Shown here piece after piece: positions 1 to 64,000 of a DNA stretch of 64,000 bases (the first letter of the stretch is position 1; every line of letters begins with the position of its first letter). The translations under genes were made by a program, and so were the position numbers. The stretch spans positions 8,269,402 to 8,333,401 of the forward strand of contig NC_049985.1 in the NCBI RefSeq assembly GCF_000003815.2. The letters are read 5' to 3'. Source of the stretch: Branchiostoma floridae (Eukaryota; Chordata; Leptocardii; Amphioxiformes; Branchiostomatidae). The notes below the pieces were generated by a model that worked only from the letters and a program-made list of their open reading frames with translations, was not told the origin of the DNA and did not search any database.

Positions 1-224
1 ATGTAGTAAAAACTCAAAATTGGCCTGCATTTCGCTATTCAACTAGATCGTGAGGGAAGAGGTATGGGTCAGAGAAATTAATGGAAAACTAGAGTTCCAC
101 GAACACATACCTTTGCCAAATAAACCAGGTTTGTTATGTAGAATGATGTCTGTAGACAAATACGTTACTCATTTCATTTTCTTTATAATTATATGCTTGG
201 AGTTGGTTTATAAAATTTCGGCAT

Positions 225-1060
225 TTATTACGCAAATTAGATCCCAATTTACAATTAATTGATATCAAATTGTATCAAGCATTACTTAAGCTATCAGCAT
301 ACCAAAATCATGATGATCCTTTGATCCATTCTTGACTTATTCTCTTTCAAAGTCTTTAAATACACCTCTTACTCTCTTCCCTCTTTCTCAGTTACATATG
401 TGACAACTTTGATGAAAGTACTATAATGGAATGCAGTGGATTTATGAACTTTTCCTAATCAATTATGCAAATTAGCTGTTAACTTGCATAATAAGTATCA
501 CATTATGTAAGTCTTCATTTAGGCTATCTACATGCCGAAAATCATGACGATCCGTCAACACGTTAATATTTTCTCATTAATTATGCAAATGAGATCATCA
601 TTTGCATGATAAATATGTATTGACATTTCTCTCTTTCTCAGCTACATATGTGACAAGTTTTAAAGCCCTATCATGGAATGTAGTGAATTTATAAAATATC
701 CTCATTAATTATGCAAATTAGCTGTTGATTTGCATAATTGTTATCTCATTATGTAGGTCTTCACTTACGCTACCTACATACAAAAAACATGATGATCCGT
801 CAACATGTTCATATTTTCTCATTAATTATGCAAAAGAGGTCATCATTTGCATAATTGATATCTGTCGACATTTTTCTCCTTCCCAGCTACATATGTGACA
901 AGTTTGAAAGTCCTATCATGGAATGTAGTGGATTTATAATTTTTCCTCATTAATTATGCAAATTAGCTGCTGATTTGCATAATTAGTATACCATTATGTA
1001 AGTCATCACTCATTCTATCTACATACCAAAAATCATGACGATCCGTCAACACGTTGTAGA
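225..1060. repeat. Tandem satellite, ~245-bp unit, about 3.4 copies
   Basis: The phrase aattatgcaaattagctg recurs at 461, 707 and 952, giving a period of 245-246 bp. Each unit also carries 'ctacatatgtgacaa' and 'aaatcatgacgatccgtcaa'. A diverged partial copy precedes the first clean one. The unit is AT-rich and holds several ATGCAAAT/ATTTGCAT octamers. No coding potential is visible. Confidence 0.85.
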
Positions 1061-1410
1061 GTTATTCTCATCCAAAGTTTGAAAGGAAACCGGCGCCTGC
1101 AGTTCCAGGGGGCCCAAACTCACAGCACTTACCCTCTGCCTCGAGGGCTATCTACCACTCAAAAATCATGATCACAGCATGTCCAGAACACGAGATATCA
1201 AAATTTGAGGTTCTGCTGCAGTACCTTAGCAAGCCGCTAGGGGGCCCATTATCGAACTTGACCTTCATTTTCCCGACCCCTACCAACCTACCAAATATTA
1301 TCGGGATCCATCCAAGACTTCTTGAGTTATGCTGTTAACAGACAGACAGACACACACACAGACTCACAAGCCCAAAACATAACCTTAGCCATTCTGGCAA
1401 AGGTAAAAAA
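1061..1410. repeat. Dispersed repeat, family B
   Basis: This segment shares order and wording with 59100-59365 (ggttctgctgcagtacc..., then tcgaacttgacctt..., ending near 'aaaacataacc' and 'ttggcaaa'). Shorter, more diverged relatives lie at 14500-14640 and 56180-56370. No ORF of note is present. I infer an old interspersed element but cannot assign a class. Confidence 0.6.
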
Positions 1411-1476
1411 ACACATGGTTGTACTTGTGAGTGTTCTAATGCTCTAATTGTGTACCTCACTTGTTATCTATCATAG

Positions 1477-1634
1477 GTATGAAACTGGCAGCAGAAAAGG
1501 CCAGCCACAGACAGCAGGAGGGAGAAAGACAGAAACGACAGAAGAAGAAAATGGAGCAAAGAAAGAATTCGAAGGCAGAGAGAGACGAGATGGCTGCCTG
1601 GTCCCAGGAGAGGAAGAAGGAGGCAGAACTGTAG
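1477..1634 (+). CDS. Possible terminal exon of an unknown gene (charged helix)
   Basis: A pyrimidine-containing acceptor ending ...ctatcatag at 1476 is followed by an open frame to a TAG at 1632-1634. Read from the ATG at 1479 it gives 51 residues, very rich in Lys, Glu, Gln and Arg, consistent with a single charged alpha helix or coiled coil. No upstream exon of the same gene is visible in the window. A polyadenylation-like AATAAA lies at 2267-2272. The family is not recognised. It could equally be low-complexity noncoding sequence. Confidence 0.25.
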
Positions 1635-2589
1635 GAAGAGATGACAGCAGCAGACAGTGAGCTAGTGGTGCCTAGCACTCACCTGACATGGAACTTGAAG
1701 AAGATATTGGTAAAGACTTTAGGTCCTTAAGCTTTGTATACTTTGTATGGAGAACAGAAGGGGCGACTCGGTCTCCTTCATTGGCTATGAAAAACAGGCC
1801 TTGATAATTAAGTATTGCATCAACTACCAAAGAAAAGACATAATTCTTTGTCTCGCACTTGGAATTCCACAGAAGAACAATCTTTGCATATTCAGCATAC
1901 AAGTTTACAAGTGACAGAAAAGTGAGTAGTACGTTCTGTTGGAGGTGGTAACGTTTGTTTCCGCAAGCCTTAAAATAGTGTGCTTGATAGATTTGATGAG
2001 AGAGAACCCATGATTTAAACATATGCCTGGAGACATAACGTTGTTTACGTTTCACCCGTATGACACAGAGATACCTACTTTCGTTTGTTTATTTGTTTGT
2101 TTGTTTGTTTGTCTGTTTGCTAAAGTTTGTTTGTTTGTGCCTTTATTTCTTCAGGAAGAACTCCAGCTGACCGCTTTTAATTGAGGTTGTGGGGTAGAGG
2201 TAAGGGTCAGACAAATTATTGAAAAAACACCAACACAAGATTGAAGTCCTAGTAAAGCTATCAAGAAATAAAAGAAAAGTGGATTTTATAATACCATCAG
2301 CTTGAGGGATAGCAAAGCTAAAGCTCAATCTGCCGCCGGATATCAAGATTGTAAAACCGCGTTTAAGATCAAATTCCGTGATGTCAGCGATTATTTGCGA
2401 GTCGAATGTCAAAACCACTCGCCGAGGAGAAATGCCTTTGAAGAAGCACTTCGCTTCACGGTGTGAGGCAGGAAACGTTCCCAGGGTACGGTGTGAGACG
2501 GGGAACGTTCCCAGGGTGCTCGTTAACCTTTCCCACGCACACGTCACCGGCAGCTGGGGGAATTGTGCGCATGTTCGGAATGTTATAGG
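1635..2589. other. Intergenic, no supported gene
   Basis: ORFs of 60-134 codons exist on both strands but lack splice context, family motifs or codon bias. A short duplication around 'ggaacgttcccaggg' is present at 2470-2518, and a TTTG-rich tract at 2080-2140. Confidence 0.5.
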
Positions 2590-2872
2590 GAGAACGGCAC
2601 ACTCTACTCATTAAAACTGTAGAGTTTTGGCACAGAAAGGCTGCGATGATCCATAATTGGTAGATATGTGCATTTACATAACATTCTTACTCGATATCCA
2701 AACAACTATATCTTTATTGATTGATTGGTCTTGTTGTCGGGACGGCACACTCCTCATAAGAACTGTAGAGTTTCATAAAAAAAGGCTGCAATGATCCTTA
2801 ATTGATAGATATTGGCATTTATTCCTTACTCGATGTCAAAACAACTATATCTTTATTGATTGATTGGTCATC
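2590..2872. repeat. Diverged tandem duplication, ~145-bp unit
   Basis: Two adjacent copies share 'acggcacactc', 'aactgtagagttt', 'ggctg', 'atgatcc' and the identical 'tatctttattgattgattgg'. The copies run about 2593-2741 and 2741-2872. They are noncoding. Confidence 0.7.
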
Positions 2873-5333
2873 TTACATATCAACGATATATGAGAGACAC
2901 ATTGGCGGGTCTACAGTATTCCAGCCTCATTACTGCCACTGGGACTCTTTTAATGTAGTATTCTCCCTTTAATACGACTATCTATTAGTTATTAATGTAT
3001 GAATTGCATACCTCCCGTTGTGTTTTCTATTAATTTCTATTTTGTCTGCCAAACATCAGCTACCGTGTTGCTTAGCTTTAGTGTTGCATTTTTCAAAATA
3101 CGACACAGTGGTACTATATTTGCACATATGTACTCCACATTCGCTAGATTCAGGGCTGCATGCAAATTCCGTATTTTTAGAGCTACAAATTACAATGCGT
3201 ATGTTACGTTCAGTATTAGGACGGTAAAGACTATTCAATAAAATTCCGAAATATGATATTATCGAAACCAATATCCACGTACGCAGGAAGTCCATATTAA
3301 CGACGTTTTGTCGTCTGCTTGTGTGCGGTAGGGGTATGTTGATGATTTAATCTACCAGACAGTTCTAACGTAATGCGGGCAAGGCACTGATCTACACACG
3401 ACTGGGTAAATAGATGTAATATGTATGATTAATGTAACAATTTTCCTGATAAGTCTTAATGGTTTTTACCACGCGGAGTTGAAAGCTTTTCCACCCAACC
3501 GTGGTATCCGAGGCATGGCACTGCGGTTATTTTGCGCACGTGTTGTGGTCGCAAACGCCTTTCTTCTTTGATGTTCATAAATCAACGAAGCGTATATTAC
3601 GGAAGATGACGACCGATCAGAAGCAATTAGCGCATTCAGCCTGCACTAACGCCCGATAGATTATATGCAAGCATGTTATTATGACAACCTCATTTCTTAT
3701 TCATCACTACCAAGTACCGTGCGGGCCACGGTTTGATCAATTTTCAAAGCACATCATTACATGAGCTTACGGAAAATTGAAATGTAAAGTACAATACAAA
3801 CATCATGGGAGTCGTGATGTTGGTTGGAGGCGTAATGCTAGAGAGCATAACACATATTTTGAGAGACAATTCACTCAGTTTTGATAATGATTAATATCAC
3901 CAAGAAGCAAGGCCAAGCTGAATACATGTGCTATACTATGATGCTCGAACGTGTGTGTTTGTAAACATGTCACTTAGCTCAGTCGGGCAGAAATGTACAA
4001 GTCTCCACTCAATATTTCGCTTCCCCACGTATTCAAAAAGAAATATGTTTTCAAGAACTGAGTGGAGACCTTCTGACAACAGGAACTATGACGTTTGGTA
4101 TAGTGACAAGCAAAACTTACCTTTCTCTGACTTGGTCATCGCGGATTCCATGGAGATCCCGCAACCCATGTTCCGTCACGATGCCCTAGTGTCTGGCAAA
4201 ACGAGATTCGATAAGGATATGTCTGTCGGCTTGCGGATAGTCATGTATCCGACACAACCTGTTGATAAAGATCCCTCTTCACAAGTCGTTCCGGCCTTAT
4301 TCCCGCGCATTTATATTTCATTACGGTGGCGACTCATGCGCAACTGTGCTCCATGCAAATGGCCCTCATTAGACGATTAGCGATGTCAGAACCTGTCCCT
4401 CACGGTCCACCGTGGGCCTGAGCGTTCTTCCGCATTACCACTGCCACGGATTAAAGAAGTCACCTTGAAGATCGTACGTCACAGACAGAGCGGTTAAAAC
4501 TCCTGGGAGAGATGTAGCGATGCCTGCCCCACCACTGCAGCAGCGCTCACGTCCACTGGGGGATATACTGCAGTGTTTTCTCCGTTGAACCGAAGTGTGC
4601 GGAGAGGAAATGGAATTTCATGGTCCGGTCGCGCGGTCGATGAGATGGTTTTCTCTCGTTTTAGATGTCCAGATCTGCCGTTCCGTAATAAGGCGAGCTG
4701 TCTACGCTTTATCGATAACGAGTTATCTTCGCTTTTCGGAAAGGACGCGGCGCTATCCGCGGAAAATCGCGTTTTTGCCGAGGAGAGCGACGCAGCGCGT
4801 ACCGTTCACGGTTGGGCTGGCAGGCTCATTACGATTGTATGGTCTCTCGGTACATCAGTAAGCCGTGCGTAAAAAGCACTTAGGACCGCGGGTAATCCAC
4901 AAAAGAGCGAAGGTCCCGCGTGCATTCAGCAGATGACGCTCCGAGTCAAATGGATCTTCTGCTGCCCCTGCGTAAAAAAACGGGAGAGAGATTTCTGTTA
5001 ATGAGAATCTCGTATTCAAGATAAACTGTTCTGATCCAAACTGTGCCGCATATGGCAACCAAGTTAAGAGGTGGGCGGCGCTGGTGCAGAATGCAATAGT
5101 CGTAGGAGGCTCCCTAATGTGTTTGGCACTTTTCTGGTACATTTACGACGCAATGTGTCTGTCGTAAAACGGAACAAGTATACCACTGCGAGTTGACAAC
5201 TTTGCCATCACAGAGAATTTTAAAAAAAGACAGCTGTGTGGGCTTTTCAAATTTCCCATCTAAATTGACCATGCCTGCGTTGCTAGGCAACGATAATCAT
5301 ATAATTAAATACAACATAACCGTTACACTTTCC
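2873..5333. other. Intergenic, no supported gene
   Basis: The longest open frame is 150 codons at 3928-4380 on +. It has no recognisable domain, signal or helix, and its codon use resembles the surroundings. The 4570-4870 stretch is locally GC-rich with overlapping open frames, which is expected by chance at that composition. No promoter or RNA gene could be supported. Confidence 0.45.
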
Positions 5334-5538
5334 TAATCTCCAAGCAGATCCTACGGTAGCATAAGACGGTATCAAAAGCTGGCAGAGGAGTGTGTCTCGC
5401 TACCGGTGCCCGTGCCTATTTCATTGACGGCAGACCGGTAACGAAACACACTCCTAGGATCCTAGGCCGGCTTCACCCCTCAGCCAGCTTTTGATACTAC
5501 TAGTATCTTATGCTACCGTAGGATCTGCTTGGAGATTA
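5334..5538. mobile_element. Palindromic MITE-like element, CTCCAAGCAG termini
   Basis: The left end taatctccaagcagatccta is the exact reverse complement of the right end. Pairing continues through 'cggtagcataaga' and, after a small interruption, through 'tatcaaaagctggc'. The outer 13 bases resemble the termini of the 14900-15093 family. The interior holds a second nested inverted repeat around 'ctcctaggatcctagg'. No transposase is encoded. Confidence 0.85.
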
Positions 5539-8322
5539 ACGTCTCCGACAAGGTTTGTCCTATACTCTCTCAACAGATTGCCATTTTGGGGGTCAAATTG
5601 AACTTGAAACGTCTTACCTGTGCACCTGAAGCTGACATAAGTAGTAACATAGGTGACATCCCGTTGAGTACGTTGACCTTGATGCTATAGATGTCACCAT
5701 TAGTATAGTTTATTACTCTATTGTCACGCCAACTTGAGAGCCGAATGTATTATATATGTACGTAGTTGGCAGTGAAAAGGCTTTAAAACTGTCCCAGACG
5801 TGCGTCATTTACTCCACAGGGACTGTGCTATAGTAGGTCGGGTCAATGTGAATGTACCCATATAATCGGCCAGGAAAGAATGGCGCGAAATGTGTTGCGA
5901 CCAATTTAAGACAAATAACGTTAGCCCACGGGGTAACCTATATCCAATGTAATTGCTAAATAGGGTATCCAGCGATATCAAATCGAAGAACATTAGTTTC
6001 AAATTGCACTATTTTCAAAATATTGCGGTTTGAAACCATCATCTGTCGACTTAATTTCCTTAAATACATTGTTCTTAAAAAGAACGGATAAAGGTTACCC
6101 TACGGATAAAGGTGAACTAGAGTTATATGAAATGTGACGATCTTTTAGATCATTTTAGACATTTGTTGCCCCTTTCCATTTAAGTTTGCATAATACTGTT
6201 AACAGATAGACGTACAAACTAAGTACTGAAGTACTAATGTCAGCTCAGACAACAAGAACTAACTGTTTGGCGATACTTAAACCCCCCACTGTTACAATAG
6301 TCTTGCCCTCAAGTACTTAGAGTTAACAACACAGGACTGTCGTCTTTAAAAGGTCGTTTTTCTAGAACTATCGCAGAATGGAACTCGTAAGCACCAAGTA
6401 CAGTAGAGGCCTCCTCACTTGATAGCTATCTATTTTGTTTAGTTCGAAGTTTACTGTAATATAACCAGCTGCTGCCGCACAATGTGCCTGCGAAGCTGGT
6501 GTGTAGAAATACCGGTTCAGGCGCTGGGATGTTACGCCGAATGATGGTTGACATAGATAACGGTTGACGTAAAAAGCAAAAGACACCAGCAATGTCCTTT
6601 GTTTAAATACTATGACATGGTGACCTCTCCACCACGTGAGTACAACGGCACATGCCTTTCTCTCTAGCACTGGAATTATTTCCAACAAGGAACAGCTGGT
6701 GTTTGCGACAAACATAAGCTCTTAGTGGGCAATATATCTACCGGTAAGGTACGTAAAAACCACACATATCGTACCACAGGGCCATACACGCGCCAAATAT
6801 TAATAGAAATCCTCGGTTAGCAACAGGGATGTCAAGATTGTTTGTTGTTGTTCATTGTTCACATTTATGTTACCAGGGGACACGCATCACCTATATTCAT
6901 TTATATTGGCGTTTTTCAATATGCCCATATGTTATCAACGCAAAAATTAAATCAACGATACCTGAAATTACAAAAACTTACACAAATTACAAAGAATCAT
7001 GCTTCAAGCTATACATAAAGTCATCTGACAAAATATTTTGACAAAACATCCCAGATCTGAGAAGGCCACAGATGGTAATTTGCGTCTCGACAAAATCCGT
7101 CATTTTCATCTCACTAAAAAGGCTAAAGCGACCATACTAACACAGCCTATCACATCTGGTGTGCTGTAAAAGAAGAAATGTTCGCAGTGGTTTCATGTTC
7201 GCGGTTTGCGCGGTGACGTCTTGACCGCGAACTTAAAACCCCCGCAAACATCTCTAATTTACAGTAAAAACCCTGCGTGGCACTTTCAACAGCGAATTTA
7301 GAACGTTAACCATCGCGAAAGCTCGAATTTCTCCATGCGGCGAAGTGAAACCCTGCAAACATTTCCCCATTTACAGTAGTTCGCCGAAACGTAAAGGCCA
7401 TGTCTTTAGACTTCAATGACAAACCATGGCGACGCCACGAACCCCTGATATTCCAGATTTAGTTAATGTCAGAACAAGCGTCACAAATAGATGTCAAGTG
7501 CTTAAAATAAGACCTCAAGATCGCGCCAGACTTACCTAACCTTTTTAGCTCGACAGAAGGACGTGACAGGTTGATCCCTAGAGACTAACACAGACTGGAG
7601 CTGTTGAAAGGCCGATTGGGATGCACACGTGTGCTGACGTACTGGGTAAAACCCTAGTTTTAAGGAGGGTACTGCAGTTTTATAACTGGTTTAAAATAAC
7701 AAATGTTTTAGTCTAGAAATAAGCACCTTCCGTTTGGTTGTCGCGTAACAGTCGTAACCAGGTTTAGACGTTCTTCGTAATACCCGGGGCGCTTTTGAAA
7801 TATTATTGTGCCAACCTGTACAACAAGGCGAGTTTTTAAAGAATTCACGACAGCGAAGATTACACATGCAATGGTCAAACATAGTTACCGTCTGTCAAAA
7901 CTGTTGTTGTTTGATATACTAGTATACGGCACAGTACGTCGAGGCCACTGGCCGAATGTACGTACAACAAGTCTAATGCACTGATACATCAAAGGTTTAG
8001 CGTGTTTGTCAGGTGTCATCAGCATGACAAAACCCCCAACCTATCACCTCAGAAGTAGACAACTATTCAACCTCATGCTGTTTGTCTTTCTTATTGACAT
8101 CTAAAAACTTTTTTTCGTAACTCACCGACACAAGCTGCATGCTATGACGCCATCTTGTAGTAATACAAGGTAGACGTAGTTGATGAACCGGTTTGAGGTA
8201 CATGATATGCTGGCCTTTGTTAGATTTTTAATGCTAGATTAGCTCTGCACATCCCGTGTCTGATAAAGATCTCTGATTGTTTTAAAGGATCAGGGAGCGA
8301 AGCTGCGTCAATTCGTCGTGAC
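5539..8322. other. Intergenic, repeat remnants
   Basis: No gene is supported. A segment near 6455-6505 (ataaccagctgctgcc ... gcgaagctggt) is shared with 36650-36700. A second segment, 7170-7380 (gcgaacat... tttacagta), is shared in diverged form with 33990-34170. Both indicate interspersed repeats. Short ORFs on either strand have no further support. Confidence 0.45.
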
Positions 8323-8325
8323 TAA

Positions 8326-9386
8326 AGCCCCGGTCACAAAGCGCGTACGATTTCTTGCGATGGTATATTCCGCATATCGTACGATGAGCGCAGTAAATCG
8401 CAGCAAAATCGTAAGCAAAATCAGCCATCGCAACGCATCGGATGGTGTTCAAAATTTTTCCAGCGTCGTACGATTTTTCACTTGTGTCTCTTTTGAATAG
8501 CCGTCTGGCCGCTTTTGTGCTTCTTTAACCAACAAAATGTGGACTAAGCTGTTGAATACCTTCCTATAATATATTTAACTGTAAAAATAAATCAAAAGAG
8601 ACCATGACAACAAGAGCATGACAAGAAAAGTTCAAATCAAGCGTGAGTACTGGTATGATTATCTCGGTCTGCTTGCCGGCTCTACGTGTCAGACTCTTTC
8701 GAAGATCGTATCATGATATGCTATCAACAAAGATGCCATCATACAAAAATCATATCATAAGCATTATATCATATATATTTCCGACTCATAGAGCCTGCCT
8801 GCTTATGTTCGAGTTGTCCCCATGGTTATTACGATTATGGTAAACTGACCCAAGACCGACGAGAGCTTAGATTTGATCTAATTATAAAGTCACGTGTATG
8901 AAGTGATCAAACAATTGTCTGCATCACCTGTGCGGGGCGCGCTGTGCTCTGGTTGCGACTGTGGCAGTTGCGACTGATATATTTTCCCTTTTCGTCAATA
9001 TCCACAATATCTGGGAAAACTGAAACCATCACAACATGCTAACAATTCATAAATCTAAAACCTCATCAGTTGACAAAAATTGCCATAATGAAGTCTGCTA
9101 TGGGGGCAAATAAAATCTTACGACGATAGCGAAATTTTGAACATGTTCAAAATCCATTTCAGCTCTATTTTTCGCCATACGACGCTCCCCGATTTACTAT
9201 GATTCACTGCGATTGACGCAGGCACGCTCTTATGACCTCATCGTACGATGCGCTACGCGCTTTGTGACCACGGCTTTATATACTTAAACCATTGCTTCCG
9301 ATTCTCCCCCGACTTACGACGGACTGCGCTTATCCTGCGCATCGGAAGGAATCGCAAGGAATCGTACGCGCTTTGTGACCGGGGCT
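8326..9386. mobile_element. Nonautonomous TIR DNA transposon (1.06 kb)
   Basis: The left end agccccggtcacaaagcgcg and the right end are inverted copies over about 28 bases. The element is flanked on both sides by TAA (8323-8325 and 9387-9389), consistent with a 3-bp target duplication. A second inner inverted copy of the terminus lies at 9243-9276. The interior has no transposase-length ORF. A TWA target site is known for PIF/Harbinger-like elements, so that superfamily is a guess. Confidence 0.85.
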
Positions 9387-9389
9387 TAA

Positions 9390-11954
9390 TACACAACTGA
9401 GGCTATAGCGAGTAAATTCATCAATGACGCCCTCCGCAGGCTCCAACTTTTAATGCGAGAGCGTGAAGAAAACAGCAAAATGGGAAATAAAAGAAGGTGC
9501 TTTGATTTTCATAGAGACCATAAACGTTCTGACAAGAATTGAAGCTATGAAACATGTCATCACAGCAAACAAGTATGTTTTATTCCTGCATTCAAGAAGT
9601 GCACAAAGTGACACTAGGTTGTGTGGTTGCCTTGTATCACCGAGTTGACAGATACACTTAAAGCTACCACACCTGTGTCGCCTCTACATTCACCGAACCA
9701 GTTTCACTTGTACAACTACATTCATAACCACCTCGTTAGGAGTACAATGAAGGCTACCACACGACATATTTCGCTACTTTCATTATTGTCTTGTTATACA
9801 TCTCCAGAAATCTTTTTATTTTATTTCTTTAGATAAGAGGAAATCAAAGCGCCCCTTACGTCACCCATAAAACTTACTTAATATGGCCTAATGACATCCC
9901 TATGGAAATCAGCACATCACATCGCTACATGTGCAGGAAACATCATTTAAAATTTCATACGTGACCTGCATGTCAAGGTAAACTTACAATCCGAAATTAT
10001 TTGATCACTCTAGAAACGGGCCGATCCCGAACATTCTGGTGCTCTCTATGCTCTCTAAAGAGATCTAGACAAATCAAAAGCCGTCTTTTTTTAGAGCCAT
10101 GAGAGGAGTCATTGAATATACAGAGGAAAGATATTATGTTTATTGCAGCAATGTCTAGAAAACTACAGATCTCAATAAGTGAGCTTGAAGATACATGTAA
10201 AGATTGTGATCTGAATGCCTCCAAGTTATTTCTTTTGCCACAGAAGAAACATTCTTACAACCGTCGAGAAGGTGTCTTAATTTCCCTTCCTCGGAAGCGT
10301 TGTTCCTGGTACCAATAGCATCGAGAGGAGGGGAGCACTTGCTCAGTATTTCGAAGACCACGAAAAACAGTTTTGAACTGCAATGCATTTTCAGATAGGC
10401 ATTTAGATAGGCCTTTTGCATTTGTATGTTTCGAAGTATCCAATGTATTGTTGAGATTGGTCGGGGCCGCTGAACTTCCTGATGCATCTGCTAATGCTGT
10501 ACGTGTGGATCGGATTCCGTCACCTGTATTCTGACGGCAAAAAGTATAGTTAAAGGTACATTTCAACATCACAGAACATGGCTTCGTAGATCTGAAACCA
10601 ATATTACCTTTACGATTCTCCACTGAATGTAGCATCAAAAGTTACCGTCATGTCGTTACATACCAGTTGGTTTCCAGCGATCCTCTTGATAGAACACAAA
10701 CATCAAAAGGCTTTAGAGCTTTATCTGCGTTATGAAAGTCCATCTTATGCTGATCATCAATGGTTTGATTTGCAGATCACCAAAGGCAACGTTTCTTTTT
10801 AAGATCTCTTTAAACTCCCGTCTTATCGCCAAGACTTCATCATGTAAAGTACATAGTGGCTTCTCGGTAGCCAGTTGATCTTAACTATATTTGCACCGTT
10901 TATGTATTTGATTAAAAAAAACAATATCATAGCAAGGAACAATATCATAGCAAGGAGGTTCAAGTCCGTTGAAAAGCAACTGACTACAATAGTCGACGTG
11001 CTACTGATACCTCCACCGTATCATAGGAACGGGTGACGTCACGAAATTGAATGCTAGTACATTGTATATGTCATGCGGGAGCGAAAACACCGTCGCCATC
11101 TTTGTTTTTCACCTGTAGTTCGCCCTGGGGGTTCGTCGAGGGAAACTCTTATTTTTTTTGTTACAGGAGCGCCGCTATGGTGAGCATCACGAGTTTCGTT
11201 ATTTACTAACATAACTCCAAACCTGACCGCTCGTTCAAAGGGACAAAAAAGGCGGCAATGCGTTACTTTTATCAAGATTATCAGATGTGACGCAATAAAC
11301 AGGGGCTGCAGCCAGCAGGTACCCTTGTTGCCAGATAATACCATAAACGTGACCATATGGCAGGTGTGTAACATAGAACTAATATGACCAAGATGACAAT
11401 AGAAATTCGAAGAACATTGTCGCTACACCTGTAGGCACGCATGTACTAGGTAGCACCATATGTAGCCTTGATCGATCCATGAGGACATTCAAACTTTGGA
11501 GCTATCTGTACACCTGTAGATGAAGAGTGAGGTAAATGTGTACACTTGAGTGAACTTGTGTAAACAATGTGTTAAAGTCCGGCCTTTGTCAAGTGTTATT
11601 TTCAACTCTTCTAAAGCCTTATACAAGTATTCGGAATGTGTTAGATCGCCTTGAGTCAAAATATCTTACTACATGCAACTACAAAGTCTAATGTAGATAG
11701 AGCTTAAGATACATGGTTCTTCAGTTATATTCCACACATTGTCTCTCTGTCATTGTTATATTTTTATCAAGTATTAAACTTTTAACGAGATGTAATCATG
11801 CTTTTTTGTGTGTGAAGTGTAATCTATTTTACTATGGATTTTATGCAATGTAATCTGTTTGCACATTTTATGTGGCATTTAACATGCCATATGCCAAGAC
11901 AAGGATCAACAAAGCTGAATCCCTTGCTTCTTCTCCCACCAGTGACGGACCACC
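9390..11954. other. Intergenic region upstream of gene 1
   Basis: No coding region is supported; small ORFs on both strands overlap each other without splice context. A candidate acceptor (cttcttctcccaccag, ending 11943) sits 11 bases before the gene 1 ATG, so a noncoding first exon probably lies somewhere in this region. I could not place it. Confidence 0.4.
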
Positions 11955-14878
11955 ATGTCGTACAGCGGCTCGTGTGTGCTGGGTCTGGGCTGGACTCTCA
12001 TCGTGCTGGGCTCCCTCAGCGTCATCCTGGGGATCTCTGCCACCGCTGCGTTCGTCCCGGATAATCCATACTTCACCTTCCATAAGATCGGCGCGCCGAT
12101 ATGGAGCGGAATTCTCGTGAGTAACTGACTGAACTTTGTTGTCCGGCAATTGTGCAGGGCACAACGTACAATTGTGCAGGGCACAACGTATGGTTTACTT
12201 ACTTATCCTCTCCATCCCATGTGGGACATAAGGCTGTGATAAGTTTCCTCCACTGGGGTCTGTTCAGTGCTAGGGGCTGAGCAGCATCCCAGGGGATCCC
12301 AATGGCCGCTAGGTCTTTAGCCACAGTACGTCTCCATGTAGTTTTAGGACGTCCCCGTTTTCAACGTATGGCAGTAACGTTAACTACTAAACTAGTAGAT
12401 ACAGATACAGTACAACAAAATTTCATCAATAACATAATAATGGTTACAGGACAGTTATGTATGAGTGATCTGGTCTCGCATTTGGAATAATGAGTGGATT
12501 TATGTATGCTACACCCCTGTCTATGTACACTCCAACTGATACTAGATTTACTTGACACGACTTACAACATACAAATCAGGAGGAAGTCGTTACATAATGA
12601 TTAGATATAAACCTGGCAATGGGCAGGAACAAACGAAGTGATCTAATACGCACGTAAACGTCAGTTTCTACACACAGCAGTAAATGTTCTTCTCACTGAT
12701 CCAGTCATGTTGAAGTGTATGAGTGACAACCATACAGTATCAATCAATCAATCAATCAATCAAATGGTTTATTTGTCAGAACGGCGTGGCAGCCAAAGGC
12801 TGAATTGTGCCCTCTTTACAAAACAAAAGATGTATTACAATACACCATCTCGTGCGTCACATATTGTTACACAACATCATACATTTAAAACAATTTTAAA
12901 AGCATTCACACGTATAGCATTAAAATAATGTATCGGCGTTAAAATTATCTCATAGGTTAAAATCTAATATCGTCTAGATCACTTCATGGAATTGAGAATG
13001 CGCAGCAATGATGGGACTGGGCTATTGGAAAATGCATACAGTACTTCGACATTGCATTCTGGTTGCAGTCATGACTTGTTATTTTCCTACAGGTCATCAT
13101 TACTGGCATTGTCGGGGTGTTCAGTGGCAAAAGTCCTACAAACAAAGGCTTGGTAAGTAATTATAAGCAAAAATGTATGAATCGGTATGTCAATACGGAA
13201 TATAAAGCTATACCATACATCTTATACCTTATGTATCTTAGCTAGATGGAAAACAATGAGAACGACCCAGGGTTCAGTATGTAGGCCTTCTACATTGAAC
13301 TTACACGAAGATCAAAAACAATAAAATAATCACTTTAGTGGTAACCTTGGACAATCTAGAACTATCTTTCCTTCAAATCGCCGAGATTCCCAAGTTGGTT
13401 TAATTTGGAACTTGCGTTAATGGTTATTTCTCACAGTGTTACTTTTGATTTTATTTGATGTTGGTATATTATATATGTCGGAGTTTTTCTCTCCTGGGCA
13501 CATTGGAAATAGCCAGCATAGGTTAGGTGACATTTCCACCTGGTTAAACATACAAACAGAGAAACAAACAAAGAAACAAATAAACACCCGAATGAAGCTC
13601 TCTCAATGTTGAATGTGTATTTTCTTTTCTTTTTTTTCGAAGATGGCGGCGTTCTTACCACTCAGTATCTTCGTGATCCTGGTGTGTTTTGCCTGTTGGG
13701 CCGTGTCCGCCGCCGGGATAGCCGTGGATGGGATCTCGTGCGTGGACTGCGCCGCCATGCGGGCTCTCCACGGCGTCAACCTGCTGCTGGGCTTCACGGA
13801 GATGGTTCTGGGCTTCGTCACCTCCATCATGAGTTGCGTCGGCATGTGCTCTTCTAACAACGTTCAGCCGGTACGTGCGGCACTAAGCTTTTCGTGTTTA
13901 AACGGTTTAATCATGGTTGACAATACCCTGAGAACGAGACCTACACCCCGAAAGTTGGTAGTATATGGAATATTAATGACCTGGGTTATGGGGGAAATGG
14001 AGCCTTCTGATTGGTCAATATCGTCTGGCTATATGATAATACATTTTGATTCATTTGCGAATTCATACCCGTAGGTTAGTTACAAGGGCACAAACAGTGA
14101 AAATGGTAACGTGTCTATTCTATACATCTATCTGATGGTTCTACATACATTAAGTTTCTATAGAAGCTCAGTCATAACAATCAAGTCATTCAAGAGACTA
14201 GTTCAGCTTTCCATGGCAGTTGAGGCATGCGTAACCGAATATCAAAACATCCTAACCGTCAACAGTTTTGTTTTCAGGACCGTAAAGATGAAGTTTAACG
14301 GTTTAATTTGTTTCCAGACTGTGATCTACCACACGGCAGCTCCACTTCAGACGGCTGGAGGAATGATCATCATGCAGAACACAGGTAAGGAGACAAACAC
14401 TCGTTTTTTTAAAACCTGAATTTCTGTTTACCACCCCAATGTTACCCAAATTGCCAATTACAACAGGCATTGCATTCGTGGGAAACGTGATGTCGTTCTC
14501 TTGTCCAGTTATCCTCTTTAGAAGATTTTGACAAAACGCCCCTTTAGTTCCAGAGCAACCTGGTAGGGGGCCCAAACATACACCATGTATTCCTTACGTC
14601 ACAAGCCATCTGCCACCAAAAATCAATAGAATAGCACATCCCGATCAAAAGATTTTTAGAAACGGTCTTTATTGAGTTTTGCTAACAAGTCAAATGTTTC
14701 CACAGCCGGAGCCTATGGTGCCTACCCCATGCACACATCCGGGGTGACCTATGTTGGCGGAGGCGTCCAACAACCGGTTGTTTTCCAGCCTCAACCAACG
14801 GGACCCCCGCCCGCCTACTCCTATGTCACCGGACCCGTCAACCCTGCCATGGTGGTCCACTCACAGGCACACGTCTGA
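11955..14878 (+). CDS. MS4A/CD20-like four-helix membrane protein, gene 1
   Basis: Five exons: 11955-12116, 13093-13152, 13643-13870, 14318-14384, 14706-14878. All introns are GT-AG, and the joined frame gives 229 residues with stop TGA. Helix 1 is at about 8-27. The IGAPIWSG element before helix 2 and GIVGVFSG inside it match the CD20-like pattern (P-[FILW]-W-G followed by a small-residue-rich helix). Helices 3 (76-98) and 4 (117-140) share one 228-nt exon, unlike genes 2-4, where an intron splits the loop. The C-terminal tail is Pro/Tyr rich and contains PPAY, a PPxY-type WW-domain ligand. The ATG is in a cacc-atg context directly after an acceptor. The family predicts a plasma-membrane protein with both termini in the cytosol; its ligand or partner cannot be read from sequence. 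Confidence 0.85.
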
Positions 14879-14899
14879 AGGGCAACCGATCGGGAAATA

Positions 14900-15093
14900 T
14901 ACTCTCCAAGCAAAATTAGACTCCGACAGTTTTCTGACGTTTTTTAATGCGTTTTTATCGGGCTTTATATTTTGTACCGTTTTCTTTTTAGGTCGTGAGA
15001 CATAAAGAAGACTGTACAAAATAGAAAGCTCTATAAAAACGAAAAAAAAACGTCCAAAAACATCCGACGCCTATAACCTCTGCTTGGAGAGTA
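14900..15093. mobile_element. Palindromic MITE in the 3' UTR of gene 1
   Basis: The element starts tactctccaagca and ends tgcttggagagta. The interior arms also pair (ctatTTTGTAC-like sequence against gtacaaaatagaaagc). It belongs to the same family as 31054-31232, 51700-51894, 53148-53364 and 58088-58340. It lies 21 bases after the gene 1 stop codon and before the poly(A) signal, so it should be transcribed as a long hairpin. Confidence 0.85.
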
Positions 15094-15761
15094 CGGGAGA
15101 CACGTTCCTTTCATCCGATGAGCTTTTAATATATCGCGTGAGAAATGAGATTAAAATCTATGTTTTCAGTGCTGTGTGTGGAGCTATATGTGTATGTATA
15201 GTAATAAAATATATCGGAAAGTGATCTTCGGATACACGAAAGGAGTTCGGCAAAGCCATATTTGCAGCTGACTGTATTTGATATAAACTGCGGTTCAGAC
15301 CGAACGTTGTACATAACTGTTATATCTATGAGTCACGTTTCCCTTCGCCCAGAATTGGTACAAATTGTCCGTGTTCTTACTTAAATTTGCCAATATCATG
15401 TCATGTTTTGTGTACACTGCTCACATCTACATGCCGTTTCAAGACACGATCTGATCATCCGGGACTGATTGGACTGTTCTCTAGTTTGTTACATGTATAT
15501 CGAAATGTCTGTAACGTTATGCCTTTTTGCCATGTTAAGAGATGTAACGTTAACGTTATTACTTGTTTGACTAACTTGTACAAGTAAAATACGTATTATA
15601 GATGTATTGTATTACTTGTGTACCTTACATTATATGTATCATTTACAAGAAGTAATGAGGATGCAGCGCTATCTATTTTAACATTTATGATTTGCTTATA
15701 ACGTTATAACTTCCTTTTCGAATTTAAAAACAATCCTATGACACCTGTTGTGTTGCAATGT

Positions 15762-15767
15762 AATAAA
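15762..15767 (+). terminator. Poly(A) signal AATAAA, gene 1
   Basis: A canonical AATAAA lies about 885 bases after the gene 1 stop codon. It is the first canonical hexamer found on this strand. Confidence 0.5.
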
Positions 15768-15889
15768 GAAATTCACACTTTTATCAATGGCATTGTCATC
15801 GCTATGATTGATATTTACTGGTGCGTGTTCTTTGAATAATCAAAAGTAACCTTTAACGTTGTAGTCCAATGATGCTTGCGGTATTGCGG

Positions 15890-16215
15890 GCGTCACCCCC
15901 AAACGACGCTACCTAAAAGACATTGCGATACATCTGCTTGGAGACACCGACTAGCGAAATTTATGTGTACTGCAGCACTGATAATACCCACAATGCACCT
16001 TCTCCAGTTCCTGCGTTTGCTTGCCTGACGAGTGTCAAAACAGATTTGGCCTTGAAGTATTGAAGTTATCTTTAGTACTACAAGGCGTTTCCAGTGACCA
16101 GGTGAGTTTACAACAAGGCACGACGATGTTATAAAAGCTACAGATCTCTCCTCGATCTTCCTTTCAAACACGGTAATTTCTAATCTATGATTCACGGACT
16201 GCACTGATATGTCAA
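15890..16215 (+). promoter_or_regulatory. Conserved upstream block of gene 2 (candidate 5' exon/promoter)
   Basis: The core 'caaggcgtttcca(g/c)tgaccag' followed by gtgagttt at 16102 is repeated upstream of genes 3 and 4. Downstream similarity (gatctcc, ggtcttcc-like, ttcacggactg, acgcccatg) extends past the donor. A perfect donor and a conserved distance to the coding exon suggest a 5' UTR exon ending at 16101. A TATAAAA-like string at 16132 leaves a promoter as the alternative. Confidence 0.45.
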
Positions 16216-16610
16216 CGCCCATGTCTCTTGTTCATTTGACCAGAAACCAAAACTCGTCTCCCATTTTTTTTGCCATATCATTATGCACCGCTCAAACAAC
16301 ATTAAACTCTCGGACTGGGACATCATCATCTTCAACAGGCGTAATGATGATATGGTATTATTGGCTTACACGTTCTTATTGTTGCACAAGTCCCGCTTGC
16401 CAGGTGACAACTCTATCCCCTCAGATGCCCTCGAGCGGTTACTACACTCAGTCAGGATCTATATGCTTTGATGTATACTGATTCAAATGTATTCCAGTGC
16501 TTCCTGTCAATAAGATCAGAGATGGCAGGCTTCACTAGTAGTCCCGTTCAGAGTTCAAAGATAGTTTAATACACATTACACGAACACAAACATGCATGCA
16601 CTCATTCACA

Positions 16611-16656
16611 CACAGACACACACACTCACACACACACACACACACACACACATGTA
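16611..16656. repeat. CA microsatellite
   Basis: An almost uninterrupted (ca)n tract with ctcacac imperfections. Confidence 0.9.
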
Positions 16657-18153
16657 CAATCAGACACACACATGCGCACAATAACTAAACAAGGTTTACA
16701 ATGATAAATGTTCCTTACAGTACATGTATCTATTAATAAAACCTTGTACTGGAAATGTTCTTTTCCCTTCCCAATGCTACTCCCCCAATTAGGGGTCTTC
16801 AGAAACAGCAGGCCAGGCTACCACCCTTGGGGCACAAGAACGATGGGTAATGCCGATCCCAACATGGCTCGGGTCTGCTTGTTTGTTTGCATGAGAACAC
16901 TTGCAAGATCCCGCATGGCAGTTTCAACCGCCGACTAGGGCTAGGTACCCGTACAGTGTACAGTGTACCAGTACAAAACCTTTTTTTTTCTTATTGGACC
17001 GGTCCGGAAAAACTGGATCTGAAAAAAATCATGGGGACCGGATGTTTGACCTATTAAAAAAATGTACCGACTACTTGATCAGGCATTCACACGTTTTGGC
17101 GCTTACCGGTCGAAGAAAATAACAAAAGCGAATTAGAGTAAAGTTTAGAGTCATTTCCAAGGTTTACAGTCAATCGTACAGAGGCAGTTAGCCTTGTAGG
17201 ATTTTAAAACACCAGTGTGAGTCGAATACTTCACAAAACGGATTTCTTTGTAGTGAAATGGATTATTGTCATGAGCACAAGTCTTCACATGAATAAGGTC
17301 CAGGTTCAGGTCTTTTTCTGTACCGGTACCATCAAAAGAAGTTCCATTTTCTCCCTGATGCAACATTTCCCTTTGACAGGACTGGCTGTTATTATACACA
17401 CATGTCACACACACAGAAAGGCATGATCTTTATCTTGGAAGGGGGGGGGGGGCTCCAATTTAGTCTTGCCATCAAGGGACCAGCTGATCCTATAAACAGC
17501 ATGCATGTCAGTGGAACCATGGCCAGACAAGAAGTGGGTTCTAATGGGCGTAAAAGTACTTAGGCTTTTTTTTTCAACATCAATTATTGAAAGATGGGGC
17601 TCATCAGCAGCAGCAGCCTGTTTGCAGCATGTCAGTAGCTGCATGTACTGATGAAAGCTGTCAGTGTTCTCCATTAACTGTTGTCTGTTCCTTGTCAATG
17701 TCATGTAATGTACCAATCAGCGGTTGTGTATCTCGTACATTTCTATCCTACAGCCTAGGCTGAGAGTCACACAGCAGGAGAATCAATCAGCTGATGAGTC
17801 TGCGAGATCTAACTCTAATTGCATGTATCATTTTCTAATTGTAACGTTATAGTAGTATCTCCCCAAAATTTGTGAGATTGGACAATGTTTGCAAGTCCCT
17901 GATGCAGTAGATTGTCTCTGGCAATTATTTTCAAAATTCAGCAGTCTTCTGGTGATCAGTAAATCTAACGTTACACCCAAAGATCGTTGACTGTATGACA
18001 GAGGTCTAATGCTGACTTACAATTAACCTGATTTTATCCTGCTTATAGCAGCCTGCCCAACATCTGCCGGCCTCTGTGGGGAGGGGCCAGTTGCAGTTTG
18101 TGTCACACAAACTAACTTACAGTGTACAATGACATTTTCCTTCCTATCCAGCC
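16657..18153. other. Noncoding region before gene 2 start
   Basis: Probably the first intron of gene 2 if the 16101 donor is used. It ends in the acceptor ttccttcctatccag at 18151. A poly-G run is at 17442-17452. No other gene is visible. Confidence 0.45.
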
Positions 18154-21100
18154 ATGTGCTGCAGTGAGGGAGGCTGTTGTGGAGGCAGCTGTAAGTACAA
18201 GGGGACCTGTATCCGCAACCTCGGCTGGGCCCTGATTGTTCTGGCCGTCATTGGCGTCATCCTGGCAGCGATAGCTGACGGGGTGTATGCAGGATACCCG
18301 TTTGCCGTTGTGCACCACATCAGTGCTCCCATATGGGGAGGAGCCTTTGTAAGTCTGCCTGCCTTTTCTTTGATGCATTAAAGCATAAAAGTAGCCTTCT
18401 TCACAAATTTCTGGAGCATTTATTATTGGGAGAACACTCATTAGGGATTTTCAACATGGCTAAAGGTTGACTCACTGCCTGGAAAGGGTGCGGCAAAACT
18501 CCCTTTCCCAGCATAGAGAACCTTACTAGTAGTTCATGTTGAAATTCGTCTACATACAATACATCTGCTCCAGATATCTATGAAGAAGGCTAGCATAAAA
18601 GTGACTGGAACTACATAAGTACGGTCACACCTCTACATAGGGAAAATCTGACCCATGTGAGCACTTTTTGATGGTCCCTTATTCGATTTTTCCCATCGAC
18701 ACAAGTTTTATTTAATTTCAAGAATTCTGTTTATAGTGACCACTTGCCCACATAGACCAGATTTTATCAGTCCCCTAAGGTCTTTTGGGGAAGTTTTGAT
18801 TGTACAGTACATGGAAATGCCTGCATATGTAACATTGCATATGCCTACATGCACCTTAACATATTCAGTATTGCTCACACAAACCCAAACTACTTATTAC
18901 CTTTGACTACAGTCATTTTTTATAATCTTCCAATTTGGACTTTAAAAAAAATTGTTTTGGTTGAATCAAATGCCACCATATACTCCTCAAGTTTCTCTAC
19001 ATTTAACTGAATGTTACTCATGATCCCATGTGTTACAGATTATAGTTGCTGGAGGATTGGCTGTCTGTGGAGGAAAGAGTCCTGAAAATGCCTGTCTGGT
19101 GAGGTGTTCCATGCTCTACTTAACTTTCTCACTGAGGAGAGTGTCAATGAAGTTTAACAGATGAACACCCTATATGCAGCCCTATGTTTGTTTTTTCAAA
19201 ATACTTATTTTTGTCAGACCCAGCCTGCAGGTTCACCTTGATTACTCTCATGAATCCACCAAATAAAATTATAATACTGCCACATGAGAAAAAATACAAT
19301 TCAAAGTTATTTAAAGGTATGTTCCAATGAAGCATCCGGTAATCCTGAGATATATAAATCTGCAGATATTTAGGTGTACATTTTTTTGGATGTGACAGTA
19401 TTATCATAATGGCAAAGGGTTGAGTCATGTGAGAGTTGATGGTACCTAGCAGTTTCAGCTGAATATTTCTTGTCCTTAAAGAATCTCAGTCAGTGCATCT
19501 TTACCCTTTTTTCAATTCATGGAAACACATAGATATTAACTGTTGTGAAAGTTTAAAGTCTAGAAATTTCTAACATGTTTTTCTTTCCCCTGTCCTCACC
19601 TTACAGAGAATATCACTTCTAGTGATGAGCATCTTTGCCATCATGTTTGCCATTGTGATTTGGATCATCGCAGCCATAGGACTAGGCGTCGATGGGACTC
19701 AGTGTGATTGGTTTGTGGAGGGACCATGTAAGGGAGACAACAATTGGGATTGGAATTGTGGTTGGTGGTCTGACTACTGGTAAGTACTTGCACTTGTTAA
19801 AAATTTCTAACATGTTTTTTCTCTCCCCAGAGGATAGCACTACTGGTGATGAGCATCATTGGCATCATGTTTGCCTTTGTGATTTGGATCATCGCAGCCA
19901 TAGGGCTAATAGCTGATGGAAACCAGTGTGAATGGTTTAAACTGGGACCTTGTGAAAGTTACGAATCTCACAATGATAACTGTGGTTGGTGGTATGATTA
20001 CTGGTAAGTACTTGCTCAGTGCTCGAAATACCCACTTGTGCACTTGCAATTGCAACCACATTTTGCTTGGCGCAACTAAATTTTAAACCCAGGTTGCACA
20101 CTGGACAACCTGAAATTTTGCAGTTGAAACACCGCTTTTCCCCCACCTACATGCATAAGCTTTACAGTAGCAAGTTGGGAAGACTATTACTGGAAGAAAA
20201 GATAATGGATAAGTAGCTAATTTGAAAAAAGTAATAACTTGGAAGTGGGCAACCTGATGGTGCAACCTGGCTTTTGACTCAGGTTGCCGCCTGGGCAGCA
20301 AGGCTGAAAAAAGTATTTTGAGCACTGCTTGTTTAGTGTCCCTTACCATTTCCTGAGTACTGTGCCGTCATGATTATCGCAAACTATTATGTTAGGTATA
20401 TAGTAAAGTGCTGCCTGGTATTTTGTATGTGTCATGTATGTGAATTGTATGTGAAGAAGTTTGTACTGATGCCTTAGCAGTGTAAATGTGGTATATGTGG
20501 CTTAACAGTTTGTGATGTTTTGTAAAGTTTGTGGATGAAAACACCAGTATCCCCCATCAAGGATGCTGACTGTTGTATTTTGGTTCTGTTCTGCAGGTAC
20601 GATCTGTATCCCAACTGGCGCGATATTGACTGTGGTGGGATAAAGGCCCTCCACGCCCTCCAGCTGCTGCTGGGACTTGCCGAGACAGTTCTGATGTTCA
20701 TCGTCAGCATCAGGACCTGCTGTGGAACCTGTAGGAACTGCTGTGAAGGCACACAGCAGCCTCCGGTATGTATGCACATGCGCACCGCAGCAGCGCGCGT
20801 GGGAGTGTTTGTGTGTGGTCTCAGTCACCACGGTTAGATTTTGATTGTTATTTTTTTTGCATTGGTTTCTACTGTGCATGCAAGTAAGTCTAGCAACACA
20901 GTGTGATTTCTAACTTATGACAATGCAAACATTCTTACTGAAAATTTTCTATCTACCAGAAGAAATTGATATCTTACTTTAGGAAAGAAGCCAACAATGA
21001 TAGGCCAGATGGCATACATTAAGGTAACCCTATCATATATATATACCTCTTCCTGTACGTTTCAGACACATGCCATCGTGTACCAGCCAGGACAGCCCTT

Positions 21101-21627
21101 ACCCCAGCAGGTGCACTCTGGTGTCATCATCATGCAGACAGGTGAGAAACCTTACTCACCAGACTGGGTCTACCCTTTAAGATGTTTTTCTGAGGTCACA
21201 AGAATGCATTGGATGCTGGAACTCTTTACCTTCAACACATACATTCCTCATTATTCCTTTTTGTTCTTCTGTAATGTGTGATACACTACATACATCAATT
21301 CTCTTCTTTGTCCCCATAGCGCCCGGTGGCCAGCCATATGCAGTACAGCAGCCAGCCTACAACCCACAAGCACAACCTGGGTCGTACCCAATGCAACCGC
21401 AGGCTGGGCCGTACCCAACACAACCCCAGCCTGGGTCGTACCCAACCCAACCCCAGCCTGGGTCGTACCCAACCCAACCCCAGCCTGGGACTTATCCAGC
21501 TCAACCCCAGGCTGGGGCATACCCTGGAACCCAACCTGGTCCTTACCCAGCCCAACCTGGGTCGTACCCCACGCAGGCAGGGCCCCAACCACCACCTTAT
21601 AACACGGTTACTGATCAGAAGATTTAA
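18154..21627 (+). CDS. MS4A/CD20-like four-helix protein, gene 2, with duplicated exon 3
   Basis: Exons: 18154-18348, 19039-19098, then 19607-19779 or 19831-20003, then 20597-20765, 21066-21141 and 21320-21627. The joined frame gives 326 residues with either exon-3 copy. A Cys-rich cytosolic N-terminus (residues 2-19) precedes helix 1 (about 24-42). SAPIWGGAF and then VAGGLAVCGG form the CD20-like helix-2 signature. Helix 3 and the Trp/Cys-rich extracellular loop sit in the alternative exon. Helix 4 (about 160-182) is followed by a Cys cluster (RTCCGTCRNCCEG), a likely palmitoylation zone. The tail has about eight YPTQPQPGS-type repeats and ends in PPPY. The ATG follows a CC after an acceptor, an arrangement conserved in genes 3 and 4. 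A cell-surface role is inferred from family; the function is unknown. Confidence 0.88.
19607..19779 (+). CDS. Gene 2 exon 3a (helix 3 + second extracellular loop)
   Basis: 173 nt, phase 0 in and phase 2 out. It encodes helix 3 (about SLLVMSIFAIMFAIVIWIIA) and a loop with QCDWF and NCGWWSDYW. It aligns codon for codon with exon 3b, which has the same length and ends. Confidence 0.88.
19831..20003 (+). CDS. Gene 2 exon 3b (alternative copy of exon 3)
   Basis: 173 nt, same phases as 3a, with a near-identical helix 3 but a different loop (KLGPCESYESHNDN in place of VEGPCKGDNNWDWN). Only 51 nt (19780-19830) separate 3a from 3b, and joining both would break the frame. Confidence 0.85.
21370..21590 (+). 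repeat. Coding 27-bp minisatellite in gene 2 tail
   Basis: Tandem 27-nt units encode Y-P-T-Q-P-Q-P-G-(S/P/T/A), about eight copies with variants. The repeat is in frame, so copy-number change alters only tail length. Confidence 0.85.
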
Positions 21628-23869
21628 ATGATGCATTTTTTCTTTTTTTCCATATGCTTGCTGGGTGTTGCTTTATATTCAATGACAATTTATGTACCAG
21701 CTAAGTAGTGCAGACCATTGTGCAAACTTGTAACAGGATTATATGTAGAAAACCGGCTTTGATGTTTCTGTACCCTTTTGGGACAGTAAACATTATGTTT
21801 TGCTAAGTACACAAATGCTAATATGTCTCCAGATAGATTGTCATTAATTCTGAAATAACAACAGATAATTGAGCCAATAACTCTTGGCAAATTTTTAGCC
21901 ATAGGGAGCAGTGTAAATGGAAAAAGACCAGTGAAACAATATTATATTTTTGGCTAGCCAAGAGTGTAAGATATGCGTAATGGAAAGCTTCTTTTAGAAA
22001 TGTTTCATGTGAAGCAGAGCACCACAGATGGACATCAAGAGTTGTGATAGTTGCAGTGAATGAGTTTCTTCCATCCAGAGATTCAGACACTGAAATGAGT
22101 GCTTCCTGTTGATGCTGATTATTAAACATTATTATTCAGTAGATTTATTCAAAAGATTTATGCCTGTTATTAGAGATTAATGCCTGTTAGATAGACTGAT
22201 CCCACAGCCCATGTGGAGATGCAAAATGAAGCATAAAAATGCAAATATTTGACAGACATGTGTACACTCTCGCATTGGTTGAACCGCTTATTGCCGTTCT
22301 GTCATTCATTGAACTGCTAATTGTGATGGACAGTCAGGATCAATGTATTGTATGTAAAGGATATAGTTACCGGTACATGTAATTCAACTTTAAAAGCTGT
22401 GTATGTTTCATGCAACCATCACTCAAAATAATTCCTATTCATGCTTCATAATGAGTTGAATACATAGCACTTATGATTGTAGAAGCTGAAATATGCATTG
22501 TGCAAATCAGTTGTTGCTAGGAAACTGATTATCATTCCAATAAAAATGTATGTGAACAAAATACGCATTGAATATATCCAAGATAAAAATATCATGTGAC
22601 AGTGAAAACAAAGGAACAAATACTGAGTAACAAAGTAAAGATCCTCGAAATGTATCTCGCCAGGATCATTTCCCAGTAAGAGATATGGAGTTGTTGTTCC
22701 TGTTCACCATGGAGGAACAAATGATATTTGCATTAAATACACATTTCCGGTGCAGGCTGCTCTGGTAATCTGCTAAAATGCTGATGTAACACTTATGACA
22801 TAACGAAAATCATTTCAAACAATGATTAAATGAAAGATGAGATTAATTGATCAGAAGTTTGAATGGTATCAAGTTACATCAAAGGTGATGAATTATATAT
22901 TCATGTATCAAGAAATAATATAATATCTGTGTTAACAGTGAATGTTGATAGACTTGAAAGCCATTTTACCAATTCCATGTTTGGTTGAGATATTTGATGT
23001 GATAAATTTCAGGATTTCTTTGCAAACTTATGCCTTATCCATTAATGTGGGATTCAATTGTACTGCTTTGGTTGGTTGTAACATATATGGCCCGATATGT
23101 CAGCAACATCAAAGATGATTAAATATCGCAACTGGTGTACTGTATATTTACTCCTATATATACTCAGTAGTACCCAGATTATTCCTGATTGCAGACTTCA
23201 GATTTTATCGATGGCCCTTCCAGAATCCACATATTAAATATATAGACATTAAGTTGAGGAACAAGTTAGATATTGAAGATGTACATGTATATGGCTTTGC
23301 ACGCTTTGTTTGATAGTTGTTTTTGGATAATGAAAAGTTACCTGATTACGCCTAGGTATCAAAAGGAAAATACATAAACAAGTACAAAAGTTGACGGCTC
23401 GAGTTTCAGTGGGTCAAATGTTTATTCGTTTATGCAGAAAAGAATCAGCATTCGTTTATTCAGAAAAGAATCAGCATCGCAGTTTGTAAGAACAAACTGA
23501 ATATCACTGATTATGTACAAATTTTCAACATGTCGAGTACAAAATATACGTATATACATCTATTAAACAAATTACAGTACATGTACAAATTTTCAACATG
23601 TCGAGTACAAAATATACGTATATACATCTATTAAACAAATTACAGTACATGATGCAGAAGCGCCTATACAAAGTTGTACATTATACTTCACAAGGAACAC
23701 CGGAGTAAGGACAGGAACGTCCTACGCAGAGTATCAGGACTCGTTGTACAGGCGTATAGCCTGGTGCAAGAACGACCTTCTCAGTCTCGATGTACCGATG
23801 ACTTATCTCAGCACAAGAAGAGGGAACAGTATCCTTTCACGCACCTGTTCGACACGCCGTAACGGGACT
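21628..23869. other. 3' UTR of gene 2 and intergenic sequence
   Basis: AT-rich and noncoding. A candidate AATAAA lies at 22539-22544. Part of the region (21900-22110) is similar to the downstream region of gene 4 (32490-32720), consistent with segmental duplication of the whole gene unit. Confidence 0.5.
23513..23648. repeat. Perfect 68-bp tandem duplication
   Basis: Bases 23513-23580 are repeated without visible change at 23581-23648. Identity this high suggests a recent event. A shorter duplication of 'gaaaagaatcagcat' lies just before it (23438-23476). Confidence 0.9.
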
Positions 23870-24090
23870 GGAAGTTGCCGTGCACGACGTTCTGAGTGAC
23901 AAACTTCGCCTTGGTTTGAAGCTGTCATTTGCAAGGCGTCTCCACTGACCAGGTGAGTTTGTTACACGGCAAAACTGCGCATGCTATAAAAATCTTATTA
24001 TTTCGACTGATCTCCCTTCGGTCTTCCCTTTCAGATACAGCAAGGTTCATGATTCGCGGACTGACAACGCCCATGTCTTCCGTTCCTTGA
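23870..24090 (+). promoter_or_regulatory. Conserved upstream block of gene 3 (candidate 5' exon/promoter)
   Basis: 'gttgccgtgca(c)gacg' through 'aaggcgtctccactgaccag' and the donor gtgagttt at 23953 match the block before gene 4 closely and that before gene 2 partly. The ORF reading is not conserved between copies, so I treat it as noncoding. A tataaaa string lies at 23984. Confidence 0.5.
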
Positions 24091-24646
24091 TCACGTCTGA
24101 ATACAGTGGTCAGAGCTAGTCTGTAATTCCTAATGCGTTGTGACTAATAAAACATGCTTTTTACACTATTTAAACAGTATGAAGGTGTCGTGATAAAGCA
24201 AAGGGAACAGGAACAGCAACAGTCATATTGATAATGTGATGTTGGCTATTGAATGTTCCTGTTCCGCAAGTTCCGCCATAGATTATTCCGCAAGTTCCGC
24301 ATTGCAGTGGGCATGCCCCCGGACCATCTAAGGATCGTCGCGCTTTCGGAACGCTCCACATCCTGAAAATTTGGTCAGCAATATTTCGCTCCGTCAGTAT
24401 TTTTCTGCCGCTGCCTCTGCTAATTCTTGCTCTCTCGCCCAACATTTTAGAGATTGGCCAATGTTTCCAAGTCCCCAGTGGAGTAGATTTTTAGCATACG
24501 ATTTTTTTTTTCATTTTGACGATCTTCTGGTGATCATTGAATACCGTTATCTGAAGCTCATTGACTGTGTGGCAGGGTATTACTGCTAACTGACGATGTA
24601 TGATTGTTACCGTTGCAACATTGTGCTATTTTCTTCCTATCCAGCC

Positions 24647-27166
24647 ATGTGCTGCAGTGAAGAAGGCTGCTGTGGGAACTGTAAGTACGAGGGGACCTGT
24701 ATCCGCAACCTCGGCTGGGCCCTGGTTGTTCTGGGCGTCATTGGCGCCATCCTGGCAGTGATTGCTGATGGGGTGTACCCGTTTGCTGTTGTCCACTTCA
24801 TCAGCGCTCCCATATGGGGAGGAGTCTTTGTAAGTTTTTGACTATCTTTTCTTTACTGCATAGGAAGTAGTAGCCTTCTTCACAGACTTGTTGGTTACAT
24901 AAAAGCGAACGTTGATTTAAACACATTCCGTACAATATTCCATTAAAATCTACATAATATAATACAATGAATATACACACCATACGTAGACGACATAAGC
25001 TAATGATCGTGTAACATAGTGAGTACTGATTAGGGTTATATAGAGAACTGTCCCCAAGAGAGGTCCAGGCTTTGGTTTCAAATGACGACAGAGAAGGAGC
25101 TATGTGTATGAGTATGTGCGCCAGGTGGAAAGGAATTCCACAGTTGCATGGCTCTGTGGAATTGATATATATCATTGTTCAACACAAGCCCAAACCACTT
25201 ACCTTCCACTCAGTCATTTTACAACCTTTACATTTGTACCTTTGGTTGAAGCAAATGCCACCATATTTTCCTTAGAGTTTCTCTACTACTGTAGTATTGT
25301 TACCAGTAAATAAACTGTTACTAATGGTTCCATGTGATGTTTTACAGATTATAGTAGCTGGAGGCTTGGCTGTCTGTGGAGGGAACAGTCCTGAAAATGC
25401 CTGTCTGGTGAGATGTTCCATGTTCTACTTACCTTTCTCATTTAGGAGAGAGTTGGTGGCGTTGATTGATAGAACAAGCTATCCAACTGAAGTCCTAGAA
25501 AGGTGCTAGAGCTGTGCATATATTAAGAGTCGGGGGAGGGGGTGTTCTGTTCTTGAAAAGAAATTTATAACATCTTTCCCCCTTTCACCTAACAGAGGAT
25601 AGCCCTACTGGTGATGAGCATCTTTGGCATCAACTTTGCCTTTGTGATTTGGATCGTCGCCATCATAGGACTAACCGTCGATGGACCCAACTGTGAATGG
25701 TTTGTGATGGAACTACGTATCAGAAATAACACTTATGGTTACGGTCATAACTGCGTTTGGTGGCCTGATTACTGGCGAGTGATAAGTAATTAATGAGTAA
25801 AAATGAGTATACTCATCATTACTCAATTACTTATTACTGTCACATCGTAATTATTGCAAAATAATTGACTGTTTAATATTCCCACTCCCCCAAAAAAAGT
25901 GGCAGAAACATCAAGAATGTTGACGATTTGACTGTTGTAGTTGGTTATGTAGCGATAGAAACGTCTTGTCATAACGTTATATCATCAAAACATGTAAAGA
26001 TGTTTGCGCACTGGGTTGGTCACACTTTAGGTCCAATGATTCTTGTTGATTCTGTAACTGTGGACCACGTGTTGCAGGTCCATTCTCGATCCCAACTGGC
26101 GCAGTGTTGACTGTGGTGGGATATATGCACTCCATGGCCTCCAGCTGCTGCTGGGACTGACCGAGACAGTTCTGATGTTCATAGTCAGCATCAGGGCCTG
26201 CTGTGGAACCTGTTGTAAGAACTGCTGTGACGGCACACAACAGCCTCCGGTAGGCAGCGTCTCTCGCCCTCTCTCTGTCTCTGTCTCTCTTTCTGTCTCT
26301 CCCTCTCCCTCTCTCCCCCCTCTCTCTCGCTCCCCTCTCTCTCTGTGCTTGTATGTGTTTGGATTTTGTGTGGGTCTGTGTGTGCGAGTGTCTGTCGTGT
26401 TTCTGTGTGCACGTGTATGTGTGTGTAGGGCAGATGGCATACATTAACTTCACTCCCTTCAGTATATATATATGTTACCTTCTTCTTGTACATTTCAGAC
26501 ACATGCCCACGTTTACCAGCCAGGGCAACCCTTACCACAACAGGGGTACTCTGGGGACATCCTCGTGCAGACAGGTGAGGCACCTTACTCAAGATAACCC
26601 CGGGGCTACTCCTAAATGTATTTTTCTGCGGCCACAATACTATCAAGTTTGTTGCTGTGTATTTTATAGTGTAATGTATGATTATAGTATTCACCAGAAT
26701 TGCCCTGATATTATTAAAGTTGATTTTCATCCGGGCATGATCCTTTGATTACTGCAAAAAAAACACAAGTAACGATGAGCACTGAATGTATTGCATGCAA
26801 CTGTTCGACCTCGACACATACAGTCATGGTCACTTTTCATATTTCTATAATGTTTTCCTGTGCAGTATATATAGTACATAAAAATAATAATATGATACGA
26901 GTGCATCATTTTTCTCTTCTTTGTCTCCTTTAGTGCCTGGTGCTCCTCCTGGCCAGCCGTATGCAGGACAGCAGCCAGGCTACAACCCACAAGCACAACC
27001 TGGGCCGTACCCAACCCAGCCCCAGCCTGGGTCGTACCCAACACAACCCCAGCCTGGGGCGTACCCAACACAACCCCAGCCTGGGGCGTACCCAACACAA
27101 GGGATGCCCCAACCCACTGTGTCAGAACCTCCACCTTATAACATGGGTGCAGAGCAGAAGATTTGA
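24647..27166 (+). CDS. MS4A/CD20-like four-helix protein, gene 3
   Basis: Six exons: 24647-24829, 25348-25407, 25596-25774, 26078-26249, 26499-26574, 26934-27166; 300 residues. The architecture equals gene 2: a Cys-rich start (MCCSEEGCCGNC), helix 1, SAPIWGGVF plus helix 2, helix 3 with a Trp-rich loop, helix 4 with LQLLLGLTETVLMF, then a Cys cluster. The tail has about four YPTQPQPGA units and ends in PPPY. Exon 3 must end at a GC donor (tg|gcgagt). The usual GT choice nearby gives the wrong phase and a stop codon in exon 4. Only one exon-3 copy is present. An in-frame upstream ATG at 24596 lies before the conserved acceptor and is probably intronic. Confidence 0.85.
26256..26345. repeat. 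CT-rich microsatellite in gene 3 intron 4
   Basis: (ct)n/(tctg)n tract immediately after the exon 4 donor; the equivalent intron of gene 4 carries a TG/CT tract. Confidence 0.85.
27000..27105 (+). repeat. Coding 27-bp minisatellite in gene 3 tail
   Basis: Four in-frame units of YPTQPQPG(S/A); the shorter counterpart of the array in gene 2. Confidence 0.85.
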
Positions 27167-28634
27167 ATGCATTTTTGCTGTTTTTTCATATGCCCACCAA
27201 GTTTAGCTTCATACTCAATGGCACTGATTTTATGTATCAGCTAAGGATGCTTGACGCATACAAGAATATATGTGGAAAACCTACTTTGATGTTATGCTAC
27301 CCTTTTGGAAAGGTAAACATTAATTTTACTGATATACTACGGACCCACACATGAATTCTGAAATAAGCATGGATTAAACAAATATATCTTTTGGTGAATG
27401 TTTCTACCCTAGGAGTATGAGATACGCCTAATGGAAAGCTGCTATTAAATGTTTTATGTGTATCAGAGAACCAAGGGCATGATGTGATCATTGCAGCCGT
27501 ACAAGGAGTCTAGAAGAGTCATAATCAAAATTCATGAAGTCCGCAATCATGTTGATTATATGGGCACTATATACGGAAGTACATGTATGATATGTAGCAC
27601 ACCAGTTACGTCATGTAATATTCTTTGTTGCTGCTATATCCAACATGTGTACTACTGTTGTTGTGAACAATCAATGGAATAAATTGAAATCCACATTAAT
27701 GGATAAAGTATACAATGGAAGCCTCAAATCTATGTAATTGAATACCAATTACATAAGCATTCAGCATTCAAGAAAAAATGTTTCAATGCATTAACCTATT
27801 GAATTAAGAGACATGTATGATCATGAGCTGATAAACTAACACACCAGTGTCACGATTATGGAGCAGTGTGAAGTCAAATGCATTCAAGTTGGAAATATCA
27901 TTTTATTTTCAGGTCCTGTACATTGGCGCGTAACGTTACCTATTCCGTTTTCGGAACAGTATAATTACTTTCCACTGTTACTTAACGTTATGTTATACAC
28001 GGACGAATAACCCCACCTATTGGACGATGTTTTGCAGTCGTTGATAAAAATATCTGCCAAGCTAAAAACTCAACCTGAACGATGACAAGTTGTTAGACTT
28101 GGACTTTACTTTACAAGACGGACGGAAATTGCTATGTCATTGGCAAGGAGAAATCTGCCTAGCATGTATATCCAATTCGGACCAACATGCTAAGCTACTA
28201 TTTCCGGAGACTCCAGGGATGTTTTTGCATAGAGGTCGTGTCACTCGTGTGTAGTTTCGATCATTCAATTTCTCGGCACCACAAGTTTTCACATCCATAT
28301 AAAGAACAGGTTTGGCACAGGAGTCAAAGGTTCTCAGAAGGCTATCGGGTGAAACTGTAGCCTGGAGCCCAGCCTTGTTCGCTTTTGTCCGCTCCCGAAG
28401 GCAGGGTAGCAAAACTGAGGACTGAGTTGGACATTTGAAGCTTTGCGCGCTTTGTTTGACAGTTGTTGTTTTGGGCTAAAGAAAGGCTACCTGAAACCAC
28501 AGCACAAAGGCTCAGATGGATCGAGTTTCATTGCAGATGCCATAGAGGTCAAATCTACCGATAACTCATCTCTGCACAACAACAGGGAACAGTGTGTATC
28601 CTCAGACCGTGACACCGGCACGGTTTGTGTAGTC
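27167..28634. other. 3' UTR of gene 3 and intergenic sequence
   Basis: Noncoding. An AATAAA at 27678-27683 lies about 510 bases after the stop codon and is the likely poly(A) signal. Confidence 0.5.
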
Positions 28635-28880
28635 CTGAAGGAGCTGAAAGTTGCCGTGCAAGACGCTCTGACTGACAAACTTGACCTTGGTTTGAAACTG
28701 TCACTTGCAAGGCGTTTCCACTGACCAGGTGAGTCTGTTACAAGACAGGAGGGTACCATAACAACTTGTTATTTCGACTGATCTCCCGTCGGTCTTCTCT
28801 TTCACTTTCATATTCTGCAAGGTTCATGGTTTACGGACTGACACCGCCCATGCCTTCGGTTACTTGATCACGTCCTAGAT
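28635..28880 (+). promoter_or_regulatory. Conserved upstream block of gene 4 (candidate 5' exon/promoter)
   Basis: It holds the same string as upstream of gene 3 (aagttgccgtgca ... ctgacaaactt ... ttggtttgaa(g/a)ctgtca ... ccactgaccag) and a donor gtgagt at 28729. Similarity continues to 'ggactgacaccgcccatg'. A 93-codon frame ends in this block but is not preserved in the other copies. Confidence 0.5.
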
Positions 28881-29177
28881 CCGTAAGTTACGCTTTTCGG
28901 TGACCTCTCTACTCCCTGAGTTTTTGATTGGATGTTTACTAAATCAATTGTATTCCAGTACTTCCTGTCAATAATATGCATCATAGATTGTGTGAATACA
29001 TACAAATAAGGGCAATCAGAGATGGCATGTTTGACTCACATGCAGGTTACTGACACAGGTGATCAATAGTTACAGCCAAAGCTCACTGACTATGTGGCAG
29101 ACGTAATGATGGTTTACAATGTATGGTTGTAACCGCTGCAGTCAGATGTACATTATGTTATTTCCATCTACCCAGCC

Positions 29178-30609
29178 ATGTGCTGCAGTGAGTTCGGCAG
29201 TTGTGGAGGCAGCTATAAGTACAACCTCGGCTGGGCCCTGATTGTTCTGGGCGTCGTTGGCTTCATCCTGGCAGTGATAGCTGATGGGGTGTATGCAGGA
29301 TACCCATTTGCTGGTGTCCATCACATCAGCGCTCCCATATGGGGAGGTATCTTTGTAAGTATGACTGCCTTTTCTTTGCTACAGAAAGAGTGACTGAAAC
29401 TACGTGGAACGTTACGGTCAAATCTGTACAAGTAGCCATCTCTACATACATGAACAAATTCTGACCAATGGGACCGTTATACATGTATATATTTCCCATT
29501 GACACAATCATTGACAATCGTGTCTATAGCGACCACCTGTCCACATAGGCAAGAATCTATGGGTCTCATGAGACAGGGCAGGCTTACATGCCTACATATT
29601 GCATATGCCTGCATGCTGCCATGCAAATATGCACATGTACAGTTGCATGTATATTACTGGTGATCCCATGTGATGTTTTACAGATTATAGTTGCTGGAGG
29701 CTTGGCTGTCCGTGGAGAGAAGAGTCCTGATAATGCCTGTCTGGTGAGGTGTTCCATGTTCTACTTAACTCTCTTACAAAATTTAACAGATATAGATAAA
29801 GTTTGAGCACGAATTTTTAGGCTGTTTTATCTAAATTACTAGATGCATACAGCAGTAGCAGTTTTACCTGAATGTTTCTTCCCTTCATAATGTTGTCTAG
29901 TGTATCTAGTGAAAGTTTAAAGTCTTTGAATTTCTGACATTTTTTCGTTCCCCCCACCACCACCCCTCCCACCATGCAGAGCATAGCACTACTGGTGATG
30001 AGCATCTTTGGCATCATCGCTGCCTTTGGGATTTTCGTGATCGCAGCCGCGGGACAAGGCATCGATGGAATCCGGTGTGACCAGTTTGTGTCGGGACCAT
30101 GTGATCGTGACGGAGGCACCCCTCACGAGATTGACGGCCAGATTATTTACACCCACCGCTGTAGTGATTATTGGTCTGATAACTGGTAAGTGGAAAGGAT
30201 GTTGACAACTTGATTGTTGCAGTTTGGTTATGTAACGAATCTAACAAAAGAAACTTTCTTTCAGACATTATCAAAACATGTAAAGACGTATGCACATTGG
30301 GGTAGGTACACTTTACTTCCAATGATACATGTTGACACTATAACTCTTCTGTTTTGCAGGTACGATCTGTTTCCCGACTGGCGCAGTGTTAATTGTTGGG
30401 GAGTCAGGATCCTCCACATCCTCCAGATCCTGCTGGGACTTGCCGAGACAGTTCTGATGTTCATCGTCAGCGTCAGGACCTGCCGCGGAGCATGTAGGAA
30501 CTGCTGTGACGGCACACAACAACCTCCGGTAGGCAGTGTGTGTCTGTGTGTGCGTGTGTGCGGGTGTGTCTGTCTGTGTGTGTGCGTATTTGTGTGTGTG
30601 TGTGTGTGT

Positions 30610-30669
<60 letters not shown>

Positions 30670-30686
30670 GTCTGTGTGTGTGCGTA

Positions 30687-30730
<44 letters not shown>

Positions 30731-32105
30731 TGTGTTTGTGTGTGTACATGTATGCACATGCGCACGTGGAAGTGTTTGTGTGTGGTGAGATTGTGGAGAC
30801 ACGGGCTTGGCTCAGTTGCCATGGTTGGATTTCAAATGCTATTTTTGCTTCTGGTTGTTTCTTGACAATGTACAAATAATTAATGCATACAAGTAAGGCC
30901 AGCAACACAGTGTGATTTCTAACTTTGTTGAAAAACGTTTTACTGAGATGCAAAAATATTTCACTGTCTGTCTATCAGAAGAAAGTGACATTTCGCTTCA
31001 GGAAATAAGCTAAAAGCAATGCTATTGCAGACGGCTTACGTTCACTCTGTATGTACTCTCCAAGCAGAGGTCGANNNNNNNNNNNNNNNNNNNNNNNNNN
31101 NNNNNNNNNNNNNNNNNNNNNNNNNNNNNNNNNNNNNNNNNNNNNNNNNNNNNNNNNNNNNNNNNNNNNNNNNNCCTGTACTTTTTTCGACTACTAGTAT
31201 ATCTCCGCGACTCGACCTCTGCTTGGAGAGTATCTGTATGTACCTTGTGCGTTTCAGACACATGCCATCGTTTACCAGCCGCCTGGAGAGCGCCTAGCCC
31301 AACAGGTGCATTATGGGGAAATCATCGTGCAGACAGGTGAGACATCTTAAGGTACCCTCTCGCTGCCCTTGCGTCAAGCTTGCGTCACTGTGGGGTTAGA
31401 GAGATACTCAACGAATTTCAGAGAACAAAGAACGCATTTTCTTACTGTTTGTGTATTTTGTCGTCTTCTAAGTCATACTTTTATGTATTACGTAATATCT
31501 AAATTATAAAAAAATCGGAGAAAACCACAAAACAGTGACACAGTGAACGAACCTTGCAGTGACGCAAGCTTGACGCAAGTGCAGCGAGATCTTACTCACA
31601 AAACAAGACCTTTTAATTTTTTTCTTCAGTCACAATAATTTCAAGTAGTTTGTAGCTGTGTATGTTATGTTGTATCGTTTTTTTTTTGCTAGGTACGATT
31701 TTGCAGCATAATTGCACTAGTAGTCGTAGATCATTGAATTTGATTTTCATTTGTTATCAAGCATGATCCTGTGATTTCTGGAGAAAACACAATAACACAC
31801 TAAAGTTGAGCGCAGAATGCATTGAGACTCTTCACCTTTAACACATACATGTTCCTCATCATCAGTTTTCATACTTCCGTTTTCCTAAGTAGTAAGGTAT
31901 ATATATATATACATATATATGTAGTACATATATAATACATATAACGTTACATCAGTTCTCTTTGTTATCTCTTGTAGCGCCTGGTGGCCAGCCCTATGCA
32001 GGACAGCAGCGAGCCCAACCCGGTCCGTACCCCACACTGGCGGTGCCCCCACCCCCTGTATCAGAACCTCCACCTTATAACATGACTGATGATCAGAAGA
32101 TTTGA
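29178..32105 (+). CDS. MS4A/CD20-like four-helix protein, gene 4
   Basis: Six exons: 29178-29354, 29684-29743, 29980-30185, 30360-30528, 31258-31336, 31978-32105; 272 residues, stop TGA. It shares the start MCCSE, helix 1, SAPIWGGIF and VAGGLAVRG of helix 2, and [11 protein letters not shown] of helix 4 with genes 2 and 3. Exon 3 is 206 nt, the longest second extracellular loop of genes 1-4. The tail has lost the YPTQPQPG array and retains only a short PGPYP stretch before SEPPPYN and DQKI. Intron 4 contains a large TG/CT microsatellite, a MITE and the assembly gap, so this intron's length is uncertain; the exons are intact. Confidence 0.85.
30535..30750. repeat. TG/CT microsatellite in gene 4 intron 4
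   Basis: About 210 bases of (tg)n with an internal (ct)n run at 30686-30712. It generates long spurious ORFs on both strands. Confidence 0.95.
31054..31232. mobile_element. Palindromic MITE containing the assembly gap
   Basis: Left end tactctccaagcagaggtcga; the right end is its inverse. The 8-base sequence tctgtatg flanks both sides (31046-31053 and 31233-31240), a clear target duplication. The middle 100 bases are N. An 8-bp duplication fits hAT-like elements. Confidence 0.85.
31075..31174. other. Assembly gap (100 N)
   Basis: Exactly 100 ambiguous bases, the usual placeholder for a gap of unknown size. It sits at the centre of a palindromic element. Confidence 0.99.
31358..31589. mobile_element. 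Short TIR element in gene 4 intron 5
   Basis: 33-base terminal arms (31358-31390 and 31557-31589) are inverse copies with one mismatch; the core is gcgtcaagcttgcgtcactg. The interior is AT-rich without an ORF. The arm itself contains a small palindrome, aagctt. Confidence 0.8.
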
Positions 32106-35100
32106 ATGATGCATTTTTGCTGTTTGTACATGTGCATATTTGCTGTGTTTTAAATTTCATACTCAGTGACATTTACCGTCCATTCCAATCGTCCCATAGC
32201 CTTTTAATCAGCCGTAGGATGATTAATTAGCCGTAGCGGCAGCACAACATGTTATGCTGTATCAATAGGCATGTTAGTTCCCTGGCGGCGCCTATCTCCT
32301 CTCCGGGGCAAGTGACATTTACCGTTATTCTAGACCAACTTGCAGATTTGTGACGGGATTTTTTGTGGAGAACCTTTTTGATGTTTCTGTACCCTTTTGG
32401 AAATGGAAATGTTTTACTGTGTGCGTGAACTATGTTTGACTGTACATATATGGACCCGCGTATATGACCTTAGGGAGTGTCTCCAGATATGAATTCTGAA
32501 AAATCATAGATTTAGCCAACATTTCTTGGCAAATCGTATGCAAAAGGTTATTGAAATGGTAAATCAAAACTATTTTGGATACCCTGGGAGTGTGAGATCT
32601 GACTAATGGAAAGGTTCTTGTTTTTAAGAATCGTTCATGTGAATCAGAGCACCACAGATGGACATGAAGAGTTGTTATAATTTCAGTGGTTGATTTTCGT
32701 CCATCCAGAGATACAGGCACTAAAATGTGTGACATGAGTGTGGCTTTTTCTGTAGCTAAAATTAGTAAAAGCTTAATTACTCAAGAACATAACGCTTCGC
32801 ATTTTTGTTAATTTTCAGTGCAGACTGCCCTGGTAAGCTGCTAAAATGATGGTGTAACACTTAACGCATATAAGATGACAGTAATTGATAAGAGTAATTG
32901 ACTAGTTTTATGGTATCTTTTAAGTTTTATGGTATCGCGTTACATCAAATGTGGTGATTTGCCTGAAATTAAAAGTTCATGTGTCAACATGTGTTTTAAC
33001 CGTGGGTTTTTTATAGACTTAAAATCTATAAAAATCTATACATTCCACGTTTGGTTGAGATATTTGAATAGAACTTATTGATTAGATTTAATGTTTTCAT
33101 TGAAAACTTATGGCTTATCCTGTGAGGAATACAACTTTTTGCAGTGCGTGTTTGTAGGCACTTTGTAAAGTACATGTACCATTATGTAGCACACCTGGCG
33201 GATATGGCAGGAACAACAGAGATGATTAGATAACGTAGCTTATGTACTACATATTCTATTTTCCGTGTATAGTTGCAAGATTATTCTAAAGACTTGTGAT
33301 TGCAAACTTCATGGATTTTATGGCTTTTCGAGAACCCTTATTCATTTACATATCTAATTAATAGACATAGATGATTATGAGCTGACAAACTATTATTAAA
33401 CACACCCGTATCATAATATGGGGCAATGGGGAGTCAAATGCCTTGGATGGAAATGCGTGTGACATAATTTCCAGGTCCTACAGTCAGCCACTGTAGCCTG
33501 AGTACCATCCTCCGTGGTTAGCAAGCGAAAGTAGTGAGCCAGCGGTCACTACGGAGGATGGTACTCAGGCTACAGCCACTGTACATTTTCACGTACGTAT
33601 CCGTCCTTGGAATATTATAATAACATTACCTTTCCACTGTTACCTAATGTTGTGTCACACAGTACATTTGCACGTGCCTATTCCGTCCTTCGAATATTAA
33701 TATACACTGTTACCTAATGCTATGTTACACACGGATGAACAACCCCACCCATTGTTGGCTGTGTCGACTACTAGTATTTATAGTTGTTGATGAAAAATAC
33801 CGTATCTGACAACCAAAACAATTCAAACTGAACCGTATAATATCATAAGACTTAAATTCCCATCGTCCGAAGTACCTTCCTAATTGTCTAAGATGTAAAC
33901 AACCACAGTACAAAAGCTGACGGGTCCAGTTTCAGTCCTGATGCCCTGTAGGTCATCTAAGCGTAACAACTGGAAATACTGTATAAGGGGAAAATGTTTT
34001 ATTTACGCGTTGACCTCTTTACTACAAACTTGCAACCACTGTGAACATTATCAATTTGACAGCAAAACCCTGCATGGTAGTTTTACCCGTAAACTTAAAC
34101 CACCGAGGATCCCTCATATTCTCCCTACCGCAAAATTAATTCACTGCGAACATTTTCCGTTTTACAGTACTGTAACCTTTGACATACCTGTTCGACTAGT
34201 CCTGACGGAACTCGCCATTGGCTGCCATATGTAGGATCATGTATACTAAACCAACAGCTTAGGTCAAGTGGCATCTTCTTACACAGGTAGGTGACGACAT
34301 TGCCGTTTCGGTAGCCATAAAATTAGGTTTATTTGCTGTAAACAGATATGATATACCGGTTAGAAGAACGTTTATGACTTAGAAACCCTAACGTTATACA
34401 CTTGAGGAAATGGTTCTTGTCGCAGGTAGCCGAAAACAGGACGTTTGAAACAGGTGCGTCAGAAAGGGCCCCGAAGCAAATGCTTCCCTCCCAATAAACA
34501 AGAAACGTTTGTGATGCATATTTGTGTATACATCTATAGCCATGTACGTTATCAACAGATCATTGGCCTTTAATAGCTATATGATAACACAAATGAGTCA
34601 ACCACTGCTAGAAGACGACAAATATGTTGCGCAATTACCTACTATGAAGTCGCAATTTATATCTCAGTTTATTTTAAAACATGACGACTTTGTGGTCATC
34701 AAAACCGTGTTCCCCTTAGTCTATGTTCCTGGTTCCGTTTTACAGAAGTTACAGGCTACGTCAACTGCATTTCGCAATGGCTTAGCGTGACGTCTTTGGC
34801 TACATTTGGGGGTTCTGACATTTGGGGTTTTGGGGGGTTCTTTCGGTGGAAAATTACAGTAAACGAAAAGCCTGCTAGGTCGTTTGTGATTATCAGACTG
34901 TATCGTAAGTTAGACGAGGAAGCGTGTGGAGTCAGGTGGGTGGTGGGTTGTCCTCTTGGATTTTTAGCCGAATTTTGTAAATTTCTATGACATGTGGGGC
35001 AACAATTATGATATCAATATGACATTTTGAAACTATGCTACCTGATGTATTGTGTTATTGTTCTCACATACTATTATTAGACCTTTTCCTCCCTATGTCT

Positions 35101-36351
35101 TGTTGTGTCAGCTCAACCACAACATGTGTATGGTTGCCCGAAACTTACAAAATGTCAGTAAGTCTTGACAGGCCAGACTATCGTGACTGAAGTACTAGTG
35201 TTATGCAGTAAATGAGACAACAAGGTAATCCTTGAAATTACGTATGGATGCCAACATGAAGTAGCGCATAAATTATTCAATATGAGCCATTCTTCAATCG
35301 CATGCAATATGGATATGGAGTGCAATATGGATATGGAGTCCGCTTGATCTTTGTCAAATACGCCTTATATTGAATTCCGTAATACCAAATATGCTGTAGT
35401 ACAATCATTTGTGTTGAAAACTTTTCAGATATTTACATGTACTTGGTATCAGTGAATTCATACAAAACATGCCTATTGTTGTTGTATTCTGGATTTTGTT
35501 TACCTAGATGAATAGACCATTCATGTTGTTTTATATATATAGAGAGATGTCCTGAATGGCCATGATGTCGTATTTTATGTTGCAGTGAGATCTAGATGTG
35601 GGACACCGGTTAAGAAGTCGTAACCATGAAATTCTTTATTACCCTGTCTGTTAACAATTAAAATAGGTTGACATTTGAAATTGATACTATGCTGAAGGGT
35701 TGGGAGTTCGAATCCGGACTTGTTGCTCACCCAAAATGCACGCTATTGGAAAGGAGCATAATCCGTCTTCCATTGTTCATCGTGCTTCTCGAAAAGAGCT
35801 AGGGTAATTTTCCCTGTCTCTAATTGACTTCATGCACACTTCACGTCCGCAGACTTCCTGCAGTTAAAGATTTTGCTGGTCCTCCATAAAAGGTTTATTC
35901 TAATGAGACCCAGACAGTATTTCTAATCTCCTGCTTTTCTTCGAGGTCGGCAGGTTATTGCTTGCGCCCACGACCCGATCATATTTTCCAAGCTTTCTCA
36001 ATATACCATATTGTGCACCATGGAGACCTTGACGTCATACATGTAGTACGGGCCAGTAATCATATCGCGGGTACACTCTCCCAGGTTTACGGATCGCTCT
36101 CTGCAGGAGAAGTGGACCGATGGTAGTCTCTGCCAGACTCCCGCCTGGCCGAATAGAAATAGGGGACTTCGGCCAAGTTAGGAATAAAAGCTTAGTAGGA
36201 GTTGATTAATTGGCCTAGGAGTGAACTGACCGGCCGGCGGTGAGGAAATAAGTCCTCTGGTCGGCCGACTCCCCTAGCGTACTATTGACTCTATTTGTCC
36301 AATTTCTAGTATTAGACTACCGATCCACTGAGCCTGGTAGAGGCTAGACCG
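32106..36351. other. Intergenic between gene 4 and the composite gene
   Basis: Noncoding as far as I can see. It contains the MITE at 33493-33573, a repeat relative at 33990-34170 and small unrelated ORFs. No signal-peptide exon or lectin-type coding was recognised here. Confidence 0.5.
33493..33573. mobile_element. 81-bp palindromic MITE with 7-bp target duplication
   Basis: Arms gtagcctgagtaccatcctc... are perfectly inverted over 23 bases (25 if flanks are counted). agccact occurs directly on both sides (33486-33492 and 33574-33580). The loop is about 35 bases. Confidence 0.85.
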
Positions 36352-37656
36352 ATGGTGAAGAAGACGGAGCTGTACCAGCCCGTGGGCTGGCTGTTGACCG
36401 TGCTGGGGCTGGTGACAGTCGGTCTGGGGGCGGGAGGAGACCGAGTAGGTCTGACTACAGCCACCGTCTGTGTGTGTACCGGACTGGGGGTAAGTGTGCC
36501 GACATTTCAACCCAGGATTCAGGGGTTAAAAATCCGTACTTCCTACACCTGTGCATGTTCTTGCCACCAAGTACAATAAGGACATGCTGACTAGATAGCT
36601 TTTAACAACGCTTGCAGCTAGATGTACAAACGTCAGGCGTGACAGGTGGCTCAGTCTGATATAACCAACTGCTGCCATGCTTCGTGCAGGCGAAGCTGGT
36701 ATGTCACGCCGGAGGACGGTTACTACTATATGAGCCATACAGGGACAGATAAATGATAACTTGATTACTAGCACTCCACAATACATATTGTACAAACGTA
36801 TATGGCAACGTGTACAACGGAGGAAACTAATCTACTTCACAAAAGACTATATAGTGTAGGATGGAATCATATACATGTACTTCGTATTTTTTGTGGAACT
36901 TCTAATGTCCAGGTACTTTTACGGTACCGCCTTACATTCGCAACCAAGGGATTATGGTATTTCTATATATACTAGTACCTTAATTTGCTCTGTTGCTAGT
37001 ATTGAAGATCACAGATAATGCATAACGCATGGTATTTGAAACATTCAAATCAAAAGTCATATTTCGCTTCTATTCCAATTAACAAACCCTTCCATCAGCA
37101 GGATTTCGGAATAAAATCTTTCAGATCAAACTTTTATTTTCCTGTAATCACAAATACAGGTCGCTGTCGCTGGTATTGTTGGTATCATCTGTGGTCGGAA
37201 GTCTGAAGAAGGCCAGCTGGTGAGTACATTTCCATATACCAGCCTCCCCTAGCTATAGTCATCAGCCTCGGTGGTCCCGAATAGCCATGATGCCGTATAT
37301 TTGTGTCAGGTCTAGAGACTTGACGATCGACGAGCTTTGACCGTATATGTTGATCACTGACAACTCTAAAATTTGCGCGATGATCTAAAGGTGTGTATAT
37401 GATTTGATGATTGCTGCAGACCTGTATAGAAATGGGTCGCTTTGTCTTTCTCGACAGAATGTTTGGACCGTGGGTCTGACCTTGTCTGCGACGCTCCTGT
37501 CGGTCACGGCCTTGGTGCTGAACCTACAGCCACTGGTGTGTGCCGACCCTCCGGACTGGACGGGCGACGTTACAGGCTACCATCAGGGGTACGACGGAGC
37601 CATACGCGATGTCGCCCATGAAGCCAAGTACCAACACGGTCTGTCCACCTGTTACC
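36352..37656 (+). CDS. MS4A-like head of the composite gene (helices 1-3)
   Basis: Exon 1 (138 nt, 46 codons) has GWLLTVLGLVTVGLG, alignable with GWTLIVLGSLSVILG of gene 1. Exon 2 is exactly 60 nt and reads GIVGIICGRKSEEGQL, against GIVGVFSGKSPTNKGL in gene 1. Exon 3 starts NVWTVGLTLSATLLS and ends helix 3 before a Cys-containing loop. Phases 0 and 0 match genes 1-4. Read without splicing, exon 3 meets a TAG at 37740-37742. Confidence 0.75.
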
Positions 37657-40600
37657 GTACTTGTACCGTACAATATGCGTTTGACAGACCATGTCGTGTA
37701 CCGTTTGTGATAAATTTCGATTATTCTATGGATGGTGGTTAGACATCCTGATAATGAGATACTCCATGCAAAAACTACACAAGCAACTGGGTACGTTTTG
37801 TAAACGGTCAGACGTTTCAGGCAGCATTCACTGTCTTTCGTCAGTGACTGAACACAATCTGAAGTCAAACAGGAATTGAACCCAAAGTATGAACTGATAT
37901 GTGAAAACAGTTGTAAGAGGGATCGATTGAAGACGAAATTTTGGTTGTTGATTCTTTTATGACAGGAGAACCCAATCCTTCAGCGCCCAAGTACGGCCTT
38001 GCCTGTGAACATCAGACCCTGACTGCAACCTGCCCAGCTGGCCAGGTCATCCGCATCGTGTCGGCCCTGTACGGCAGAACCCAGCCCGAAGCCGTCTGTG
38101 GCGGTGCAGTGTACACCACCCAGTGCCGCAGTACAACCAGTCTGACGGTGGTACAGGATCGCTGTAACGGCCAGCAATCGTGCTCGGTTACAGCAAGCAA
38201 CAGCGAGTTCGGAGATCCATGCGTTGGCACATTCAAGTACCTGGAGATCGAATACGAATGTACTTTTACCGAAAGTGAGTACTAGTCACCATTTCTTCTC
38301 AATGGTGCAACATGAGTTCATTCTTTTTAGGATTTAGTAAATGATACAAATGTACTTGTCTTTCGTAGCCACAAACGGTGTGTACATTTCATACAGTACG
38401 ATTTACGTGGCTGTAATTAATCGTTTAAGGTACCTTCGCTCTTAAAATATTCAGTCTTTTGTATTCCAAACCAAGTCAGATGCTGAAGCTAAACGGGACT
38501 CTTAAAATGGGAAGCAAACTTTGCATCCCAAGGGTCGATCCGTGGTTTCTCTTTCATTGATAGATTATCCTGCTTCCAACGATATTTCTTTATCAGATGA
38601 ATATAAAATGGGCATTCAGTTGTAATATTGTCACTGACATTGTTCGGTTCTATTTTCAGGTCTTCGCGGCCCTAACCTGGCCCAAGGGAGACCAACACAG
38701 CAATCAAGCGTGGCGCACGACGGCGTGCCTGCTCGGGCGGTGGACGGCGTCTTGGACGGCGTGTACAGCGGGGATTCCTGTACCCACACCCAGCTAACCG
38801 ACAACCCGTGGTGGCGGGTGGACCTGGGCAGCTCACGCAGCATCGGCGATGTCGTCATCTTCAACCGACAGGACTGCTGCTCGGAAAGGCTGAATCCCTT
38901 CCAGGTTCACGTGGGAATTTCTCCTGATGACGTGGGCTCCAACCCGACCTGTGGCGGGGACCACACGGTGCCGGCGGGACAGGCAGCCGTCACCGTGGAC
39001 TGCCGTGGTCACACGGGCCGGTATGTGGGGATCATGCTACCGACCAGGCAGTACCTCACTCTTTGTGAAGTCCAGGTGTATGAAGGTATGGATGTTAATT
39101 TGATTGCCCAAAGATATCTGAAGAACCTACAATGTGAAGAATGTCAATAAATGTCCATTGCACTTTGTTTCTCGCCTTTTGGTGATCAACATTTCATAGG
39201 ATAAAATCAAATTTTGTATCAGTTCTAGTCGCTGACGGCCCACTGCTGACGGCCTATATATTTTTGTGGGTACAATCAGATCTGAGCAATCACTTTAAAA
39301 CCCATATTCTAGCAATCCTTGCTTGATTTTCATGGAATTTTTCGGTCTCAACATATCGCCAGACATTAATGTTGCGGATGCCCTTCCTCAGATGTACAGG
39401 TAGAGCGCCTGGGGTGCTGGGCGGACACCGCTGACAGGGCCATCCCTACGGTGGAGGGATCGGACCCGAGGCTGGACGGACCTTACCAGTCACGCCAGCG
39501 GGCCTTCCAGAAGTGCAAGGCTGTGGCGCAGAGTCAGAACTTCAGTATCTTCGCCCTTCAGGTGTGTCTGAAGGAGCTCAAGTGCGCTGATTTTATTGGA
39601 ATAATCATAATTCTACGTTTACATACGCCAAAAAGCGGTTACTCAAGCAACTGAATATGATTTTGGAAACGGTCAGACGTTTCAGATAGCATCCACTGTC
39701 TTTCACCAGTGACACTGAAGAGATCTGCAAGAGATTGGTTTTCAGTGTCTTCAGCTCTTTTGTATTCATAGTTAGGGTATAAAAACAGTTTCTTCCAGAT
39801 CTCTTCAGTGTCACTTACAAAATCATATCCAGTTGCTTGAGAAACTTATTACCTGGATGTCTAAATTTCATCGACGAAAGTTTACACGATTCTTTACTTA
39901 CCCCATGATCCATGTGTTCCCTTTGTCTGTATCCTCGTGTTTTAAATTCAGTACTCAACGTGATGCTTTTATTCCCGTGTAGAATGGAGGTTGGTGTGCG
40001 TCCTCTGCAGGGGCTGGGGGCACCTACAGGATGTATGGGCCTTCGGGAGACTGTCGAGCTGACGGCAGAGGCGGTCCTTGGGCAAACGAGGTCTACAAGA
40101 TAATTCGACGTGAGTTCTACTTTATATGTATATGCCTCAAGAATCAAAGTGTTTGATTTGAATTGGACGGCCATGTAACTGATTTCATTGAACCATACCT
40201 GAAGTTATGTACAGGCTTTTCATTTGACGTCATCTGCGCTATGTTGGATTACAGCGTACGTCAGTAAACCACGCGAAGATGCTACTGCTTAATTCAATTA
40301 CACGCCAACATGGTCGTCGGAGGATTCAAATTATGATTAGTATGACGTCCTATTCTATCCCCTCTGATCGCATCCAATCCGGTTTAATACTCCGCTCTTT
40401 CAGACGACTTTTAAAGCCTAGTAGGCAACCTCGCCGACCAACTTCCAACCACAGATAACCTTGCTCACGACTAACTTCCAATTATGGCCTGGAGAAGGAC
40501 GGTAGGCCATGGTAGGCTATGTGTACGTGTGAAAGGGGCTGCAGGCCGTAGCCAAGCTTCTACATGTGTTTGAAAACCGACCGCGTGTTTCTTGTATGTA

Positions 40601-43600
40601 GGTGGAAGCTTGCAGAACGAGCTGGTGTGTGAGCACCAGACGGTGTCCCTGCAGTGTCCTGACGGGCAGCAGATCCGCGTGGTGAGCGCCTCTTACGGCC
40701 GGACCGACGAGACCGTGTGCGGCGGGCCCGTCCACACCACCCGCTGTAGTAGCAGAACCAGTCTAACGGTGATGAAGAAAGTGTGCGACAACCGACAGTC
40801 GTGTGTCGTTTCTGCGGAAAACAGCGTGTTCGGAGATCCGTGCGTCGGGACATTCAAGTATCTGGAAGTAGCGTATGCGTGCAACCCAGCACCAGGTATT
40901 AAATAGCACAGATGTACTCGTGTGATGTTGAACCATGCAATTCATAGACTAACTGTAGTTAAACCTGGCATCGATTAGAAAAAAATTGTATAGTGATGTT
41001 CATGTTTACCTCCTTGAAAACGGAAGCATCCTCAGCTTCCGATTGCTTGAACGTTTGTTTGTCTTGGTGTGCGTGCAAGTTTGTTCCCGTTGGCCCTGGT
41101 TGAAGATGTATGTAGTAAGATGTAAGGCGGAAGTGGTGTAAGTTAATTGGAGACTTTCAGGATGAGAAGATTGGTCCGGGTCCAATGTTGTGCAGTAGGC
41201 CTGGCCTGGCTCCAAAGTCCCACAGCAAAATGGCACAAACGGAATTAGCGATAAAATCACAATAAATGCTGAAACAAGACATTTACAAAAACTGTATTTC
41301 ACGGAGGTATGAGACCTTTGATTTCTGGTTGTGATTGTGTTTTCCCCAGAGCCCCCACCGCCCGTCACACCGCGCTACCTTGGCTGCTATGAGGACCATC
41401 CTGAGAGGGTTTTCCCCTCAGACCGCATGGATTCTGATGGCATGACTTCAGACTTGTGCATCCGACACTGTCGGGAATACGGACATCAATATGCGGGTAC
41501 GTTAGGGATTATCACACACTTGTTATATTTCTATGTACAGTTTTAACAACATCAAATCCATTTCTGCGAATAACACGCCCGGTGTCTTCTTGGCCATCTT
41601 TTCCCTTTTCTTGTAACGTATTTCTACACTGAACGCAGTAGCTATTCTTAACAGAATCCACCACGAAAAGATATAAACTAAAAGTACCTCCTTTGTTTAG
41701 CCACCCAGTACGCCCATGAGTGCTGGTGCGGCTCCCAGGGCGATTTTGTCGGGATTGGAGTGCGCCGGCCGGACTCGGAATGCGATCTCCCATGTCCAGG
41801 ACGTTCCATGTCAGACGAGATGTGCGGAGGGACCTGGAGAATGTCCGTCTACAGGACCGGCCGCGCAGAAGGTAGGATAGTAACTCTTCCCCTGTCCCTG
41901 GTGCTGAAAACACCTTCCCTGACCTTAAAACACTTTCCCTGTCCTTAAAAACACTTTCTCTTTCCATTAAAACACATTTCCTGTCCCTCAAGACACCTTC
42001 CCTGTCCCCTGGTGCTGAAAACACTTTCCTTGTCCCTGAAAACAGTTTTCCCTGCCATTAAAACACTTTTCCTGTCCCCTAAAGACACTACCCCTGTCCC
42101 CTGGTGCTGAAAACACGTTCCCTGACCCTTAAAACACTTTCCCTGTCACTGGTGCTGAAAACACTTTCCCTGACCATTCAAACACTTTTCCTGTCCCTCA
42201 AAACACTTTTTTTGTCCCTCAAAACACTTTCCCTGTCCATGAAAACACTTTCCCTGTCCTTGGTACTGAAAATCTTTCCCCGACCCTTTTAACACTTTCC
42301 CTGTCCCTTAAAACACTTTCCTTGCCTGTGAAAACACTTTCCCTGGTTCTGAAGTCACTTTCCCTGTCCCTGGTATTGCAAATACTTTCCCTGTCCCTGT
42401 ACTTATAGATTCGGGTGTGGTGACCACGAGACCTATGTCATACACCAGGCCATTTGTGAGCAACTACAATTTCACAGTGTCATACCTTTACCATTCGATA
42501 TATTAAGAATTGTTTAGTGTTAGAAAATGTGCCTTTTGCCACATCTCTATCTGCTAGCCCCGTCACACCCGTTGCCGATTGAGACTACCCATAGTCAGCT
42601 ACAGCGGCTCGGTTGTTGGACTGACACTATCGACCGCGCCGTACCCACCCTGGAGGGCTCCGACCCCCGCCTGGACGGACGGTACGAATCACGCACTGAC
42701 GCCGTCAGGAAGTGTCGCGATGCCGCCGCTAGACGGGGATACACCGTGTTTGCCATTCAGGTGGGTCTTCATGTACATTTTGTACATGTATTAACTGTAA
42801 AGCTGCAGGGGGCATAAGTTGGACGGACGCCTCCGTTGAAACAAGTGCTTTTAAAAAAGCTGGCATTTTGCCAATGTTTGCGTGTGTGAACGTTTTTTTC
42901 TAGTTATTAGAATGTCATATAAATAGAACAGAGTAACTAAACCTGATATTGGCGCATGGAGAGATTCACATATGTGCCTGAATCTAGATCTAGACGCCAC
43001 CTGTTAAAATTTGCGTGAACTGCAGCAAATTTCACTACACTGCCTGTTTTTGAGTGAGCTCTGTTGCGGGGCATTTTTAATTTTTTTTTTTTTAATTTTT
43101 ATTTCTATTCGGCAAAAAAACGAAGCGGCGAATCCGTTAACCAAAGAAATAAATTGGTGTGGCCAAATGGATGTAAAAATTAGTATTTTAATGGATGTAA
43201 AAAAGAAGAAAAAAAATCTACCTCCCCGGATTCGAACCGAGTGCATTGGTTTAGAATGCGTAAACTTTAACCACTGCGCCAGTGCGAACATGTTGGAAAA
43301 ATGCCTGTTTTAACAGGTTTAGAAATGTTTGGCATGGATTGAACAGGTCCGTTCATCTCAACATCACTCCATCACAACGGCGACTATTCTGGCCTCAGAG
43401 CATTTTGCCGCTAAGGCGGCAAAATGCAAAAAACTGTTCTTCGTTTTCTAACGTGTGACTAAAGAATGGGTCCAACAGTAGTCCTTTTGCGCTAGAGTTT
43501 GGACATCCGTACTCAATTTTTGTTTCACATAATAATAATAATTGTGCATTGCTATCTGTCGTTCTTAGAAATAATTATACTGTGTATCTTTTACAGAATG

Positions 43601-46600
43601 GGGGATGGTGTGCTGCGTCGGCCAACGCACTGCAAACCTACCATAGGTACGGCCGGTCGGACGCTTGCCGGGCCGATGGTGAGGGAGGCCCCTGGGCAAA
43701 CGAAGTCTACAAGATTGTAACAGGTAAGTTTGTTTTTCAAATGGTTTGAGATTTTACGTGTTTTGTACAAGTTATCTGTTAAAGACAATACATCACTTTT
43801 GACAATATATCATAATGTCATCATGGAGAAATTAAACTTCGCCGACTCAAGAAATTCGGACTCGCCGGAATTTCAGACCTCTTCAGTTACCTGACCCAAC
43901 TGCTCTGGATGGGAGACTTAAAGCACGTGTAACGTCAGCAATGGGTCAAACGTTGTTGGAAGTCAATACCCCCCCATCTCAGTAAGATAAAGAGAACATT
44001 ACAATCCGTGTCCGTGTGTCATCTAGCGACCAATAACACCAATAGCTTTAAAAAGCTGCTGTCATTTCTTATATTTAACAAAACGCCTCTTTCCGTCACA
44101 CCAATTGCAACCTTGTCCTTCAGGCCCTCAACTGCAGCCAGGCTTGGTGTGCGAACACTCCACCATGTCCATACAGTGTCCTGCTCACAAGGTCATCCGT
44201 ATCCAGTCGGCCATGTACGGCCGCGCGCCCGGCGGGTCAGTCTGCGGTACTGTCTACACCGGAGCGCCGTGCAGGAGCCCCACCAGCCTCCCGGTCCTGC
44301 AGGAGCGGTGTGACGGCAGGGAGGCCTGCTCGGTACAGGCCGAAAATGGCGTCTTTGGCGATCCGTGTGTCGGAACGTTCAAGTATCTGGCAGTGGAAAA
44401 TGAGTGCGTCGGCGTTTCAGGTTAGTACGACATTTTCTATTCCAAACGTTTAACAAAGGTGGCCCCAAATTCGCCATCTCTTTCTCTAAATCATGATGTT
44501 TTGAAGGTGAATTGAACCAAGAGATATCGTTCTTAACTATCTTCTGTAAGTTTTATATGCATGTAACGTTATGAAACGCCATCTGTCTACTGGGTCTTGT
44601 CCAACCAAATGTATTGCACCGGCTTCCATGTCTCAAATGGTTTCATTGGTACCTATGTAAAGGCGTTAATTCGTTTCAACTATAAATACACTCCGTGCCA
44701 TTGTAAATGGTACAAGTCTAGTGGATACTACCCGAAACGTCTGACTGTTCCCAAAATCATATCCAATTGCCTGAGCCACTGGCCCACTGCTATTGAACAT
44801 GACTAAATCTATACATACTGGTTAGGGAAGAAAACTATTATATGCATGTTGGAATGTTCAAATTACGAACATGACTGACCTGCCGTCTACATGTCCAGGC
44901 TACAAGGGCTGTTACGAGGACACGGAGTCCCGCAGGTTTCCGGCGGACTTCATGTCGTCTGAAGAGATGACGTCAGAGATGTGTGTACGTCACTGCAAGG
45001 GTAACGGTCATGCTTACGCTGGTGAGTCATCATGTCATATATCATATCTTCGGATTCATATCTTAAACATCAAGACAAACTTCTCTCTGACACGATCACA
45101 AAACGTTGAACTTGCGCCATGACTTGTTACCACTGTAAAGACCCAGTCACATCACCGTACGATCGTTAAAACCTGTAAGGGCATTCTTCTTGGAAAAGTC
45201 GTATGTGTCCTACAAAATCCAGCTGTCAGAAAGCACTGTGTTAGGTCCCTGTCGACGATTGTTTCTGTCAGGACCTGCTTGAAAATTCTACGGCATCAAA
45301 GTCGTATGACAAGATATCGTTGTCATGCGGTATAAACGTATCACATGTGACCGTTTTCTCCAGCTACTCAGTACTCCCGTGAGTGCTGGTGCGGATCGGA
45401 ACATCACTTCGACGGTCTCGGCAGCCGCCGCCCGGAGACGGAATGCGACAAGCCGTGCCCGGGTAATGCGGACCAGTGGTGCGGGGGGACGTGGAGGATG
45501 TCCGTGTACAGTGTTCAGGATCGCAACGGTAAGAATCGAGCTCAACATAGGCTTTAGCTTATTTTGGACATCTTTAAGGCCAGGGTACTGACTTACTTTT
45601 AGACAGTTTTGTTGGCCTTTCTATTATGTAAAGTTTAATGTCTTCATGATAAAGGCAACTCTTTTTTGGCCGGACCTTTTTTTTTATTCGCAGGCTCGCA
45701 TCAGTTTTGGGGTTCCCAGAGGATGTCATCCATATAATCAAATCAACATGGCCTTACGCAAAATTTGCGTAAGACAATATTAGAAAGACACTGACGAAAC
45801 ACCTTAAAAGATGTCCAAAACAAGCTGAAGCCTACCCTCTGCTTGAAGAGTAATGATCCAGTAAATCTTATCAGATGATGTCTATGTAAATGACATCTAC
45901 CTTGCTACAGTTGTCGGGTATATGTAGTTTCTATCTTTTAAATTTATGAATATCTACAGGAGTCTCTTTATTTGACGGAAGGACAAAACAAATCTTTATG
46001 TTCTAACAGTTTGTGAGGCTCCCAGCACAGACACCCAGTACCGGTACCGCTGGGACCTGCCCCGATTGACAGAAGACCGCTTCACGTTTGATGTTCAGGC
46101 CAACAATGACGTCCATGTGGGTTTGTCATCGCAGAGCCAGGACCTGGACGACATGTATGAAATTGTCATTGGTGGCTGGTCCAACACACAGTCTGTCATA
46201 CGGAGGAGCAAGCAGGGCAACAACCTTGTGACGGTCTCGACATCCGGTCAGTTCTGATACTTTGTAGTAACATTGTTCTTATTTCACCCGTGAGAACAGC
46301 GTTCTTGTTTTTGGTCTGTTTGTTTATTTGTCGTGGTGTGTGTGCAAGTTTCTTTCCACTGGCAGGGGTCCAAGTTTTTTCCAGGGCTGAGTTGTAAATT
46401 GAGACTGTCAGGATGCAAAGATTGAGCTGGCCTGCATCTAAATTTCTTTTGCAGACTGGCAGGAGGCACACGGCCAAAAGTGAGGAACCCAGGGATGGCA
46501 TGTGTCAAAGAGTGGAGCAGAATGAGTCAAATGGACATGGTTGTTATATTTTGTAATTACTTGACTCTACTATGAATGTTCCCACCATTAACTACTAAGA

Positions 46601-48324
46601 ATTGGTGTTCAGCACCAAGGACAGGTGTGTATACCTGTGTGTGTGTGTGTAAACACCCAAAATATTGCATTCATGTATGGGATCTCTAATTTCTTGTCTT
46701 ATTTCTGTCTTTGTCCACAGGCATTATCTCCCCAACAGAGTACAGAAAGTTCTGGATCACCTGGTCTTCAGACGGAACCATTGCTGTTGGGAAGGGTGGC
46801 GACACTCAGCCGTTCATGCAGTGGACAGACCCCGACCCTCTGCCCATCGCCTATGCCGGATACACCACTGGGTGGGGGAGTACTGGACGATGGAAGTTCT
46901 GCCACACTGCTCAGCTTGCAGGTATGTTTGAACACTTAAGATTAACAAGGTGACTGAGAGATGATTCTGATGTAATTGGTTGGCACATACTTGTGTGATT
47001 GTGGGAATATGGGGTAAAGGTTTCATTTACCCATTTTAAGGTGGTCATATTATTCCTGTTCAGTTATTAGCTGTGGTAGTGGTACAATTGTTTTAGCCTG
47101 GTGCCATCTCAAAAAGTTTACCAGGACATTTTGTGACAGAGTGAGCATGCAAGCCCCAGTAAACTAAATAGTTTGACACTTCATGTCCTTTCAACACACT
47201 GCATACTATAAAAGGTATTACTCATCTACATGTTGTACCTTGAGAAGGTCTTATTTTGAAGATTTGTAAAAATCCACTGATAGCCCTTATAACATGTTAT
47301 AGTCTTATTATGAAAGGCAGATCTGTTGTATTTCCAATACACAGAGACTGGGATGCAATCTGCTGTGGAAGCCCCTCGGCAGAGGTCCAGCTGTACACCT
47401 TGCAGACACATCGTTTTCTACGTCAAGATCTCCACCTCCATCATGGTCGCCCTGTCTCTCCTGGCGTGCCTTCTGGCATGTTGGGGATATCGACGGAGCA
47501 GCAGTAAGGTTAGACTGAATTTACATTTCTACACAGAGTAAGTGTGAAAACTAAGTGCTAACCCTTTCAACCACTGCATCTGAAACATTTTATGCAAAAC
47601 TTTTGCAGTCGCATCATTTTCTGCCTCTCCCATTATCAAGATATGTTGAATTTGATAGTTTCAAAGGGTGATAAATGATTGTTTCTATTTTTTCAGAAGT
47701 CGGGAGTGGTCAACAGAAATCTGGTGAAGCTGCCACCTGATATATTCTCTATATCCACCACCCCACTCCCAGGTAAGTCTTGTGCTGTAGTTCGCTTTTG
47801 CTGTTACATTTTCGAGCAAATGTTTGAGAGACGACTAGATTGGGTATCATAAGGACCCAAGTACAGTTGACATGTCAGAGCCATGGCATTACGATGTATT
47901 TTTTTACAATCGCAAAATTCAAACTTATCACCTCAGAAACAGTTTCTTTGTTTAGTTTTCTTTTGGTTCTGAGTGTATGTGTGTAGTTATTTGAATATTG
48001 TAGAGTGACAGTATGTGAGGGAGAAAGAGGTTAAACTGGAGACTAGCAGGATGAAAAGGTTGCCTTGGCCTGGATCCAAAGTTGGTCCCGTAGGCTGCCA
48101 GAAAAATGCACACTATTTACGACAGAATTAGCAGGAAATTCACAATAACAAATAAAGTTTACAAAAAAAAAAGTATGAGGTATGAGATCTTTGATTTCTT
48201 ATTTTCCATGTCACACACAGGTCCCACCCATGGTATGGCACCTGTGGGTCCGGCCATGCCAGATGATCCACCGCCACCATATTCACAGGACACCCTTCCC
48301 CACCAGGCCACCACTGACGCCTAG
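36352..48324 (+). CDS. Composite gene: MS4A-like helices with a lectin mosaic in extracellular loop 2
   Basis: Proposed exons: 36352-36489, 37160-37219, 37458 to about 37656, 37966-38274, 38660-39085, 39392-39561, 39983-40109, 40602-40895, 41350-41496, 41701-41871, 42558-42760, 43597-43723, 44124-44420, 44899-45021, 45364-45528, 46010-46246, 46721-46921, 47345-47508, 47697-47772, 48221-48324. The frame is open throughout, about 1,245 residues. Order: three MS4A-like helices, SUEL, fucolectin-type, GCW module, SUEL, WSC, GCW, SUEL, WSC, FAMeT, helix 4, PPPY tail. The exon-3 donor is uncertain: 37656 gives an Arg at the join, 37638 is an alternative, and 37662 creates a stop. The lectin part is secure. 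Its attachment to the MS4A-like head is inferred from shared exon phases, the 60-nt and 76-nt exons, and the absence of a visible signal-peptide exon. Alternative: a truncated MS4A-like gene (stop at 37740) next to a separate lectin gene. Confidence 0.6.
37966..38274 (+). CDS. SUEL-type lectin domain 1
   Basis: A single 309-nt exon, phase 1-1. It shows the galactose-binding (SUEL/rhamnose-binding) lectin hallmarks: ACEHQTL, CPAGQVI, ALYGRT, a central CNGQQSC and FGDPCVGTFKYLEIEYEC. The family binds rhamnose or galactose; specificity cannot be read here. Confidence 0.92.
38660..39085 (+). CDS. Fucolectin-type (FTP / F5/8C-like) domain
   Basis: A single 426-nt exon, phase 1-1, 142 residues. 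It begins NLAQGRPTQQSS, continues AVDG and CTHTQ, then PWWRVDLG, VVIFNRQDCC, and ends GRYVGIMLP with YLTLCEVQVYE. These are typical of the eel-fucolectin/tachylectin-4/pentraxin-1 type module. Fucose binding is a family property; the key contact residues were not verified. Confidence 0.88.
39392..40109 (+). CDS. GCW module 1 (two exons)
   Basis: Exons 39392-39561 (phase 1-0) and 39983-40109 (127 nt, phase 0-1). Conserved features: RLGCWADT, RAIPTVEGSDPRLDG, a central KC and FALQ, then NGGWCASSA, CRADG and GGPWANEVYKI. I recognise the pattern as recurrent in invertebrate mosaic proteins but cannot give it an established domain name. Confidence 0.75.
40602..40895 (+). CDS. SUEL-type lectin domain 2
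   Basis: A 294-nt exon, phase 1-1: VCEHQTVSLQC, SASYGRTDETVCGG, CDNRQSC and FGDPCVGTFKYLEVAYAC. Confidence 0.92.
41350..41871 (+). CDS. WSC domain 1 (two exons)
   Basis: Exons 41350-41496 and 41701-41871, all phase 1. YLGCYED, LCIRHC and YA, then ECWCGSQ and CDLPCPG with CGGTWRMSVYR are WSC hallmarks (a Cys-rich, carbohydrate-associated module). A Pro-rich EPPPPVTP linker precedes it. Confidence 0.9.
41880..42410. repeat. Degenerate ~23-bp tandem repeat in an intron
   Basis: About twenty variants of 'aaaacactttccctgtccct', interspersed with 'tggtgctga'. It fills most of the intron between WSC 1 and GCW 2. Confidence 0.85.
42558..43723 (+). CDS. GCW module 2 (two exons)
   Basis: Exons 42558-42760 and 43597-43723; the latter is 127 nt, as in module 1. 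Same landmarks: RLGCWTDT, RAVPTLEGSDPRLDG, VFAIQ, NGGWCAASA, CRADG, GGPWANEVYKI. Same phase-0 split between FAIQ and NGGWC. Confidence 0.78.
43085..43290 (-). repeat. tRNA-like SINE copy
   Basis: On the minus strand an A-box-like tggcgcagtgg and a perfect B box ggttcgaatcc enclose a 5-bp anticodon-like stem, followed by a T-rich stretch and 'ttggccacaccaattta'. The acceptor ends do not pair, so this is not a functional tRNA. Parts of the same body recur at 54680-54720, 54864-54905, 57027-57110 and 57330-57422. Confidence 0.6.
44124..44420 (+). CDS. SUEL-type lectin domain 3
   Basis: A 297-nt exon, phase 1-1: VCEHSTMSIQC, SAMYGRAPGGSVCGT, CDGREAC, FGDPCVGTFKYLAVENEC. Confidence 0.92.
44899..45528 (+). 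CDS. WSC domain 2 (two exons)
   Basis: Exons 44899-45021 and 45364-45528, phase 1 throughout: YKGCYEDT, MCVRHC, YA, then ECWCGSE, CDKPCPG, WCGGTWRMSVYS. The two exons split the fold at the same place as in WSC 1. Confidence 0.9.
45548..45852. mobile_element. Decayed MITE of the CTCCAAGCAG family in an intron
   Basis: taggctttagcttattttgg at 45548 is the near-inverse of the stretch ending at 45834. The right end, cctctgcttgaagagta, matches the family terminus. The left terminus is lost, and the element begins only 20 bases after the WSC 2 exon donor. Confidence 0.65.
46010..46921 (+). CDS. FAMeT-type domain (two exons)
   Basis: Exons 46010-46246 and 46721-46921, phase 1. YRYRWDLPRLTE, FDVQANNDVHVGLS, YEIVIGGWSNTQSVIRR, FWITWSSDGTIAVGKGG and GYTTGWGSTGRWKFC match the 'farnesoic acid O-methyltransferase' domain. 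Despite the name this module is usually a non-enzymatic extracellular domain in animal mosaics, so no methyltransferase activity is claimed. Confidence 0.9.
47345..48324 (+). CDS. Helix 4 and PPPY tail of the composite gene
   Basis: Exon 47345-47508 encodes the helix STSIMVALSLLACLLACWGY followed by RRSSSK, a basic stop-transfer. Exon 47697-47772 is 76 nt with phase 0 in and phase 1 out, identical in size and phases to exon 5 of genes 2 and 3. Exon 48221-48324 ends DDPPPPYSQD... and stop TAG. The layout equals the last three exons of the MS4A-like genes. Confidence 0.85.
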
Positions 48325-48551
48325 TCCTGTCCTACGGTGACTTCAAAGGTGGATCAATATTTTGGAGCTGATAGAATCTTCAGAAATTTTTATGTCATTT
48401 GTAATGCAAGATTTGTTTATTCGGACATAGTGTGAATAAGATTTTCTTACTCATAAATAAGTAACAGATGCATGAAAAACATAACTTTTCTTTTTTGTAT
48501 AATGAATTGATATAATGAATATAATGCTATTGGTAAAACTTGTGCTGGTAA

Positions 48552-48557
48552 AATAAA
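48552..48557 (+). terminator. Poly(A) signal AATAAA, composite gene
   Basis: A canonical hexamer 228 bases after the stop codon. Confidence 0.5.
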
Positions 48558-48699
48558 CAGCAAACTCCCTGGCCAACACCCAATGTTGAAAGGTGAACAA
48601 AATCTATTGGTAGACAATCAGTAAAAAAACAACAGTTGAATTGATGCAAATAGCTTGAAGTCTTCATGTTTCATAAAACATGAGTGAGATATGGACATG

Positions 48700-48829
48700 G
48701 CGTGGCGCGACTGTCCTAGGACACCTTTTTTGTCCGTGCAAAAACGAAAACGATGCGATGTGGCATGCCACAGTGGGGCACCCGGCATTTTTGTTTTTAC
48801 ACGGACAAGTGTCCTCGGCCACGCCGCGC
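48700..48829. mobile_element. Imperfect palindromic element
   Basis: gcgtggcgcgactgtcctag... at 48700 pairs with ...ctcggccacgccgcgc ending at 48829. Inner arms ttgtccgtgcaaaaacgaaa and tttttacacggacaa also pair. It lies just past the 3' end of the composite gene. Confidence 0.65.
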
Positions 48830-51699
48830 ATCTAAGGATATTTTTAGGACAAGTAATTTTTTGCCTCATGTAAACCGGCCATTAGGTGGAGGTTTGATGG
48901 GTGGCCAAAGCATTACGTACATGCATACAGATTTAATCTTACTTTCAAATTACTGTAAGACGTGTGGATTACTTAAAGGTGCAATACAAGCTTCAGTACC
49001 ACGGAAAGCTGCTTGGCTTTACACTTTTAGTTTAAAACCTCTAATATGTACATGTATGGTATCTAGGTATTTTTTTTTGTCATGTGTTTGTCTTAGACCA
49101 AAAGGTTCATTGAGGTTGACCTATATTGGCTCAAAAACATTTTTGGAAAATGCTAGTGAACATGGTATCTTCTGTAATACTGGATAACTCACATATGAAG
49201 GAAATAGACCCTTTTTATGAGAAAAGAGTCATGTGAAACCAATGAACATGAGCTATGTTTATATGTGTGGTTTGGAACCATCACTTGAATAGTGCTTGTT
49301 GTAATATCTATGTTAGTTGACTCTAAAGTCTTACCTACAAATAGTTGGATTTCAATATTGATACATTTCAATATTGATACATGTACATTGATATATCCCT
49401 TGATGTTTGTGAGGCTTTCATACAAATGTATGTTATGACGGTAAACTCTAATACAAAAAAAATATGTATATGCTCTTTTGATTCAAATGCTCTTCTGATT
49501 TCGATTACATATAATTCATTATAATAACTTCAGCTATTAAAGGGTTGTCATGAATATATTAGTAATTGGTTCAACTCGCCCTTGGCTTGGGTGCATGATG
49601 AAAGAACCCCTATTTGCAGACATAATAGAGGATGAATGAACCTGCCCTCCAGGTTTTCCATTCAACATTAAACTTTGCATCAGGGAAAAGGCTAGAAGAG
49701 CAAATGGCATTTTATACCCGAGCTGTGAATTTAGCTGCAATAACTTTGTTAGTTGCTAGAAGTCTCTTCTGATATACTGCTGAGGGACAAATAACCCAAA
49801 TACATGTACACAAACTACTTATTGTGAGTTTTAACCTGAAAAGCAGGGCTGTCTCCAGGTCCCCTTACTTTGTCCTGGGACAGAAATGTGCTTGTTTAGG
49901 ATGGAAAAAAGATTCACCCAGTTAATTCAAAAATCTGAGCTTCATGACATGAAAGCGATTGTATTGTTGTAAGGTTTAGGACTCCCAAACAATCAGTATA
50001 GGCCAGACAAAAATTCAAATCTTGAAGACAGCCCTGCCGACAAGTCGAATGGTCTTAATTTCTTTTACACAAAAATGTGACTTCTGTTTTTTCTTTCATT
50101 TTGTATTTAGTTAATTGTACTGTATGATGGACAAGGATTGTTTGGTGGCATTATGTAAAAGCAGATTTAATGTTCTTCAGGTTACAGTGCATGCACCTAA
50201 CTTGCTTTTCCTGTTTTCCCAACCACCGCCATTGTCTGTACCCCTTCCCTTTATTAACATTAGAAATACTGGGAGCAGACATGAATGTTTTAGTCACTAA
50301 TGTTAATACTAAAATGTGTAAACGTTCAACAACCTTCTCTGACAAATGAAGCTAGAAGGACCTGGGGCCTAGATTTACTGGGGCTTGACCCTGATCCTTA
50401 TCAAATACTGATCTGACTTAATCCTTCTTAATCCCTTAAAGAAGAAATGACTTCCTGACTGACAGGACACAAAGCCCATCAGGTCTGTTGGACAGAGACT
50501 CCTGTAGATGGCAAGACAGATAAGATTAAATACTGTGTACAAAACATCCACAATCTTTGATAAACAATCATTAATATGACAACCTGTTTTTGTATGTACT
50601 GTTACCTGGACAGCAAAAGACTTTTCTACACTAGAGAGTCTGAAGACCTTTTTCAGATCGATTAGTCAAGGGTTCCCTGTGGTATCATGTAACAGGTAGA
50701 AAATACACTTTGGTTGCAAAGAACAATGAAAGATTAAGAATAAGGTGTGCACCAAAAAATGTAGTAACACGTGACATGCACACTCACTCACTCTTCACCC
50801 CACAAGCAGAGCCTTCATATCCACTTCATGTTGGGGTTGACATCTTGACTTGACTTTGACTTTATTCAGATCCACTTTTAGCTATTACAACAATGTCAAA
50901 CATTATGTTGCCAGCTATTCTTTCAGGACGCCACATAAAAAGTTTGGAAACTATCATTTTTATTTCATGTAGATTTCTATCTATTTTATTTCAGTGAATA
51001 TACAAATACAAAAAAACAGAATAAATGAATGAATATAGGAACTTTATTAAGCGACAATTGTAGCAGGTACAATGTATGGCAATCTGAATATACATGGGAG
51101 TTGAACTATATACTATTGCAAATATCTAACAACTAATCTACTAATGTAACAGTATAAACAAGCCTCCTATAAAGTCTTAACAACAAAACCAAGCAAAATG
51201 ATACATTTAAATGCCTGATGAAATTACTCAAATTTTCACACTTCATTTAGTTGAATTGAAATGTAATAAGAATCCAAAATGTCTGATAATACTTCTCATA
51301 TATGTATTGCAATGAACTGATTCTCTCAGAGGCAATACCCCATGAATTTCAAGTTAACACAAGACTTTTAAAAACATTAGACATGCAACATTGTGAGCAG
51401 ATACTATAGCATATTTCACTTACTCAAAAGCCAGTGGTATCCAAAACTATTATATAGCTGCCTGTTGTCTCTGAGTCTCTTTGTCCTCTCACTCACTCCC
51501 TCTCCCTGCAAAAAATGGAGCATTCCAAATCAACCCTTTGCAGATCCCAGAGATACTTCTGCCCATATATGTACTATCTCAACAACACCCCACTGCAATC
51601 AACACCTAAGTTACAGTAAGATATAACCAGGAAACCCCAGCCCCCAATGCTGTAGCTTCCTTCCTGTGCAGTTTGGGAGTCCTGAAATATGCTTAGATC
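48830..51699. other. Intergenic, AT-rich, nothing supported
   Basis: Only short unsupported ORFs. A poly(A)-like string and simple AT tracts occur; no gene, RNA or clear element was found. Confidence 0.45.
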
Positions 51700-51894
51700 T
51701 ACTCTCCAAGCAGAGGTTAGGCTCCGATTGTATTTTTAGGCATTTTTATTGAGCTTTCTATTTTGTACTGTTTTGTTGATGCCCTAACGTTAGGCCGTGA
51801 GACATCAACAAAATGGTACAAAATAGAAAGCCAATAAAAACGCCAAGAGAAAACATAAAAAAACAGCAGGAGCCTAACCTCTGCTTGGAGAGTA
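51700..51894. mobile_element. Palindromic MITE, best-preserved copy
   Basis: The ends are exact inverse copies over 26 bases (tactctccaagcagaggtta and on through ggctcc). Inner arms pair around 'gctttctattttgtac'. 195 bp, no ORF. Confidence 0.9.
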
Positions 51895-52518
51895 GGTTAT
51901 ATCTGGTTTGTAGCTGAGTCACACTAACCTTACAACAAGTAGGCGAGGCCTGACAGACTGACTTCCTAGCTGCCAGAGCGGAAGTGACTTATCAGCAGTT
52001 GTAGATTGATAGCTACAGAGGTGCAGGCAGTGATAACCCTTACCCCTGACCACTTTGTCAACATGATGGCAGACTGATGGGAGGAAGGCCATGTTGTTCA
52101 GAATGGGGTGGGGCTATATTTTAATATTTTAATATTATTATGATTTGCCTCCATGGAAAATTTTAGAATCTGCAGTATTGCCTAACACAATGGGAAATAT
52201 TCATTTTAGTGGACTGCTATATGAAATATTACTGGTTCACAAAGCCTGTTTTGAATGTGTTGACATCAAAGGGTGTCGCCATCTTGGGATTCTGATGACC
52301 TATGGATGCCATCTTGTTTACCATCCCATAGGGCATATCCACAGTTTCAATGCTGCAGTACCAGCATAGATTATCAGTCAGCGCTGCAGTACCCAAACTT
52401 TCTAAAAAGTTTACTGCAAAACCTGTTTTGAACCTCACTGAAGGACAACTATTCAATGTCGATGAAACGGTGACACACTTTCCACTGTGTGAGATTTTAG
52501 ATTATTAATTAGAATCTA

Positions 52519-52935
52519 ACGGACCCGGCGCCCTGCCAGACCCGGCGCCCTGCCAGACCGGTGACCTGTCTGAACCAGCGCCCTGCCGGACCCGGCGCCC
52601 TGCCGAACCCGGCGCCCTGCCGGACCCGGTACCCTGCCGGACCCGGTGAGCTGCCGTACCCGGTGCCTTGCCGGACCCGGTGCCCTGCCGTACCCGGTGC
52701 CCTGCCGTACCCGGTGCACTGCCGGACCCGGCGCCCTGCCGGACCCGGCGCCCTGCCATACCCGGCGCCCTGCCGGACCCGGCGCCCTGCCGGACCCGGC
52801 GAGCTGCCGGACCCGGCGAGCTGCCGGACCTGGTGCCCTGTCGGACCCGGTACCCTGTCGAAACCGGCACCCTGCCGGACCCTGCAAACTGCTGGACCCG
52901 GCGAGCTGCCGGATCCGGTGAGCTGACGGACATCA
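52519..52935. repeat. 17-bp minisatellite, about 24 copies
   Basis: The unit gacccggcgccctgccg has point variants (ggtac, ggtgagc). Because 17 is not divisible by 3, all three frames read the same Arg/Pro/Gly-rich peptide, which explains the long ORFs on both strands. GC content contrasts strongly with the flanks. Confidence 0.95.
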
Positions 52936-53147
52936 ACATAGTGAGCATCCCAAGAAGCCTGCTTCAAGGCTGCCATCTGCTGTCCTCAAAGGGGTTCAAC
53001 ACTCACCAGAGGGGCCAAATAAATTACTTTTTAAGCAGAGTGACCTCTTTCTTTAAGAGGCTAGCTAGATCTGTCCCCACCCAAAAATTGGTTGGTGAGG
53101 ATAGCTGGAAAAAAAGACAGTATCATAAGAAAAAGGTCAAGATTTTC

Positions 53148-53364
53148 TACTCTCCAAGCAGAGGTTAGGCTCTGGCTGTTTTTTTAATGTTATTTTAGGC
53201 ATTTTAATGAGGCTTTCTATTTTGTCCTCTTTTCTTGTTGTCTCGCGGCCTAAAGTTAGGCAACAAGAACACAGACAACAAGAAAATAGTACAGATAGAA
53301 AGCCGACAAAAACGTCTAAATAACGTCAAAAAATAGCCAGAGCCTAACTTCTTCCTGGAGAGTA
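53148..53364. mobile_element. Palindromic MITE copy
   Basis: Left tactctccaagcagaggtta, right taacttcttcctggagagta (mutated inverse). gattttc precedes the left end and recurs two bases after the right end. Confidence 0.85.
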
Positions 53365-53689
53365 ACGATTTTCCCCATCAACTACTGCTTAGAGAGAACA
53401 AATGGATATGGCCATCAAGTTTTTTATATACAATGTAGTAATGGGCAACTTGATGGTGGAGAGCCCTTGAAATGTTCTGAATGTACCGACATTTACTATA
53501 TTCCATTTATGTCTGTTTCCCCCAAACAGGTGTAACATTGTACTTACAGCAACTAACATTTTCCTAGCCTGCCGCTTGCTCATTTAAGGCTCTTTAAGCC
53601 TGGAATCTGTGTTTCCTTCCTTCCTTCCTGGCTGAGTTGGCCTCACGCCTGCACATTACCCAGGAGTGAGAGTTATTCTGATCCCAGCC

Positions 53690-54075
53690 AACTGTGGGAC
53701 ATACCAGGAGAGATGTGCTCCATAACTTACACAGTTGGGCCGGTTTAGGGACGGGCCAGTAACTATTGGGGAGGGGACGGAAGACAACAGACTACCAGGA
53801 GAGATGTGCTCCATAACTTACACAGTTGGGCCAGGCTTTAGGGATAGGCCAGTAACTATTGGGGAGGGGACGGAAGACAACAGACTACCAGGAGAGATGT
53901 GCTCCATAACTTACACAGTTGGGCCAGGCTTTAGGGACAGGCCAGTAACTACTGGGGAGGGGATCCCGGCCAACGGTGGGACATACCAGGAGAGATGTGC
54001 TCCATAACTTTTTACACAGTTGGGCCAGGCTTTAGGGACAGGCCAGTAACTATTGGGGAGGGGATGGATCGGTGA
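53690..54075. repeat. 91-98-bp tandem repeat, four copies
   Basis: 'accaggagagatgtgctcca' occurs at 53703, 53794, 53887 and 53985. Each is followed by 'cacagttgggccagg' and 'ccagtaactattggggaggg'. Confidence 0.9.
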
Positions 54076-54679
54076 AGACAACAGTCTAGATAGCAAAAAG
54101 GCAAGACAATATAGAATGCATGCAGGGCAATATGAATATGAATACATGTTATATGAATAGAAAAAAAAGCACCAATATTTGAACAAAACTTCAGAAACCT
54201 CAATGTGATATCAAGAGCTTTTGTAAATTTCTTGTTTTATTTATCTTGTCTTATTTCCTATGCAAAGAAGGCTGTGAAAAGATTTTGCATACATTGATTA
54301 TGTAAATTTCTCTAAACCCTTATTATACCAGTAACATCAACTCTCATAATGTACAATGTACATCACTTTAATTCACTTTCAACTTATGTATTTTTCTCAT
54401 GTGGCAGTATTATGCCATCCAGTAGAATTACAAGAGTTGATGACACCATGTTGTGTGTTTTGACCACCCTTGTGATAATTGCTTTCTTTTCTTTTTTTTT
54501 ACACTCCAATCGATTTTGGGATGTCTACATGTAGTAGAGTGTGCCCAAGGACAGTGTCTCAATGCCTTACAATGCATGAACTCCAAGCAGATGTTGAAAG
54601 GCAGAATCCTAATGTTTCTCAAGCTCCCAGCTGTACAGAGCGGCAGACCATTTGAAACTAATTACTAGAAAGCTCCCAC

Positions 54680-57425
54680 CTGGGCCACACCAATTTGATT
54701 TGTTGGTTCTCAGATTTTAAAATAATGATAATAAAGCCTGGGGACCTGGTTTGTGCCTTGGTTTGTGCCTTGGTTTGCTCAGCATTATGGGGTGAACTAT
54801 TTAAATCAAGTTTTCCTCCCTACCCTCTAGCTTTGAGATGCCCTCTTGCAATATTCTCACTTCTAAAATTCCGAGAACCAAGAAATCAATTTGGTGTGAC
54901 CATAGAATGGCCCTCCACTCTGTATTATCCACTCTGCACAACCAGGAGCTTGAGAAACAATAGGATTTTGCCTTTCTTCATCTGCTTGGAAGTTGTACAA
55001 TGCATACCCCCTGTGAAGAGATTCTTGAGACAACAGAGAATTAGGTCACCTGAAGAACCCTGCAAACAGTGCTTGGTCACCATTCTATGCTGTACATTTA
55101 GGTTGTGTCCAAATAATCTTTTCTCTCCTTTACCCAGGGAGGTTTGATTGACATTAGGTAAAACATTTCCTGATAAGGATCAGCCTGCAAGGGCCTCATT
55201 TTCCCCCATGTATAATACACACAGGAAGCAACTTGTCACTCCAACTGCAGCCACCAACCGGTTGCCATGGCAACAGGTCAAAGTTTTGGTGCTAATGCTA
55301 AGATTAATGAACCTATTAGGTAATGAGTGGCTGTGGTTGGCTGGCCCACCTATGCGGACCCCAGCAACCAGACTGCCAGGTTGTTACACATGGAAATGAA
55401 TGGATAATGTAGCTTTGTATCTGGACAGGGTAAGTGAGTACTGGTCCTTGAGAGCCAGTCACTGGTGATACACAGAGAATTAAGACATATGAAATATCGG
55501 TAATAGTACTATAACTAGGCTGATGAGGTGTTGACAGGTATCTGCCAGCATCAGCAAACATCCCCTGTGGGGGTCAAAGGCTAGTGTCCTTTTATCCTTC
55601 CACAAAAGAAGGGCTTGGAAAGGCAACAACAGCCTCTCCTGTGACCTGTAATGCCAGTTGAGTGGGGGTGGGGTCCAAATTGCATTTTATGCTCTGGTTA
55701 CACTTGTGACAGTTTGGTTCAAGCACCTTCAAACTGACCATGCCAAAGGAGTCTGACCTGTTTGGCAAAATTAGCTCGGGTTCAGCCCAGGTTCAAATCC
55801 TGGGAGCCAGGAGACTGTCTCTACTTCTTACACACTTTAATACTGCTAAATTCTGGTTTGTACAGCCATCTTTCACAAACTACAACTGTATATGATTATG
55901 AGAAGAGTGTGTTCTAGTACAAGTTCTACTATGAATTCTGGCTTGCCTGTCTGAAGGTTAGCTTCTTATATGCATAAGAAGCATCTAAAGTTAATTACTA
56001 AAGTTAATATGTTGATCATCCCTTGTCATTATGATCTGCCAAACCTGTCTTGAATTCTTCTCCTTTGAAATCAGCCCCTGCAGCTTCAGAAAGACAGCAA
56101 GGGAGCCTAAACCCACTTTTTATGAGTCCAAGAGTTAGACTACCTATCATTGAAATACTGACCTGTGTCCAGACAATGACATATTAAAGCTGGAATCCAC
56201 CTGCAGTACCCTAGAGAGCTGCCAAGGGCCCATAATCTAGTTATTTCTGCATTTGGCCAACATACCAAATACCATGAAAACCTATCCATAATTTCTTGAG
56301 TTACATAGAATCTAATATTGCTCTATTCACAAAAAGCCACCAGCCCAGCCCCAAAAACATAACCTTCTTGTCAAAAGTATTTGTTCTTGGGGTGTCATTC
56401 TGATGAAGACTTTTGAATAGAAGGTCGAAACTGATAAATTGTTGTGTCTCAGCTGTCATCCTTCTGATGCCTTATCGACTACTTCTTGTCGAAGGTAATC
56501 AATCTGTTTGGCTCTCCACATTCAGACTGTTCCTGCTCTTTGTGGCAAACCTTTCTTCCTGAGTACCAAAGTACAAACCAATTACCTTGTTGTCAATAAC
56601 TCGAAACAAAATTCCTGTGGCGTTGCCTTCTGGCAATACCTCAGTCAACAATTAACTATGCAAAGGATGCTCTAATTTGCATTATCATACTGGCTGAGAA
56701 AGTTATGTCTTTGAGTCTGTGTGTGATGCCTGTTTGTATTTTTGTAAGCAGCATAACAGTAATGTTCAGGTTTCATTAATTTTTTTAGAGTTGTTGAGCA
56801 AGTGTACATGCAATGATTCTACCTGATTGGAATGTGTTGATCATGGCAAGTTGGTAAAGATAAACATAAGGTAATACATATTAGCACCTTGGCTGCCTGT
56901 AATGCCAGCGAAATGGATGGATAGATAAAAAAAATTGTGTAAATTTGAAGACAGTGACCTTAAAACTGATGTGAACGTGTAAATGAAAAAAAAGAAAAAG
57001 TTGGACCAAACATCTGCTTGGTTAGGCCACACCAATTTAATTTCTTGGCACTCGGATTTTTTCTGAAAAATATTGGGGTGGTCGGTCGAAAAAAAAAATA
57101 ATAAAAAAATTGCAAAAAGTCTGTGGTGAACTTATATAACATAAAAAAAACAAGGTAAGTAGTCAAGTTTTCAGCTTTTCATGGCATGATTTATCCAATG
57201 AATCTCTTCCTTTGATTTTATACCACTGTTCTGATCATGTGACTGCAAATAAGAGCTCTGATTGGTTTATTAGCAGTATGTGCCCCTGGAAGGAGTTTTT
57301 TTAAAGGTCTGCAATAGCAAAACCTATATTATTTTTCTTGGGACAAAATTTTTATTTTTTTCCAAATCGGCAAAAAATGGGTCGGGAAATCCGAGAACCA
57401 AGAAATTGAATTGGTGTGGCCTTAA
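54680..57425. repeat. Intergenic stretch with four SINE-body fragments
   Basis: Copies of ggccacaccaatttgatttg or its inverse at 54680-54720, 54864-54905, 57027-57110 and 57330-57422, together with a family B repeat at 56180-56370. No gene is supported in between. Confidence 0.55.
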
Positions 57426-58087
57426 CATATATACTTGTGGGTGTTGTTGCTCAGAAAGTGGGCGAGCGTTTTTCCAAGCATCATTATCTGGAAACTTCAA
57501 AACTTCCACAGTGACCAACTGATTTTCTGTGGTCATGCTACTTGGGAAAAAAACATCATTATCGAAAGTAATTTTGGGGTGTGTTTGAGAAGCATTCATT
57601 GGAGGCTTCTACAAGTCTCTAGTATTAGTTTCTACAATGAACTGAATTGTCACAGGACTGAAATAGTTGCCAACATTTCATCAATGTAATAAATATGAAT
57701 TTAATAAAATCTTCAGAAATACGTTTCCCACAATGTCAGATCGGGCACGACCCATCCACAGTGGGTAGTTAAAAGGTGACAAGGCCGCATTACCTTTATC
57801 TCAGACAAATACTAGGAAGTATTCCCAGACAAAGCTATGGGTATTTCAGGAAATAACAAAGATTATACATAGCTATTAGCAATAGCCCAAACTAAGGCCA
57901 CTACAAGTAAATTTTATGGATGACATCGTACATGCACTGATTTTTGCCTGATGTCAGAGAAAAAAGCAAGAAATTTTGGGGTCCCACTAAGGAATGAAAT
58001 AAATGATTTGGCCAGTTCTTGGATCTCTAGTTGCCTAACTTGCATCTAACAGTGACCCTTAGCTAGGTCATGGAGGTGGAAAACTGG

Positions 58088-58340
58088 TAATCTCCAAGCA
58101 GAGGTTAGGCATTCTTATCAGATTTTCTATTTTGCATCATTTTCTTAATGTCTTGCACCCAGAGGTTCAGCTCTGGCTTTAAAAAAAATTTTTTAGGTAT
58201 TTTTACAAGGCTTTCTATTTTGTACCATTTTCTTTATGTCTTGCATCAAGGAGCTTTGCATCCAAACATTTGAAAGCCCGATAAAAACACCTAAAAAAAC
58301 GTCAAAAAACAGCCAGAGCCAAACCTCTGCTCAGGGAGTA
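58088..58340. mobile_element. Palindromic MITE copy with target duplication
   Basis: Starts aatctccaagcagaggttag, ends aaacctctgctcagggagta. gaaaactggt is present on both sides (58079-58088 and 58341-58350), consistent with an 8-10-bp target duplication. An internal partial second terminus lies near 58157. Confidence 0.85.
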
Positions 58341-61300
58341 GAAAACTGGTCTGTTTCATTGCCGACAGTGCCAAGAGGCATCACCATTTATGGTACTTCA
58401 TACAGAACCGGTGTCACTGTTGATTAACCATTGTAGAGTCAAACGGGATCCATAATGATCCAAAATGAATAAATTCAATCCTCCCATCATTTTTTCTTTA
58501 CATGTACATAATTCAATGTTTGCTACCAGTGGCAAAAAATGTGACTATCGGTAGGCACACTGTGGATTTATTTAATCATTGACTCCTCTGACAGCATTTC
58601 ATGGCTGCCAAGCACCTTCCCCTGCCACTCTGCCTGGTGATTAGAGGTAGGAAGTAGCATGTCACACTTTAGCTGTTCCTTCCATCATGATTAGAGCTGA
58701 AGGTCAGGCTGATTAGTGCGCCTCAGCTGAGGAGAAACAACTTGCAGCACACCAGCTGGCGCTCCAGTACCCCGCGCTAATTGGGATTTTTAGATTCATT
58801 TTGTGTGATGCTGTACAGCAAAATGGTGTTTTTTTTTAAAATTCTTATGACTCCACAAGAACAATAATGGGTGTGGCCACTCCATTAACCACTGGAAACA
58901 TGATGTAACTGGTGTGGCCACTCCATTTAGTGGACTTATGTCCCGAATCACAGTATGTTAAAAAGTACGGACTTTGCATGATTATTATTTTATATATGTA
59001 ACGTTATATCATGACAATCCATTACCTCTTCTTGAGAGTTGAGTTATTCCTTCAAGCAAAATTCGGCCATGCAATGATGCAGTAAAAAAAAAAAAATTAC
59101 TAATATGCTCTGTCCCAGGAGCTATCTACCACTGAAAAATTATGACCATAGCATATCCAGAACATGAGACATAAAAAATGGATGTTCTGCTGCAGTACCA
59201 TAGACAGCCGCCAGGAGTCCTTTTGTCGAACTTGACCTTAGATGTCCTAAGAACTATCCACATATCAAATATCATAAAGACCCATTCGCAACTTCTGTAG
59301 TTGGTCCACAGACAAACAAACCGTACCAAAAACATAACCATTTTGGCAAAAGCTAATAAACATTTACAAAATACAATTAACATAATTTTTTAAAGAAAAA
59401 GGGAAGTCAGTATGCCTTTTTGTTGCAAGCTATTTCAATTCACTGTTACTCAAAGCTAGCCCAAGCAATTAAATCCAAGAATTTTTAAAGGTCTACTACG
59501 TAGTTTTTTGCGCTCAAATTTGAAATATTCTAGAACTAAGAAATTTCAGATTTACTACCACTTTTTGACAGTTTTTGACACTTTTGTGTCATTTTTTCAC
59601 GTTTGCAACGTAAGGTATTAGCCTACATAACATTCTGCTCTGGGCCCACTGTAACCTGTTGACCTCCCTAGTTAGACCCTCCTGTTTGTAAAACAGCTTG
59701 CCACCGGTAGGTCCCCCGGGGTGGGGTAGTTAGCACATGGCAGACTGGAGATAAACAACACAATGGAGATCTTCTTCTTTGGAAACACTCATATCTAATC
59801 ATTCTAAAATAGCATATAATCATGAACTTATTAGTCTATTTTGTAGGGTATCAACAAGCTGAGGTCATATTCCCTTCAAACTGAAAGAAACCTTGTACAG
59901 AAAACTATATATAAGCTAACCTACTGTACTCAAAGGAAACTGTCAACTGGCCCCCCACTGGGAAGCCAGGCTGATAAGGAACACCAGCCAGGCAGTGACC
60001 AGGCCTGAACCCATCTGTTTGTTGGAAGATCACAATTTTTATACATGCTTATTTGGTGCAATGATGTCGCAGCGTCTCTCCCTAAATATTGGTATGCAAT
60101 GCTATAGGGTTGATTGAACTAACAATGTAAAGAAAAACTAGGATAAGCTACTTTTTGTTTTGTTCAAATGTTACGTAGTAGACCTTTAATACATTTATCA
60201 ATATGTAATGTTGGCAAATTAATCATTCTTGAAGAAGAATTAATCATTCTTGTAGCCAGTCCTTTGTCAGAATCCCCCATGCAGACCCTCAGTTGCAAAA
60301 TTCTAATAAAATCTTGGACACCCCTCCCAAATCAAGAATACACATACTTGTGTGGGTATCTAAACTACTTGCAAAATAAGGAGGATGGAATTAGAAAAGA
60401 AGAAAAAACAAAGACGTGCGAACAGCTGGCCTTGAACTGTTGAAAGAAAGAGTGCAAAGACCCCGCTGGCCGCTGGAATCCAGCCAGAAGCGTTAACTAT
60501 GCGGCCAGATCGGAAGTTGGTTTGTCAGGACGTCACCGGCCAATCAAGGACAACAAAAATAACCCACCTGTTCCAGGGCCGACAACAAAAGGTCTGCACG
60601 TTTGGATCAACGTACAAATCTTCAGGTTTTTTGTTCGCTGGCAAAGGATTCGCCGCCGCCAATCACTTTTACCTCACCGCTCGGGCAACCCTTCATGGTA
60701 TGGCGGTGTTGTGGACCTTGCGGCACCCCCCGGGAAGTCGTGGATTGGACCCAGGCTGGGGGGAGGATGCGCTTGTTGTATGAGTGAATGACATCCGGAA
60801 GTCAAGCAGAATAAACACGGCCAGCAGCCGACCCCGATCCTTGCCGCCGTGTTCCCACTGATCAGTTTCATATGGCGCGCCGGGGGGCCATGCACCGGGA
60901 GGCCACTCAGAGCCAAGCAGATGTGAAACGTTGTTCTCAGCCTCGCTAAATTATTTTCTACACAACCATCACATTCACATACAAGACAAGAAGTCACATG
61001 GCTGAGTCTGTACATTTTTAAACCCCCATCTTGTTGTTGTTGAAGGAATGGAACATGGGCATTCTCTAGCTCTTTCAACATAATTTTTGTTTACATCAAG
61101 GAGGTTTATACATTCACATGTTCTTCCAGTTTCAACATCACAGTATATTTTCTCAAAAGAGTCCAATGCATACAAAATCCCTCTCTAGACAAAGCCCCTC
61201 CCCCGAATACATGCATAACCCTGCCCATAACATTGTACTTTAATTCGAGTTTGTCCAAATTGCCTGGTTGCTGGTACATGTCGGTGTCTGTAAAAGTTTA

Positions 61301-62446
61301 ATCATTATATTTGTCCCGAAGCGGAAGCAAACAACATTGTTACAACCGTGTTTGATAAGAAGCTCTTGAATCAATCAAGACAGGAAAGACGTCAGAGCTC
61401 CGGACATACTTGTTTATCGTTTCCTTGGTGGGTTCCAGGTAGAAGACAAATCTCCGACTGGAAGTGTGAACGATGCACATGGGACCCCAGATTTAAAGTC
61501 ACGCGAACGAACATAATTTGTTCGTCATATAACATAATCTGTCATACCCAGAATAGTATAAAATCTTTGAAATTGGAGGATAAATACTGGCACAAAAACT
61601 GTCTGCCTATTTTGGAATCATCTTTGTCTTTTCACAATTTATGAAGGCTTGGTCCATGAATTTTACTTGTTTATTTGTGGTACGGATTTTTAATAGTCCT
61701 AGACACCGGAAGAATTTAATTCTTTCCACCAAGGACGTTGTATAACTAAGGCGTTATGTTCATCTGACTCTTGGTGTTACTTGGCTCAACCCCCCGCCCA
61801 TACACAGTGAGGTAGACCGCGGCCTTACACAGGACCGTCCGAGTGTGACTACAAAAGCAAGCAGACAATTTTCTTTTCCGAGGTGCGTGTGGCTGTGAAA
61901 ACTTTGGTGCGCAGTACTTGGTCGCAACAAAAATGCCCGGCTTGCGGATTTGAATAGCTGCGGTGTTTGAATACCAAAACCTCCGAGCGGATCGCTCTGG
62001 AGCACGTAGCCTCCACCCCAAACTAATACCCCATTATCACTAGTATAGCCAAACCGGACGAGATCTCCTGACAACATGCCCTGTTTTGAGTAGAGGAGCT
62101 CTCTCTCAGACCAAGGAGGTCGCGCAGACATAGTTTGGATACTATTTTTCTTCGGCACCATTAGCATGCGGACCGGGTCAGGGAATACACTATCCCCTTT
62201 GATAAAATGAAAGGATCAGACTGTGACCAATGAGCGGCCGGTGGACCGGATGTAACTCTCCCCAGAGGCTGCTAATGAGGTGTCAGTTTCCATCAGATTG
62301 ACGCGGCCTGGCCCTCCATATTTGGTGGACACACATCGGGGGAAGCCTGGCCAACTTGATCAGCTCTTCCACCGCAGGATTTACTGGGCTTGGAAAACAT
62401 GGGAGAAGCGAAGGGATAACGATCCATGATCGTACATGGAGGGCTT
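58341..62446. other. Intergenic / upstream region of Sprouty
   Basis: A family B repeat lies at 59100-59365. From about 60480 the sequence becomes less repetitive and richer in CG dinucleotides, as expected near a promoter. CCGGAAGT (ETS-type) lies at 60795-60802 and ccatatttgg (SRF CArG-type) at 62316-62325. No coding exon is supported; several 60-135-codon ORFs overlap on both strands. Confidence 0.4.
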
Positions 62447-63116
62447 GTAAGTACGGTAGGATAGTTTTTGGCTCGACGTGACGGTTCTGTAGCGTGCGGG
62501 CGACGTTCATTCATAATTCCTGTCGTGTGTTTAAATTGGAGCGAGGCCGGCGGTGCCCGCGTCGCTCGCTTGCCAGTTTGCACCGTAGTGGTTGTTCTTT
62601 TGTACGGTCTGACTTCTTTGCTATGTTACAAAGTGTGCTGTTGTTGAATACTGATGTGTTTAGAACTGTAGGGACCTCCCAAACCGTCCTATCTCGGCAT
62701 GTCGGCTCAGCCACGGCTGAGGGAGTTTGCGTGACCCCTCTCCCCCTCGTCAAACCGCGTTTCCGCTCTTTGCTTATGCTTGAATGGAGCCTGTATTTTA
62801 CAAGCAGGCGCTCTCAATGCACTACACACCCTTCAAGCAGGGCCAGGTATAACTTTCAGCAGGCACTGGTAGTGTAGAATCTGGTGTGTAGAGGTACATG
62901 CCTCGAGTATCAAGTGATGAGGGGGCATATTTCCTTCGCAGTCGCATTTCGGGAGGCACGAACGAGCCCTGGCCGCGCTTCCCACGGAAGCTTGGTATAA
63001 ATTTAGCTACGGAAGAGGCCTGCGATCCCCGGTCGCATGACTCAAGGTCCGGATGTAGTTGGAGAATGTTGTGGCTGTCGTTAAAATGGTCTCTCTTCTC
63101 CCTGTGTTTCCTGCAG
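62447..63116 (+). other. Possible 5' UTR intron of Sprouty
   Basis: A good donor (gtaagtacgg) at 62447 and a strong acceptor ctcttctccctgtgtttcctgcag ending 63116 would define a 670-bp intron before the coding exon. The acceptor is convincing; the donor choice is a guess. Confidence 0.35.
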
Positions 63117-63142
63117 AATCGCGGGGCCGCGGTGAGAACTAG

Positions 63143-64000
63143 ATGGAGCCCCGGAGAAGCCGCCAGCAGCCGACTGTGCGACACAAGGAGCCGGATCTAG
63201 TGTGGTTACCCCGTCAACTGTGTCCGGACAGTCCCCGCACCACCCCGCGGACACAAACCTTCACGCGGCGGGACCCGAGCCGACCCGGCCCCGCGCGGAG
63301 GGACAGACACAGTAGTCCTCGCGAGCCGGGCAGGCGGTCGGTTCAACCGGTCCCCGGAGTCGCTCGGGAGGTTTCCAGGGTACATCTCAGGAACAGCTCG
63401 GGGACACGAGAGTCCCGGGAATCGGGGAGAGACGGCAGCGCCTCCCGCTCTGAAAATGGCCGCGACTCGCGGAGTCCTCCCCACGGAAGTTCCGCTCGGA
63501 TTTCACGGGAATCAGCCAACTTTGCGCGGCAGGGCAACCTGCGGAGTAGCTCGACTAGAAGGGCGGAACGCAGCTCTGGGGACAACAGGAGCGCGCGGGT
63601 TCAAGTCCCAGAGAACGAACAGGACGTTCTTTCTATAGACCAGATTAAACCCAGCTCACATCGAGTGGAGAACGAGTACGTGGACCCCTTCAAGAAGACC
63701 AAAAATAACAACAGTCTGCAAAGAACTTCAACCGGGTCGCTAAGGTCTGTCAACACTATCGTACGAGTGGACAGTAGGTCCGACCGGGACCATGTAGAGG
63801 TAAGGACGGTCGCACACAAGAAACCAAAGTTTCAACACAACACCAGCACCATTAAAAAGGAGACGGACAAGAATAAAATCAAGGTGAGAACTGAAATCAA
63901 ATCGGAGGAGCATCCTTTCTTCCAGTGTTCGGAGTGCGGGAGATGCATATGTCCGGATTGCGCAGAGAAGAAAATAGAAAGTACAAACGATGCAACCTGC
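63143..64000 (+). CDS. Sprouty family protein, 5' part, runs off the window
   Basis: Open for 286 codons to the last base. The ATG at 63143 is preceded directly by an in-frame TAG and is the only Met codon in the segment, so the start is firm. Residues 1-160 are Arg/Ser/Pro-rich and apparently disordered. VLSIDQIK (162-169) and NEYVDPF (177-183) match the Sprouty N-terminal tyrosine region; Tyr179 is the counterpart of the conserved phospho-tyrosine. CSECGRCICPDC (262-273) opens the Cys-rich Sprouty domain, whose remainder lies beyond the window. Sprouty proteins are membrane-recruited feedback inhibitors of FGF/EGF receptor-Ras-ERK signalling. The N-terminal part is much longer than in vertebrate Sprouty2, where the tyrosine is near residue 55. 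Confidence 0.87.
   Translation, partial: MEPRRSRQQPTVRHKEPDLVWLPRQLCPDSPRTTPRTQTFTRRDPSRPGPARRDRHSSPREPGRRSVQPVPGVAREVSRVHLRNSSGTRESRESGRDGSASRSENGRDSRSPPHGSSARISRESANFARQGNLRSSSTRRAERSSGDNRSARVQVPENEQDVLSIDQIKPSSHRVENEYVDPFKKTKNNNSLQRTSTGSLRSVNTIVRVDSRSDRDHVEVRTVAHKKPKFQHNTSTIKKETDKNKIKVRTEIKSEEHPFFQCSECGRCICPDCAEKKIESTNDATC

Follow-up and report, generated by a model that had tools for sequence, protein, structure and literature searches.

Proteins of the MS4A family are described, in the available text of PMC11663944, as having both ends inside the cell and two outer loops, and the usual loop length is printed there as "1046 amino acids", which we read as 10-46. The known MS4A molecules are depicted as small four-helix proteins that serve as partners of other receptors (PMC9290968, PMC11663944, each in the part available). 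Invertebrates have been concluded to lack MS4A-like genes (PMC2826416, accessible portion). There is disagreement on how old MS4A-like genes are outside the jawed vertebrates.

Here, a locus of amphioxus is described within a window of 64,000 nucleotides, which is the whole stretch of DNA analysed. One gene of this window (36352-48324) probably encodes a single-chain lectin/CD20-like receptor with four helices, in which a lectin block occupies the second outer loop.

Candidate gene and its surroundings

As shown in Table 1, the candidate gene on the + strand comprises three front exons, 14 module exons and three 3' exons, and upon conceptual joining the module exons and the three following exons share one open frame. 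An assembly gap is absent from 36352-48324, the sole N run of the window being 31075-31174. At E <= 0.01, no second copy of the lectin gene is found within the window, the matches being its own internal repeats, and the number of tRNA genes found is 0. Repeats common to both introns flanking the block, which could be a trace of insertion, reach only E 0.6 at best.

Table 1. Features of the locus (positions in the window).
Feature	Position	Strand	Details
CD20-like gene A	11955..14878	+	5 coding exons; PF04103 E=7.4e-9, above cut-off
CD20-like gene B	18154..21627	+	6 coding exons and a second exon 3 copy; PF04103 E=4.4e-6, just below cut-off
CD20-like gene C	24647..27166	+	6 coding exons; tblastn to B, D
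CD20-like gene D	29178..32105	+	6 coding exons; CD20 E=2e-4, below cut-off; gap in intron 4
Exon 1	36352..36489	+	138 nt, phase 0-0; ATG, helix 1, start of helix 2
Exon 2	37160..37219	+	60 nt, phase 0-0; remainder of helix 2, inner loop GRKSEEGQL
Exon 3	37458..37638 (best end)	+	181 nt, 0-1; helix 3, start of outer loop
Dispersed repeat copy	37776..37848	+	in intron between exon 3 and first lectin exon; 85% identical to 39640-39713
SUEL lectin domain 1	37966..38274	+	one exon, 1-1; PF02140 E=1.9e-23
F5/8 type C (discoidin/NedA-like) domain	38660..39085	+	1-1; PF22633 E=1.5e-21, PF00754 2.6e-9
WSC-like module 1	39392..40109	+	exons 39392-39561, 39983-40109; PF01822 E=0.0016, below cut-off
SUEL lectin domain 2	40602..40895	+	one exon, 1-1; PF02140 E=6.2e-25; CSL3 alignment
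WSC domain 1	41350..41871	+	exons 41350-41496, 41701-41871; PF01822 E=3.8e-20
WSC-like module 2	42558..43723	+	exons 42558-42760, 43597-43723; tblastn with module 1 E 1.4e-20, 8.9e-21
SUEL lectin domain 3	44124..44420	+	one exon, 1-1; tblastn with SUEL1 E=1.6e-33
WSC domain 2	44899..45528	+	exons 44899-45021, 45364-45528; tblastn with WSC1
Farnesoic-acid-methyltransferase-like domain	46010..46921	+	exons 46010-46246, 46721-46921; PF12248 E=6.3e-46
Last transmembrane (TM) helix exon	47345..47508	+	1-0; hydropathy 2.13 over ISTSIMVALSLLACLLACW, then RRSSSKK
Cytoplasmic exon	47697..47772	+	76 nt, 0-1; matches exon 5 of B, C in length and phase
Tail exon	48221..48324	+	PPPPY and stop

Front exons and the upstream CD20-like genes

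Immediately upstream of the candidate gene, four CD20-like genes (A-D, 11955-32105) lie in tandem on the same strand. In gene C, the first Pfam match is Amastin (0.0083) and the second is CD20 (E=0.015), both below the cut-off. The exon layout of the candidate gene was compared with these four neighbours as the whole comparison set. A second exon of 60 nt with phases 0,0 is present in 5/5 genes, and the 0-1 penultimate exon and the PPxY tail, the latter found in all four genes A-D, are shared as well; the loop intron differs, being in phase 1 in the candidate gene, in phase 2 in B-D and absent from A.

The core GW.L.VL is common to exon 1 of this gene and of genes A-D. In hhalign, the front exons and the profile of A-D share 32% identity across 56 aligned columns, at a probability of 33% (E 4.4e-4), and the front exons alone obtain a weak score of 11.5 bits with the HMM of A-D, which 1/300 block shuffles equals. 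The joined protein without the lectins scores -1.2 bits, equalled by 73/300 block and 102/300 full shuffles. Neither the front exons nor this joined protein matches the Pfam CD20 profile; the top Pfam match of the front exons is BCLP (E 0.0065, below the cut-off). The three front exons most likely represent a fifth CD20-like gene.

Exon 1 ends at the donor GGG/GTAAGT and exon 2 at CTG/GTGAGT, and the acceptor of exon 2, with 7/15 pyrimidines, is the weakest among the 19 acceptors listed. Exon 1 alone might be read as the signal peptide (MVKKTELYQPVGWLLTVLGLVTVGLGAGG) of a type I lectin receptor, with an internal phase-1 donor joined to 37966. This exon resembles a signal peptide by eye and contains a phase-1 GT at 36448; however, its phase-1 donors score -0.4, -0.48, -1.26 and -8.65, exons 1 and 2 have regular donors that score higher, and exons 2-3 would be left unused, which makes this alternative extremely unlikely.

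For exon 3, the preferred end at 37638 was compared with two other candidates, 37737 (280 nt, phase 1) and, as an unlikely one, 37656 (199 nt). The donor scores are 0.59 for 37638, 1.34 for 37737 and -4.99 for 37656, and both of the better-scoring ends are still weak: among 37 accepted donors, 1/37 scores no better than 37638 and 4/37 score no better than 37737. The codon bias reaches its maximum near 37655 and declines beyond it, ahead of the stop codon TAG at 37740, which sits within the 37737 donor (GTTAGA); the 37737 end thus has a better donor but a worse codon bias than 37638. The donor at 37656 (ACC/GTACTT) was rejected, as it lies below all 37 comparison donors and is equalled by 47% of the GTs in the window. 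The first two exons and the phase-0 start of the third at 37458 agree with the preliminary description, but the 199-nt third exon that it proposed does not hold. In the interval 37660-37950, no mini-exon with a good acceptor and donor (phase 0/2 in, 1 out) is found, and the front frame after helix 3 contains no additional hydropathy peak up to 37737.

Lectin module block

The 14 module exons (37966 to 46921) encode three SUEL domains, one F5/8 C domain, two WSC domains, two WSC-like modules and one Methyltransf_FA module. These exons had been noted earlier and are confirmed here, in a single open frame, as is the need of the first lectin exon for a phase-1 donor. Each module of this lectin-type block is symmetric, of class 1-1. 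The Pfam domain matches in the module exons are far above chance expectation; the profile evidence for the SUEL domains is from Pfam for SUEL1 and SUEL2 and from tblastn alone for SUEL3. The repeated modules are similar to each other, with 56/95 identical residues between SUEL3 and SUEL1, 57/92 between WSC domains 2 and 1, and 61/96 between the two WSC-like modules.

The nearest solved chain to SUEL domain 1 is the L-rhamnose-binding lectin 5h4s. Searches for a solved-structure relative of the WSC-like module (best E 0.82) and of the Methyltransf_FA module (best E 0.08) gave no credible match. The sugar-contact residues of CSL3 are listed in the available part of PMC3269628 as Glu7, Tyr27, Asn74, Asp79, Gly83 and Lys86, and by motif position 6/6 are kept in 3/3 SUEL domains.

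Last helix and tail

The layout of the 3' exons is as in B-D, with a TM exon ending in phase 0, a 0-1 penultimate exon and a PPxY tail, and an AATAAA lies downstream at 48552. The penultimate exon is 76 nt long in this gene, in B and in C, 79 nt in D and 67 nt in A. Against the profile of A-D, the TM exon and tail score -6.4 bits, which 286/300 block shuffles equal or exceed. The earlier proposal that these exons correspond to MS4A-like exons 4-6 thus stands for exon lengths, phases and the PPPY motif but not for sequence. With a sequence unlike that of A-D, a CD20 origin of the 3' end is supported by the exon layout and PPPY.

This dissimilarity, together with the loop intron phase unlike that of B-D, is what would be expected if, within one gene, the front half had been fused to a type I lectin receptor that already existed, with a last helix and PPPY tail of non-CD20 origin; the product would then have four helices without being an insert-bearing CD20-like fold. 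However, the 76-nt 0-1 exon and the PPPY tail mirror B-D, and fast-evolving tails readily lose similarity, so that we regard such a fusion as very unlikely.

Complementary halves and topology

The front half encodes three helices, but a fourth helix, a tail and a poly(A) signal close by are missing from it. The lectin half contains the last helix, the tail and a poly(A) signal, and at the stricter settings single-exon scans detect no signal-peptide exon for it. No poly(A) signal is present in 37743-39145, the 1.4 kb after TAG 37740. At the first setting, the single-exon scan of 32106-37966 yields 0 forward candidates for a signal-peptide exon, the corresponding numbers being 4 for the reverse strand and 0-5 for eight control scans. 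No such exon had been noted earlier before the first lectin exon, and the stricter settings likewise give none; the loosest donor setting yields 4 forward candidates. These scans cover single exons.

Alternatively, the locus may be divided between a fifth CD20-like copy that is truncated or decaying (36352-37742, stopping at TAG 37740) and a separate gene for an ordinary single-pass type I lectin receptor with one or more missed signal-peptide exons. Type I mosaics usually consist entirely of class 1-1 modules plus one TM, an arrangement that the module block and its single TM match. The weak exon 3 donors, the drop of codon bias ahead of TAG 37740, the difference of the TM exon and tail sequence from A-D, and the candidates at the loosest donor setting point in the same direction. 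Additionally, the signal peptide of the marine lectin gene SHL is described as divided between two exons (PMC3269628, available part), and a signal peptide split in this manner would escape a single-exon scan. However, at stricter settings no single-exon signal peptide is found from gene D to the first lectin exon, the 1.4 kb beyond the TAG is without a poly(A) signal, exons 1 and 2 retain good donors and an open frame, and the 3' exon layout and PPPY agree with CD20-like genes. Two genes are thus possible but on the whole unlikely.

In the conceptually joined protein, four hydrophobic segments and the charge pattern (KK at the start, GRK in the inner loop and RRSSSKK past the last helix) are compatible with both ends inside, as in the predicted topology. 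The second outer loop would contain about 1,056 residues and 59 cysteines. With the 37638 end, 36 loop residues precede the lectins and 21 follow them; because loop residues remain on either side, the lectin block is better described as inserted into the loop than, as first worded, as replacing it. The proposal that the block was shuffled into a CD20-like loop agrees with the neighbours A-D, the 60-nt exon 2, the weak front match and the complementary halves; the 37656 donor, the 3' exon sequence, the joined score of -1.2 bits and the loop intron phase count against it.

Proposed receptor and comparison with known systems

We infer that exon 3 is spliced to the first SUEL exon, and therefore infer the single chain as well. 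In the single-chain receptor that we favour, helices 1-3 would hold the loop outside the cell, where the three SUEL domains together with the WSC and F5/8 modules may bind sugars that resemble rhamnose or galactose and are carried by microbes or other cells. Oligomerisation of the CD20-like bundle may gather the receptor into membrane patches, and the PPPPY tail could recruit WW-domain (Nedd4-type) ubiquitin ligases, leading to signalling or uptake. Provided that the introns on both sides of the block are in phase 1, skipping of the whole block would leave a plain four-helix protein in frame. A doubtful extension is that the cassette is optional and that one promoter yields a lectin/CD20-like receptor with it and a plain four-helix protein without it.

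If the single-chain reading is correct, an MS4A-like protein would be a direct, testable ligand-binding receptor, and the gene would exemplify how symmetric exons can be shuffled into a protein with several membrane passes. If the cassette is optional, one chain would unite the MS4A and lectin parts that are two proteins in mammals (MS4A4A and Dectin-1), which would provide a gene-fusion argument for an ancient pairing of CD20-like bundles with sugar receptors. The tandem array, with one member above the Pfam CD20 cut-off, also bears on the dispute over invertebrate MS4A-like genes. The layout is not shown in the accessible portions of the literature on amphioxus and MS4A (PMC7776563, PMC3819264), nor does it appear in those on SUEL/WSC architectures, amphioxus domain shuffling or CD20-like proteins with lectin domains.

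The candidate resembles the MS4A/CD20 family (PF04103) in the same order of three helices, in the tandem gene array and in a charge pattern that agrees with the MS4A topology as given in PMC11663944 (available part), but differs in the length of its second outer loop and in the lack of a Pfam CD20 match.

In PKD1/REJ-type and PKD1L2 receptors, the lectins are N-terminal and not between helices 3 and 4. These receptors are likewise described as large membrane proteins bearing SUEL or WSC domains, but their membrane part is another one, which in some members includes cation channel domains (PMC1934368, available part). Latrophilins, PKD1-like proteins and EVA-1/C21orf63 also carry a SUEL/RBL domain on membrane receptors; however, latrophilins and EVA-1/C21orf63 are described as 7-helix or single-pass proteins (PMC2430599, PMC3269628, accessible parts), and their RBL domain lies in an extracellular stretch that is not part of the helix bundle. 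The mammalian MS4A4A-Dectin-1 pair is similar in that a tetraspan MS4A protein acts in lipid rafts alongside a receptor that binds sugars (PMC9290968, PMC11663944, in the text available), but it consists of two proteins and uses a C-type lectin instead of SUEL/WSC.

CD20-like neighbors and composition of the putative lectin gene

The exon chains of the four tandem CD20-like genes (A-D) were read by eye from the genomic sequence without the use of transcripts, and genes B and C entered the Pfam run without their tail ends. A PDB search with the A-D profile ranks CD20 chains first, albeit weakly (best E 0.17; four of the seven listed sequences are CD20). All four genes share a second coding exon of 60 nt, phase 0 at introns 1 and 2, a penultimate exon running from phase 0 to phase 1 (67, 76, 76, and 79 nt, respectively), and a PPxY motif in the tail; the loop intron is in phase 2 in B-D, absent from A, and in phase 1 in the lectin gene.

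The helix 3/outer-loop exon of gene B is present twice, head-to-tail (19607-19779 and 19831-20003, each 173 nt, phases 0-2, 51 nt apart). Because the frame would shift if both were used, these copies look like mutually exclusive exons, and choosing between them would exchange one outer loop for another in a CD20-like protein. In gene C, the third exon (25596-25774) has an apparent GC donor (TG/gcgagt), where B and D have gtaagt. The sole assembly gap (100 N, 31075-31174) lies in intron 4 of gene D and is flanked by the two arms of an inverted repeat (31055-31231): actctccaagcagaggtcga occupies 31055-31074, and the reverse complement of this arm occupies 31212-31231.

Positions of the CD20-like genes and of the lectin gene exons
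Feature	Position	Strand	Remarks
CD20-like gene A	11955-14878	+	Pfam CD20 E 7.4e-9, 36.3 bits (cut-off 27.9)
CD20-like gene B	18154-21627	+	Pfam CD20 E 4.4e-6, 27.3 bits, just under cut-off 27.9
CD20-like gene C	24647-27166	+	Pfam CD20 E 0.015; best match Amastin, 0.0083, also under cut-off
CD20-like gene D	29178-32105	+	Pfam CD20 E 2e-4, under cut-off
Lectin gene exons 1-3	36352-36489, 37160-37219, 37458-	+	Phases 0, 0; second exon 60 nt
14 module exons	37966-46921	+	Every module class 1-1 in net phase
TM exon	47345-47508	+	
76-nt exon	47697-47772	+	Phases 0-1
Tail exon	48221-48324	+	PPPPY

The lectin gene starts approximately 4.2 kb 3' of gene D, and one shared frame runs through all of its exons (36352-48324). 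Exon reading agrees with the preliminary description in the 60 nt of exon 2 and the phases 0, 0 of exons 1-3, which are the same in A-D. Pfam identifies SUEL1 and SUEL2 (E 1.9e-23 and 6.2e-25), an F5/8 C-type domain (1.5e-21), a first WSC domain (3.8e-20), and a Methyltransf_FA domain (6.3e-46); the "LGCW...NGGWC" module is weakly WSC-like (0.0016, under the cut-off). With the first copies as queries, tblastn recognized SUEL3, WSC2, and the second WSC-like module. The intron 3' of the first WSC domain contains a minisatellite of ccctgtcc...aaaacactttc units (41882-42399), and a G+C-rich repeat at 52508-53165 is open in several frames on both strands.

Relationship of the two ends to CD20-like genes

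For the front (exons 1-3), comparing the joined protein with the A-D profile by hhalign aligns 56 columns covering helices 1-2 (32% identity, E 4.4e-4, probability just 33%), and the front exons alone, ending at 37737, score 11.5 bits with the A-D HMM, which 1 of 300 block shuffles equals or exceeds. Pfam gives no CD20 match for these exons, the best being BCLP (E 0.0065, under the cut-off).

The last three exons had been equated with MS4A-like exons 4-6. This assignment stands in layout (a TM exon ending in phase 0, a 76-nt 0-1 exon, and a tail exon of phase 1 that carries PPxY close to its end) but not in sequence: the TM exon plus tail scores -6.4 bits against the A-D HMM, a value that 286 of 300 block shuffles reach, and the -1.2 bits of the joined protein minus lectins are reached by 73 of 300 block shuffles and 102 of 300 full shuffles. 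Because these scores match those of shuffles, sequence evidence for a CD20 origin of the back half is absent in this comparison. The layout match, which comprises few features picked by eye, is judged unlikely to have arisen by chance.

Predicted junction between exon 3 and the first lectin exon

The first lectin exon requires one base from its upstream partner, that is, the phase-1 donor previously called for. Nine phase-1 GTs from 37500 to the TAG at 37740 were scored with a table of counts from 37 donors of the window, which range from -0.59 to 9.19 in leave-one-out scoring. The highest are 37737 (1.34), 37638 (0.59), and 37734 (-0.59), and the other six range from -3.99 to -8.89; the donor at 37656 proposed earlier (199-nt exon 3) scores -4.99, far under 37737 and 37638. 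The codon-bias score, for which the lectin exons and A-D but not exons 1-3 served as training set, stands at 19.6 bits at 37638, peaks at 21.9 bits with the codon whose last base is 37655, and has dropped to 9.3 by 37737. From donor scores and codon bias together, 37638 (181 nt) is the preferred end of exon 3, with 37737 as second choice. With the latter, the TAG at 37740 sits within the donor GTTAGA, a hexamer identical to that used by the TM exon. Donor 37638 is weak, as 1 of the 37 accepted donors scores no higher (4 of 37 for 37737), and whichever end is chosen, the weak exon 3 donor is the softest point of the single-gene model. Additionally, the exon 2 acceptor has the fewest pyrimidines among the 19 listed acceptors (7/15).

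The two halves of the gene look complementary. Beyond helix 3, the open frame shows no further hydropathy peak as far as 37737, and no AATAAA or ATTAAA occurs between 37743 and 39145; across 32001-49000, 15 poly(A) signals are listed, one of them at 48552, 3' of the final stop. Part of 37743-39145 is a dispersed repeat (37776-37848) that recurs in the intron at 39.6 kb (85% over 74 bases), a content to be expected of intron sequence. Upstream of the lectin exons, single exons combining an ATG, a hydrophobic stretch, and a phase-1 donor were scanned for. Strict settings yield 0 forward and 1 reverse in 31000-37966. Over 32106-37966, donor >= 0 with hydropathy >= 1.8 yields 0 forward versus 4 reverse (eight control scans at these settings: 0, 1, 2, 5, 2, 1, 5, 1), hydropathy >= 1.5 yields 1 versus 4, and donor >= -1 yields 4 versus 7. 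The previously noted lack of a signal-peptide exon holds for the single-exon scans at the stricter settings; the looser ones give 1 (hydropathy >= 1.5) and 4 (donor >= -1) forward candidates. Phase-1 exits internal to exon 1 score -0.4 or lower. As a gene model, the putative lectin gene is well supported, with one of its splices, from exon 3 to the first lectin exon, being a prediction.

Predicted protein and comparison with known systems

With exon 3 ending at 37638, the predicted protein is 1,239 residues long and contains four hydrophobic segments, and the stretch from helix 3 to helix 4 (1,056 residues, 59 cysteines) would fit best as an extracellular loop. Positive residues (KK at the start, GRK between helices 2 and 3, and RRSSSKK past the last helix) form a pattern that fits both ends being inside. 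The tail carries PPPPY, a type of motif to which WW domains bind. SUEL1 and SUEL2 can be aligned with solved L-rhamnose-binding lectins (5h4s, CSL3), and CSL3 Glu7, Tyr27, Asn74, Asp79, Gly83, and Lys86, sugar-contact residues in the passages of PMC3269628, are retained by motif position in all three SUEL domains. In latrophilin-1, rhamnose binding is weakened or lost when the corresponding Glu42 or Lys120 is changed, according to excerpts of PMC2430599. The product may act as a sugar receptor, which the CD20-like helices would cluster.

RBL/SUEL domains are known on latrophilins, PKD1-like proteins, and EVA-1 (excerpts of PMC2430599, PMC3269628, PMC1934368); none of the titles, abstract starts, and passages of the matches listed places such domains within a CD20-like protein's loop. 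The conclusion in the available text of PMC2826416 that MS4A-like genes are absent from invertebrates deserves revisiting, because gene A exceeds the CD20 cut-off. Mammalian MS4A4A partners the lectin Dectin-1 within lipid rafts, as stated in passages of PMC9290968 and PMC11663944. Whereas these are two partners, the fused lectin gene would be a single-chain version, a possible one-chain parallel to MS4A4A/Dectin-1.
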